Assembly: GCF_000003815.2 (NCBI RefSeq)
Contig: NC_049984.1
Location: 425,533 to 489,532 of the forward strand
Source of the DNA: Branchiostoma floridae
Lineage: Eukaryota > Chordata > Leptocardii > Amphioxiformes > Branchiostomatidae
Reading direction: 5' to 3'
Length of the DNA: 64,000 nt
Part shown: positions 1-64,000 of the stretch, piece after piece
Position numbering within the stretch: the stretch's first letter is position 1
Layout of the letters: each line of letters starts with the position of its first letter
Program-made: the position numbers and the translations under genes
The notes under the pieces: generated by a model
Databases searched by the model: none
What the model was told of the DNA's origin: nothing
Seen by the model: only the letters and a program-made list of their open reading frames with translations

Positions 1-517
1 AGAATGAGTCAGAAAATTGTCACCCGCTAACTGCCTGATCTCCTGTAATTTTGAGTCAGACGGACTCTTAGCGTTTTGATATTGGCGCCAAACTACGTAG
101 TTTTGTAACCATGGGGACGACAAACATATGTCTTGTGATATAAGTTCAAATTCTCTACTTTGGTGTCGTAACAGTCGCTAATACGTTAAGTACCGGATAG
201 GTGTAGGTTTTGAGAGTGTTTGATGATAAAGGTGCTTTAACTTTTTGGAGTACGAATTTGACTGTCGTGTGTACGTGCGCTTTTCTGTGCTCCACCGTTT
301 GAACTGTCCCTGCTTATCACGGCAGGTGTTGATATACCAGCTCCGAGTGGGACGGCAAACACAGGAAAGTCTGGTGACGAAGGTTCAAAGTCTCCAGTCT
401 GACGCACCTGTTCGTCTCGTGATGTGGCGGCGGCCGCCATGTTGAAGAGTTCGGTTGTCCCGTCTACTCGGCAAAGTTAGCGGATAGACAATACCAGGGA
501 CAGCTGTCTGGTCCAAC
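1..517 (+). promoter_or_regulatory. Upstream and leader region of gene A
   Basis: The stretch ends in the first coding exon (ATG at 518). Most of it is closely matched at 44640-45158 upstream of gene D, and the last 200 bp or so also at 30690-30939 upstream of gene C. Shared blocks include a segment around the TACGTA palindrome near 96 (A and D) and a GC-rich NotI-like core at 430-438 just before an upstream ATG. No convincing TATA box was seen. It is called promoter plus 5' UTR because it is the conserved block in front of exon 1; the transcription start is unknown. Confidence 0.5.
439..480 (+). other. Conserved upstream ORF in the leader of gene A
   Basis: A 13-codon ORF (MLKSSVVPSTRQS) starts with a strong Kozak context, GCCGCCATGT, and stops 37 bases before the main ATG. 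The same short ORF is in the leaders of gene C (30864-30902, MLESSVVPSRRS) and gene D (45080-45121, identical peptide). It could restrain translation of the main frame. Conservation may simply reflect recent duplication. Confidence 0.45.
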
Positions 518-3500
518 ATGGCTGCAGGTATGGGGCTAGAAGAATCAGGGTTTGAAAAGTCGTGGTGACACAAGCGTTTGGTATAGTAAAACCTACAAGA
601 CATAAATATAAATCAAACTGAAGTTAACTACGTACCTGATGTTGAGTAGCATTCCATTTTTCATTTACTAATTTTTAGCAAAACTACATTCATGTCACTT
701 CATGTTCATTGAAAGGAATCCCGCCACTTTTGCTTTATATTATTTATTATGAATTGGAACATGAGCAGGTATGATATGACAGCTTCCGCCTTACTATCAT
801 GGTGATTACAAAGTATTTACTTTGTGACCTTGTTCTTGACCCCAGAAAGGACGTTATAATCAGTTGCCACCTTTACTTTATGAGCTTGAGAAGGGATGGC
901 ATCTTTTACCTTACTATGGAAATTATCTACTTTGAGACCTTGTTGGTGACCCCAGGGAGGGTGTTGTAATTACTAGTATTTCGTCACGGCATGAAGTGTA
1001 ATTCACAAACATGCCGCAAAAAGGCGCCGTTGAACGCCAGCCGGTCCAAAGGTGCGGTCTGATCATATTGACCCGCCAGGCTGTGTTTACTTGTCACCAC
1101 AGTCCACCGCAAGATAGAATATATCTGATCGGTACAGTTGCAATAAATCCCATAACTTGTCACCTTTCTTTGTCAGCTCCAAAATAAAACGTACATATTT
1201 CATCAAATTCTTAAATATGTGAAAATAGTTTACAGCGTGAAAACTGGCAAAGGCATTGACGTATAACTAACAATGTTTGGATATATTAGAAGCTCAATAC
1301 AAATTGTGGTCCAGATATTGTAGGTACAGATATTTCTGATTTAACTTATACATGTATTTGCTGTGTAGAAGACCTTATAAAATCCCGGTATATCGTGACA
1401 ATTAAACAAATAGTTGATGCTGCTGAAAGCTATGTCAGGCGATTATGCTAAAATAATCCACTGCGCCTTTTCTGGTGTTTGCGGCTTTGATGAATGCAAT
1501 AAATATTTACATTTTCTACAAAACCTCATTCTCCACTGTTCCCCAGCAGGTTCTGAGGAGATGGACCTGTACACGTTCTGGAGGGCTGTGGAGAAGGGTG
1601 ACGAGCAAACTGTGAGGAGGGGGCTGCAGGCTGGGGTGGACGTCAATGTCACGACAGGATGGGTAAGCAAACTGATCTTCTCATGTAGCGTTCAAGCTTG
1701 ACGCTTTTGCCAGCAGAGCATGATGAACAACACTTTTATGGGAGCAAGGTGATTCTGCGCATGATGTAGTCAATGAAGCCTATCACGATGTCTTTAAAAT
1801 CTTGATATCTAAACTCATTTCTTCTAAAAACACTGTTGCTGTTTGTACAGCCGTCTATCGATACCTTCCAGGTGGCAAATGCTGACAAACGCTTTAAATT
1901 TACGTTTCGCCTCCTTGCGTCGTTAGACTTTCCCTTCAATCTTCGGACCAGTTTTGGCATCAGTTTTGGCATCTTATACGCCCAACGTGACAATAGCGTT
2001 GGTTTGTTATCATAGATACTTGTAGATACTCTCATTCTGTTTTAGGTGCGTGTATGTGTTCAAATTGTGCACGTGTACGGGGCGCTGAGCCAGAGGTAAA
2101 CAATAAAAGAATGAATGATTAATATGATATGAAAACAAACCTGTTTTTGTTGGTCAAATTCAATGTGTAATATTTGCTCTGAAGCGGGTTACGGGATAAG
2201 TGGAAATGACTGACCTTTTTCTTATGACGTGAACCATGTCAGTACGACTCGCGGTTCCCTTGTCACGATATCTTAGTCAGATATACATTGAAATGCCGTC
2301 TTGGTTTTTTGTTGCGCACAGAAATCTCAGCATTCATATATCAGGAGGAGCATCAAATCGTTTAGGAACGTCTTACAACGACGTCTAACCTCTCCCAGAT
2401 GGTCGATAAATTTTGTAGACTTCAGGAGGAATTCCTCCTCCACATGTGGGTCGATCTCTTTGACTGCGTCCAAGTAGCCTGGCCACCTCAGTACAGGGCA
2501 CTTCGGGCGGCACTTCTTCTTACACCAGCCGGATAGCTGCTTGGAGATTTTGACGCACAGTTTGGGCATCTGGCGCTGGTGCTGTGCAGGTTGAAATGGG
2601 AAAGAAACTATTTGTAAACCCTAACCTATTTCTTTGAAATTTTCCGTGGGAGCTGTGCACGTTGTAAATCACCGTGGTCAATGGTCAGTAATTTCAGATT
2701 TCGTCGGTGGATTACCCTGTATCATATAATATATGTTTGTATCCACACACTTACCTCTAACTTATCCTTCTTCATCGTGGCCAGCAGTTTCTTGAGTCGG
2801 TCCATGTCTGCTGTTCGGGTCTCCTTACAGTTCATCAGGAAGACTTCGTCTGAGATGTGGAGGTGATCTTTGAACTCTGACGCCATCAGCTGAAGAAGAC
2901 GAGCAGCCTGACGTTGTCCTGAGCGTTAAACGTGAACACGGAACGTCAATGTATGCCGTTTGCTCATTATGTTGATAACAGTTGAATTCCTGCTATGGCA
3001 AAACCATTCCTCCCTTTATTATTGTACAGCATGATTAATTTGTACAAAACTATTTCTCAGAAAAATAACCTACGCCCACACAGCTTCTCATCTTATTTAC
3101 CCCTGTCTCGCGACATTTTGTCCGCATGACTGGCCACTAAGATGACGTCAGGCTGTCGGTTTGGGTTGCAGGACTTGATAAAACTCAGCCACCAGTGGAC
3201 CTGGGGTGGAGCATGCGATTGTAAAAATACGTAAGGACTATATCGTGCTTTGACTTTAGACCGTAATGCAAATTAGAAAATTGCAATGTTTAGAAATAGT
3301 TTGCTGGGCCAATAAGGGTCCATGCAAAAGAAAATGAAACAATAAATTTACGTTGAACATAAATTTAAAAAAAAATCAGTTACCTGTCGTTCTTGGGTCT
3401 GGCTGTCGTCCATGATGTTGTACAGCACAATGAAGACGGTGTTCTCTGCATCCATGAACATACTGTGGGTTACCGCGTACTCCGCCTGCCCAGCGAAATC

Positions 3501-6500
3501 CCACAGGCTGACCTCCCCCACACCTGGAATATGGAACGTCCCAACATCCACCCCTGGGGTGGGGTCGTGAGGCTCCTCCTCTGACGACGGTTTACTCAGT
3601 CCTTGGAAAAATGCAGTCACGGGGCCCTGTTGGACAGGAGTTATTTAATTTTTAATCTTTGATGAAATCGCTCTGTGTGAGTAATCCAATATCTATTATT
3701 TCATAAACGTGACAAGAAAACCGTGAGTCGTCCACGTTTCTTCACCCATTCTTAGTCTCAGATAATGGTCGCAAACAAAACAGTTAGGTAAATAAAACAA
3801 CATTTTGCACATAAACCGGAAAGCCGTTTTTCGTCTTCTGCTTCAAGAAATGAAGTCAAACCTGTCTGGATATAGTTGACGTTAGTATTCGAGTAGTATC
3901 CTTTTACAATAATGTTAATCACTATCCATTGTCACTTGTATGTCCACAATTACCCTTCGGGTGCGGACTTGGAAATTAATTTTCCTTTCTAATAAAAAGT
4001 TTAAAAAGCGAAAGCAAATAGTTACTATTTTATTGTCATCGATGGAACCACTCTAAAACAGCCTTCTGAAATATCCGAAGAAGGAAATGCATTTGGAAAG
4101 TTTTATAAAATATCATAAAAGCTGACAACAGGGATGAACAACGATATCACTGTCCTCACGGTGCTCCATAGATGAACCTATACAGTACACAGTGTAATGT
4201 TTATGCTCATGACTGGGTATGGCGGGTGAACATGCTGCTTCTTATCCACGTGATGACTGTTGTCTGTGTTGAACCCGCCACTACTGACCCTGACCTTCCT
4301 CCCTGCACAGCGCCAGTCCACACCCTTGCATCGGGCTTCTACTGTGGGTCACACCGGGACTTGTGAGCTTCTGATTCGTCACGGGGCAGTCGTGAATGCC
4401 TGTGATGAGGTAATACACACTTAAGCTTGTTTCAAATATGACCATACAGATTACGTGGATGTTAACTTGATACTGATAATATACTGATTACATGTATTCA
4501 ATTTTGTATGTGCATTTATTAAAGGACGATACATTAACGGGTCAGCGGGGGAGCCAATACAAATGGAGGCTGCCCGCAGAGATCGATACAAAACACAAAC
4601 AGGCAAAAAGCACAATATGTAAGGTAGCAATATAAACAGGACCCTACAGATTACATGGATATGGGAATTTCTATTGATAGACTCCTTCTTACCCACGTGA
4701 TGACTGTTGTCCATGTTGAACCCCCGCAGCCATTATGACCCTGACCTTCCTCCCTGCACAGGGCCGGTCCACACCCCTGCATGTGGCTGCTCTCATGGGC
4801 CACACCGGGACTTGTGAGCTTCTGATTCGTCATGAGGCAGACGTGAATGCCTGTGATTGGGTAATACACACTTGTTTAAAATGTAACCCTTCAGATTACA
4901 TGGAAGTTAACTTGATACTACATGTAATATTACATTGTATACATTTATCCGAACTTGTATTTGTATTCATTAAAAGTGCGACGATACAATAACGGGTCAG
5001 TCGGGGAGCCGATACAGATGGCGGCTGTCCGCAGAGGTCCAGACAACAAGACAAACAGGCAAAAATACAGCATAAATAAAGATATCCAAGGTAACAATAT
5101 GAAACATAGTGTATATCTGGCATATAATCAAGACGTTTCAGGAGCTGTATAGCTGGTATCTAGAACTGTTTCTTACCCACATGATGACTGCTGTCCGTGC
5201 CGAACCCGCCACTACTGACCCTGACCTTCCTCCCTGTACAGGACCTGTCCACACCCCTGCATAAGGCTGCGGACCGGGGCCACACCGGGACTTGTGAGCT
5301 TCTGATTCGTCACGGGGCAGACGTCACGGCACGGGCTGTGGTAATACACACTTGTGTCAAATGTGACCCTTCAGATTACAAGAATGTTAACTTGATACTA
5401 ATATTACATTGACTACATATATTCCAACTTGTATTTGTATTTATTAAAAGTGCGACGATACCGTATAGGGTCAACCGAGGAGACCCTATTAGTGATGGCG
5501 GCTGCCCGCAGAGATGCTGACAAACAGGCAAAAAAAATCTATAAACAAATCTATGGTAACAATATAATATACAATATACAATATACAATATAAAATGGAT
5601 CCTGACGATTACATGGATATGGAAATGTATAATGATAGAGCCCTTCTAATCCACATGATGACTGCTGTCCGTGTTGAACCCGCCGCTACTGACCCTGACC
5701 TTCCTCCCTGTACAGGGTCAGTCCACACCCCTGCATCAGGCTGCACGCCGGGGCCACACCGGGACTTGTGAGCTTCTGATTTGTCATGGGGCAGACGTGA
5801 TGGCACGGGATGAGGTAATACACACTTGATTCAGATGGTCCCTATAGGTTATATTGATGATAAAAGTGTTTCCGAAGTCAAGGTTATTATCGACATCCGA
5901 TGATCATCAGTGTTTACATTTATATACTTACAATACAATGAATTACAAATGTGAATTGAAAATTGCGGAAATCGAAATTTCCGTCACCATTCTCCGTTTA
6001 ATTGTGGAATTACATACTTTAAGTAGCGGACCATGGTTAGCAGGTTTTAAAAGGACACATTCCGTTTACCAGTGCACGATAGTACAGTAATGTGCTAATT
6101 ACCTCCATGAAAAAATGGAGGTATAGTTTTGAGTGTGTCTGTGTGTGTGTGTGTTTGTGTGTGTGTCTGTGTGTCCGCATATTTGTGGTCATCATAACTT
6201 GAGAACCTCTTGATGGACTACGATGATATTTGGTATGTAGGTAGGGGTTGGGAAGACGAAGGTCAAGGTCAATTTTGGGCCCCCTGGTGTGTGGCCTTGG
6301 TACTGCAGCGCAACTTCCGGTGTTGCTATCTCGGTGTTCTGAACATGCTATGGTCAAGATTTTTAAGCATTAGATAGCTCTTGTGCTCAGGAAAAAATTA
6401 CGTAAGTTTGGGCCCCCTAGCGTCTAGTTTGGGAATAGCAGGGGCATTTTTGTCAAAAACTTCTGACGAGGATAACTCAAGAAGGGAACAACGGATTTTC

Positions 6501-9500
6501 ATCATTTTTGGTATGTAGGTACCTTAGACAATTTTGTACAAGATTAAATACTAATTATGCAAAATAGGAGTACATTTGCATACTTACTGAGGATATTATA
6601 TCATGGCAGTTTTTTCAATGTATCTCTTGTCCTGGATGTGATATGGTCTTGACATTTGGCTGGTAGATAGCTTGCAGTGTCATGACAAAGTGGGGCAGGT
6701 TTCAGCCCCCTAACATTTAATTGCGGAGCTGCAGGGGCGTTTTTGTCAAGACATTCTAAAGAGGATAACTGCAGAAAGGATTGATGGATTGTCATCATAC
6801 TAGGCATGCGGGTACCTTAGCAACTATGTTCATAATGATATACATTTTATGNNNNNNNNNNNNNNNNNNNNNNNNNNNNNNNNNNNNNNNNNNNNNNNNN
6901 NNNNNNNNNNNNNNNNNNNNNNNNNNNNNNNNNNNNNNNNNNNNNNNNNNNNNNNNNNNNNNNNNNNNNNNNNNNNNNNNTGGTAATGAGGAACTTATTT
7001 GCATAATTTATGTAAAAATTACAAAAACGCTTTATGATTAATAATGGGAATTTCATAATGGTGACATGTGTACGTTAGTCAATGATGAACAATACCATGC
7101 ATAAATTATGTTAATGTGCTAGTCAATTGCATGAAATTTACGAAAGCTCTAAATTTTCATGGAGGTATGAGGTCGCCGAACTCTAGTTTACATTGTGTTA
7201 CAACTGCTCAGGTTTTATCAATCATCGTCATAAAATGTGACGTAACGCTATTAAGGTTTGTGCACCTAAGTGTGGTGGGTCCACGGCAGGAGTTTCAAGA
7301 TCTGTTCCATGTCCCTTTGAAACCAGAGTGTTACACGGATTGGCGGTTATAAAATACTGGCTGACCACTTGAGATCCAAATAATACCAGCTTTGTCAAAC
7401 ACATGTTTGATTAAGTGTGTGTAAGCTTCGTGCGTCGACCCTTTGGTTTACTTTATTCATCTTGTTAATCGGAAATGTCTGTCAACGCTACTGAAGTAAA
7501 GCGTGAGACAAATGAAATTTATATTGCCAGGAAAAGTAACATATCTGTTTTCTCCCTGTACAGGATAGGAAGACTCCATTAGATGAAGCTAAAAACCGAG
7601 AGACTCGACGTGCCATGAAGGTAGGCCTTCTTTTCCTTGTCTCATGACATTAGTCTGACAATTACCTCTGAGGGCTGTGTTTTATACAAAGATAAAAATA
7701 TCTTACAGTTTAATTTTCAATATACCAAAGCAACCGGTATCATTGTCTGTACCCCTTAGATATTCTGTTTCCCTCCACTTTCTTCTTGATTCCAGGACGC
7801 GGTGCGAGAGAAGTCGTACCACGAGTTGCTGCAGAAGTCTGGCGGAGTGAAGGTCAACAGGTGTAAGGTGTTCGTGTTTGGGATGGCGGAAACTGGGAAG
7901 TCTACGCTGAAGAAAAGCCTAAGAAGGGTGGGTAAAAGTTTAGCTTGATTCTGAAATCATGTGCCAAAGTTGTGTTTAAATACAAACAAACAAATGAAAT
8001 GGACACTGGATTTGCGAAATCAAATTTCATCAGAGATGTCCAAATCGAGAAACTATTGTTCAAACAGGGCCCCGTGTCTGCACTGTTCCAAGGACTGAGT
8101 AAGTCGTCATCACAGGAGGAGCCTCACGACCCCACCCCAGGGGTGGATGTTGGGACGTTCCATATTCCAGGGGTGGGGGAGGTCAGCCTGTGGGATTTTG
8201 CTGGGCAGGCGGAGTACGCGGTAACCCACAGTATGTTCATGGATGCAGAGAATACCGTCTTCATTGTGCTGTACAACATCATGGACGACAGCGAGGAGCA
8301 AGAACGACAGGTAAATTCTCATTTATGTTCAAGATGATTCAGTTTCTATATTCTGTTACTTTTACATGTATCCTTATTGTCTCAGCAATTGATTTTTCAA
8401 AAATCACTGTCTGAAGTCAAAGCACAGAAATATTTTTCAACTTCTTCCGCGTTTTGACGTGAGAAATCAATACAATCCCATGTTCCACCCCAGGTCCACT
8501 GGTGGCTGAGTTTCATCAAGTCCTGCAACCCAAACCGGCAGCCTGACGTCATCTTAGTGGCCAGCCATGCGGACAAAGTGTCACGAGACAGAGGTAAATA
8601 AGTCGTTTTCTAAAAGACTGAAATAAAATCTGCACAAATTGGAAGTAACCAAAGTTAAAAGGAAATGTTACAATGGGCTTTCAGTCACAAACTAAAAACT
8701 ACTCAAGCTTATGCGAATATCTCGAATATATTGATAGCCTCACGTACGTTTCATTTTTATAATAACGTTCAGGACAACGGCAAGCCACTCATCTTCTGCA
8801 GCTGATGACGTCAGAGTTCAAAGATCACCTTCGCATCTCAGACGAAGTCTTCCTGATGAACTGTAAGGAGACCCGAACAGCTGACATGGACCGACTCAAG
8901 AAACTGCTGACCAAGTTGAATAAGGCCATGTTAGAGGTAAGTGTGATATAAAATTGTAGCAGATCATATGGTACAATGCATTAGGACATTTGCAATTATT
9001 GACCGCCAATAACTTATTTCCTTTTAAACCTGTACAGCACCAGCAGCAGATGCCCAAACTGTGCGCCGAAATCACCAAGCAGCTGCCCAGCTGGTGCCAG
9101 AAGAAGTGCAGCCCGAAGTGCCCTGTACTGAGGTGGCCAGGCTACGTGGAAGCAGTCAAAGAGATTGACCCACATGTGGAGGAGGAATTCCTGCTGAAAT
9201 CTACAAGATTTCTGGACCATCTGGGGGAGGTAGGATGTGTTCCTTCTGAAAAGGGTATGTCTAGATGAAAATATACTAATCCTGTTAGATCGAAACGGAA
9301 CATGGAAGCTAAGTTTTATCTACAAGAAGAAATTCCAATATGGCATTTATCGGGTAGATGCTAATTTTACGATATATTATCTGCTCCTACATACTTTCCA
9401 TGAAACTGATTTGATGTTGTGTCTTTTTTATACTGTAATGTCTAGGACCCGTGTAGTAGACAGACATATATATGACTAAAATAGCAACTTTGCTCTGCAG

Positions 9501-12500
9501 GCAATCTTCTCCTGTCCGAAAAGTATCGATCCCATCATTGTCCTGAAGCCCAACTGGCTCTGCACAGACGTCATCGGCCCAATGATGGCACCAGTCAACT
9601 TCCCCATTCCCCGCCCGGAGAGAACAAGCGAAGACTACGTCACCAGGGCGGAGATCCAGCGCGTCTTCCAAGACGTTGCTGACGTGGATCTCCTCATCAC
9701 CCTGCTGCAAGAGTTCCAGCTCTGCCACTCCTATGACGGACAGACCTTCATCTTCCCAGGGCTGCTGACACAAACCATGCCTCCTGACAAGTGGCAACTC
9801 ACACAAGAACCAAATGTGGTCTACTTTGGGAAGCAAGTCCAGTGTGCCGACTCAACTGACATGTTCTCCTCCGGGTTCTTCCCCCGAGTGCAGACCCGCC
9901 TGATGAGGGAGCTGGAGAATCCCCCGCTGCTGTGGAGAGATGGCGCCAAGTGTGCGGACAGGAATGTGGAAGGTTTAATCAAACTCTCTCCGGACGGCCG
10001 TGCAGTCAACATCTGTGTGCGGAGTGCTCAGGGTGACAAGGTGCAGTGTGGCAAGATGCTGCAGCAGCTGGAGAACATCATCGCTGATGTGCTGGATGAG
10101 TGCAGCCCAGGAACAGGCACAGTAGAGAAGGTGCTCAGCGCCCGTGCACTGAAGGAACACATGGAGGAATTCTACTCCTACGGCAAGGAGGAGATCAGCG
10201 AGGCAGCAGTAGAGGGCGGTACAATCGTCCATCCCACCCTCGGGTTCACGGAACGGGTCAGTGACCTGCTTTGTGTAGAGGAAGAGGACCCGAGGCTTCA
10301 GGGCTTAGGTATGTCTTCTGCAATTTTCACTTCCAATCAGGTAATAATAAATGTAACCTGGATTACCTGGAGGGAAGACTCGGAAGCTAGAAGTGTGGAC
10401 TTTGATGTTTTGATGTGTAATTAAGTCAGAGCGGTTTGTATTTGATGTAAATGTTCATGTTCATTCAATGGAACAGATAAGAAAAAAAGTCTGTGTTTTT
10501 TTTCTTCAACCCTTTAACTGTTACTAATTTGGAATTACTAATTAAACCAACTTATCAAATAAAAAAAATTTGGATATGGTATACCGACAGATAAATTATT
10601 AAACACTTAACTGTCACCGATTTGAATATCATTGGTAAACATAGTTTGGTGATTTACCAAATTGCTACTGATCCTCGAAACATACGAAACCGAAGCAAAC
10701 ATAGTGACTCTCTCACAACCCTGACCAACCTATCGTGTGAAGTGCATGCGGTCTGGTTTAAAGAGCTGTGATAAATGATGTCTCATTTTCATTGACAGGA
10801 AGCATTGAACACGTGATTTTCGTAAGATTTGTTATTGTAATAATAATAACTATTATGATAATAATGACAATAATAATGATGATGGTAGTAGTAATAATGA
10901 TAATAATAGAACTAGTGAAACAAAGCCAAAACTAGAGGAAAGAAGCAGTCTTTATCTTTTTCGTCGGGGCATTGAGACATCAAAACCAGTCTTCGTAGTT
11001 TGTTTTCAACATCCTCCTACTTCGAATGACTGAAATTAATGAAAGGCCCATCATCAAATTATCTTTCCATGTGTGAATGATTTTAATTTGGCTAAAAAGG
11101 AAATTCCACAAATATAACCAGTGTGGACCTGTTGGTGATTGTTGAAAGTTACATTTACATGTATTTATCGGTACCAACTCCACAAAGGAATTTGACTCTC
11201 TAAATATATTTCAATATTATCAAATATTTACATACGTTTGTTGTCAAGTGATTGATCCATCTTTTTCCAGTTAACTACTATGATACAGTCATCAACGAAG
11301 CCAGTAACGATTGGGATTTGCTGGCACTGAAGCTGGGTTTCAACGATAACGAGATAGGTGTGATCCGAGACTTGGAGCGTGACCAGGACAGCAGGTGCAG
11401 GGAAATGCTGACCAGGTGGAAAGACAGGGAGGGAAGGGAAGCTACTCTACAGGTTCTGAAGGAAGCACTCAAAGAGATTGGCCAAGTTCGGGTAGCAGAG
11501 ATCTTAGATGGTACGTGCATGTCGTCATCCTCATTGTTGTATCGATATCTGCAGATAGTAAAGTCATTATGGTGAGCAATTAGTGTTGACATCCTCTTTG
11601 TCATATTCATTTGCCGAAGCTTTGAAAATCAATACAACACCTAACATCTGCCGTAGGTAATGTAAATGGTTTGATATTTTCAAAATCTATAAACTATTAA
11701 GAAGATTCACACATTTACCACAGTTACTCATACCTCTGTTGCAATGGACCGATCCTGCTGATCGAACGCCACATCGAACAAATAGAACCGAGAAGAACCC
11801 CCTGTTCTATTTCGAACACCTCCGTCAAAAACAGCCCCAGTGGGACAGAAATGGCCAAAGAAAAATGCTATGCTATTCTTTGTTGAAGACTACATCCAGC
11901 AAGTATAGTTGTTCTGAGAGGGAGAACCACTGCATAACTTTACATTGTTGGTGGACAGGACGCACGTGTAGAGCATGGTATGTATAAGACACAGGACTCT
12001 GCACTAGCAGACTTTGTAGACCAGTCCTCTTAGTTGGCGTGTAATACAAGCTTCCTCTCTGCGAGTGCCCGAGCTTCTTTCTTCTTGATTTCGTTTATGT
12101 CATGAGCATGCATGCAACCATTATGCATGCAACAAACGCAGTAGAAACCCTGTCACGGATATAGAATAGTGAAATTCATCTTCAATATGCTTTGGGCAAA
12201 ATGGTCAGACTGGTTTTCACCTCGACCGCATGTCAGAAACCGGGCACTCCTGTCCATCGACAAGGTAATGCTATGGAGTGCCTCCCGCTTCCGCTTTGAC
12301 TGAAATTATAACGCCCTTACTGCAGTTATACCCCCCCCCCCTCCTCAAACGACTGTACCTAGTGGATCTAGCATTCAACAAAGAAAGCAGCGCATTTTAT
12401 TCGGGCCGGTCTGAGAGGATTTCAGGGCCAAAAGAGCTAAACAGAAGTCAGTCGTTTTTATCAGATAAACATAACAGCGGCGGCGGCCAGTTCTGTCCAA

Positions 12501-13445
12501 CAAGCGCTGTTTTAACCGAGGTGTTCGAAATAGAACATGATCGAACATGGGGCGGGGCTTCAGGATCGGTCCATTGCATGCGCAGATGACTTCAAGAGTA
12601 GGAATTCCGTGTACTGATTGAAATGAATATAAGGCCCAGTATCAAATTATATCCAGTTTGGACCTAGTGGTGATTGTTGAAAGTTACATTTACATGTACT
12701 TATCGGTACAAACTTCACAGAGGAATTTGTCTCTCTAAATATATTTCAATATTATCACAATCATTTACATCCGTTTATTACATCAAGTGATTGATCCATG
12801 TTATTTGCAGTTGATGTGAAGGACTACTTTGATACTGTCATCAAAGAAGCCAGTAACGATTGGGATGAGCTGGCACTGGAGCTGGGTTTCAACTATAACG
12901 AGATAGGTGTCATCCGAGACTTGAAGCCAGACCAGGACCGCAGGTGCAGGGAAATGCTGCACAGGTGGAGAAACAGGGAGGGAAGTGGCGCTACTCCGCA
13001 GGTTCTGAAGCAGGCACTCATCGAGATTGACCAAGGCCGGGTAGCAGAACGCTTCACGGTACGTGCACATCGTTGTCGTCGTCATTGTGCCTTTATGTGA
13101 CCGATAGTAAAATGTCATTATGGTGATCTATTAGCATTATCATATTGACCATTCTTTGTCCTATTTGCTTGTTTTTTTGTAATTAGTTGCAAAACGTTTG
13201 AAAATCAATGTTAAAGTTTTAACATCTGCAGTAAAGTTGCAGAAGTGGTTTGATGCCTTGAAATTATATCTACTAAATTCGCACAGTTACTCGTATATCT
13301 GCTGCAGATGACACCGAGAGTGGCCATTTGCTGCATAAGGAAGTGCACAATTAGAATTGGCGAACATCAACAGATCTTGTTACAAACTTTCGTCGGTTTC
13401 TTGTCAAACAGGAGTAGCTGTACCACCAAGAGGAACCGGCACTGA
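518..13445 (+). CDS. Gene A: ankyrin-ROC-COR-Death-Death protein (DAPK-like, no kinase)
   Basis: Spliced model, about 946 aa. Exons: 518-527, 1550-1662, 4311-4409, 4762-4860, 5242-5340, 5716-5814, 7564-7620, 7796-7927, 8068-8310, 8494-8593, 8773-8936, 9038-9229, 9501-10308, 11271-11510, 12811-13058 and possibly 13308-13445. All have AG/GT borders and matching phases. Order: N-terminal ankyrin cap (MDLYTFWRAVEKGDEQTV), four 33-aa ankyrin repeats, a half repeat, ROC GTPase with P-loop GMAETGKST and switch II WDFAGQAEY, COR, then two Death domains. DAPK1 has ankyrin-ROC-COR-Death after its kinase; here no kinase is present. A cytoplasmic GTP-regulated signalling scaffold is the likely role, by family. 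The start MAA is shared by genes A, B and C. No break was found. The last exon is the weakest part. Confidence 0.85.
1550..1662 (+). CDS. Gene A exon 2: N-terminal ankyrin cap
   Basis: Phase 1 in, phase 0 out. It encodes GSEEMDLYTFWRAVEKGD and continues to VNVTTGW. The pattern A..KGD...VRRGL.AGVDVNV is the second helix and loop of an ankyrin repeat, so it acts as the cap of the array. Equivalent exons are at 17379-17500 (B), 32284-32393 (C) and 46540-46652 (D). The internal ATG (1561) is a fallback start. Confidence 0.85.
2268..3736. mobile_element. 1.47-kb insertion in an intron of gene A
   Basis: Gene D (47271-47290) carries the uninterrupted sequence TTGTCACGTTTCTTCAC. In gene A this is split after CACG at 2264-2267 and resumes after a second CACG at 3733-3736. 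The insert carries ROC exons in reverse orientation. The 4-bp repeat is either a target duplication or microhomology. No transposase or terminal repeats were seen, so a template-switch or duplication event is as likely as transposition. Confidence 0.7.
2390..3626 (-). pseudogene. Inverted four-exon ROC block (partial paralogue)
   Basis: On the minus strand, in transcription order: 3626-3384 (243 bp, GPVTAFFQGL to QERQ, including WDFAGQAEY), 3200-3101 (100 bp, VHWWLSFIKS), 2918-2755 (164 bp) and 2581-2390 (192 bp, HQRQMPKL). Lengths, phases and splice sites equal those of the plus-strand genes and all four frames are open. The P-loop exon, COR and everything upstream are missing, so it cannot make a working GTPase alone. 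It sits antisense in an intron of gene A. Confidence 0.85.
4311..5814 (+). CDS. Gene A ankyrin repeat exon array (four 99-bp exons)
   Basis: Exons 4311-4409, 4762-4860, 5242-5340 and 5716-5814 are each exactly 99 bp, phase 0-0, and each codes one 33-aa ankyrin repeat with the TPLH..A....H.GTCELLI.H.ADV core. Introns between them are also similar to one another, with a spacing of 451, 480 and 474 bp, so the duplicated unit is exon plus intron. Any number of these exons can be gained, lost or skipped without changing the frame. Confidence 0.9.
6103..7190. repeat. Interspersed repeat with (GT)n, interrupted by a gap
   Basis: It begins near a small hairpin (ACCTCCATGAAAAAATGGAGG), has a GT-rich run at 6135-6175, and ends with CATGGAGGTATGAGGTCGCC (7158-7177) and following bases. 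A related copy with similar phrases (GATGATATTTGGTA, GGGCCCCCT) is inserted in the LINE at 51.3-53.0 kb, and the same end sequence recurs at 32069-32092. It is a repeat family of unknown class. No coding capacity was seen. Confidence 0.6.
6852..6980. other. Assembly gap (129 N)
   Basis: Unknown bases inside the repeat in an intron of gene A. No exon is expected here. Confidence 1.
7564..7620 (+). CDS. Gene A terminal half ankyrin repeat exon
   Basis: A 57-bp phase 0-0 exon, DRKTPLDEAKNRETRRAMK, after TGTACAG and before GTAGGC. TPLDEA is the first helix of a closing ankyrin repeat. The equivalents are 19451-19507 in gene B and 55727-55774 in gene D; the gene C counterpart probably lies in the gap at 34484. 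Confidence 0.8.
7796..9229 (+). CDS. Gene A ROC GTPase exons
   Basis: Five exons: 7796-7927 (P-loop GMAETGKST), 8068-8310 (WDFAGQAEYAVTHSMFMDA, the DxxG switch II), 8494-8593 (VILVASHADK, probably the base-binding loop in place of N/TKxD), 8773-8936 and 9038-9229 (Cys-rich CQKKCSPKCPVLRW). These match the Ras-of-complex fold of ROCO proteins. Phases are 0, 0, 1, 0, 0. The same five exon sizes recur in genes B and C apart from length differences in the first and third. Confidence 0.9.
9501..10308 (+). CDS. Gene A COR domain exon
   Basis: An 808-bp exon, phase 0 in, phase 1 out (donor GTATGT at 10309). It encodes about 269 aa with IIVLKPNWLCTDVIG, the WLC motif near the start of the DAPK-type COR, and TFIFPGLL. 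The C-terminal Of Roc domain dimerises ROCO proteins. A 270-bp stretch (9528-9797) appears identical by eye to gene B 22417-22686. Confidence 0.9.
10835..10910. repeat. TAA/TGA-rich microsatellite
   Basis: An imperfect (TAA)n run in the intron after COR, matched at 39720-39802 in gene C. It shows that the duplication of the A and C 3' halves includes introns. Confidence 0.75.
11271..11510 (+). CDS. Gene A Death domain 1 exon
   Basis: 240 bp, phase 1-1. It encodes NYYDTVINEASNDWDLLALK and continues LGFNDNEIGVI, RCREMLTRWKDREG and ATLQVLKEAL. The W..LA..LG....EI..I and REML..W..REG..AT pattern is a classical Death domain, a homotypic interaction module. Confidence 0.9.
11740..12578. mobile_element. 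839-bp TIR element between the two Death exons
   Basis: Perfect 18-bp terminal inverted repeats: TGCAATGGACCGATCCTG at 11740-11757 and its complement at 12561-12578, with further inverted similarity inside (TTCTATTTCGAACACCTC and complement). No transposase ORF was seen. The same element is at 40635-41476 in gene C, and a truncated copy starts near 36811. Confidence 0.75.
12811..13058 (+). CDS. Gene A Death domain 2 exon
   Basis: 248 bp, phase 1 in. It encodes VDVKDYFDTVIKEASNDWDE, then LALELGFNYNEIGVI and RCREMLHRWRNREG. It is a tandem duplicate of the exon at 11271; even the flanking intron sequence (GTGATTGTTGAAAGTTACAT) is repeated. It ends at GTACGT in phase 0. If the donor is not used, translation stops at 13100. 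Confidence 0.85.
13308..13445 (+). CDS. Possible last exon of gene A
   Basis: After acceptor CTGCTGCAG the phase-0 frame runs 45 codons to TGA (begins MTPRVAICCIRKCTIRIGEH). No known domain. The matching place in gene C (42204) has two extra bases and stops after 10 codons in phase 0, so conservation does not support this exact frame. The Death 2 exon may instead end the protein. Confidence 0.3.
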   Translation: MTPRVAICCIRKCTIRIGEHQQILLQTFVGFLSNRSSCTTKRNRH

Positions 13446-15254
13446 TGCTCCGCCTGGGAGGAAGAAGTCAAGTTAATTACATGACAGTGGCTCCATACTA
13501 GCAGATATGAGAGTAAAAATCCATCCAGCATAATCCTACCGCAAGAGAATACCGCAAGAGAAGCTGTTGTGGTACATGTTTATGGTTAGCCAGCTTTGTC
13601 GAGAAACAGCTTAGTGATTTACAATAATCAACAGGGCATGATGTTAAAAGTACTAAAGGTATCACGATTGTTGCTTGTATCCTTATTATTCCATGAAAGT
13701 TTGAAACACTGTAACGTAAACTGTTTCATGTTCTCCGAGACATCAATTTTTTTTGTTCAGTTAACACCTCGCGGAAACCCGTATTGCCAGAGATTTTACT
13801 TATTATAGCCAGAGATTTACAACATATAAAACTATAAATATTACATTCCATATAGTAAGTTGAAAGCTAGCTTAAGGCATCTGGAGACTCGTTCTGCCAA
13901 GTTAAAATCTGGTCATGGTTTATACATGTTCAAGTCAATTTGCTTGTTGAATAATCTGATTGCACACAATGAGGAAAGCGTTTCTGATATCATAATGCAA
14001 CTGTTACAGTAATCCATTTCATACTTGGCTTTTCAATACAATGTGTATTTCTTGTTAGCGAATCATAGCTATGTTATTTTGGTCCATATTACATCTCACA
14101 GCTTATAAGACCTTAAAACACAACCATGTACAATATCAACAAGTCAAGTCTACTAATAATTGATACATAGAACATTAGGGGTAATGCATGAGTAAACCTT
14201 GAAAGTCGATACTTTTGTCAGTTAATATAAATATAGCCTCAGCTCTTAATCTGGTTAATGTTTAAAACAGATAACCTTCCCTGAAACTTGTTTGTTATAA
14301 GGTTCTGATTGTTTTAAAGCTTTGCGTCTTTTGTTTCTCCTGTACCACTCGCGCTCTCTTTCTCTCACTTAATTACCACTTACCCATTCACTTACTCACC
14401 TATAAAGTAGTACTGCTATACCCCATGCACTGCCAAATGTCGTCCGTTCTGTGTACTATTCAGAAAGTTGTTCTCATAGGGAAAGAAGAATCACGAAAGT
14501 ATTATCACTAGTCATGTCTGCCTCCAAATAAGTTTTGTCCAGCGATAGAATAGAACACCGTTTATTTGTGGCCATGATATCAGCCTGCTGCCTAATGTCC
14601 ACAGTGTATTATTCTTGTCGCAACCCCAGTGAAATGCCGCAGTGCCCTGTAAACATCATATAGGAGGATATCGGGTAGTGCTTAACAAGCAACATGTCAC
14701 AGTGATACGGCTCGGAACAATAGCACCTGTTTACCCGAGCAGCTCCCGCTGAAAGGACGTCCCCACCACCAGTGTTGCTATAGAACATGATATGGCTCAT
14801 ACAATAAACCGCGCGTACATGAATGAGCCCCAAGAAAAACACAGGAGGTTCAGGTATCCTGTGTGTAACGTAATCCCTGCACCAATCACTCTCTCTCTCT
14901 CTCACTCAGTCTTTCACCCACTCTCACTCAATCACTATCTGTAATAATTCCTTACGAATGTTGTTATTTATTGAACATGTCCCGTTCCGTTTACCTGTTT
15001 ACCCTAGCGGATCCCGTTGAAAGAAAATACCAACCTCAAGTGTAGAACATGATATGGCACCTTACAATGCACCCGCCCGTGCCTGCAAGATAAACACAGC
15101 CTGTTTCCTGTTGTACCGTGTTGTTTTTGTGCCCGTTTGCTCGATGGGAGGACTTCAAATGTTGGGATCTTGTCTTATACCGTCTCCTGCAGCTGGGCCA
15201 GGTTAGCGGATACAAACAACACCAGAGACTCCGGGAACAGCTGCCTGATCCACA
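13446..15254. other. Intergenic region between genes A and B
   Basis: The first 400 bp or so is close to 42215-42780 downstream of gene C. From about 14700 to 15150 there are two diverged copies of a segment with CACCTGTTTACC and AGAACATGATATGG; a third copy is at 16540-16690 inside gene B. This marks local duplication around the gene B promoter. A short CT-rich run is at 14889-14904. No gene was seen. Confidence 0.5.
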
Positions 15255-18200
15255 ATGGCTGCAGGTATGGTGCAGAATATCAGCAGAATCAGGCTTGACA
15301 TGCATATGTGACGCGTTGATATTTTAATTTACATGTCTGGTGTTTGTAGCCAATCTAACGCAATGTTGTTTAGCATTGTTTAAACCTGAGTGTTGTGGAC
15401 GTGCGGACAAGAAAACGGTTGTGACTTTAAACCCTACTTCTACTGGACAAAGTTTATGCACCTCGAATCCCTGCTCCTCCTTCAAAACAAACATGCTGCA
15501 CAAAACAAACCGAATGCTAATAAAAATGACGGACATGCAACAACTCGCTCAAATAAGTAAAGCTCCTCTTCTCTAGTCACGTGTCACCCTTGACACCGTG
15601 CTGAAATTTCCATCCTAAACTGGCTGTAAGATACCTACGCATAGAACCATAACGAGCAAGTCAGATACGATTTCGGGGAGGGGTATACACTCAGGTGTTT
15701 GTCGCAGATTTCACCTGGGCTGATTGATTTAATTTTTGTCCTTTCCTGCTCTGTGTATTTACCGTGGACCCTATCTATAAACAACAACCAGATGTTCTGT
15801 TCTTCGCCTTGGTATCAACACTCTCTTAGCTAACTCAATCACTGATTAATTCACTCGAACTCACCCATTCACTCTCATTAAATCAGCACCCGTCCATTCT
15901 TTTCTTTAATATCACTCAATCAATGTCAGCCTCAATTAGCCCCCCCCACACACACACACACACACTATTTCTATTATAAGGTGGGGTCACACATGCGTAT
16001 ATTAAGGTCCGTTTGAGGTGCGTATGAAGCTCTTAGTCTCTACCAGGCTCCACAGGTCGCGGGGAAAATAGTACAAATTGGACAAATATAGATACATAAC
16101 ATGCCAGATGAGTTATCTGACCGAGAAGTATGGTTAGCGACCCATATAACTCTTCTGAAATGTTACCTATTTACGTTTGTCCAATTTGTATTATTTTTCC
16201 AATAACCTGTGGGGCCTGGTGGAGGTAAATACTCCCATGCGCGCCTCATACGGACTTAAATATATACGCAGGTGTGACCCCACCTATAGACGCAAACTTC
16301 TGGATGCAGGCCACTCTTGACGAGGAGACTTTATCAAGTAGCAGGTGGTATTTCTGTATAACTTCTCTCGAAAGTTTTTTCAACATTTCAACTGCCGCCT
16401 ACACCGCCACTGATATAAATTTTGATGCCAAACTAGGAAGAAAAGGGAAGAACGCACCAACAAAAACATAACAAGTTTACTTCAGCGAGAGAAGGTTACG
16501 TAAGGCGACGCTATTGAACGTGCCTTATTGACATAAACAATAGCACCTGTAACCCAAGCAGCTCCCGATGAAAGGATGTGTTGCTATAGAACATGAGAAG
16601 GCTCCTTACAATTCACGCGTCCATTATAGCAGCCCGTGTCTGCAAAATAAACAAAAAACACGCGTAAGTTGTGTTGCTTTTGTGCCTGTTTGCTTGATTC
16701 TTTTAGCGGTCGGCTGGTCTCGCCAATGTATGTGCTGTTGCAGGTGAGCATTTAGTAATGCATCGGCGAGACCGGGCGTCCGCTAAAATAAAGGTACGAA
16801 GAACATTGCAGACCCAGCGCTAACAGCTACTTCACTGCCGTTTTCCACGACCCACAACACAACCAGGGACACTCTGTCAATCTCCACATCCACAGATATT
16901 CTAGCCCGCGAACCCCGCTGGTTCTAATTAGTCTAGTTAAAGAGGCTAGATACGAGAGAATATACAATCCCACCCTCAACAGGAAAGGAGACTACGGATG
17001 TAACATTCCGGCACATGGGATTTGGCTGTAACTCAAGCAACAGGAGCTAATTAGCTCATTTGCATTAACTACGTCTTAACTTTGTTTCCTATTGGACCTT
17101 TTCCAAACTGTATTCAGCTCCTTTGCATATCATTTCATAGTTAGGGTATACAACCTGCTCTTCAAGATCTTTTCACTGTCACTTACGAAAAACAGTGGGT
17201 GCTGTCTGAAACGTCTGCCCGTTTCCAAAATCATATCCAGTTGCTTTTTGGCGTATCTTATTACCTGAATGTCTAACCTTCGACGATAGGAACTTATGTT
17301 TTTAGCACAGTTGGTTGTCGCTAGTGACCGGTTGATAATGTGAAGAAAACACTTTAAAGTTCATGTTTTCCACATCAGGTCGTGAGGAGATGGACCTAGA
17401 TACGTTCTACCGAGCTGTGCAGGAAGGAGACGTGCAGACTGTGAGGAGGGGGCTGGAGGCTGGGGTGGACGTCAATGTCAAGAGGAAGTGGAAGGGCTGG
17501 GTAAGGAAGCCAATCTTGTCCGTTGCAGTGTTTTATCTCCACTTTGTCCTCATATAACATTTTATTCAACCCAGAATCGACGTATTTGAAATTGGTTTTC
17601 CCCGCAAACCATCACAGAACAGAATGGAACTTGTTACCATGAAATACCGTAGGGGCCTCTTCAAACGGCGTCTAGCTATAGAATTAGATAAGAATGGTTA
17701 ATTGTCGATGGTTGTGATGTAGCCAGCCAGCCGCCAACTCGTGCATGTGAAGCCTATGTGAACGATTCAGACTCTAAGGCTACAATAACACATATCCCTG
17801 CACAGTCATGATGTAGTCTGTTACTGTCCCAACATTCTCTATCTAGCCTGACAAATCGGCGTTGCACCTGGCCTGTTGGCGTGGTCAGACTGAGGTGGCA
17901 GAGCTGTTGATTAAACATGGATCCGACCTGGAGGCTATAAACGTTGTAAGTAGCTATAGAAATTAATAATATTATCCTTGTTTCTACTGATCTGCACCCA
18001 GACAGTGCCTGTTGTTTAAGGTTCGTGTCATGACGATTGAATATGAATTGCAATTTTGCCGTGCATTTACATGTCAACGACCACAAACAAAAGGAGGTCT
18101 GAGGAGCCAAGTTTCCACCTGTTACCGCCAAACTCTTCTACACCAGACTAACATATTTTCGAACGTGATAGGGAAGATTCACAATAAGGTTGGAAGGGGA

Positions 18201-21200
18201 CTCTAAAAAACGTTTACTCCATGTGATATTGTCTTTGTTCGAGTTATCCCTACTGACCTTGACCTTCCTCCATGCAGCTTAACGAAACACCCCTCCACGA
18301 TGCTGCTCGCTGGGGCCACACCGACACGTGTGAGCTGCTGATTGGCTCTGGTGCTAACATTGAGGCTAGAACATTGTAAAACCACATCAATGTAGAATTT
18401 GACACCATACGTTATGATAACTGTTACGACAATGTCAATCTAAAGCAAATTTCAAAATTTGAAGGACATTCTTCTGTGCCTCTTCCTTGCAAAGTCCATT
18501 TTTCCCTCACGTGTAGTGTTATCAATTGCAAATGAACAGATTGTGAAGATTGTGATTGTGATTGCGATGAAGAGATTGTGAACTGTACTAAAGACTTAAT
18601 CTATATCTGAAGCAATTATCTGACTGCCAATATATAAACGGCACAGGATGTAACACACCGGTTTTGCACTTACACTTAGGGTTTGTGGTTCCCTAGTTGC
18701 AAAGTTTGAGCTTTGTAACAACACAAAGAAAACGCTCGCCATGCATTTTCGGTCAGCGTCAGCGCGCGCAGTGAATCAGGCATGTCATGAGGGTCGGCGA
18801 GATTGACCAAAAATTCACGTTGATTATTTTCTGTGTGTTGGAGCAAAGCTCAAACTTAACAACTATGGATTATACTAACACAGATGAGTTTTCATTCGAG
18901 TTGTGGTTATTTCAATCAGCTAGTAGACCTCCAAAAACTACATTCCTGCTAAAATCACAGAACCCACTAATCATCAAAGACGTGGGACTTTTCATCAGCC
19001 GTTGCCTCCAAAGAAGAAGTCAAACCTCCCAGTAAAGAATGTAGAATCATGTATATAGATAGCTGTATAGAAAAGACACTTGTTACTTTTTACTGTTTGT
19101 ACCCTTGCAATTAACCTACGGGCATGGATTTGCAAATAAAGAAACTTGTTGCACCCGCCACTGCTGACCCCGACCTTCCTCCCGGTACAGGTGCAGTGGA
19201 CACCTCTTCATCGCGCTGCCAGCCGGGGCCGAACTCGGATCTGTCAACTTCTGATTCGTCACGGGGCAGATGTGATGGCCAGGGATGATGTAATATACTC
19301 CAAATTGACCTTAATAACTGTGTGGGTGTGAAATCTAACGCTGATGATTTTATATGAAGATGTGAACGTATCCGTATATGACACACTTGTTCCTATAAGA
19401 GATATCCTGTCTAGAGTAACACATATTTATGTATACATGTACCTGTACAGAGGGGCATGACCCCATCAGAATGTGCAGATGACCGGAAGACTCGGCGTGT
19501 CCTAAAGGTGAATACAGCGTTACATGACATGGTCATAAGGCATGGTCGCTTCCTACAAACACCTAGTATAACCACATTACCAAGATAACCAAGATCCCAC
19601 CTCACTTATCGAAAAGCGTAGGTGTTCTTCCCGGTGTGAGTGGTTCCATACAGTTCCATGGCCAATTGTCGTATTGATGAGGTCACTTGAGTGACAGACT
19701 CTTGCGATTCAGCCACGCTGGGTGATAACACCCCCCCCCCCTTACGCCTTATCGTTGCGCCTTATCACGCATTATCGTTGATCCGTTACTGGATGAGTAC
19801 AAATGCTCACATGCTGATGTTTATAACGAAGCTCCTATTCTAGCTCCATTCCACTAATCTGATTACTTCCGGGGTGGAGACAGAATAGAATGGATTCTGG
19901 GCTAGTAAACTGGCCGAACTTCGTAGGTTGCTCTCTTTTTAAATTCCATTCACTTCTCCTAGAATCGAGAGAAGCAGGTGACGCAAGAAAAGAAGTACCA
20001 CGAGTTGCTGCAGAAGTCTGGCGGAGTGAAAGTTAACAGGTGTAAGGTGGTCTTGGGTGGGAGGGAGAACGCAGGGAAATCTACTCTGAAAGCAAGTTTT
20101 ACAAAGGTAAGGAACTTCGTAAATAAAAAGCATTTATTCGCTGAAAAAAATAGTGCAAGTGATACTCGCCAAGATACATCGCTCCAAAGTCATTCTTCCA
20201 GAACAACATCTAGGCCAACTCCTTTGAGTTCCGCCTCTTTCCTACCGATTTTGCTATTTTCCTTATAATCATGTATTATTTCAAGCTCCATCTGCCCTAC
20301 ATTTATAACTGTCATTAGAAGTGAGAAGGAGAGAAGCGAGAACCTGTACATACAAATATACATTAGACTTTGTAGTTGTAGCAAGATACCATATTCTTAT
20401 AACGCTAACTGTACAAAGAACAACTTAGAACTGCACTTTATCATCTACATGTACTTAGCGTATAAGAGAGCAGAAACGTACATAGAAGGTCTTCATTCTT
20501 ATTGTTTTGAAAACGTAAAACTATCGTACATTTTATATTAGAACAAACGGAAGATGGTCGGATTCTTTACACTGTGTCTTACCCCAACATATTTAAGTGT
20601 GCCAAGTTGAACAGAGACGGAGAAAATCAGTAAAACACATTAATGACGAACTGCTGTCCAACAGCGCCCAGTGATCGCCAGATTGGGAAGTCTTGGTAAG
20701 ATGTCGTCAGTCGAGGAGCCTTACGACCCCACCCCAGGGGTGGATGTTGGGAACGTCAGCATTCCGGGAGTGGGACAGGTCAGCCTGTGGGATTTTGCTG
20801 GGCAGGCGGAGTACGCGGTGACCCACAGTATGTTCATGGACGCCAGGTACACTATCTTCATCGTGCTGTACAACATCATGGACGACAGCGAGGAACAAGA
20901 ACGACAGGTGACTGCCGCTTGAACAATTACATGATTGCTCTATGTTTCAACACCACACCATAGTGTCCTTTATTTTTTAGCCAGGCACATTTATTGAACA
21001 ATGCATACACAATGGGCGTCCGTGCTAAGCGCCAGTTTAAAACTTTGTAATTTTCCACTGACATGTCCACGATCAACTCCGTCCCAGCTCCACTGGTGGC
21101 TGAGTTTCACTTCGCATCATTGCACCAGCCGGATAATTGCACCAGATTCACTGGCAAATAAGCCGTGCAATTAAGCGGCTTCTACTGTACCAGTTTGAAC

Positions 21201-23424
21201 CTTTGTAATTTTCCACTGACATGTCCACGATCAACTCCCCCCAGCTTCACTGGTGGCTGAGTTTCATCAAGTCCTGCAACCCAAACCGACAGCCTGACGT
21301 CATCCTGGTGGCCAGCCATGCAGATCAATTGCAAGTACGAGACAGAGGTAAGATGGCTTCATCTGCATCGGCCCATGAATTATGACATTCAGTTACACAA
21401 TACAGTAGAAGCCGCTTAATTGCACGGCTTATTTGCCAGTGAATCTGGTGCAATTATCCGGCTGGTGCAATAATGCGAAGTCATCTAGCTGGATTGCACT
21501 GGTTTGGGATTCTGGGATTCCGTGCAGTTAACAGAAGTGTGCGTTAATCCGATGTGCAATTAACAAGATACTTCAATAAACATAACATATATTTCTGTAA
21601 TAGGTTAGAACTATTGCAGTGACAGGCGACTTTCTGGTTTTAACTTCACTGAATAAGAACATGTCCTTTCGTATGTTTTGCTTTCGGCATTCAGGACAAC
21701 GCCAAGCTGCCCATCTTCTGCACTTGATGACGTCAGAGTTCAAAGATCACCTCCACATCTCAGACGAAGTCTTCCTGATGAACTGTAAGGAGACCCTAAC
21801 ACCTGAGATGGACCGGCTCAAGAAACTGCTGGCCAGTATGAGGACGGAAATGTTTGAGGTAGATATGTGATTACACTACAAACGTTGATAGAGTATATTG
21901 CAAAAAACGGACCACAATTTACCTATAAAACATATTTGTTAATAACAGCGCCAACGCCAGATGCCTAAATTGTGTGGTGAAATCACCAAGCATCTGTTCA
22001 GCTGTTGTAAGAAGAAGTGCAGCCCGAAGTGTCCTGTACTGAGGTGGCCAGACTACGTGGAAGCAGTCAAAGAGATCGACCCACATGTGGACGAGGAATT
22101 CCTGCTGAAATCTACAAGACACCTACACCGTCTGGGGGAGGTAGGATGTCTCATTGTGAAAGCATTAAAAAAGAACTACGGTTCGTCGTAACGTGTTATA
22201 ACCAGTTTGTAATCCCTTTCCTGGCCATCTATTTTGAATCTTTTTATCAACAGTCCACTTATCCTATATTAGTTCGATCTACTGACCTATAATCATTAGA
22301 ATAGTTTTGGTGTCGTATGTTTGTAAAGTCACAGACCCATTCCAATGATTTCATCGAATGTGACTCAATGTTCCAAGTTTGTTCTACAGGTCATCTTCTC
22401 CTGTCCCAGTGCTTCTGATCCCATCATTGTCCTGAAGCCCAACTGGCTCTGCACAGACGTCATCGGCCCAATGATGGCACCAGTCAACTTCCCCATTCCC
22501 CGCCCGGAGAGAACAAGCGAAGACTACGTCACCAGGGCGGAGATCCAGCGCGTCTTCCAAGACGTTGCTGACGTGGATCTCCTCATCACCCTGCTGCAAG
22601 AGTTCCAGCTCTGCCACTCCTATGACGGACAGACCTTCATCTTCCCAGGGCTGCTGACACAAACCATGCCTCCTGACAAGTGGCAACCAACACTTGAGCC
22701 AAAGGTGGTCTACTTTGGGAAGCAAGTCCAGTGTGCCGACTCAACTGACATGTTCTCCTCCGGGTTCTTCCCCCGAGTGCAGACCCGCCTGATGAGGGAG
22801 CTGGAGAATCGCCCGCTGCTGTGGAGAGATGGCGCCAAATGTTGGGACTTAAGTGTGGAAGGTCTGATCAAACTCTCTCCGGACGGCCGTGCAGTCACCA
22901 TCTGTGTCCGGAGTGTACAGGGTGACAAGGGTCAGTGTGGCAAGATGCTGCAGCAGCTGGAGAACATCATCGCTGATGTGCTGGATGAGTGCAGCCCAGG
23001 AACAGGCACAGTAGAGAAGGTGCTCAGCGCTCGTGCACTGAAGGAACACAGGGAGGAGTTCTACTCTTACGGCAAGGAGGAGATCAGCAAGGCAACAACA
23101 GAGGGCGGTGCAATCTCCCATCCCACCCTCGGGTTCACGGAGCAGGTGAGTGACCTGCTGTGTAGAGAGGATGAGGACCCGCTCACCAGGAACCGCCCAG
23201 AGCTGGTCCAGGCCTTGCGACACGTGGAGCCAATCCTGGACCACCTGCAGGCACGTGACATCCTGACTGTGGAGGAATGTGACAGCATCAGGGCTAACAG
23301 AACGCCTCGTGACAAGGCTAGAGAACTGTTGGACACGCTAGGAAGAAAGGGTAAAAGCGCCTGGGAGGTGTTCAAGAAAGTATTGGTAGAAGTCAACCCG
23401 TATGCTGCGGAACTGGTGCTGTAG
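15255..23424 (+). CDS. Gene B: ankyrin-ROC-COR-CARD protein
   Basis: Spliced model, up to 788 aa. Exons: 15255-15264, 17379-17500, 17847-17945, 18278-18376 (defective donor), 19191-19289, 19451-19507, 19963-20106, 20665-20907, 21245-21347, 21695-21858, 21949-22140, 22390-23424. Order: ankyrin cap, three ankyrin repeats, half repeat, ROC (P-loop GGRENAGKST, switch II WDFAGQAEY), COR, CARD, stop. It shares the MAA start exon, exon borders and ROC-COR with genes A and C but ends in a CARD instead of two Death domains. If exon 18278 is included the frame breaks, so the mature mRNA probably skips it (755 aa). CARDs recruit caspases or adaptors, which is the inferred role. Confidence 0.85.
15981..16286. 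mobile_element. Fold-back MITE in intron 1 of gene B
   Basis: Long imperfect inverted arms: GTGGGGTCACACATGCGTAT at the left end against ATACGCAGGTGTGACCCCAC at the right, with inner pairs AGTACAAATTGGACAAATA / TTTGTCCAATTTGTATT and CCAGGCTCCACAGG / CCTGTGGGGCCTGG. About 306 bp, non-coding, flanked by TATA-rich sequence. Confidence 0.7.
16702..16790. mobile_element. Short hairpin element
   Basis: Inverted ends around TTTAGCGGTCGGCTGGTCTC and GAGACCGGGCGTCCGCTAAA form an 89-bp hairpin. It looks like a very small MITE. Confidence 0.5.
17847..19507 (+). CDS. Gene B ankyrin repeat exons
   Basis: 99-bp exons 17847-17945 (SALHLACWRGQTEVAELLIK), 18278-18376 (TPLHDAARWGHTDTCELLIG) and 19191-19289 (TPLHRAASRGRTRICQLLIR), then the 57-bp half repeat 19451-19507. 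The GQTEVAELLI type of the first recurs only in gene C (32760-32858). The second exon ends TTG followed directly by TAAAAC; the only donor, TT|GTAAAA, is one base early. Confidence 0.8.
18680..18882. mobile_element. Palindromic fold-back element
   Basis: AGTTGCAAAGTTTGAGCTTT on the left pairs with AAAGCTCAAACTTAACAACT on the right, with further pairing outward (GTGGTTCCCT / ATGGATTATAC) and inward (AAGAAAACG / ATTTTCTG). About 200 bp, non-coding. Confidence 0.5.
19963..22140 (+). CDS. Gene B ROC GTPase exons
   Basis: Exons 19963-20106 (P-loop GGRENAGKST), 20665-20907 (WDFAGQAEYAVTHSMFMDA), 21245-21347 (VILVASHADQ), 21695-21858 and 21949-22140 (CKKKCSPKCPVLRW). All are open and in phase. The last residue of the presumed guanine-recognition loop is Q where A and C have K. 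The P-loop exon starts 12 bp further upstream than in gene A. Confidence 0.85.
21031..21110 (+). pseudogene. Truncated duplicate of a ROC exon 5' end
   Basis: The intron end and first 23 bases or so of the VHWW exon occur twice: 21031-21110 (ending CTGAGTTTCAC) and 21190-21269 (the functional copy). A transposon end lies between the two. The first copy stops after the duplicated bases and cannot be a working exon. Confidence 0.7.
21111..21190. mobile_element. Pogo/Tigger-like transposon end (right)
   Basis: The sequence ends AAGCGGCTTCTACTGTA. Its reverse complement is repeated at 21403-21481 starting TACAGTAGAAGCCGCTTAAT. TA target and CAG...GCCGCTTA ends resemble pogo-type Tc1/mariner elements. 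Only an end is present. Confidence 0.55.
21403..21575. mobile_element. Pogo/Tigger-like transposon end (left) and remnant
   Basis: It starts TACAGTAGAAGCCGCTTAAT. The first 79 bp are the inverse of 21111-21190. It continues with more GTGCAATTA-type phrases to about 21575. The two ends point away from each other, with the 103-bp ROC exon between them. Confidence 0.55.
22390..23424 (+). CDS. Gene B COR-CARD exon
   Basis: One 1035-bp exon. Up to GAGGACCCG (23181) it is the same COR as genes A and C. From 23182 it reads RNRPELVQALRHVEPILDHL, then LTVEECDSIRANRTPRDKAR and ends VNPYAAELVL-TAG. The VEPILDHL..R..LT.EE...IR....R.KAR.LLD.L..KG pattern is a CARD. The change of ending is inside the exon, without an intron. 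Confidence 0.9.
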   Translation, partial: VIFSCPSASDPIIVLKPNWLCTDVIGPMMAPVNFPIPRPERTSEDYVTRAEIQRVFQDVADVDLLITLLQEFQLCHSYDGQTFIFPGLLTQTMPPDKWQPTLEPKVVYFGKQVQCADSTDMFSSGFFPRVQTRLMRELENRPLLWRDGAKCWDLSVEGLIKLSPDGRAVTICVRSVQGDKGQCGKMLQQLENIIADVLDECSPGTGTVEKVLSARALKEHREEFYSYGKEEISKATTEGGAISHPTLGFTEQVSDLLCREDEDPLTRNRPELVQALRHVEPILDHLQARDILTVEECDSIRANRTPRDKARELLDTLGRKGKSAWEVFKKVLVEVNPYAAELVL

Positions 23425-23489
23425 GCAAAGTGCTTAAACCTCAAACTGACGTACTAGGCGATCCTGAACTCTCAAGCTGATTGTACCTG

Positions 23490-23495
23490 AATAAA
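23490..23495 (+). terminator. Poly(A) signal of gene B
   Basis: AATAAA 66 bases after the stop codon. Confidence 0.5.
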
Positions 23496-23837
23496 CAGAG
23501 AATGTGTAAGAAGATCGCTGGCTGCATCAGGTCTGGCTACCTGGAATGACATCCCGGAGACTGTACTGAGTGCCCCATCTCTGAGGACATTTAAACATAG
23601 CATGACCTTTAATTGACAGCTTTGTGTGAATTGCGGACCGGACTACCACGAAGATTTTGAAATTGATTGATTGATAGGTTCACATTGAACACATAGGGGT
23701 TTCCATGCAAACTCCATCTCCTTCATCTTGTTTATATAGGAATAATACTGGCGTTACTAGTAAACAATGAGTGACAAATTGTTAACAGTAGTGTAGGTTG
23801 CTAACACATGCATGTGCTAGTAAACAATGAGTGACAA

Positions 23838-23937
23838 NNNNNNNNNNNNNNNNNNNNNNNNNNNNNNNNNNNNNNNNNNNNNNNNNNNNNNNNNNNNNNN
23901 NNNNNNNNNNNNNNNNNNNNNNNNNNNNNNNNNNNNN
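23838..23937. other. Assembly gap (100 N)
   Basis: It follows directly after the second copy of a 60-bp tandem repeat, so the gap probably hides more repeat copies. Confidence 1.
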
Positions 23938-24931
23938 TTTACATTTGTGCTATGTACATTGTTTATTGCATATAGCAGTTACTTATGTATAACAGCAGTA
24001 GCTACAGATTTGTAATTAATGAGGTTGAGAAACACCAACTTTGTATGCAGAATGTGTCTGTAGTAAAAAGAGTGAGACACCAGTATGGGATATCGAGTCA
24101 TGTTTTCTTGCCAAAGCCTATGTAATGTTTTAAGTCTATGATAAACTTTCCTACACAATACTTTCTAATCCACCAATGTGTACTCCATGACATTTAATAG
24201 ACATAGACATGTAGACAGACATCTTCAATAAATACGACATGCAAGCACAAATCTTATGGTCACAACGACTCTTTCTTCTCATGTTGCCCATTTATTAAAT
24301 AGAAAAAAAACTCATCTCCACAGGATATTAAAAACGTATTTGTACACAGATTTCATCTGATGAGAAAAAAACAGTGACACAATTTCTATCACAATGAAAT
24401 CCTGCGAGGAAATATCAGCAATTTTGCACTGACACAGCACTGTATGTATATGGCCTCCTTCAGTCAATATTGACCATGGTAAAATCCTAATTGATATCAG
24501 CCCTACAGCGTCGACTGTGGCTAAACAGTCCTATACGAGAATGACAGTCTCTGCCACACACTGACACTAAGTTAAACATAATTGTTTAGGTCCTCATGCA
24601 ACGTCACCTAAAGGTTCATGCAAAGAAAAGTATTCAGATCAAAATATACACTCTAAAGCACGAATCTCACTGAGACTGTGTTACGTTGGCTTTGTCGCTG
24701 CGGCTAAGTGAGCCCGACAAATTTCCTTGATAAAAATAACAAATCTCTTGTCTGTCAAGTTTAACACAAATTCTATTTAGAACACAGAAAGGCCGCCAAT
24801 GTACAGCAGTCAGCAGACCAATGGGATACCCCTGTAAGATTGCACACACAGTTTGATGACAAACGTTTATGTACAGAAGACAAAGCACACAACTGGACAG
24901 TGTTGAAGTGGAAATGATGTAGGCTGAGACG

Positions 24932-27588
24932 TCACTTAAGGTTCATAAGGATGGGCATCCCCTGGCCCTCCTTGGGGGCCGGCCCGTGTCTCAGGTGGAA
25001 CTCTCGTCTCAAGAAGGCGTACAGGAGGTCTGTCAGGAGGAAGATCTGCAGGGGGTGGGATGGAGGAAGACGTCTTAAAGAATTGCTTTTCCAAGTAACA
25101 ACTTTCACACATTTGCACTAACATTGGTGCTGAATGACAGCCACACTGACACTGCCAGGCTGAGCGTGAATGTTATTCAGGGACACGGATGGCAGTGTCA
25201 TTGGGAAGGTCCCTGGTGCTGAATGATACTAACATGGACATTGCTGCAAATGTAATAACTTAGATGATGGTACTTCTGCAATAGATAAATGTTACTTAAA
25301 ACAGACAACAGATATTTATTCTTTTTTTTTCTATTTCAAGAAATTGAAAACGAATGTTCCCCCATGACCACCCATACCTGTGCTGTTGCGTACGCCAGCG
25401 TGACTGCGTAGAAGAAGTTAGCGTTCGCGCTGCCGTAGTAGATCCAGAGATGCCAGAGAACGGGAGCCAGCACGATGCTGTATAGCCACATGCACACCAC
25501 TAGGAACAGGTTTCTCATGTCTGTAACACACACATTTACACACATTACAGTATACACATTACTGTACAGTACACACATGTGATGATGTACAGCCACATGC
25601 ACACCAACCAAGAACAGGTTAATAGTGCCTGTAACACACACTTGTATAACTGTACCCTACACATGTCTGAAACATGACAGAATGTCTATCATATTTGTTT
25701 CTATAGCAGGTTTATGGTTTACTACGTGAAAAAGGCACAGCATATCAGCATTCCACTCTAGAAGGTTTAGAAACAAGGACCAACGGGAATTCAAGATGGG
25801 AAAACTTCAAATCTATGCTTTGCAAACTCCTTATACTCACACTTGAGACAGACCTTTAGGTCAACCAATCAGCAAAAGGTAGTATCAGATGGTTCCTTAT
25901 CAAGCACTGGGGTTCACAAATAATGAAGCAAATTCATTGCCTACATTTTTGCCTACCAGCTGCACAGTGGTGTATATAAGGAGTACTCACACTTGAAGCA
26001 GTGTCCCCACACCGGCAGCAGGGACAGGAACAGGGCTGCATCTCCGAACGTCGGGTAGGACTTAAACACTGCAGTCAGGCCCACTAACAGGTGCAGGTGG
26101 AACATGGGGTGGTCCCTATGGAAACACATTTACACTGTTCACACTCCTACAATTATTCATACTATTAAATTATGTCTTCCACATTTTCTACTTAAGAAAC
26201 TGCATGACTGATACACATTAGACATATCATCTCAAAATGGTCTAATTCTGATATTTTTCAAGTAGAATGTAAAATATTCTTTATGCTTCCTGTGTTCCTA
26301 CCTGAGTTTGATGGCGAGGGGAATGACGTAGAAGACTGCGTTGAGCTGAAACACGCAGAGGAAGAAGATGCAGAAATGTTCGAACATCTCAGTGAAGAAG
26401 TACCAGAAGAGGCCCATGTTGGGGGTCAAGTCGGGGGCCAGCATCCTGGAGGAGGGTGGAGGAAAAACACTTGTAAACACCTGTATATCAGGACTTATCA
26501 TGTCACCTGATACATGGATACACAAAGCTTAATGGCTGAACAACGTTTGTAGGGGAGAATTTTATTGGGTACGATAGATATCATGCAGGTATGCAATCTA
26601 TTGGAAATATTCCCATAATCATGTTTATTGTAAGCTCAGCTGGCATATCAAGCTAAAAGCTACTTAACATAGCATAAAGGTTAGAGAAAAACAGATAAAA
26701 GGTAAAAGATAAAAAAATAAGAAATACAGTTGTGCATACGGGAAAAAATTTGAAGGTTTATAACATTGAAAATTTTTGTTCTGACAATGTTGTCCCACAG
26801 TTAAATCATGTATCCTCAGGCCTTCCCATGACCAAACAGACACACTAGACAAATCTTTAGCACTCACACAAACCCCACAGTGGCCAAACAGACACAAACC
26901 CCACAGTACCCAAACAGAGACTAGACACTCACACAAACCCCACAGTACCCAAACAGAGACTAGACACTCACACAAACCCCACAGTACCCAAACAGAGACT
27001 AGACACTCACACAAACCCCACAGTGGCCAAACAGAGACGAGACACTCACACAAACCCCACAGTACCCAAACAGATACTAGGCACTCACACAAACCCCACA
27101 GTACCCAAACAGATACTAGACACTCACACAAACCCCACAGTACCCAAACAGAGACTAGACACTCACACAAACCCCACAGTACCCAAACAGAGACTAGACA
27201 CTCACACAAACCCCACAGTACCCAAACAGAGACTAGACACTCACACAAACCCCACAGTGGCCAAACAGATACTAGACACTCACACAAACCCCACAGTACC
27301 CAAACAGATACTAGGCACTCACACAAACCCCACAGTACCCAAACAGAGACTAGACACTCACACAAACCCAACAGTACCCAAAAAGAGACTAGACACTCAC
27401 ACAAACCCCACAGTACCCAAACAGAGACTAGACACTCACACAAACCCCACAGTGGCGGAGAGAAAATCCCAGGACAGGAAACAGAGGAAGGACAGGAACA
27501 GCAGAGAGGACAGCCAGAGGGCGTAGGACAGCAAGGTGTGCAGGACAGAGGTGACGTAGTCTTCATCAGGGTGCAGCTGCTGTTCCTT
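24932..27588 (-). CDS. PIGU: PIG-U, GPI transamidase subunit (3' half only)
   Basis: Five minus-strand exons in order: 27588-27440, 26445-26302, 26115-25991, 25520-25378, 25045-24932 (stop TGA). Phases join perfectly into 224 aa. PIG-U signatures include [69 protein letters not shown] and [19 protein letters not shown] is a multi-pass ER membrane subunit of the complex (with PIGK, PIGT, PIGS, GPAA1) that attaches GPI anchors. The family is about 430 aa, so the first half is missing. No upstream exon was found between 27589 and 30900. Either this is a truncated duplicate or the 5' exons lie elsewhere. Confidence 0.9.
26866..27456. repeat. 39-bp minisatellite carrying the PIGU splice donor
   Basis: About 15 units of GACACTCACACAAACCCCAC plus AGTACCCAAACAGAGACTA. 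Read on the minus strand each unit has GGGGTTTGTGTGAGTGTC, which is the exact end and donor of the PIGU exon 27588-27440. The long open frames seen across it, on both strands, are an artefact of 39 being divisible by 3. Confidence 0.9.
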
Positions 27589-27780
27589 CTAGACATACAG
27601 GTAAGAACATAAGGTAGAGAGGACAGGTGATGGACAGGTGAGGTAGTCTTCCTTAGATTTCACTTCCTGTCCCTTCTAGACACAGAGGTAAGAAAGGAAC
27701 ATAAGGTAGAGAGGACAGGTGAGGTGGTCATCCTTAGTCTGGATAGGGTTCTTCTCTTCTAGACACACAGGTAAGATGTA
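27589..27780. repeat. Short tandem copies upstream of the PIGU exon
   Basis: Three related segments share CCTTCTAGACA..CAGGTAAGA and ATAAGGTAGAGAGGACAGGT. They repeat the acceptor side of the PIGU exon (CCTTCTAGAC at 27584-27593). Confidence 0.5.
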
Positions 27781-28258
27781 CAAGGTGTTGAAGATCTTCT
27801 CATGATGACATCTCAAAAATGTAAAGGTGTGAAAGGCTTTAAGGCAGCACTGCTGAAGCTGGCTTTGTGCGTCTTGAAGGAGAAGGTAAGAATAAGTGGT
27901 GAACATTTTGAAGACAGGCTGACTCTAAGAATCAGCTGGAGACAGAAGTGCAGAGAAAGACGAAGCTCAGTACAGAGGACTGAAGGGTGACACAAGACAA
28001 CCGGTTGTGGTTCCTTCAGAAGAAGACACGGACAGACTTCTGGTGACCAGGACAGACTTCTGCACTTCTCAGCTTCCGGAGGTCTTGAGGAAGGTAGCTT
28101 TTGTAAAGACACCCCAGGGAGGGAAATGTACAGGACAGTGCTTTCAGTAAAGGGCAAAGAAAGTAAATGTTACTGAGAGCTTGTATCAAATAAAATACCG
28201 GATACTACTTCTACAATGGGAAGTCTTGCCATGTCACCGGATTTGTATCAGCAAGTGC

Positions 28259-28790
28259 AATTACTTACACAAACCCCCTTGTGGAGTACAGCCACTCCAT
28301 GGTAACTACTTACACAAACCCCCTTGTGGAGTACAGCCCCTCCATGGTGTAACTACTTACACAAACCCCCTTGTGGAGTACAGCCACTCCATGGTGTAAC
28401 TACTTACACAAACCCCCTTGTGGAGTACAGCCACTCCATGGTAACTACTTACACAAACCCCCTTGTGGAGTACAGCCCCTCCATGGTGTAACTACTTACA
28501 CAAACCCCCTTGTGGAGTACAGCCACTCCATGGTGTAACTACTTACACAAACCCCCTTGTGGAGTACAGCCACTCCATGGTAACTACTTACACAAACCCC
28601 CTTGTGGAGTACAGCCGCTCCATGGTAACTACTTACACAAACCCCCTTGTGGAGTACAGCCACTCCATGGTGTAACTACTTACACAAACCCCCTTGTGGA
28701 GTACAGCCACTCCATGGTGTAACTACTTACACAAACCCCCTTGTGGAGTACAGCCACTCCATGGTAACTACTTACGCATTACACAAATCC
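28259..28790. repeat. 45/47-bp minisatellite
   Basis: About 11 units of CTTACACAAACCCCCTTGTG + GAGTACAGCCACTCCATGGT + GTAACTA (or without GT), then a decayed unit to 28810. On the minus strand each unit contains TTTGTGTAAGTAG, a consensus-like splice donor. Not CRISPR: there are no variable spacers. Confidence 0.9.
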
Positions 28791-28810
28791 CCGTGTGGAG
28801 TAGAGCCAAT

Positions 28811-30470
28811 CGATGGACCCAAACGATACAAATATCAGGTGATTCCCACCCCTGAACAATTCGTCATGGTCAAATTGTTGTGTAGCAATAAATTAGTTCC
28901 GATAGATGCTGAAGCTGCCTGTTAGAGCAATCATTTGGGGTGTTGTACAAAGATTTTATTCTCACAATTTATGCGACACCACTTCTACAGGCAGTAGTTT
29001 TGCTGCAGCCACAAGTTTGCACAAGTTGTTTGTGGAGCACTGGTGGTGTCTCAGTAGATTACCTCATCAGTAGAGCATGTAAAATAAACGTTGAAACGTT
29101 GAGCAGAAATGTTGAATTGTTCCTTACTTTGAACTCATTTGTTGTTTAGAAGACCAGTTATTGTCTATAAACATTCTTGCTGATAGTTTACCTCAAAACA
29201 TCACTCTTTGCTGTCATACTAGCGTAGAACCCTGCCGTTAAATGAAACGTATGTAGAATTGTTAATTGATTCATTTCGGCTATGAGACAGGAGAAGCGGT
29301 ATACGTGCTATTGCGTAATCGTGCCAGCGTGGCCGAGCGGTCTACAGCACGGTACCTATCTTAGTTTGCTTCTCCAGCCGTAGATCGTAGGTTCGAACCC
29401 CACTTGCTAAATTTTTTTTTCTTTGTTAGACAAATCTCATGTAGTGTTTTTTTTTAATAGAAGAAAGACCAATTCAGTAATTCGATGTTTAAAGACTCTT
29501 TTTTTCGTGTGATTTTGTTTAACATCCAGGCTTTTTCCAAAATACGCACCGGCCAGCTTTTTTCAGAAGCTTTCTTGTTTGGATAGACTTTCAACATTAA
29601 TGTTGGTAGCACCGAATCACTGCGGTCACCGGTCACTGCGTACTGGCGGCCTGTGCCAACCAGTCACACAGCTGTCATACACATAAGAAATAAGGCGCTA
29701 CAAAACGAAACAATACAAATTTGGGTCTTCATAATATTTGTTGAGCAGAAAACCGACCATTCAGTATAAACAACATAGATATCGCTGCAAGAAGTACACA
29801 CAAATACAATCACAACTTTACTGTCAAAAGAAAGCTGAAATATCATAAAATTTAATGCTTATTTATTTCTTTGTACTTAAATTCATCACCAACTTCTAAA
29901 GAGAGCAAAATTACAAAAGCGTGGTAAGTTAGGATACGCTGTAATAGCACAAAATCGGAATATACATTCACGAAAACGCCTCGCTTGTAACGTAGAGCGT
30001 GAAGAGCTCATGAAAATTATGAGCGCATTCCTTATCCAAGTATGTTTTTAAGAGGAATGTGTTAAAAATGCATCCATCAAAGCCGGGCCACTCTGGCAAC
30101 TAGCGATGGAGCGCCGTGAGTTTGAGCGCGTGACAAAGCGTGTCATGTTTGGGCACCCCCCCCCCCCCCGTCAGTATTATTTACAATAGTGGCATTTGAT
30201 TGATTCAATCGTTAAATTGTGGACAGCAGACCAAAGTACTTGATTTTGTAAACGTTGAGTTTTGATCAGCCAACCCTGAGAACAGACGTAAGTATCGTCA
30301 ACGGTCGCTTACTTTTAATTAGGCAATTGTTTGCAATTTAATTACGATTCTGAACATCAGAAAATGGAAGAATCAGTATACTGTTGCTGAAATGGTCAAA
30401 CGCTCAATGTTGAAGTTTCATCACAACAAATAAAGTATATGAAATACTTGCCTGAAACTGAGTCGGGCGA
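28811..30470. other. Intergenic region upstream of gene C
   Basis: AT-rich, with a tRNA-like sequence at 29323-29410, T-rich runs near 29411-29455, and a C-run at 30157-30169. No coding region was recognised. Confidence 0.5.
29323..29410 (+). tRNA. tRNA-like sequence, type II (Leu/Ser-like), probably a pseudogene
   Basis: 88 nt with A box TGGCCGAGCGG (29330) and B box GGTTCGAACCC (29390) at normal spacing, plus a T-run soon after. The acceptor arms (GCCAGCG against CTTGCTA) and the anticodon stem pair poorly. A tRNA-derived pseudogene or SINE head is likely; the anticodon is not assigned. Confidence 0.4.
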
Positions 30471-30863
30471 TTTCCTTATGTGTATTTGGATGTGCAAAGT
30501 GTGGATCTACGAGTACCTCCGACCAGATAACAGTGCCTAGTGCATGTCGCACCGGAGAGGTGCAGGTTTGGAGGGGCTTTGTTGAGTAAAGTGCGGCACG
30601 ACGGCCTGAAATGTTTAGCGGGTCGTCTCCAAGAGCGAAAAACCAAACCTAACATTTTGGGAGAGTTAAGAGCACGAATATGACTGTCGTGGAATTTACG
30701 CGCGCCTTTCTTTGTTCCGCTGTTTGAACTGTCCCTGCTTATCACGGCAGGTGTTGATTTACCAGCTCCGAGTGGGACGGCAAACAAAGTTAAGTCTCGT
30801 GATGAAGGTCCAAAGTCTCCAGTCTGACGCACCTGTTCGTCTCGTGATGGGGCGGCGGCCGCC

Positions 30864-30902
30864 ATGTTGGAGAGTTCGGTTGTCCCGTCCCGACGAAGTT
30901 AG
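30864..30902 (+). other. Conserved upstream ORF in the leader of gene C
   Basis: MLESSVVPSRRS then stop, 37 bases before the main ATG, with the same GCCGCCATG context as in gene A. Confidence 0.45.
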
Positions 30903-30939
30903 CGGATAGACAACACCAGGGACGGTTTTCTGATCCAAC

Positions 30940-31983
30940 ATGGCTGCAGGTATGCTGTAAGACATTAGAGGAATCAGGGCTTGAAATGCCGTGGTGAGAC
31001 AAGCGTTTGGTATTGTAAAACATACAAGTCATACCTATACATTAAACAGAAGTTGACTACTACTGTTTGACCATATAGCGTACCTGGTGTTGGGTAGCAT
31101 TTTATTTTTCATTTATGTCAGCAAAACTATTTTCGTCACTTCATGTTTATTAAAAGTTGTCGCAAAAAATACTATACAAACATCAGCAGGTATGGCACCT
31201 GCTGCTTTACTATGGTGATTAGCTACCTTGAAACCTTGTTGTTGACTAATCTCCAAGCAGATCCTACGGTGCCATAAGATAGTATCAAAGCTGGCCAGGG
31301 AGTATAGCCGGCTAAGGGAGTCAAACGGGCACCGGCACGGGAAGTTTGATACTATACATTACGCACCGTGGATCTGGTTCGAGATTAGTTGTTGACCCCA
31401 GAAAGGACATTAGTTGGTAGCGGCGTCACTTTGGGTGCAATTCACAAACAAGCCGCAAAGGGCGCTGATGAAAGTCAGCCGGTACAAAGGTGTGGTCTGA
31501 TCATACAATGTATTTGCCCGCTATGCTGTGTTTGCACTTCAGCACGGCCAGCCGCCAAACATTTGAGTGACATTTGCATACGATCCTTAGTAGTTAGTGA
31601 ATGGACCATTTTTTCTAGTTAGCTGCACTTGTATTGAATTGTTCTGACAGTTCATTCTAATGACGGATGTCACTCGAAACTTCCGGAAGTAAATCTTCGT
31701 TTTTATCTAGTTGTGGAGATTGAATTGTATTTGAAGAAAGTCACTTTACTTTTTGTTGTGTCAATAAAGCTTCTGCATAAGGTCATTTGCATATAATCTA
31801 CCTCCATACCGTATCAGCCACACGGTAATTTACATCATTCACCCGGACGGGAGACCTGGCGCATCCCCGTCTTGTATTCAGCTAGAAGAAAAGGGTATGC
31901 CGCCCTGTAAAAGGTGGTATAACCCCCAAAGTGATGTAATACACTATATGACTCTACTACTACTACTACTACTACTGCTACTG

Positions 31984-32018
<35 letters not shown>

Positions 32019-35000
32019 ACTGCTACTGCTACTGCTACTACTACTACTACAGATCTAAATATTTTATGGCGGTATGAGGTCGCCGAACTCTAGTTTTATA
32101 ACAAAAACCCCTTTTATCGTGTCAATCAGACATTTATAACTTTAGACATTTACGCTAGAATAGTCAACTGCACCTTTTCTGGTGTTCACATCTTTGAGAG
32201 ATTTAAAATAAAAGTATAAAAAATAAAACTAAAGCTATAAAACGTTCTACAATGCCTTATTTTTCCAATGTTACCGCCAGCAGGTCCTGAGAAGATGGAC
32301 CTGTACACGTTCTACACGGCTGTGGAGCAAGGTGACGTGCAGACTGTGAGGAGGGGGCTGGAGGCTGGGGTGGACGTCAATGTCAGATTCTGGGTAAGCA
32401 AACTGATCTTGTCATGTAGGGTTACAGACTGGAAGTCAAACCTTATCTTTGTAAGAACATGATTTACCTTCACTTTGTGCCATCCTCATCTTGTGGATCC
32501 GGGACATGATTAACACTGTCTTAAAGGATAAATGCGATGATGACTTAATCTAGTCAATCAAAAACATCCAATCAAGATAAGAATGTAGTCGCTATACTGA
32601 TGGAACCGTTACGAACATGGGGACATAGCTAGCTAACAAGAGTTTCATTCCATATATGTTCTTGCAGGAAAAGCTATTAAAATATGTCATTTTGTGTGAC
32701 CATACCGTCTGTGTTGTCATGTTGTAACCGGTTATCCTCCCAAATGTTGCTCTATCCAGTATAACCTGACACCCCTCCATGTGGCCAGCTATAACGGGCA
32801 GACTGAGGTGGCAGAGCTGCTGATTGAGCATAAAGCTGAGGTGGACGCGAGGGACAATGTAAGTAGAAATAACTGTGTTCTGACCTCAACCCGGGACGGT
32901 CTGGCTCGTTGTTCCCAACCTAACTATTTGGTCGCGATTATCATCTTAGCATCGCTCAGTTTATCACACAATAGCGGTTAAAGTAGCCTGATTTAATCGC
33001 GCTTCCTACATTGCCGGGAGGGGCCAATTAGCCCCGGACAGCGGAGCTTGCGTTACACAGACTGCGGTTGAAGTATATATATATCGTACGTTCGTCCATC
33101 AAGTCGTCGAGGACCGCTTTTGTCATCAGTGTCGTCCATCCTTTAGGTAGTCACATGAGTTCGCAGGTGACTGTACAGCCCTATCTTCGCTCTGAAGTGT
33201 CTGTTGCGGACAGGGAAGTAAAGTGATGCTCGATGGAGGGTTGGCTGCCTGTTCCTTCCTGGCCTGCTTGAAGTAGAGAACATGGGACGACATAAGTGGA
33301 AACGATTTCTTACTTCACTCCTGACAATGTTCCCAATTCTTCCCAGTTGAAATCCGGTCATGCTTTATGTTAAATCAATGAATGAATCAATCAAATGGTT
33401 TATTCATAATAAAACAAGAGACTAGCAACCAACGGCTAAATTACGGCCTTGTTGTACAGCACCACTACGTTAGCATAAAATAAGCATACAACGTTACCTA
33501 CAATCAATTCATATGTTCACAAGACGAAGTTAAAAAGTAAAAGGTTTTGCCGTATCTTTCTTTGGTACGTGCTCGTGCCGTGACAAATCTCCGACAGAAA
33601 TTTGCAGTTTAATTAGAATTTTAATTTTCATCGCCAAACCTACTGTAAACCACCTTCCACAATAGCCAAACGGGAAATCTGTTTGGAAGGTTGTACACCA
33701 ACAGTGACCCATAGCCGTACCTAGAGATGCCATATGATAATAAGAAACACGGTTAAATGCTTTGCGCGTAACGTACATGGTATTGATACTGATTTTGTAT
33801 TGACTTGTTGTATTCAAACTTTACTTGTATGTATTAAAGGTGAGACGATACAATAACGGCAGCCGATGCTGATGGCGGCACACAGAGATCCAGACAATAC
33901 GACAAGCACACAAAAAGTACAGCATATTTAAAAACAACTAAAGTAATAGTTCTATGGTAGCTATATAGAACCAAGTGTATATATGTCATAAATCAAGACG
34001 TTTCAGGAGCTGTAGTGAGTATCTAGAACTGCCTCTCATCCACATGATAACTGTTGTCCGTGTTGAACCCGCCACTACTGACCCTGACCTTCCTCCCTGT
34101 ACAGCTCCAGTACACACCCCTGCATCTGGCTGCTGTTGGGGGCTACACCGGGACTTGTGAGCTTCTGATTAGTCACGGGGCAGACGTGATGGCACGGGAT
34201 CAGGTGATACAAATGTGCCCCTGCAGATTATATGGATGTTAACTTGATACTAATATTGTATTGATTTGATGTACTCAAACTTCACTTTCGGGCTGAAACT
34301 CTCCTACGTGTCGTCAGTCTCGAAGGAAGAACGGGGTAGAGTGTCGCTTTAAACAGCCATCAACACTGAAGACAAGAGGAGGGAAGTTTTACATATTTAC
34401 ATATTTCATAAAGCCAGACAGGCTTCGTTGTCCTCGTTAGACAATGCTAGTTAGGTTGCACATGGAGAGTAACACATTTCTGANNNNNNNNNNNNNNNNN
34501 NNNNNNNNNNNNNNNNNNNNNNNNNNNNNNNNNNNNNNNNNNNNNNNNNNNNNNNNNNNNNNNNNNNNNNNNNNNNNNNNNNNACACCTATTGACATTGT
34601 TTAGTTTACCAAAAATGTGATTTTTGAAGTAACGCCATCGCTAAGTTATATTTACTTCCACCTAGAATCGGGAAAATGAAATATTGCAAGAGAAGTCTTA
34701 TCACGAGTTGCTGCAGAAGTCTGGCGGAGTGAAAGTCAACAGGTGTAAGGTGTTCGTGTTTGGGATGGCGGAAACTGGGAAGTCTACACTTAAGGAAAGT
34801 CTTCAAAGGGTACGTCACTTGTTCCCCAAATCCTTCCAACTTCGTTTCTGTACACAAAGGAATAAAGTACGTTAAAGATAATCTCAAAGCAGATCTATCG
34901 GGGGTGGTGGTGGGGGGGGGGGGGGGTGAGACAGCATCTAAAGACTCAACAGTGTCCAAATGCCCCCGGATACTGTTTAGCCCTTAATTAGATACTGTCT

Positions 35001-38000
35001 TTGCCCCTGATAGATCTGCTTCAAGATTAGGTGTAAAGTCTATAGACTCCCCAGAATGATGGGCCACACATTTCGTCAAAGCTAGACGAGTAACTCCTGT
35101 CCAACAGGGCCGCGTGGCTGCATTGCTCCAAGGACTGAAGAAGTTGTCATCAGCCGAGGAGCCTCACGACCCCACCCCAGGGGTGGATGTTGGGACGTTC
35201 GATATTCCAGGGTTGGGGGAGGTCAGCCTGTGGGATTTTGCTGGGCAGGCGGAGTACGCGGTGACCCACAGCATGTTCATGGATGCAGAGAACACCGTCT
35301 TCATTGTGCTGTACAACATCATGGACGACAGCGAGACCCAAGAACGGCAGGTAACTGATTTTTCATGTTCAACGTCAATTTAAAGTTTATTTTTCTTACT
35401 TTTGCATGGACCCTTATTGTCCCAGCAGATGATTTTAAACGGAAGTTTTGATTTTCTAATTCGTATAACGGTCTTAGATAAAAGTACAATATTTTATCAA
35501 CTTTTTCTGTGCTTTGTCGTAAAGAATCTTTACAATTGCATGTTTCGCCACAGGTCCACTGGTGGCTGAGTTTCATCAAGTCCTGCAACCCAAACAGACA
35601 GCCCGACGTCATCTTAGTGGCCAGTCATGCCGACAAAGGTCACCAGAGAGAGGTAAGATATGAGGGTGCGAGGCATTTTCTGAACAAAAGCTTTGAACGA
35701 AATGACAGTAACCAACGTTAAAGGGAAAACAATGCAATGGCCTATATTATAATAACAGGAATTGACCTAATTAGGCTTTTATATCCAGACGTATGTTTCG
35801 TGTTCATATCAACGTTCAGGACAACGCGAAGCCGCTCATCTTCTTCAGCTGATGACGTCAGAGTTCAAAGATCACCTCCACATCTCAGACGAAGTCTTCC
35901 TGATGAACTGCAAGGAGACCCGAACAGCTGACATGGACCGGCTCAAGAAACTGCTGGCCACGATGAAGATGGACATGTTAGCGGTAAGTATGTGATTAAA
36001 CTGTAGCAGATGATAGAGAACAATGCAGAGGGGAAATTTGCAATTATTCACAGCCAATCATTGATTTTTTATTTATATATTGCACAGCACCAGCGGCAAA
36101 TGCCCAAACTGTGCGCCGAAATCATCAAGCAGCTGCCCAGCTGGTGCCAGCAGAAGTGCAGTCCAAAGTGTCCTGTACTGATGTGGCCAGCCTACGTGGA
36201 AGCAGTTAAAGAGATCGACCCACATGTGGAGGAGGACTTTCTCCTGAAGTCTACAAGATTTCTGGACCATCTGGGGGAGGTAGGATGTCTTCGTTGTGAA
36301 AAGTGTCCAAATAAAAATGTACTGATCTAGCCTGGAATCCAGCCGTATTGTGCAACGACCCATCTTCTTTGAGACTATTGGAACGATCTGATAAATCAAA
36401 CTCTTGCCATACTCGGTTGGCAAGAGTGATATTCAAACATCCTTTCAGTTGAGAAAAGCCTCTAAGGTCTTTGTTTGCTCGTTTTAGTGAAGAAATTACT
36501 GGTAATTTGCTGGGTAGTTCAGGCATTATGAACGTCTGACGCGGTGGCCATGTTGATGATGATAGAACGCCTGTTCGAACGAGCGCTTGAACCAGCCAAA
36601 CAGAAATCTCGCATAAAATTTCTGCGAATATTCAAATGCGGATCGTTCGAATGGTAACGGTGGCCAGACGTATTGGCAGGAAGCGTACCTCAGGGGAGCG
36701 ACCAAAGCACAATACGGCTGGATTCCAGGCTAGTGCTGATCCTGTTATATCAAAACTGAACATAGAAGCTAAGAGTTTATAGTAGAATTGCTAGTAGAGC
36801 AATCGTTTGGAATGGACCGATCCTATCGAACAAGTAGAACCAGGTAGAACCCCCTATTCTATTTCGAACACCTCCGTCAAAAACAGCCCCAGTGGGACAA
36901 AAATGGCCAAAGAAAAATGCAATGCTATTTTTTGTTGTAGACTACACAGTCACCCACCGAGTATAATTGTTTTCAGAGGGATAGCCACTGCATAGCATTG
37001 TTGGTGGGCAGGATGCACGTGTAGAGCAGGGTATTTATAAGACACGGTACTCTATACTAGAAGACTTTATAGAAAGGTCTAATCAGTTGATGTGTAATAC
37101 AAGCTCCCTCTCCACGTGTGCCCGACCTGCTTTCTTCTTAATTTCGTTTTTGTCATGAGCATGCATGCAGTCGTTATGCATGCAACAAACGCATTAGAAA
37201 CCCTGTCACAGATATATGTACCCTGATTTTCACGTGCATCGACCACATGTCAGAAACAAGGTGATGCTATGCAGTGCCTCCCGCTTCCGCTTTGACTAAA
37301 ATTATAACCCTTAGGGTAGGGAGTGTAAGGAGCGGCCCCCGGTAGAATACGGATGGTACCCAGGCTACCCACACCCCAACAGTTCCACCAAATCTTCTCG
37401 AATTCTCGCGCCCTTTCCGTTCTCACGAGACGTCAGTGATCTCCGCAGTCATGGTTCCGCCAGCGGCGCGGCAGCTACGTAAACATACACAAGCGACACT
37501 TCCTTCTCTGCATTACTTCACCATCGATAACACAAGGAAACTGGCTCCAGCGGTGTGATGAAGACCCTCAGGACCCCTCACTTCACAGTACTAAGTTAGT
37601 CTACGCTGTTCGACAGTGCCCAGTGGCGTTCTGCAGGGCGATCTTCACCAGTCCTGGACTGTTTCTTTGAAACTCGAACTGTAGTCATATATTCTCTCTA
37701 ATTTACTACTTAACACTACTACCCTTCTCCACACATTTTCCGCTATGCGGTTTGGGGCCACCTCACTACGCTCGGCTTGGCCGTTGATGTCTTTGCACAA
37801 CCTGTAAGCCTCTACACGCAGAGCAGAATAAAGACATCATATGCCCCAAGCCGCGTAGCTCTCTCATTGTGTCATCTCGGAGTACGTAAGAGTAATTATG
37901 GTAGGATTGCTAGTAGAGCAATCGTATGGAATTTCGCTGAAGGAAGCGACCTTTGACCTCCACTGAGCGACATCCACCGCCTGGGTCGGCCGGGCTCGCC

Positions 38001-41000
38001 TTTCGCTTAAGAGTCTTATGCGCTAAGAGTATCCAATATGGCATTTAAATGCTCAAGTAATTTTGCGATATATTGTCTGGTAGTCTAGGTTGCTCCGACA
38101 TACTTCCCTAGAAGCATGAAATTGATTTGATGTTATGTCTTTTACTGTAACGCATAGGACCCTTGTAGAAGGTAGAAAGTGACGCATATGACACAACATT
38201 ACAACTATGCCTTGCCATCTTCACCTGTCCGAAGAGTGTCGACCCCATCATTGTCCTGTAGCGGATATGCCTCATAATATGTTTGTTCTACAGACCATCT
38301 TCAAATGTCCGAGTTCTTCCGATCCCATCATTGTCCTGAAGCCCAACTGGCTCTGCACAGACGTCATCGGTCCAATGATGGCACCAGTCAACTTCCCCAT
38401 TCCCCGCCCGGAGAGAACAAGCGAAGACTACGTCACTAGGGCGGAGATCCAGCGCGTCTTCCAAGACGTTGCTGACGTTGATCTCCTCATCACCCTACTG
38501 CAAGAGTTCCAGCTCTGCCACTCCTATGACGGACAGACCTTCATCTTCCCAGGGCTGCTGACACAAGCCATGCCTGACAAGATTTGGAAACTCACTCAAG
38601 AACCAAAGGCGGTCTACTTTGGGAAGCAGGTCCAGTGTGCCGACTCAACTGACATGTTCTCCTCCGGGTTCTTCCCCCGAGTGCAGATCCGCCTGATGAG
38701 GGAGCTGGAGAATCGCCCGCTGCTGTGGAGAGATGGCGCCAAGTGTGCGGACAGGAATGTGGAAGGTCTGATCAAACTCTCTCCGGACGGCCGTACAGTC
38801 AACATCTGTGTCCGGAGTGCGCAGGGTGACAAGGTGCAGTGTGGCAAGATGCTGCAGCAGCTGGAGAACACCATCGCTGATGTGCTGGATGAGTGCAGCC
38901 CAGGAACAGGCACAGTCGAGAAGGTGCTCAGCGCTCGTGCCCTGAAGGAACACATGGGGGAATTCTACTCCTATGGCAAGGAGGAGATCAGCAAGGCAGC
39001 AGCAGAGGGCGGTACAATCCTCCATCCCACCCTCGGGTACACGGAACAGGTCAGTGACCTGCTTTGTGGAGAGGATGAGGACCCGAGGCTTCAGGGCTTA
39101 GGTATGTCTTCTCAATCAATGTTTTATTGAGTAAGGTTTTCACGGGCAAACACACATTTATCGGAATTACGGCCTTACATAAAACACATGAGAACAATTC
39201 TGCAATTTTCACTTCCAATCAGGTAATAATCAATGTAACCTGGATTACCTGGTGGGAAGACTCGGAAGCTAGGAGTGTGGACTTTGATGTTTTGATGTGC
39301 AATTAAGTCAGAACGGTTTGTATTTGATGTAAATGTTCATGTTCATTCAATGGTAAAGATAAGAAGAAAATTTTGTTTTTCTGGTGCCTTCAACCCTTTA
39401 ACTGTTACTAATTTGGCATTACTAATTAAACCGACTTATCAAATATTCTGTAACTAATTTGGATATGGTATACTGACAGATAATTATCAAACACTTAACT
39501 GTCACCCATTTGAATATTATTGGTAACCATAGTTTGATGATTTACCAAATTGCTACTGAACCTTGAAACACACGAAACCGAACCAAACATAGTGCCTCTC
39601 TCATAACCCTGACCAACCTATCGTGTGAAGTGCATGCGGTCTGGTTTAAAGAGCTGTGATAAATGATGTCTCATTTTCATTGACAGGAAGTATTGAACAC
39701 GTGATTTTCGTAAGATTTGTTATTGTAATAATAATAACTATTATGATAATAATGACAATAATAATGATGATGATGGTAGTAGTAATAATGATAATAATAG
39801 AAGGAGTGAAACAAAGCCAAAACTAGAGGAAAGAAGCAGTCTTTATCTTTTTCGTCGGGGCATTGAGACATCAAAACCTGTCTTCGCATTTTGTTTTCAA
39901 CATCCTCTTACTTTGAATGACTGAAGTTAATGAAAGGCCCAGCATCAAATTATCTTTCCATGTGTGAATGATTTTGATTTGGCTAAAAAGGAAATTCACC
40001 ACAAATATAACCAGTGTGGACCTGTTGGTGATTGTTGAAAGTTACATTTACATGTATTTATCGGTACAAACTCCACAAAGGAATTTGTCTCTCTACATAT
40101 ATTTCAATATTATCAAATACTTACATCCGTTTGTTTTCAACTGATTGATCCATGCTTTTTTCCAGTTAACTACTTTGATGCAGTCATCAACGAAGCCAGT
40201 AACGAGTGGGATGAGCTGGCACTGAAGCTGGGTTTCAACGATAACGAGATAGGTGTGATCCGAGACTTGGAGCGTGACCAGGACAGCAGGTGCAGAGAGA
40301 TGCTGACCAGGTGGAAAGGCAGGGAGGGAAGGGAAGCTACTCTACAGGTTCTGAAGGAAGCACTCAAAGAGATTGGCCACGTTCGGGTAGCAGAGATCTT
40401 AGATGGTACGTGCATGTCGTCATCCTCATTGTTGTACCGATATCTGCAGATAGTAAAGTCATTATTGTGATCAATTAGTGTTGACATCCTCTTTGTCATA
40501 TTCATTTGCCGAAGCTTTGAAAAACAATACAACACCTAACATCTGCCGTAGGTAATGTAAATTGTTTGATATTTAAAAAATCTATAAACTATTAAGAAGA
40601 TTCACACATTTACCACAGTTACTCATACCTCTTTTGCAATGGACCGATCCTGCTGATCGAACGCCACATCGAACAAATAGAACCGAGAAGAACCCCCTGT
40701 TCTATTTCGAACACCTCCGTCAAAAACAGCCCCAGTGGGACAGAAATGGCCAAAGAAAAATGCTATGCTATTCTTTGTTGAAGACTACATCCAGCAAGTA
40801 TAGTTGTTCTGAGAGGGAGAACCACTGCATAACTTTACATTGTTGGTGGACAGGACGCACGTGTAGAGCATGGTATGTATAAGACACAGGACTCTGCACT
40901 AGCAGACTTTGTAGACCGGTCCTCTTATTAGTTGGCGTGTAATACAAGCTTCCTCTCTGCGAGTGCCCGAGCTTCTTTCTTCTTGATTTCGTTTATGTCA

Positions 41001-42214
41001 TGAGCATGCATGCAACCATTATGCATGCAACAAACGCAGTAGAAACCCTGTCACGGATATAGAATAGTGAAATTCATCTTCAATATGCTTTGGGCAAAAT
41101 GGTCAGACTGGTTTTCACCTCGACCGCATGTCAGAAACCGGGCACTCCTGTCCATCAACAAGGTAATGCTATGGAGTGCCTCCCGCTTCCGCTTTGACTG
41201 AAATTATAACGCCCTTACTGCAGCTATACCCCCCCCCCCTCCTCAAACGACTGTACCTAGTGGATCTAGCATTCAACAAAGAAAGCAGCGCATTTTTTTC
41301 GGGCCGGTCTGAGAGGATTTCAGAGCCAAAAGAGCTAAACAGAAGTCAGTCGTTTTTATCAGATAAACATAACAGCGGCGGCGGCCAGTTCTGTCCAACA
41401 AGCGCTGTTTTAACCGAGGTGTTCGAAATAGAACATGATCGAACATGGGGCGGGGCTTCAGGATCGGTCCATTGCATGCGCAGATGACTTCAAGAGTAGG
41501 AATTCCGTGTACTGATTGAAATGAATATAAGGCCCAGTATCAAATTATATCCAGTTTGGACCTAGTGGTGATTGTTGAAAGTTACATTTACATGTACTTA
41601 TCGGTACAAACTTCACAGAGGAATTTGTCTCTCTAAATATATTTCAATATTATCACAATCATTTACATCCGTTTATTACATCAAGTGATTGATCCATCTT
41701 ATTTGCAGTTGATGTGAAGGACTACTTTGATACTGTCATCAAAGAAGCCAGTAACGATTGGGATGAGCTGGCACTGGAGCTGGGTTTCAACTATAACGAG
41801 ATAGGTGTCATCCGAGACTTGAAGCCAGACCAGGACCGCAGGTGCAGGGAAATGCTGCACAGGTGGAGAAACAGGGAGGGAAGTGGCGCTACTCCGCAGG
41901 TTCTGAAGCAGGCACTCATCGAGATTGACCAAGGACGGGTAGCAGAAAGCTTCATGGTACGTGCACATCGTTGTCGTCGTCGTTGTGCCTTTATGTGACC
42001 GATAGTAAAATGTCATTATGGTGATCTATTAGCATTATCATCTTGACAATTCTTTGTCCTATTTGTTTGTTTTTTTGGAATTAGTTGCAAAACGTTTGAA
42101 AACCAATGATAAAGTTTTAACATCTGCAGTTTAGTAGCAGAAGTGGTTCGAAGCCTTGAAAGTATATCTAGTAAATTCGCAGTTACTCGTATATCTGCTG
42201 CAGATGGGACACCG
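30940..42214 (+). CDS. Gene C: ankyrin-ROC-COR-Death-Death protein, probably disrupted
   Basis: Exons: 30940-30949 (MAA), 32284-32393, 32760-32858, 34105-34203, [half ankyrin exon lost in the gap 34484-34583], 34666-34809, 35108-35350, 35554-35652, 35820-35983, 36088-36279, 38294-39101, 40166-40405, 41709-41956 and perhaps 42204-42236. Domains are as in gene A, with two ankyrin repeats. The exon 35554-35652 is 99 bp instead of 100 (GACAAAGGTCACC against GACAAAGTGTCACG), so the next exon is read out of frame and stops at once. Skipping to an internal donor AAAG|GTCACC (exon end 35638) would restore phase. It is therefore a pseudogene, a rescued gene or an assembly error. Confidence 0.75.
31247..31387. 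mobile_element. 141-bp MITE with 9-bp target duplication
   Basis: Ends TAATCTCCAAGCAGATCC and GGATCTGGTTCGAGATTA; flanked by GTTGTTGAC on both sides (31238-31246 and 31388-31396). The corresponding place in gene A (about 940) is uninterrupted. Same family as 34879-35029. Confidence 0.8.
31800..32095. repeat. Repeat with CTA/CTG microsatellite
   Basis: It begins ACCTCCATACCG and ends GGCGGTATGAGGTCGCCGAA plus CTCTAG, the same end as the repeat at 6103-7190. A (CTA)n(CTG)n run occupies about 31953-32051. Confidence 0.6.
32284..34203 (+). CDS. Gene C ankyrin cap and repeat exons
   Basis: Cap 32284-32393 (PEKMDLYTFYTAVEQGDVQT), repeat 32760-32858 (TPLHVASYNGQTEVAELLIE, like gene B) and repeat 34105-34203 ([20 protein letters not shown], like genes A and D). 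All are open with 99-bp phase 0-0 repeats. Confidence 0.85.
34484..34583. other. Assembly gap (100 N), probably hiding an exon
   Basis: The left flank (GAGAGTAACACAT) matches gene B just before its half ankyrin exon (19414 onward), and the right flank is followed by the P-loop exon. The missing 48-57-bp exon is expected here. Confidence 0.9.
34666..36279 (+). CDS. Gene C ROC GTPase exons (with frameshift)
   Basis: Exons 34666-34809 (P-loop GMAETGKST), 35108-35350 (WDFAGQAEYAVTHSMFMDA), 35554-35652 (VILVASHADK, then 1 nt short), 35820-35983 and 36088-36279. Every exon is open on its own. Only the junction 35652/35820 is out of phase, giving a stop 11 codons into the second exon. Confidence 0.85.
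34879..35029. mobile_element. 151-bp MITE, same family as 31247
   Basis: Ends TAATCTCAAAGCAGATCTAT and ATAGATCTGCTTCAAGATTA are nearly perfect inverted repeats and match the termini at 31247. A long G-run is inside (about 34913-34926). Confidence 0.75.
36328..36732. mobile_element. 405-bp TIR element in gene C
   Basis: Perfect 26-bp inverted ends (TAGCCTGGAATCCAGCCGTA plus TTGTGC). Flanks TACTGATC and TGCTGATC look like an 8-bp target duplication with one change; gene A has a single TACTAATCCTG at the same place. The 8-bp duplication suggests a hAT-type MITE. Confidence 0.75.
36808..38030. mobile_element. Composite insertion with truncated TIR-element copy
   Basis: The first 500 bp match the left two thirds of the 11740-12578 element. 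After 37310 the sequence is unrelated and GC-richer, with a fold-back around TATGCGGTTTGGGGC / GCCCCAAGCCGCGTA (37744-37857). A 30-bp direct repeat (ATTGCTAGTAGAGCAATCGT) occurs at 36787 and 37904. No gene was recognised. Confidence 0.5.
38208..38260 (+). pseudogene. Truncated COR exon start
   Basis: GCCATCTTCACCTGTCCGAA and ATCATTGTCCTG match the start of the gene A COR exon (9501 onward), then stop at TAG. The functional gene C COR exon begins at 38294 after a gene B-like acceptor (GTTTGTTCTACAG). This is a recombination junction. Confidence 0.75.
38294..39101 (+). CDS. Gene C COR domain exon
   Basis: 808 bp, phase 0 to 1, the same size as gene A. It contains IIVLKPNWLCTDVIG and TFIFPGLL and ends GGCTTAG before GTATGT. 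The first codons (TIFKCPSSSDP) resemble gene B, the rest gene A. Confidence 0.9.
40166..40405 (+). CDS. Gene C Death domain 1 exon
   Basis: 240 bp, phase 1-1. NYFDAVINEASNEWDELALK, then RCREMLTRWKGREG and ATLQVLKEAL. It differs from gene A by only a few codons. Confidence 0.9.
40635..41476. mobile_element. 842-bp TIR element (copy in gene C)
   Basis: The same TGCAATGGACCGATCCTG inverted ends as 11740-12578 and nearly identical inside. It moved with the segmental duplication, since it sits at the same place between the Death exons. Confidence 0.75.
41709..41956 (+). CDS. Gene C Death domain 2 exon
   Basis: 248 bp. VDVKDYFDTVIKEASNDWDE, RCREMLHRWRNREG. Almost the same as gene A 12811-13058. 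The following possible exon at 42204 differs by two bases from gene A, so the C-terminus is uncertain. Confidence 0.85.
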
Positions 42215-42236
42215 AGAGTGGCCATTTGGTGCATAA

Positions 42237-44640
42237 GGAAGTGCACAATTAAAATTGGCGAACATCAACAGATCTTGTTACAAACTTTCGTCGGTTTCTT
42301 GTCAAACAGGAGTAGCTGTACCTCCAAGAGGAATCGGCACTGATGGTCCGCCTGGCAGGAAGAAATCAAGTTAATTACATGACAATGGCTCCATACCAGC
42401 AGATATCAGAGTAAGCGTCCATCCAGCATAAACCTACCGCAAGAGAATACCGCAAGAGAAGCTGTTGTGGTACATGTTTATAGTTAGCCGGCTGTGTCGA
42501 GAAACAGCTTAGTGATTTACAATAATCAACATGACATGATGTTAAAAGTACTAAAGGTATCACGATTGTTGCTTGTATCCTTCCGTGCAAGTTCGAAAAA
42601 CACTGTAACGTAAACTGTTTCATGTTCTCCGAGAAATCAATGTTTTGTGTTCAGTTAACACCTCGCGGAAATGCGTGCGACAACCCATATTGCGTCCTTA
42701 TAGCCAGAGATTTACAACACATAAAACTATAAATATTACATTCCATAAAATTGATTGAAAGCTAGCCTAAGGCATCCAGAGAGTCATTCTGCTCAGTTGA
42801 AATTTGATCATGGTTTATACATTTTAAACTCATGTGTTTAGTTGTATTGTTGCAAAGTCTGATCTCACAATGGAGGAAAGAGTTTCTGGTGGCATAATGC
42901 AACAGTAATCTATTTCATAGTTTGCCTTTCAATGCAAGCTGTATTTGTTTCTTATCATGGCCATGCTTTTTCGTTACACACTTTTTCGCTTGTACATTTG
43001 AATTGTTTCATTGAATAAACCAGGCATCACATCATCACATCTATCATATTCACAGTAGGTATATGGGCCCACCTGAATATTACAGAATTGTCATTGCTGA
43101 ATACATGTACATGCATATTACATTTGTGTTAAGAATATGTTCCGGGAGGTTGCACCTAGAGCCTAAATGTGATAAGATTCTTAAAATTCTTAGCATGATC
43201 GCCAAAGGCCCAAAAATAGAGTGAAATTGTAAAGAGAAGTGGATCTACACAATGTACCCAACTTTCTCATAATACAAAACTGTTTGAAACCTCAGACTTT
43301 CAACAATATGAAAGAGTACCTTCTGGAAAGCCGCTGAAAACAGTAATAACAACGGAATGTGACTAATATGCAGTTCGGCAATCGTTGATCTCTTCATGAT
43401 CCAACCTTGTACAAGTAATGAGATCCCATTATATTTCTAGGACATCATTGTGCAGATGTCTTCTATAATCTGCTGTTTTGCTGTAAGGCTATTTTGTTAG
43501 TCACAAAAGAAACTGACGCAAAATGTGAAAATTTGTACTGTATAAAATTGATATAAACGGAAATTAGCACTACCTTCTGGAGTTTAGGACTTTAAGAAGG
43601 GTATCTGTGGTCGGCAGGTAACGATATCGGCCTCATTTGTACATGTGAGAAATGCACCAGAACCCAACATCATCGTAGTTGCTGGCGTTAATTCTTTGTG
43701 CAATGTGCATCCAACATTCCATTGCACTGCGGTCCGCATCTACCGATGCATTGATATCCCTTTGGTAATTCAAAATGATTCAATGAACACGAAAATGAGC
43801 AGATAGTAGTTCGGACACTGATCACATTATGTTAACGTTTGATTGGACATAGAAGTAGGATGTTATAAAAGAGCCTTTAGGCATTCCGACCTTCCCTGCA
43901 CTACTACTAGCTATGATATTTCACTATTTATACGCCGTGTTATGTAATAAAATCTTATGAAATGTTATATAAACGTGTATACGTAACTGTCAACGTGTAG
44001 CCAAGCCCTTCGCGCGTAGCAACCAGCCATACCAGCAGGACATGAGAACCAAAGCAAAGAGTTGCACCTATATAGCATAACTCTACAGGGAGTCAGAGTA
44101 TTCGTCGCCACAACAAACAGTTAATGCCAAGCCGACATTTCGGTAGGCAATCTCCCTGCCTGATTTGACAATGATCAAGTCAACAAAGGAAAATAGCTTA
44201 GAAAATATAGTTCTGTCTAACGCCAGGCTTTTGCAGAACAAGGCAGAAATTTATCAGTCATCAACTGCCTGATCTTCCGTTACTTTGAGCTAGACAGACT
44301 CTGGGCGTTTTGATTTTGCCGCCAAACTACCTTACGTAGTTTAGCAACCATGGAGACGACAAACATATCTGGTGATAAAGGTTCAAAGTACCCAGTCTGG
44401 CCAACCTGTTTGTCTCGTGATGGGGTTGGACAGATCAGTACTTTCAGGGTTTCCTTGGTATTTTCTGGTTCTATGTTTGTCAAATACGGCGGCATGTCTT
44501 GTCAGTCGTCCATCAGTGTACAGTGCGACATAAGATACTTTTTGCATAGAGTCATAAAAGAACAGTAAATAAATAAATAAAACTAAAAGATTAGGCAATG
44601 ATCAGACAATAGCTTGGAACGTAGCGTATGTCTGCAGAAC
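42237..44640. other. Intergenic region between genes C and D
   Basis: The first 550 bp match the region after gene A. AATAAA at 43014 could serve gene C. AT-rich DNA without recognised features runs to 44200. 44220-44470 is a shorter, diverged copy of the gene A/D leader, placed in front of the fuller leader of gene D. Confidence 0.5.
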
Positions 44641-45079
44641 AAGCCAAAAAATTGTCACCCACTAACTGCCTGATCTTCTGTAATGTTGAGCCAGACTGAC
44701 CCTTAGCGTTTTGATGTTGCCGCCAAACTACGTAGTTTTGTAACCATGGGGACGACAAATACGTGTCTGGTGATAAGATTTAAAATTGCCCAATATGGTG
44801 TCATAACAGTTCGTAATGCGTTAAGTATTGGATAGGTATAAGTTTTGAGGGGTTTGTTAAAATTGAGTAAGGTGCAAACTTAACAACGGGGGGAATAAGG
44901 AGCACGGCTTTTACTGTTGTGTGCGCTTTTCTGTGATCCGCTGTTTGAACTTTCCCTGCTTATCAGGTGTTGATTTACCAGCTCCGAGTGGGACGACAAA
45001 CACAGGAAAGTCTGGTGATGAAGGTTCAAAGTCTCCAGTCTGACGCACCTGTTCGTCTCGTGATGTGGGGGCGGCCGCC

Positions 45080-45121
45080 ATGTTGAAGAGTTCGGTTGTC
45101 CCGTCTACACGGCAAAGTTAG
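45080..45121 (+). other. Conserved upstream ORF in the leader of gene D
   Basis: Identical 13-residue peptide to that in gene A (MLKSSVVPSTRQS), GCCGCCATG context. Confidence 0.45.
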
Positions 45122-45158
45122 CGGATAAACAACGCCAGGAACAGCTGTCTGGTCCATC

Positions 45159-45168
45159 AGGGCTGCAG
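45159..45168 (+). pseudogene. First exon of gene D with lost start codon
   Basis: Aligned with CCAACATGGCTGCAG in gene A, gene D reads CCATCAGGGCTGCAG: the ATG is AGG. The donor GTATGG is intact. Translation would have to start at the ATG in exon 2 (46551), giving [14 protein letters not shown]. Confidence 0.8.
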
Positions 45169-46031
45169 GTATGGTTGCTAGGCATTATAAGAAACAGGGT
45201 TTGAAATACCATGGGGACATAAGCGTTTGGCATACTAAAACCTACAAGTCATACCTATACAATAAACTGAAGTTGACTACTACTGTTTGAATATATAACG
45301 TACATACTATTAGGTACCATTTCATTTGTCAGCAGAACTACTTTCATGTCAATTCATGTTTCTTGAAAGATCGTTTGCTTTGAGAACATGAGAAGGTATG
45401 GCACCTTCTGCCTTACTATGGTGATTAATTTGAGACCTTGTTTACCCCGGAAATGACGTTATGATTGGTTGTTCGCCGCATGAAGTATAATTCACAAACA
45501 ACCCGCAAAATGGCGCTGTTGAAAGTCAGCCGGTCCAAAGGTGCGGTCTGATCATATTGACCCGCCAGGCTGTGTTTACTTGTCACCACAGTCCGCCGCA
45601 AGGTAGAATATATCTGATCGGTACATTTGCAATAAATCCCAGAACTTGTCACCTTTCTTTGTCAGCTCCAAATTAAAATGTACATATTTCATCAAATTCT
45701 AAAAGAGGTGAAAATAGTTTACAGCGTGAAAACTGTCAAAGGCATTGACGTATAACTATTACAATGTTTAGATATATTAGAAGCTCAATACAAATTGTGG
45801 CCCAGGTATTGTAGGTACAGATATTGCTGATTTAACATATACATGTATTTGCTGTGTAGAAGACCTTATAAAATCCCGGTATATCATGACAATTAAACAA
45901 ATAGGTGATGCTGCTGAAAGCTATGACAGGCGTTTACGCTAAAATAATCCGCTGCGCCTTTTCTGGTATTTGCAGCTTTGATGAATGCTATATATTAGCA
46001 TGAAAGCTCATCTGTGTTGATAAAATACATA

Positions 46032-46416
46032 TTGAAGTTTTTCAACTGTCATACAACACAAATTATTCTCACCTCGAATTTTCAGTCGCACTTCCGTCGA
46101 CCTTCTTCAGGAGTGACGATTCAGTTACTCTGATCACGTGACTTAGAGACACGTGATTCAAGTAACGAATCATACATGTAACTGCCTGGCATCTACATTA
46201 GAGCACATCAGCCGACGCTCAACAGAGACGGGGGCCGATATCGTCTGCCAGGCATTTATGATTCGTTACTCGTTATTCGTTATGATACAAATAACGTGTC
46301 TCTAAGTCACGTTATCAGAGTAAGTGAATCGTCACTCCTGAAGAAGGTCGGCGGAAGTGCGACTGAAAATTCGAGGTGAGAATAATTTGTGTTGTATGAC
46401 AGTTGAAAAACGTCAA
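46032..46416. mobile_element. 385-bp fold-back MITE with TA duplication
   Basis: Long arms: TTGAAGTTTTTCAACTGTCA at the left against TGACAGTTGAAAAACGTCAA at the right, continuing inward through CACCTCGAATTTTCAGTCGC and complement for about 150 bp. TA on both sides. Absent from the matching intron of gene A. Tc1/mariner-type MITE is likely. Confidence 0.75.
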
Positions 46417-46539
46417 TAAGAATGCTATAAATCTGTATCTGTATCTATATAGCCGGTATAACCGCCATTCGGCGTAACACACCAGCTTCGATATATTTAC
46501 ATTTTCTACAAAACATCATTTTCCAATGTTCCCCAGCAG

Positions 46540-49500
46540 GTTCTGAGGAGATGGACCTGGGCACGTTCTACGCGGCTGTGGAGGAAGGTGACGAGCAGAC
46601 TGTGAGGAGGGGGCTGCAGGCTGGGGTGAACGTCAATGTCAGGAGAGGAAGGGTAAGCAAACTGATCTTCTCATATAGCATTCAAGCCTGACGCTTTTGC
46701 CAGCAGAGCATGATGAACAACACTTTTATGGAGGCAAGGTGATTATGGGCATGATCTAGTCAATCAAGCCTATCACGATGTCTTTAAAATCTTGATATCT
46801 AAACTCCTTTCTTCTAACAACACTGTTGCTGTTTGTACAGTCGTATATCGATACCTTCCAGGTGGCAAATGCTGACAAACGCTTTAAATTTACGTTTCGC
46901 CTCCATGCGTCGTTAGACTTTTACTTCAATCTTCGGACGAGTTTTGGCATCAAAATTGCCATCTTATACTAGTTATACGCCCACCGTGACAATAGCGTTG
47001 GTTTGGTGTAGTTATCATAGATACTTGTAGATACTCTCATTCTGTTTTAGGTGTGTGTATGTGTTCAAATTGTCACGTGTACGGGTCGTTGAGCATGTAA
47101 ACAATAAACGAAAAAAAAGCATGAATTTTTGATATGATATGAAAACAAACCTGTTTATGTCGGTCAAACTAAATGTGCACTATTTGTTCTGAAGCGGGTC
47201 ACGTGATAAGTGGAAATGACTGATTTTTTTTTCTCCAGACCTGAACCATGTCAGTATGTCTCACGGTTCCCTTGTCACGTTTCTTCACTCATTCTCAGTC
47301 AGATTATGGTCGCAAGCAAAACAGTTAGGTAAATAAAACAACATTTTCACATAAACGGACAACCGGAAAGCTGTTTTTCGTCTTCTGCTTCCAAACATGA
47401 ATTCAAACCTGTCTGGATATAGCTGACGTTAGTATTCGAGTAGTCTCCTTTTATAATAATGTTAATCACTATCCACTGTCACTTGTATGTCCCCTATGCT
47501 TCTGTCGTGTACTTACCATTACCCTTCGGGCGCGGACATGGCAATTAACTTTCCTTTTATTTGTAATATAAGTTTAAAAAGCGAAAGCAAATATTTACTA
47601 TTTTACTTTAATCGATGAAACCACTAAAAAACAGCCTTCTGAAATATCTGAAGAAGGAAATGCATTTGGAAAGTTGTATAAAATATCATAAAAGCTGACA
47701 ACAGGGATAAACAACGATATCACTGTCCTCACGGTGCTCCATAAATGAACGTATACAGTACACAGTGTAATGTTTATGCTCATGAGTGGGTATGGCGGGT
47801 GAACTTCACCTCATGCTGCTTCTTATCCACGTGATGACTGCTGTCCGTGTTGAACCCAACACTACTGACCCTGACCTTCCTCGGTGTACAGGTCCAGTGC
47901 ACACCCCTGCATCGGGCTGCTGAGGAGGGCCACACCGGGACTTGTGAGCTTCTGATTCGTCATCGGGCAGACGTGATGGCACGGGATAAGGTGATACACA
48001 CTTGTTTTACATTGACTCGAGAGATTACATGGATGCGGAACTTTATAATGATGAATTGATTAATGTTTACAAACTTCTGCCCCCGTGAGAAAAAAATCAC
48101 TCTTTGCTAATAGTTGTCCGTGTTGAACCCGCCACTACTGACCCTGACCTTCCTCCCTGTACAGCGCCAGTCCACACCCCTGCATGAGGCTGCTGCTGGG
48201 GGGCACACCGGGACTTGTGAGCTTCTGATTCGTATTGGGGCAGACGTGATGGCACGGGATGGGGTAATACACAGTCACTTGTTCCAAATGGACCCTACAG
48301 ATTCCATGGATGATAACTTGATACTGGTATTACATTGTCTACACGTATTTAAACTTGTATTTGTATTTATCAAAAGTGCGACGATACAATAACGGGTCAG
48401 CCGCGGAGACAATACTGATGGCGGCTGCCCGCAGAGGTCCAGACAAAAAGACATTAGCACACAATAAGTACAGCATATCTAAACACAACAAAGGTAACAA
48501 TTCTAAGGTGACAATACAAAACCGATTGTACTTGTGGTATGAAATCAAGACGTTTCAGGAGCTGTATATTGGGCATCTAGAACTGCTTCCCATTCACATG
48601 ATGACTGTTGTCTGTGTTGAACCCGCCACTACTGACCCTGACCTTCCGCCCTGTACAGAACCAGTGGACACCCCTGCATCGAGCTGCTTTTGGGGGCCAC
48701 GCCGGGACTTGTGAGCTTCTGATTCGTCATGGGGCAGACGTGACGGCATGGGATGAGGTACATGTAATACATACTTGTTTCAAATAGACCGTACATATTA
48801 TATGTATGTAACCACTTACTTTACCGTAGCTTTACTCTAATACTAAAGGAAGGCAAAGACGGTTCGACTAGATTCTGGTCCCAGTGAAGTACATTTATTG
48901 GAGCACAACAATACAATCAGGTAACAACAATGACAATCAATGCACAAAGGAATCCCTAACCATGACACGAGCCGTTTGACAATATTACATAAGGTCGGAC
49001 ATTGCGTTGTGTTTCACTATACTATACAATACTATACTCACAGTTACAGGCACGGATCAGGCTTCAATGCGGCTCGGCGGGTATTCCAGTTACGACAGTG
49101 CACGTGCTCCTCTGTACAGACTGTTCTCTTACATGGACTGAACTCCTAACTCTAGTTTGCTGTTCTATTTATCTTACACTAATTAGTCGGCGTTATTCTA
49201 TTGATATTTATAAACCAGTCCTGTTACTTTTAACACACAAGTACAAGGTTCCGTTGGGCAGACAATCCTATTGTCTTGTAGAATAGAACTGGCAGACAAG
49301 GAGTTAACACTTAGACCAGAGACTACACTTCAAAGACTGCTACATGCATACATAATATACCAGGTGTGAACGCAAAGACAAACATCACTGTTGCTATGGG
49401 CTGTAACTAAACATACATAGAAGTAAAGACAGTATCAATAACATTATATCCTAAAATGACCAAATATCACATTGTTACATCTACCTCCCTCCTTCGAAAG

Positions 49501-49913
49501 AAAAGGTGCTCCCGCACCTTGTCACATCTTCAAGAAAGGACAAAAATACATAATCAATTTTTTACCTTGGGCAACAAAGTGGTACAGAAAATGAACACTT
49601 TTTAACACAGGTATTCCAGAATCTGAGGGCAAATGTTTTTCTAACGTGTATAAAGAGGCGGGTTTTCAGATAAATCAATTGTGAGCTTCAATAACTTTGT
49701 CTGTCCCGCAAACAATCATGTCCCTGATGCTTCCCATAGAGGTACACATATATACAAACATTGTCTGTTCTTACACTGTAAAAGACATTGCCAAAATAGC
49801 AGAATAGCAGAGCGGGAAATTGTGTTTTTTTACAACGTTTAAACAAGACAATAATGTACACAGCACTCAAGCAAACTGGCTTATATCAACGCCACGACTC
49901 CATATGAAATATA

Positions 49914-49972
<59 letters not shown>

Positions 49973-50039
49973 GGTTCTCCTGTCGATCGGCCAGATGAGG
50001 AGGCAGACAGGCTTTATGCTGCCACTGCGCCACGCGGTC

Positions 50040-50114
<75 letters not shown>

Positions 50115-51324
50115 AGGTGTTCGTCCAACATACTGGATATCCTCGAGGTTCTGCATTCAACCCCGCCGACTGAGGTGCCTATGTTTGCCTCGGTAAAGCT
50201 TCATCTCCCAGCTGTTGATCTGACCAACCTTGACGTGTCCCTGTGTCTGCAGGAAGTCAGGATGGTTAGACAAGAGATGGCTGTTATACGGGAGGTCTCG
50301 CAGGACAACTTCAGGCTCAGATCGGAATACGCTAAAACCATGGCGGACAACGCCCGATCGGTCGCGAACCTGGAATCTGAGCTTGCCTCACTCAGAGCTT
50401 CTTCGCGACAACAAATCTGATCACACGAAGGACGTCCAGAACAGATGCGTAGGATCTGTGCTAAGCCAGGATAAGTCGGCACTTGTGCTAAGCCAGGATA
50501 AGTCGGCACCTCCTCCTCCGACCCCTCGCTTAGTATGTAAACAGCGCCAGCTAACTGTAGTCCCGACAAGAACAACAAGATTGGCTTCCTCGCCTGCCAG
50601 GCCCAGTGTTACTGACGACAACAGCGGCTTTACGCGTCGTCGACGCGGCAAGGCCATCGTCGGTAGGGCGTCCAACAAAGGATCCCTCGTAGTGGCGAAA
50701 CCCCGACCTGTTGAGGTGTTTGTGTCGAGACTCAGTGTGGAAACATCCGCTGAATCCTTGACCCAGTTTGTACACGACAACGAGATGGAGCTTGTAGACT
50801 GTGAGAAACTGGAGACGCGTTTCAACTCCTATGCATCCTTCAAGCTGGTGATTGGAAAAGCCGACTCTGACAAGATCTTGTTACCGGAATTTTGGCCCAG
50901 TGGTATCCTGGTAAGGAAATTCTACCAAAGAACTGCCCCTCGTGATAACTAATGGATAAAAATCAAGGACAGTTGACTTCAGTGAACGTTGTGTCTTACA
51001 ACTGCCGATCGCTCAAAAACTCTGTTCAAGTTGTAAAAGACATTTGTAACACTGCTGACATTGTCCTACTGCAGGAACACTGGTTACTACCGCATGACTT
51101 GCATCTTTTATCTGAACTTGATGCTGATTTTTCAGCTTATGGTACCTCCCCCGTTAACACGGAAGAGGGTTTTCTTCAAGGTCGCCCATATGGCGGTGTA
51201 GCTGTCCTCTGGAGGCAGAACATTGGTCTAGAGGTCAGTATCGAGAGTTGCGATGAGGATCGTATTTTAGCTGCTATTGTTACCTTTGCCAGAATGGCTA
51301 AGGTTATGTTTTGGGCTTGTGAGT

Positions 51325-51368
<44 letters not shown>

Positions 51369-54300
51369 ACAGCATAACTCGAGAAGCCTTGGATGGATCC
51401 CGATGATATTTGGTAGGTAGGTAGGGGTCGGGAAAACGAAGGTCAAGTTCGATAATGGGCCCCCTAGTGGCTTGCTAAGGTACTGCAGCGGAAACTCAAT
51501 TTTTTATATCTCATGTTCTGGACATGCTGTGGTCATGATTTTTGAGAGGTAGATAGCCCTTGGGGCAGAGAGTACGTGCTGTAAGTCTGGGCCCCCTAGC
51601 GGCTTGTTTGGAACTGCAGCCGCCGATTTCCTTTCATACTTTGGATGAGAATAACTCGAGAACGTGTAAATGGATCGTCATGATTTTTGGTATGTAGATA
51701 GCCCAAGTAATAATGTTCATAATGAGATACTAATTATGCAAATCAACAGCTAATTTGCATACTTAATGAGGAAAGTTTATAAATCAACTGCATTTCATGA
51801 TAGGACTTTCAAACTTGTCACATATATAGATGAGAAGGAGAGAAATATCATTGCATATTCATTATGCAAATGAGGGCCTCATTTGCATAATTAATGAGAA
51901 AATAGGAACATCTTGACGGATCGTCATGACTTTTGGTATGGTTCCGGGTCGGAGTTTAAATCTGACCGGAGTTGGCGTAAGGATGTAGTAATAGGCCGGA
52001 AGTGCGGTTTGGTTTCCTATGTTTTGGTGCCGATTTCCATAAAACCGTTATAGCTGTATATGAATCTTTTTATTTTCTGAAAAGCATGTTGGTTGTAGCA
52101 TTTGTTGGTGGCGTAATGTTGATCGTGCAGCGAAGACTTTGTGCTACTATTTCGTGCCATCGGCAATGTGACCTTTTCGCCTGATGACCCGGATCGTGCG
52201 TTCTATGTGCGCCATGGGTGGGTTGGGGTCATCGTAGATTGCGGAAAAGTTATCACATGGAATTTTTTCATTTTCATTTTTCAGATTTATGAAGTAATGA
52301 GCTTTATTGGTTTGTAGGCGGTTTCCCTGGGAAAATTCGTTTTTTTCGCGCAGCCGTGTTTAGAAAATGCGTAAAAATAACCCCCTTTTTCAAAAAGTTA
52401 CTTCTTTCGTCATTATTCACCCAAAATTGTGTAGCAATATTAACCATGAAATCAGTGAATCACGAAGCTGCATAACACCACTTTCCATCAGAGTAATGAA
52501 AAATTTCGGCCCATGTTCCTTTGGGAAGTCACAGTCCTTTCGGCCGAGGGTGTCAGACTTGCTACGAAATCAGAAAAAAAACTCCGGTCCGAGACCGTAT
52601 GTAGATAGCCTAAGTACAAACTTACATAATGAGATACTAAGTATGCAAATTAACAGCTAATTTGCATAATTAATGAGGAAAGTTGATAAATCCTCTGCAT
52701 TCCGTGATAGCACTTTCAAACTTGTCACATATGTAACTGAGAAAGATGGCAGAGAGTAAGAGGTGTATGTTTGGGTCCGCTAACGTCTTTTCTTGAACTG
52801 CAGGAGCCGGTTTAGTTTCCTACTTTGAGAGGAATAAGTCAAGAAGGGATGAAAGGATCATCATGATTTTTGGTATGCTGATAGCTTAAGTGATGCTTGA
52901 TACAATTCAATATTATTGTGTAAATAGGGACCTTTGTACATGTATAAGCAATGGCAAAATGTTATGAACCAACTCCAGGCATATAAAATAAAATGTAATG
53001 AGTAACACATTTATGTCTACAGACATCATTCTACATAACAAACCTGGTTTATTTGGCAAAGGTATGTGTTCGTGGAACTCTAGTTAAGTCTGGAGACAGA
53101 CAAATGCGTCTAGTGTGTTTTTACATGCCAACCGACTGTGTCAATCATGTTGATCTGTTTATGGAAAATCTTGGTAAGATTGAGGCACTTTCAAATGATC
53201 TAGGTATCTCTAACATCTGTATCATGGGTGACTTTAATACCCGTCCTGACGGGCGGTTTGCCCCTATGCTGTATGAATTTTGTCAGGACAACAACCTCCA
53301 TGTCAGCGACGCTGAGTTGCTTCCCAGTGACACATTTACGTACCTTAGTGACGCTCATGGGACAACATCTTGGTTGGACCATTGCGTCTGTTCCGAAACT
53401 ATGCATAACAGCATCTCTAACATGAAGGTTGATCATGGCTTCCTGTCGTCCGATCACTTTCCACTGCAAGTATAGTTCCACTGGGAGCCATTGTTTGTAA
53501 ACACAGCTGAGAATCCACCTATGAATGTTAATACCCGCCTCACATTATATACGATCTTCGGACGTACATCGCGATCGCAGGAAGGTCGGCTGATTTTAAG
53601 ATCTTAAGATGGTCTTGCGTATTTTTCGCCCAAAATCTGTCCCCCTCACATACAAACGAGCCTCGTGCGATCGACGGTGAATAAATCTATGATAATGAAC
53701 CTCCCATGACCTCTTGCACGCGGACAAGGAAACACAAAACGTTCCTCAAAAAAGGCAAGAGATCAAAAAATGTTGCTTATTTTGTTGTCGGACGCGCTTG
53801 CCATGCATCTTCATCAGGGGGGCTGCAAGAGTTTTTGGAATGCTCTGCGTTCGCAAAACCACTCCAAGCCTAATCTTCCCAACACGGTTGATGGTTACAC
53901 AGGGGCTTCAGAAATTGCCAATATGTGGAAAAACCACTACATTTCCCTGTTTAACTCGGTTAATTCCACTAATCACAAGCCATCTGTTCTGCATGCAATG
54001 GAATCCGATGTTAGCGATGTAACCACGGTAACAGTAGGAGAGGTATGTGATGCTATCAATGACCTACTCAATGGGAAGGCTAGACGTGCAGGGCATTTCA
54101 GCTGAGCATCTTAAAAATGCCGGGCCCCAACTACCCGTTCTGCTTTCTATTTTAATCTCTTCTATGCTTAGACACGCCTTTGTGCCACCTAACATTCTGA
54201 ACGTTGTGCTTGTCCCTATATTGAAGAAGCCCAGCTGTAATGCTTCAAACAAGGACAACTACCGTCCTCTCGCAATAGCTAGCCCCTTGTTAAAAGTCAT

Positions 54301-55774
54301 TGAATCTGTACTATTAAAACGCCTTGAAGATTTCTTATTCTCCCCGAGCAACCAGTTCGGATTTAAGAAGAGGCATGGTACCGATCTATGTATATTTGCC
54401 CTCAAAGAAATTATTCAGTATTATCGACAAAGGGGCTCTCCTGTATTCGCATGTTTTCTGGACACTTCCAAGGCGTTTGATCGTGTAAACCACTGGACAT
54501 TGTTCAAGAAACTTATGGATCGTGGGGTTCCGATGTACCTAGTTAGATTCCTGGTCGTGTGGTATAGCACGTTGTCCTTCTGTGTCCGTTGGGGCCACAC
54601 CCTTTCGGATACGTTTACTGCTATGAATGGCTTGCCTCAAGGCAGCATATTGTCACCCATCTTGTTCAATGTGTATGTATCTGATTTGAGTACCGAGCTG
54701 CTGAGGTCCGGTGTGGGTTGCTATGTAGGTGACACCTTAGTCAACCACTTGATGTACGCGGATGATATTTGCCTCGTCTGTCCGTCTGCTAAAGCGTTGC
54801 AGAAACTGATCAGTATTTGTGAGCTCTTTGGAGCGGATATTGACATGGTGTTTAATGAATTGAAAACACTATGTATGTATTTCCCGTGTCGCCGCTTCCG
54901 CATGAGTATGTCACTGCCGCCGCTGATGCTGTACGGTACCGCCTTAAAGTATGTCCCTTCTACCACGTATCTTGGGTATATAATTACCTCTGATCTTTCG
55001 GATGACGCAGCAATCCGAGCTCATGTCAGAGGCTTTTATTCTCGGGCAAATTCGCTCCTCCGACGGTTCCGTTACTGCTCAGCGGCGGTAAAAAGTGAGT
55101 TGTTCTCAGCGTATTGCTCCCAGATGTATTGTGCTCAAATCTGGAGTAATTACAGCGTGAGTGCTATCTCAAAGCTACGAGTGGCGTACCACAGCGCATT
55201 GAAACTGCTCTTTTCGGTCGGCAGGCATACAAGCACAAGTTAGTTGTTTGTGAATAACCGTACCGACATGTTTGACGCAAGGCGTCGCAAGGTCACCTAT
55301 TCATTTGTAACACGCTTGCTGTCGTCTGACAATGATATAATCCGAGTGCTTGTACACTCGGACGGCTTTTGCCTTAGCACATTCTGGCGACACTATGTAA
55401 ATAACAGTAATAAGTGTAGCTTTTTAAATCTTTGTACTGTGCCTGCTTTTATGGGCCACGGGCCTGATACAAATAAATAAATAATATCACGAAACATAGA
55501 TAGGAATGTGAATGTCTGATGAACCGCCTTGCCGAAATAGCGGAGCCGAAAACTGTTTTTGATAAAGTTTTGGGTGGGCAATCTTTAAATAACACGGTAC
55601 ACAGTTGTGTAGTACTCAAGCTCAATGGCTTATGTGATATGATTTAATGTACGTTACAGAAACATGTAGCGTGACATTTACATTGACACACAAAATAACA
55701 CGTATCTATGTTTTCTCCCTGTACAGAATGGGAAGACTCCATTAGATGTAGCTAGAGACCCGCGTGTCCTGAAG
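46540..55774 (+). CDS. Gene D: ankyrin exons, likely 5' part of a D/E fusion
   Basis: Exons 46540-46652 (cap, [20 protein letters not shown]), 47892-47990, 48165-48263 and 48659-48757 (three 99-bp ankyrin repeats) and 55727-55774 (half repeat [16 protein letters not shown]). All are open and phase-compatible. The DAPK-type ROC-COR exons found in genes A-C do not follow. The 7-kb intron before the half repeat holds a LINE. The next coding exons belong to gene E. Either gene D is a dead fragment, or it supplies the ankyrin part of gene E through the candidate exon 56013-56043. The usual start codon is lost; the exon-2 ATG could be used. Confidence 0.65.
48758..50150. other. Non-coding stretch with microsatellites
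   Basis: No recognised gene. (AT)n runs at 49911-49969 and 50042-50112 flank about 70 bp whose complement starts GGGACCGCGTGGCGCAGTGG, a tRNA-type A box, so a tRNA-derived SINE fragment is likely. Open frames made of IY repeats are artefacts of (AT)n. Confidence 0.6.
51304..53050. mobile_element. Repeat inserted in the LINE endonuclease
   Basis: Related to the repeat at 6103-7190: (GT)n at 51328-51366, GATGATATTTGGTAGGTAGG, GGGCCCCCTAG and ATGAGATACTAATTATGCAA. The LINE frame breaks after MAKV (GGCTAAGGTTATGT) and resumes with GGCAAAGGTATGT, a likely diverged 12-13-bp target duplication. Confidence 0.65.
51941..52597. mobile_element. 657-bp TIR element nested in the repeat
   Basis: Ends GTTCCGGGTCGGAGTTT and AAACTCCGGTCCGAGACCG are inverted. 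The host repeat sequence TTTTGGTATG|TAGATAGC is split with TATG on both sides (51937-51940 and 52598-52601). No transposase ORF was seen. Confidence 0.65.
54047..55243 (+). CDS. LINE reverse transcriptase (ORF2 fragment)
   Basis: A 398-aa open frame covering RT blocks: the substrate motif [34 protein letters not shown] and the catalytic YADD box at about residues 240-243. It continues in another frame to 55480. It resembles CR1/jockey-type RT; the clade is not assigned. Confidence 0.85.
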   Translation: MMLSMTYSMGRLDVQGISAEHLKNAGPQLPVLLSILISSMLRHAFVPPNILNVVLVPILKKPSCNASNKDNYRPLAIASPLLKVIESVLLKRLEDFLFSPSNQFGFKKRHGTDLCIFALKEIIQYYRQRGSPVFACFLDTSKAFDRVNHWTLFKKLMDRGVPMYLVRFLVVWYSTLSFCVRWGHTLSDTFTAMNGLPQGSILSPILFNVYVSDLSTELLRSGVGCYVGDTLVNHLMYADDICLVCPSAKALQKLISICELFGADIDMVFNELKTLCMYFPCRRFRMSMSLPPLMLYGTALKYVPSTTYLGYIITSDLSDDAAIRAHVRGFYSRANSLLRRFRYCSAAVKSELFSAYCSQMYCAQIWSNYSVSAISKLRVAYHSALKLLFSVGRHTSTS

Positions 55775-55979
55775 GTGTGCAACGTCCTTTTTGAGTCATG
55801 ACATGGGTCTTACAATTACTTCTGAGGGTTGTGTTTTACATTAAAAACATTGGTAGTTTCATTGTTGTTATACTAAAGACATCGATAACATTGTCTGCAT
55901 CTCTCACTTATGGAGGGACTAACGTTTCTCGTGTGAACGGCCGACATCCCAACTTTGTTTACTTTCATTTCCTTCTGGA

Positions 55980-55995
55980 CCCCCCCCCCCCCCCC
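55980..55995. repeat. Poly-C tract
   Basis: A run of about 16 C just before the COR relic. It could serve as the pyrimidine tract for the acceptor at 56012. Confidence 0.7.
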
Positions 55996-56012
55996 TCGGG
56001 TTCACGGAACAG

Positions 56013-56043
56013 GTCTTGCGAAATCCGGGGCTTGATGGCTTAG
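56013..56043 (+). CDS. Candidate 31-nt bridging exon from a COR relic
   Basis: TCGGGTTCACGGAACAG precedes it and the sequence ends GGGGCTTGATGGCTTAG before GTACGT, matching the tail of the gene A/C COR exons (GGGTTCACGGAACGGGTCAG ... GAGGCTTCAGGGCTTAG). With acceptor GAACAG the exon reads VLRNPGLDGL plus G: phase 0 in, phase 1 out. That is exactly what is needed between the half ankyrin exon (ends phase 0) and gene E exon 56496 (starts phase 1). No transcript evidence. Confidence 0.4.
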
Positions 56044-56495
56044 GTACGTCTTTTTCGATTGTCAATGGGAAGAATAAATGTAACCACACCCACATGCTAT
56101 AAAACATACAAGATGAGATAGAAATATAATCCATTTGTTAGCCTTTTCGTAGCAATAGGCATGCATGTATTCAACTAGGAAAAAGAACAAAGTTAACCTT
56201 TCTACAGGCCTGCTGTGTCACGGGTACTTATCATTACACATGTATTTGTGATTGTATAATTGTACAATAACAATTGTACCCTTTTGGAAGTTCACTTTAT
56301 ATTGTATTATTTTAATTAAGCGTATAATGCTGCTAACCCTAATCGTTCTGGCAGTTAAAGAAACCAACTCAGTTAAATCAATTCCGTATCTGTCCAGTAT
56401 CAATTTCATAACTGTCTGAAGAAATAAGTAGCTCGCATGTCGAGCACATTCATGCAGCAAAGTGGAATGCATGCACCAGGGTTTCTGTCTTCCAG

Positions 56496-58503
56496 GTGAC
56501 GCTGACGTGCCCGTTGAGATTCTTCTACGAGGGCCGGAGATGGCCAGGTTGTACTCTGAAGCCTGCAGTCAGGGGTCGCTGCCCATGCACAGCACACGGG
56601 TTCCGGTGGTGGGTCAGTACAGGTCGGGCAAAACCTGCCTAATCAAGAGGCTGATGGGAGAAACGGTCAGGAAGGAGGAGGAGGAACCCATCACGGATGG
56701 AATCGACATCATTTCCGATGTGCAAACCAAGACATGGAAGAAGTCACCAGGTTTGTAAACCATGTTCGTCCTGTCTCTGATGAAGTCTTCCCTCCATATT
56801 CATTATATCCCTTGTATTCATCATAATGTTTCAGATAATCGAGATATTGATTCTGCTCCACTCATTTCACTTTACAGAGGAGATAGATGAGTTAGCAGGA
56901 CCGTTGCTCCAGAAAGAGACCACAACAGGTGATACTTCCTAAAATGGTAAAGTCAGTGCTGCTTTTGTCTTGAAAGAAATGACTTTCAAAGCTAAATGCT
57001 TTCGGTAATTTAGTGATGAACGTTTATTTTGTGTCTTTTGACAGAGACCAAGCATGAGACCTCACTGTCACAACAGGAAGCAACAAAGACACCAATACAG
57101 GCATCGGAAGGTGAGTTCATAAGTACAAGAGGTGTCAATTACTTTCAAGTTGGTAGGTATCAAGTCAATTCAGTACCAGGACACCTCGACCCCTAACGGA
57201 TCAGTACGTTTCGACACCTTAGTAATTACATTACATTTACATATATATCAAAAGATTTTTCATCAACGGCTAACGAAATGCCTGTCCCAACATAAAAAAA
57301 ACTAGTGTTCTTAACTGTCAGCCATGCGTTTCATTTCTCAAAATCAAAATAACGAAATCAAACATAGCGTAAAGAATGAAGTAATACGCTTGGCTTCCAA
57401 AAAAGAATGGGCTCCAAATGCGTAGGTTTTAGAACGGGGCTTGGCGGCTGGATCATCAAAACGTACTAAGACGACAGGTTTTTACCAAGTCATCCAGCGG
57501 CGCTATCTATTTCGTTTTTCCGAGTATACAAAAAAATCTATGTGGGGAGGGACGCGCGCTACCCGAGTCATCGACGTGTTTTATGTCTCTCGATCAATCG
57601 AAAAAGTTTTATCCAATAGCTAGCGTTCTCAATTACAAAACCTATACTACATTAGAAGTTATTCAGAATCGATTTCAGGTGGAAAGAAATTATATGACAT
57701 GTATGATGGTTTTCACTTGAATAGTAAAAACTGTGTTCATTTACTTATTTTTTCCGTCCATAAATTTTTACCATGGTCACAGCACACTATTGCACTCTTT
57801 GCAGGGCCGGAAAAGGATCATGAGGAACAAACCGAGCCAGACCGTCCAAGCAACGAGTATAACAAGCAATCTGGGACAGAATTTCCAAGCGAGGAGCATC
57901 AGGATAAAACTCAACCAGAGTTGCCAAACAACGAGCAGCCTAACATCGCGGATACAAGGTCGAATGTCACCTCAGAGAAACACCATACCGTTGTCATTCC
58001 AGACAACGTGCGTGAATCTGCAGAGAGGATGCGCAATGCGGGTATTACTGAGGAAGAGCTTGGCACTGCTACACATCCGCGTCTGTCCTTCTGGGATTTC
58101 GGCGGCCAGGCGACTTACTACGGGACCCACCAGTGCTTCATCACCCACCTGGGAGTCTACATTCTCGTCATGTCTCTACTGCAGAAACTGTCGGACAATG
58201 TTCCGGATCTGGACTACAAGGCATCGGTGGACAACTTGAGAACGGGAGGAGGTACGTCCTGAATACCCGTTTGCTTTAAAATCACCCATCGTCCGCAAGA
58301 TACTTCGTAGACATCACGATTCTAGTAATAAAAGTAGTGTAGTAAAACACTTTTTAACACTGATTCTGTAAAAGCGTACCATTATTGTTGTTTCCACAGA
58401 CTACCTGGACCACTGGCTCAACTCTATTTACTCTCAAACTCAGCAACACAAAGTACAACCTCCAGCCATAATTGTCCTCACGCACAAGGACATGGTTTCT
58501 GAG
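56496..58503 (+). CDS. Gene E ROC GTPase exons with inserted linker
   Basis: 56496-56750 holds VPVVGQYRSGKTCLIKRLMG (P-loop) and TDGIDI (switch I). 56878-56928, 57045-57110 and the start of 57805-58251 encode a polar, Glu/Gln/Pro/Asn-rich linker. 57805-58251 then gives HPRLSFWDFGGQATYYGTHQ (switch II). 58400-58503 has IIVLTHKDMVSE, the guanine-recognition THKD. The distance from switch I to switch II is about 150 residues, far longer than in a normal Ras-like fold. Confidence 0.85.
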
Positions 58504-61471
58504 GTGCGTTTATTTTTGTTTTCACAGGGAAAACAGTCTCTTTCCCGTTACTACAGTATTAATTGCAAACAAATATATTGGTATTCTAGAGAATTACATT
58601 AAGAATCACAAACAATAGATTATGAGCTATATCGTAGGGGGCAAACAGTGGGTGAACACATTTTGCTGCAATTATTGTTGTAGTTGCAAACAAAATTTAG
58701 ATTATTTGTGTTCTACAGGAATACATTGAGAAATATAAAGAGGAGATACGGAGTCATATCGAGGGAAAAGCGGCAGGAAGGTTGGTCATGCCAGACATTT
58801 TTGCAGTGGACAACACAACAGAGGACGCAGCTGTTGATGAGATCCGTGAGTACATACGGCAGGTGGCGAGAAGCCTGCCGCACATGGGAGAGAAAATCCC
58901 CATCTCGTGGCTGCATCTCAAGTCTAGACTGACCAAAAGGCGGGAGCAGGGGAAAAAGTTCCTCAAGTTCCATGAGATAGTGCAGCTTGCCCAAGATCTT
59001 GACATCAACATCAAAGACAAACGCACCCTCGCCACTGTTCTCACCTTCTTCCATGACCGAGGTGACATCATCTTCTTTGACGAACCCGGTCTCCGTGATG
59101 ACGTCACCCTACAGCCACAGGTGATGATCGACACCTTTAAGACCATCATCACAGTACCTGAGTATCAGCAGGACAGACAGGATCCGAAGGTGAAGAAGAT
59201 GTGGGAGAGACTGGAACGAGAAGGAGTCCTCAGCGATGAGTTGCTGACAAGGATCTGGAAAGAGAGGGATCGACAGCTGGAAGAGAAAGGCAAGAAACCA
59301 TTTCTGATCCAACACAAGTCCTTCCTGACGGTGCTCATGGAGAAGTTCTATCTCATCTGTAACGCCACACCCATCAGCGATACGAGCGAGGAAGCCCAGG
59401 AGGAAGAGATCCGGTATTTCGTTCCCGCACTTCTCAGCTGCAAGAGGGGTGACGCCGAGCTGTATCCCGGCAACATGCATAAATGTCCTCAGGCGCTCTA
59501 CTTCGTGTTCAGCGAGAAGTTTCTACCCAGCGGCATGTTCTGCCGTCTACAAGCCTTGTGTGTGCGCAGATTTGGCCTGAAAGAGTCACGCGTATTTACC
59601 GGCTGTGCTCGCTTCCCTACAGACAAAGAGGAGGAAACATTCGTCATCACCAAAGTCAACCACTACTTGAAGGTGGAGCTTCTGTCGTCCTCTGAAATCT
59701 TCACAGAAGGCCTGCGCGTTAGGAAGTTCCTCAGTAGCGCCTTGTTTGAGATCAAAGAGAAGTGGATCCCCTGTATCCAGTACGAGCTCAAGTTCTGCTC
59801 TACACAAACAGAGGAAGGAAGTGAACCGGCATTCCAGGGATTGCCAACAGGTGACGGGCCAGTGGAACAAGATTCAAGGTAAGGTGGATCTATGGATCTA
59901 CTGATCTACGCCACCTTTGTCCATTTACATTTGGACAATTGTGTAGATTCATGTCATGTCATCTTTTGAGTCCATACTTCAAGCAGACAAAAGCTCTAAA
60001 TCAGCAACACTGTAATGGAAAGAAATATCTTCAGCACGGTACATTTTGACTTGCAATAAGCGAAGAATAACTGATTCCATGCACAGTTTTCCTTTTTCAG
60101 AGTACCATCTGCGTTTCGCGACGTTTGGATGACTGGTATCTCGCAAACACATCGGACAGGTAATTCTATTCATTAGGTTACATACTGTACAAGGCGTAAG
60201 GAATATGCTTCTACTATTTCTGCCTATGACAATCACAAAATCTATGTTGGAAATTTTGCATAATGACCTACTGAATTGTAATGTGAACTGGTCAATGAGT
60301 ATAGCTTTCTTTCGACTAACCACACAACACTCGTTGGCACGCTTCACACCTCAACTATTTGCTCCTAATCCCAATTGCTGTTTGACGCTAACAGAGGTAG
60401 ATTTGAATATGCACCTTCTTTGTATTCATACAACGGTACAACATGTATTCATTTGATGCTATTCCTTCAAGATATCTGAAATCTAAATTGCACAGAAAAC
60501 TCAGGAGGGGACGGCCCAGTGATTCTTCAGCCAACGGATGACCCCAGCAACATGCGAACGATCGGCCCCGTGTTGGACACGATGGAGCTGGGGAGAGGAT
60601 TGTCGCTGGACCAGTGTGACAATACTAGGAGCCGGCTGACGCCGAAAGAGCGGGTCAAGAACCTGGTGAGCCTAGTAGAAAACCGTTACCAGCTGGGAGC
60701 CGCGGTGGAGATGTGCTATCCAGAGTTTGCAGATTGCTTCTTGAGGGAGGAACGAGGTAGGTTGTTATTGATCATGGACACGGAGAAAACCTGCAAATGC
60801 TGCATTTCATTAATCTCAACCTAATCTTGTTTACTTGCTTAAAAACAGTAGAATAGAAACCAATAACAACCACAAAGGAATATATGTACTTTACTGGCTT
60901 GACGATGATGCAGATAAAACTATTCATATACCTAAATCCTTCAATATAGGCTTTGTGGATACTTTTTGGTCATTGATCACTTTATTCCTTTCAGGAAAAG
61001 AGCTTGTCATTCTCCACACAAAGGACTACACAGAAGAGTTCGCCTCACCTCTCCGAACAGCCGTTTCTGAAGCCGGTGTATCCTGTCACACAGAGAACGT
61101 CCTGCCGACTGTATCAATTACAGAGAAAGTAATTGAAATCCTCCTCAACACAAACAACAGGATGGTTCTCCTGGTCATCAGTCCCCAGGCTCTACATCAC
61201 AATCACTGGTCAAACCTCGCCTACGAGTTCCCAGTTCGGAACGAGAAGCTCCTGCTGCCCATCCTGCTGTACCCACCGGGCTCCAGGGACTGGATGGTCC
61301 GGGTTCTCCAGCAGCGGGCCCCTGTGCTGTGCAAACTGACATCGATGGAGATGGAGATGGAGGGAATGACGGTATCAGAGGACAGACTGCAGGAAATCGT
61401 ACAGAAGGTACTTACGCGTGGAATACAAATGCTTCTTTTCATTGCGGATTTTACCCCAAATAAAGCCTGTG

Positions 61472-61510
<39 letters not shown>

Positions 61511-63927
61511 AGCTTTTCTCACATGCCTCTAAACTCATGACATCTTTTTGCGTCTATTGTAGGTCATGACCGACGAAGAAAGAGGTGAGTTCATATAACC
61601 ACAACATAAGCACATTGTTACATTGGTTTATGTGTTCAATCCATGAACTCTAAAATACATGACTGGGTCTTCTGCACTTTAGAACACGCTGAATTGTGCA
61701 TTTTAGACATACTACATGTGGAAAATCTGGCTTAAAGCAAACATACAATTACGAGGAATGGTAAACGTTATATGGCCGCATTTATCTTAATTGTGTTGAT
61801 TTATTGGATGGACAGTAAATAAATTAGCATTGTGCATAACGTGACATAACCATCATGGCGATTCCTGCAGGTTTTCATCAGATGTTGGAAAGCATTTTCA
61901 GTCGGCTGGACGATGGAGATGTGCGGCTTCTTCTGCGCCTGTGGTCTGCACGTACCGGTAAACAGGAGCGTACAAAGATCGAGACACCAGGAGACTTGAT
62001 GAAGGCTATGTTGAGGACTGGGTACATCACAACTGGTACGAGGAATTTCCTTTTTTACACTTGATGTACTAATTGCAGAAATGTGTGAAAATGCTACACG
62101 TCTGACTTATGCTTCGTACACGCGTACTCGATCTCTGTCGAGTTTTGGTTGTGTTTTTGGTTGTGTTTTTAGTCGTCGAATTATGTTTAAAAAATGTATA
62201 ACTTTTCCAGGCAATCTCGGAATGCTGGAGAAGGACATGATTGCGGCTGGGATCAGCCTTCCTGTTATTGTGCGAGACATTCCAGGTAGGTGTCAACCTT
62301 ATCAGAAAAATTCTGCCGTAGGAGTCTGAGAGAAGTGTTGTTCTTGAATGAAGGTAACTGAATAAGAAAGAAAAATGAAAAGTGCAATTTTACCAAGCTA
62401 GCTGCAACTACTAACCAATGTCTGATGATTACGTATATATCTGTATAGTCCAACGCCAACAACGGTCTTTGGCGTTGTGGGAATAATTAATTCTCTTTAT
62501 GATTTACGACAAGTAGTTTCAGGCAGAACAAAGTGCGTTGTATGTTCAAACTTAATATAAAACATAAAAGAGATCTGGTTCTCCGATGAGCTCTATGTGG
62601 CGCTCTGCATCTGGAACATTGGAACCTTAGACTCTTGTCTGCAAGTTTGTAACTCATTAAAGTTTAAAAGTTTGGGGCACTCGTGAGGTAGTCCCGTTGC
62701 TTGGACAAATTTCGTACCATTTGATATTCGCTTTCAAACATCGTTAATCTCAATGCCAATATCTTAGGTGCACCCGAGGAGCTGAAGTACAGAAGAACAG
62801 CAAAGTTAGCAGTGGGACCCATGGGAGGAGAAGTGGAGATTCCTGGTTTTGTCAAACTTGTTGTACCAGCAGACATCCTTCATCGAGACACAATGATAAC
62901 CATCTCTACTGTAGATGTTGCTGCTATCCTAAGGGATCCTGAGAGTGTAAACTGGCTCTCCGGCTACCCCTGGTCCCTGGGTGAGGACGCCTGTCCACGT
63001 GAGCTACTGGATCAGGTGCAGTTCTCCCCAGCTGTCGATGTCAACCTACACGGCGCACGGTTGAATCGGCCAGTGGAGTTACAAACGTGGCGACCTCCAG
63101 GTTCTGAAGGCATGGATTGTATTCTTCTGAAGAATCATGATGGGGAAGGCTGGACAGATATCACAGCTTCAACAGTGCACCATGTACATCCGGATAAAGT
63201 ATGCATGCTTTTGCAGACCTTCAGTCCTATGGTTACTGGGTGGGCTCCTTTGGACGCGGTGATCTCAGCAGGCATGATGATGGTTGGTGCCTTATCATCA
63301 AGAACTTTGGACTGTCAGTTTGCAGCGTACATAAATCCCAGTCTAGAGGATGTGCAATTCCACGTTGTCTGTAGAGATCAGCGTGTCAAGACAGATGAGT
63401 ACCTTCCAGGTTTCACCAAGTGCGGAAACAATGCAGCTATGTTCGATCTTTTCCATGGGGATGTACTTGACATTGCTGTTAATGTTCGGGGAGGACAGGG
63501 AGCGTGTACACAGATGATACTACGTTCCAAGCATTGCTGTGACAAAAATGGCCAGAACGTTCAAGTTTTGCTGGACAGACCAAATGGAAACCGCGTCAAA
63601 GGAGATGTGACCATCACGGAAGCTCACGGGTTGTCAGAGCGGACTCGGACAGCATGTCAGTTCATCTTCAAAGAGGTAAGGTGTGATCTGAGCAGTATTT
63701 TCAGTCTGTCGAAACTAAAAGCCTACAACCACAGAAAGTCCAAAAGTGCGTATGATTTTGTAAAAATGTGTCATACCTGCAAAACCATAAGATTTTAAGC
63801 ACAAAATTGATGAGCAAGTTATAGTTTCAAACAACAACATTTCGACATTGCCGTGTTACTACCATCTTATTCATCAAATGATGCATCTGAACCTATTTTC
63901 CCTTTCAGGAAGGTGATATCTTCCAAA
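56496..63927 (+). CDS. Gene E: ROC-COR-CARD-TIR-DED-ZU5-UPA protein (3' end beyond window)
   Basis: Exons: 56496-56750, 56878-56928, 57045-57110, 57805-58251, 58400-58503, 58719-59878, 60101-60159, 60496-60756, 60995-61407, 61563-61584, 61871-62035, 62211-62285, 62768-63675, 63909-63927. All joins keep the frame (4005 nt, about 1335 aa) and the last exon ends in phase 1 at GTGAGT, so more follows. Domains in order: ROC with P-loop GQYRSGKT and switch II WDFGGQATY, COR, CARD-like, TIR-like, DED-like, ZU5, UPA. The ROC-COR is of the MFHAS1/LRRK kind, unlike the DAPK kind in genes A-C. The first exon starts inside a split codon, so upstream exons exist. ZU5-UPA in PIDD and UNC5 is followed by a Death domain, which may lie just outside. 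Confidence 0.88.
58719..59878 (+). CDS. Gene E COR domain exon
   Basis: 1160 bp, phase 0 to 2. IPISWLHLKSRL, then LATVLTFFHDRGDIIFF and LQPQVMIDTFKTII are the classical start of COR in MFHAS1/LRRK-type ROCO proteins. Later blocks include YFVPALLSCKRGDAELYPGN and PQALYFVFSEKFLPSGMFCR. Confidence 0.9.
60496..60756 (+). CDS. Gene E CARD-like exon
   Basis: 261 bp, phase 1-1. NMRTIGPVLDTMELGRGLSL and DQCDNTRSRLTPKERVKNLV line up with the gene B CARD (VEPILDHLQARDILTVEECD, SIRANRTPRDKARELL), including the TP..K.R.L segment. A diverged death-fold domain, best called CARD-like. Confidence 0.65.
60995..61407 (+). CDS. Gene E TIR-like domain exon
   Basis: 413 bp, phase 1 to 0. It opens ELVILHTKDYTEEFASPLRT, with later VLLVISPQALHHNHWSNLAY then EF, and LLLPILLYPPG. 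This follows the alternating strand/helix order of TIR domains and box-3-like S...W...E. The canonical box 1 is weak and the W-to-E spacing is longer than in WCxxE, so SEFIR is an alternative. Confidence 0.6.
61472..61509. repeat. (GATT)n microsatellite
   Basis: About nine GATT units in the intron after the TIR-like exon. Confidence 0.9.
61563..61584 (+). CDS. Gene E 22-nt microexon
   Basis: TTGTAG|GTCATGACCGACGAAGAAAG AG|GTGAGT encodes VMTDEER plus one base. It is needed to change phase from 0 (end of the TIR exon) to 1 (start of the DED exon). Confidence 0.7.
61871..62285 (+). CDS. Gene E DED-like domain exons
   Basis: Two exons, 61871-62035 and 62211-62285. FHQMLESIFSRLDDGDVRLL, then KIETPGDLMKAMLRTGYITT and GNLGMLEKDMIAAGISLPVI match the helix pattern of death effector domains (D-L-...-L...G.I...NL..L...). 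The intron falls before the fifth helix. Confidence 0.65.
62768..63675 (+). CDS. Gene E ZU5-UPA exon
   Basis: 908 bp, phase 1 to 0. ZU5: KLAVGPMGGEVEIPGFVKLV, VPADILHRDTMITIS, VQFSPAVDVNLHGARLNRPV. UPA follows from about ISAGMMMVGALSSRTLDC and DVQFHVVCRDQRVKTDEYLP to GDVTITEAHGLSERTR. ZU5-UPA modules occur in ankyrins, UNC5, PIDD and ZO-1 relatives and usually precede a Death domain. Confidence 0.85.
63909..63927 (+). CDS. Gene E last visible exon
   Basis: 19 nt, EGDIFQ plus one base, after CCCTTTCAG and before GTGAGT. Phase 1 out; the gene continues beyond 64000. Confidence 0.65.
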
Positions 63928-64000
63928 GTGAGTACTGTTCTTTAAGGATAAATTTAGTATAGGCATTGAAATAATAATTCCTGAAGTTATCTAGATGTGC

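Follow-up and report, generated by a model that had tools for sequence, protein, structure and literature searches.

The window, the whole stretch of 64,000 nucleotides of Branchiostoma floridae DNA that was analysed, carries fourteen exons between positions 56496 and 63927. The initial annotation had joined them without a frame break, and re-deriving the join from the DNA gave the same result, with 1334 full codons (1335 in the earlier count) and 0 stops; all fourteen have AG upstream and GT downstream. With two further exons beyond the window, the full frame comprises 16 exons, 1470 amino acids and 15 introns bounded by GT and AG, and runs without a stop until its TAA. The exons are as follows.

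56496-56750, + strand: exon A, start of ROC with the P-loop GQYRSGKT (Roc 23.2 bits for the piece alone, cut-off 27)
56878-56928, + strand: exon B, linker within ROC (frame and splice ends)
57045-57110, + strand: exon C, linker within ROC (frame and splice ends)
57805-58251, + strand: exon D, ROC with the switch motif DFGGQ (Roc 27.1 bits, cut-off 27, from a query that included a few intron-derived residues at its front)
58400-58503, + strand: exon E, ROC with the THKD motif (frame and splice ends)
58719-59878, + strand: exon F, end of ROC and COR (COR-A 51.3 bits, residues 368-546)
60101-60159, + strand: exon G, in-frame linker of 59 nt (frame and consensus splice ends)
60496-60756, + strand: exon H, CARD-like domain, phase 1-1 (homologous to the CARD encoded at 22-23 kb)
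60995-61407, + strand: exon I, TIR-like domain with Ala for Glu at W+4 (trimmed TIR_2 match, Foldseek, neighbouring TIR)
61563-61584, + strand: exon J, last part of the TIR-like module (frame and splice ends)
61871-62035, + strand: exon K, first part of a predicted DED (PF01335, 29.5 bits for the piece)
62211-62285, + strand: exon L, second part of the predicted DED (same PF01335 match)
62768-63675, + strand: exon M, possible ZU5 and UPA (ZU5 13.5 bits, cut-off 21)
63909-63927, + strand: exon N, short exon (frame and splice ends)
64332-64493 in window-equivalent positions, outside the window: exon O, linker (frame and splice ends)
65209-65456 in window-equivalent positions, outside the window in the adjoining stretch L002: exon P, predicted Death domain and TAA (PF00531)

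The open lengths of exon F (386 codons) and exon M (302 codons), together with the Roc and COR-A scores, exceed what chance would give. From COR to Death the introns are short, at 155-482 bp within the window and 404 and 715 bp beyond it. Candidates for the N-terminus are an Ank-like exon at 55729-55801 and ankyrin exons at 46.4-48.8 kb. They were left out of the gene model because the frame of the Ank-like exon hits a stop and its single phase-1 donor is poor by eye.

For the most part, the domains proposed in the initial annotation are upheld. Its ROC-COR core stands, with both domains above their Pfam cut-offs in the 1334-residue product. Specifically, Roc reaches 44.4 bits against a cut-off of 27, COR-A follows directly after it at 51.3 bits against 35.3, and the GTP-binding motifs GQYRSGKT, DFGGQ and THKD are all present in the translation. 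In a PDB sequence search, exon F retrieved LRRK2 (E 1.2e-4) and, more strongly, chains of the Roco type (E down to 2e-15). The ROC and COR labels are certain, and by them the predicted product belongs to the ROCO GTPase family. The Pfam matches of the 1334 residues encoded between 56496 and 63927 include neither a protein kinase domain nor an LRR.

The adaptor domains downstream were compared in a shuffle test of five pieces against six targets, among them domains of neighbouring genes, with 1000 shuffles each. The matching pairs were clearly highest (CARD z 10.5, TIR z 11.6, Death z 34.3), followed by DED-Death (3.8), ZU5-ZO-1 (3.2), Death-TIR (2.1) and ZU5-UNC5B (1.6). For the CARD and TIR pairs, 0 of 1000 shuffles reached the observed score, and chance was rejected as the source of these two labels. 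NCBIfam returned 0 families for the three pieces searched.

The exon H result refers to the CARD of the ROCO gene at 22-23 kb, which itself scores 67.2 bits in Pfam; against the CARD of L002, exon H gave z 0.2, a score reached by 398 of 1000 shuffles. Pfam returned no CARD match for exon H, for the 1334 residues, or for full or trimmed pieces, and a PDB sequence search with the CARD piece gave 0 matches. Of the CARD assignment, the homology holds and the profile match does not, and the domain is called CARD-like because no Pfam profile matches it, the label resting on its likeness to the CARD of the neighbouring gene.

The TIR assignment of exon I fared unevenly. The initial annotation had held that profile searches failing to find the TIR fold would speak against it, and by that measure the Pfam result for the full exon I piece, which contained no TIR and just a chance-like Retro_M match, counts against the claim. 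Three weak-to-moderate lines point the other way and suggest a TIR-like domain: the piece trimmed afterwards matched TIR_2 in Pfam (17.4 bits, cut-off 28, E 0.0066), the best five Foldseek matches listed for a low-confidence model of exon I are all TIR, and the z of 11.6 was obtained with the TIR of L002. The latter is an accepted reference (TIR_2 39.4 bits), and this same TIR was missed when its first strand was omitted. A PDB sequence search with the TIR piece yielded nothing relevant among 4 chance-like matches. NAD-cleaving TIRs, such as SARM1 and AbTir, carry Glu at W+4; in an alignment stretch without gaps, the L002 TIR has Glu at this position and exon I has Ala. An NAD-cleaving enzyme was therefore rejected, and the TIR-like domain is read as a probable adaptor or docking surface.

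Exons K and L match PF01335 at 29.5 bits against a cut-off of 35.9 (E 9e-7), over profile positions 1-62 of 82. The DED proposed earlier is thereby clearly recognizable and falls short of the cut-off, making this a strong candidate. In a phmmer search of the PDB, the sole relevant match of the DED piece was FADD (E 1.1), ranked below an unrelated F-box protein (0.058).

The evidence for ZU5-UPA in exon M is suggestive and weaker than had been claimed: the ZU5 score lies below the curated Pfam cut-off, Pfam gave no UPA match for the exon, and a single-sequence structure prediction failed, with a pLDDT of 31.9. The ZU5 landmarks are in register with UNC5B, with an HHalign score of 20.55 (probability 1.35%) that was reached by 3 of 100 shuffles; the z of 3.2 against ZO-1 was reached by 12 of 1000. 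A TFSP stretch lies roughly where the HFS site of autoproteolysis would be expected; the His is missing. The Death domain that had been thought likely to follow was found past position 64000, where PF00531 scores 59.2 bits (cut-off 22.6, E 4.4e-16) just ahead of the TAA, a match that makes the predicted C-terminal domain certain. Compared with this Death domain, four Death exons in the neighbouring cluster show 53.7-55.3% identity. A PDB sequence search with ZU5-UPA-Death matched the Death part and otherwise two unrelated phage chains. UNC5, PIDD1 and ankyrins share the C-terminal order ZU5-UPA-Death; the present gene would follow it if ZU5-UPA is right, and differs from them in that the ZU5-UPA is weakly matched and is joined to ROC-COR and other adaptors.

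The gene lies among other ROCO genes. Four neighbouring COR places were found in the window and the neighbouring stretch L003; CARD follows in the same open frame at two of them, and Death exons of the same type lie downstream of two. The gene at 22-23 kb, the CARD carrier of the window, has no Death match. Some copies nearby are young: measured against the COR at 22390, theirs shows 89.7-99.6% identity. ROC-COR is common to all these genes, yet that of the present gene is, by sequence comparison, not close to the neighbours': the neighbour's COR gave no match to it at E 0.01, and the neighbour's ROC matched over just 19-30 residues (E 0.002-0.004). Unlike the present gene, the neighbours also show no TIR, DED or ZU5-UPA match. 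A search of the neighbouring stretches L002-L024 at E up to 1 revealed no second TIR-DED-ZU5-UPA set, the matches being the L002 TIR, ROC and CARD in L003, and the present gene's own end in L002. By eye, Ank-like exons lie ahead of the neighbouring ROCO genes, their joining to these genes being a candidate arrangement, and a retroelement-like stretch is apparent from ORFs at about 50.2-55.4 kb.

Phase 1 holds at each of the six intron boundaries that flank CARD, TIR, DED, ZU5-UPA, the linker and Death, a pattern that exon shuffling would give; phase 1 is frequent within modules too (5 of 9 introns), and the boundary pattern has a p of 0.09 within the gene. We infer that, in its origin, phase-1 exon modules (TIR, DED, ZU5-UPA) were probably added to a gene of the ROC-COR-CARD-Death type. 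The available data favour, with moderate confidence, a single gene whose presumed single mRNA encodes a cytosolic ROCO GTPase scaffold with ROC-COR, CARD-like, TIR-like, DED, possible ZU5-UPA and Death domains. The unbroken frame, the short introns, CARD in frame with COR at two neighbouring places, the similarity of the Death exons and the phase-1 boundaries speak for it; the distance of its ROC-COR from that of the neighbours, the missing Death match at 22-23 kb, the frequency of phase 1 inside modules and the weakness of the CARD, TIR, DED and ZU5-UPA profile scores speak against it. Compatible with this explanation, and overlapping with it in probability, is a single gene in which alternative splicing combines the phase 1-1 modules (CARD; TIR; DED; ZU5-UPA) variously and yields the full protein as one of several isoforms. 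All of these modules are multiples of three nucleotides long and bordered by phase-1 introns, so that any of them could be skipped without a frame shift; this symmetry is permissive only, and such splicing is possible while falling well short of probable.

The exons might instead belong to two adjacent genes, one encoding a ROC-COR protein that ends past exon F and the other a CARD-TIR-DED-ZU5-UPA-Death adaptor that would begin with the in-frame ATG at 60552, ahead of the CARD-like domain. With its intron retained, the frame of exon F would run into a TAA at the donor itself (59880-59882), and polyadenylation hexamers occur in four introns (58327, 61459, 61818 and 62656). However, exons F and H are just 617 bp apart, with consensus splice ends and the 59-nt in-frame exon between them, no AATAAA or ATTAAA occurs on the + strand at 59878-60496, and COR runs into CARD in one frame at two of the four neighbouring COR places, which makes two genes unlikely. 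Alternatively, the gene could be decaying after local duplication and be expressed weakly if at all. This would fit the young copies, the retroelement-like stretch and the enrichment of Death and DED among lancelet dispensable genes of lower expression described in passages of PMC12373286, but a stop-free run of 1470 codons and the intact ends of all 15 introns render it very improbable.

Under the single-gene explanation, the GTPase cycle of ROC-COR would set an open, dimeric state, in which the middle adaptor domains could gather partners carrying CARD, TIR and DED through like-with-like contact, the TIR-like domain serving as a docking surface. ZU5-UPA would hold back the Death domain until a trigger arrives, as in UNC5. 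That one predicted GTPase switch could link DED/CARD and TIR signalling, as the initial annotation had suggested, is reasonable, and an immune role may be inferred for the predicted scaffold. More speculatively, and rather doubtfully, the protein could form a single GTP-gated hub that can simultaneously recruit partners of the CARD, TIR, DED and Death types and whose phase-1 modules can be reprogrammed via shuffling or splicing. Such a hub would do in one protein what the inflammasome, the Myddosome and FADD-type adaptors do separately in vertebrates.

DAPK1, LRRK1/2 and MFHAS1 are ROC-COR proteins, of which DAPK1 also carries Death; in contrast, the 1334 residues lack kinase and LRR and hold several adaptor domains instead. 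The earlier statement that known ROCO proteins carry a kinase, LRRs or one Death domain is too narrow, as ROCO-TIR and ROCO-CARD-Death proteins are published and the neighbouring genes include some with CARD. In Aplysia, according to passages of PMC9334734, ROC-COR is likewise joined to TIR, both in the TLR-like and MyD88-like kinds and in one other TIR protein, some with Death, which is among the domain labels of figure 6; these passages name no CARD, DED or ZU5-UPA, but LRR, Mbt, EF-hand or NHR instead. Passages of PMC11378527 describe a TPR-ROCO-TIR protein in Chondrus and, in Trichoplax, ROC-COR with CARD and Death as here and with other domains too, naming no TIR, DED or ZU5 for the latter. 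The full domain set is not named in the passages considered from PMC2575513, PMC8195603, PMC6337361, PMC11378527, PMC9334734, PMC6321704, PMC12373286, PMC7159879 and PMC9573974. Since novel domain combinations are already known in lancelets (passages of PMC12373286 and PMC2575513), the surprise lies in the full combination and the modular introns, not in the principle.

If the protein is expressed as read, four adaptor types that belong to separate pathways in vertebrates would stand behind one GTPase, and control of death-fold and TIR assembly by a ROCO switch would become directly testable. As such, the predicted protein would widen ROCO architecture beyond the LRR, kinase and Death classes by which the family is sorted in passages of the review PMC6337361.

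Re-derivation of exons A-N, at window positions 56496-63927, gave AG/GT ends throughout and 1334 codons without a stop when spliced, which bears out the claim of the initial annotation that 14 exons join without a frame break (window G000:C6:425533-489532; genome of 513 Mb in 431 contigs). Two further exons, read from the adjoining downstream stretch (L002), keep the frame and complete it at 16 exons and 1470 aa; two polyadenylation-type hexamers lie downstream of its stop codon, at about L002 1985 and 2051. Coordinates past 64000 continue the window numbering.

Modules of the studied gene, with start-end intron phases
Exon H: CARD-like module, 1-1
Exons I-J: TIR-like module, two exons, 1-1
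Exons K-L: DED module, two exons, 1-1
Exons M-N: possible ZU5-UPA module, two exons, 1-1
64332-64493: exon O, linker, 1-1
65209-65456: exon P, Death domain, starting from phase 1 and ending in TAA

Exon shuffling usually draws on class 1-1 modules. The phase-1 borders are only suggestive of such an origin, because 5 of the 9 remaining introns are also phase 1 (p 0.09 for the module-boundary pattern).

The surroundings contain a tandem ROCO cluster, whose COR copies share 89.7-99.6% identity with the copy at 22390, and several further features.

Features around the studied gene
3453-3512, minus strand: ROC fragment
9504: COR, with Death exons downstream at 11279 and 12810
22390: COR, no Death exon found downstream
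26785-27612: minisatellite open in more than one frame, unit of about 13 residues
38297: COR, with Death exons downstream at 40174 and 41708
About 50224-55480: ORFs that by eye resemble a non-LTR retroelement, including a reverse transcriptase with a YADD motif
55729-55801: Ank-like exon that reads into a stop codon; ATTAAA lies at 55840
L003 5218 (another neighbouring stretch): fourth COR, 99.6% identical to that at 22390
L002 5028-5888: next gene downstream, opening with CARD and TIR; what look by eye like degenerate LRRs come after them

The two Death exon pairs are alike, and the ROC fragment's orientation means that the cluster may include an inverted copy. Ank-like exons were seen by eye upstream of the window's ROCO copies; at 46.4-48.8 kb, 3 of 4 pieces passed the Pfam cut-off for Ank, run on those exons only. 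The retroelement-like ORFs have Ank exons on one side and the ROC exon on the other, and in view of the stop and ATTAAA, a separate short gene may account for the Ank exons at 46.4-55.8 kb.

The adaptor domains differ in how firmly they can be assigned. The DED is almost certain. The CARD-like exon found no match in profile searches or against the L002 CARD (z 0.2). It does match the CARD that the ROCO gene at 22-23 kb encodes (z 10.5, 0/1000 shuffles); that domain itself scores 67.2 bits and occupies the identical position after COR. Exon H is very probably a CARD. Four residues after the Trp, in a gap-free stretch, the L002 TIR carries Glu, which we take to be the catalytic residue, whereas the studied TIR-like domain carries Ala; with this Glu missing, NAD cleavage by this TIR is unlikely.

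For ZU5, the landmarks GG..IPG.V.L.VP and SP.V....G....RPV.L are in register with UNC5B. HHalign scored this pair at 20.55, with a probability of 1.35%; 3/100 shuffles scored at least as high, while the reversed sequence gave 12.1 and three other parts of the protein 12.7-13.9. In the shuffle comparison, the score was reached by 12/1000 for ZO-1 and 81/1000 for UNC5B. Counting in the position before the Death domain, the sequence makes ZU5-UPA probable.

Could a ROC-COR protein be followed by a separate adaptor gene? Reading past the exon F donor brings the frame to a TAA at 59880-59882, an in-frame ATG lies at 60552, four other introns contain polyadenylation hexamers, and the ROC-COR is not close to those of neighbouring genes. 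However, 59878-60496 yielded no such hexamer, introns are short (155-482 bp within the window, 404 and 715 bp past it), splice ends are consensus with in-frame joins, COR and CARD share one open frame at 2 of the cluster's 4 COR places, and the Death domain shares 53.7-55.3% identity with four Death exons in the cluster. Two genes are improbable, and the best explanation, held with moderate confidence, is a single gene encoding a ROCO GTPase scaffold with GTP-controlled adaptor domains. What is generally known of Roco proteins and UNC5 suggests a mechanism by analogy: the GTP-dependent ROC-COR state would govern exposure of CARD, TIR and DED, and ZU5-UPA would restrain the Death domain.

Excerpts of published work describe ROCO-TIR proteins in Aplysia (PMC9334734), Trichoplax ROCO proteins with CARD and Death and a Chondrus TPR-ROCO-TIR (PMC11378527), lancelet combinations of TIR, DED, CARD and Death (PMC2575513) and TRADD-N proteins with UPA-ZU5 attached (PMC8195603). 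They also place B. floridae first among eukaryotes in novel domain combinations, its dispensable genes being enriched in Death and DED (PMC12373286). The full set is not named in any of the literature excerpts examined and may yet be annotated in protein databases. By its tested features the protein is a ROCO family member, and since the full set was not found named, its domain architecture looks new.
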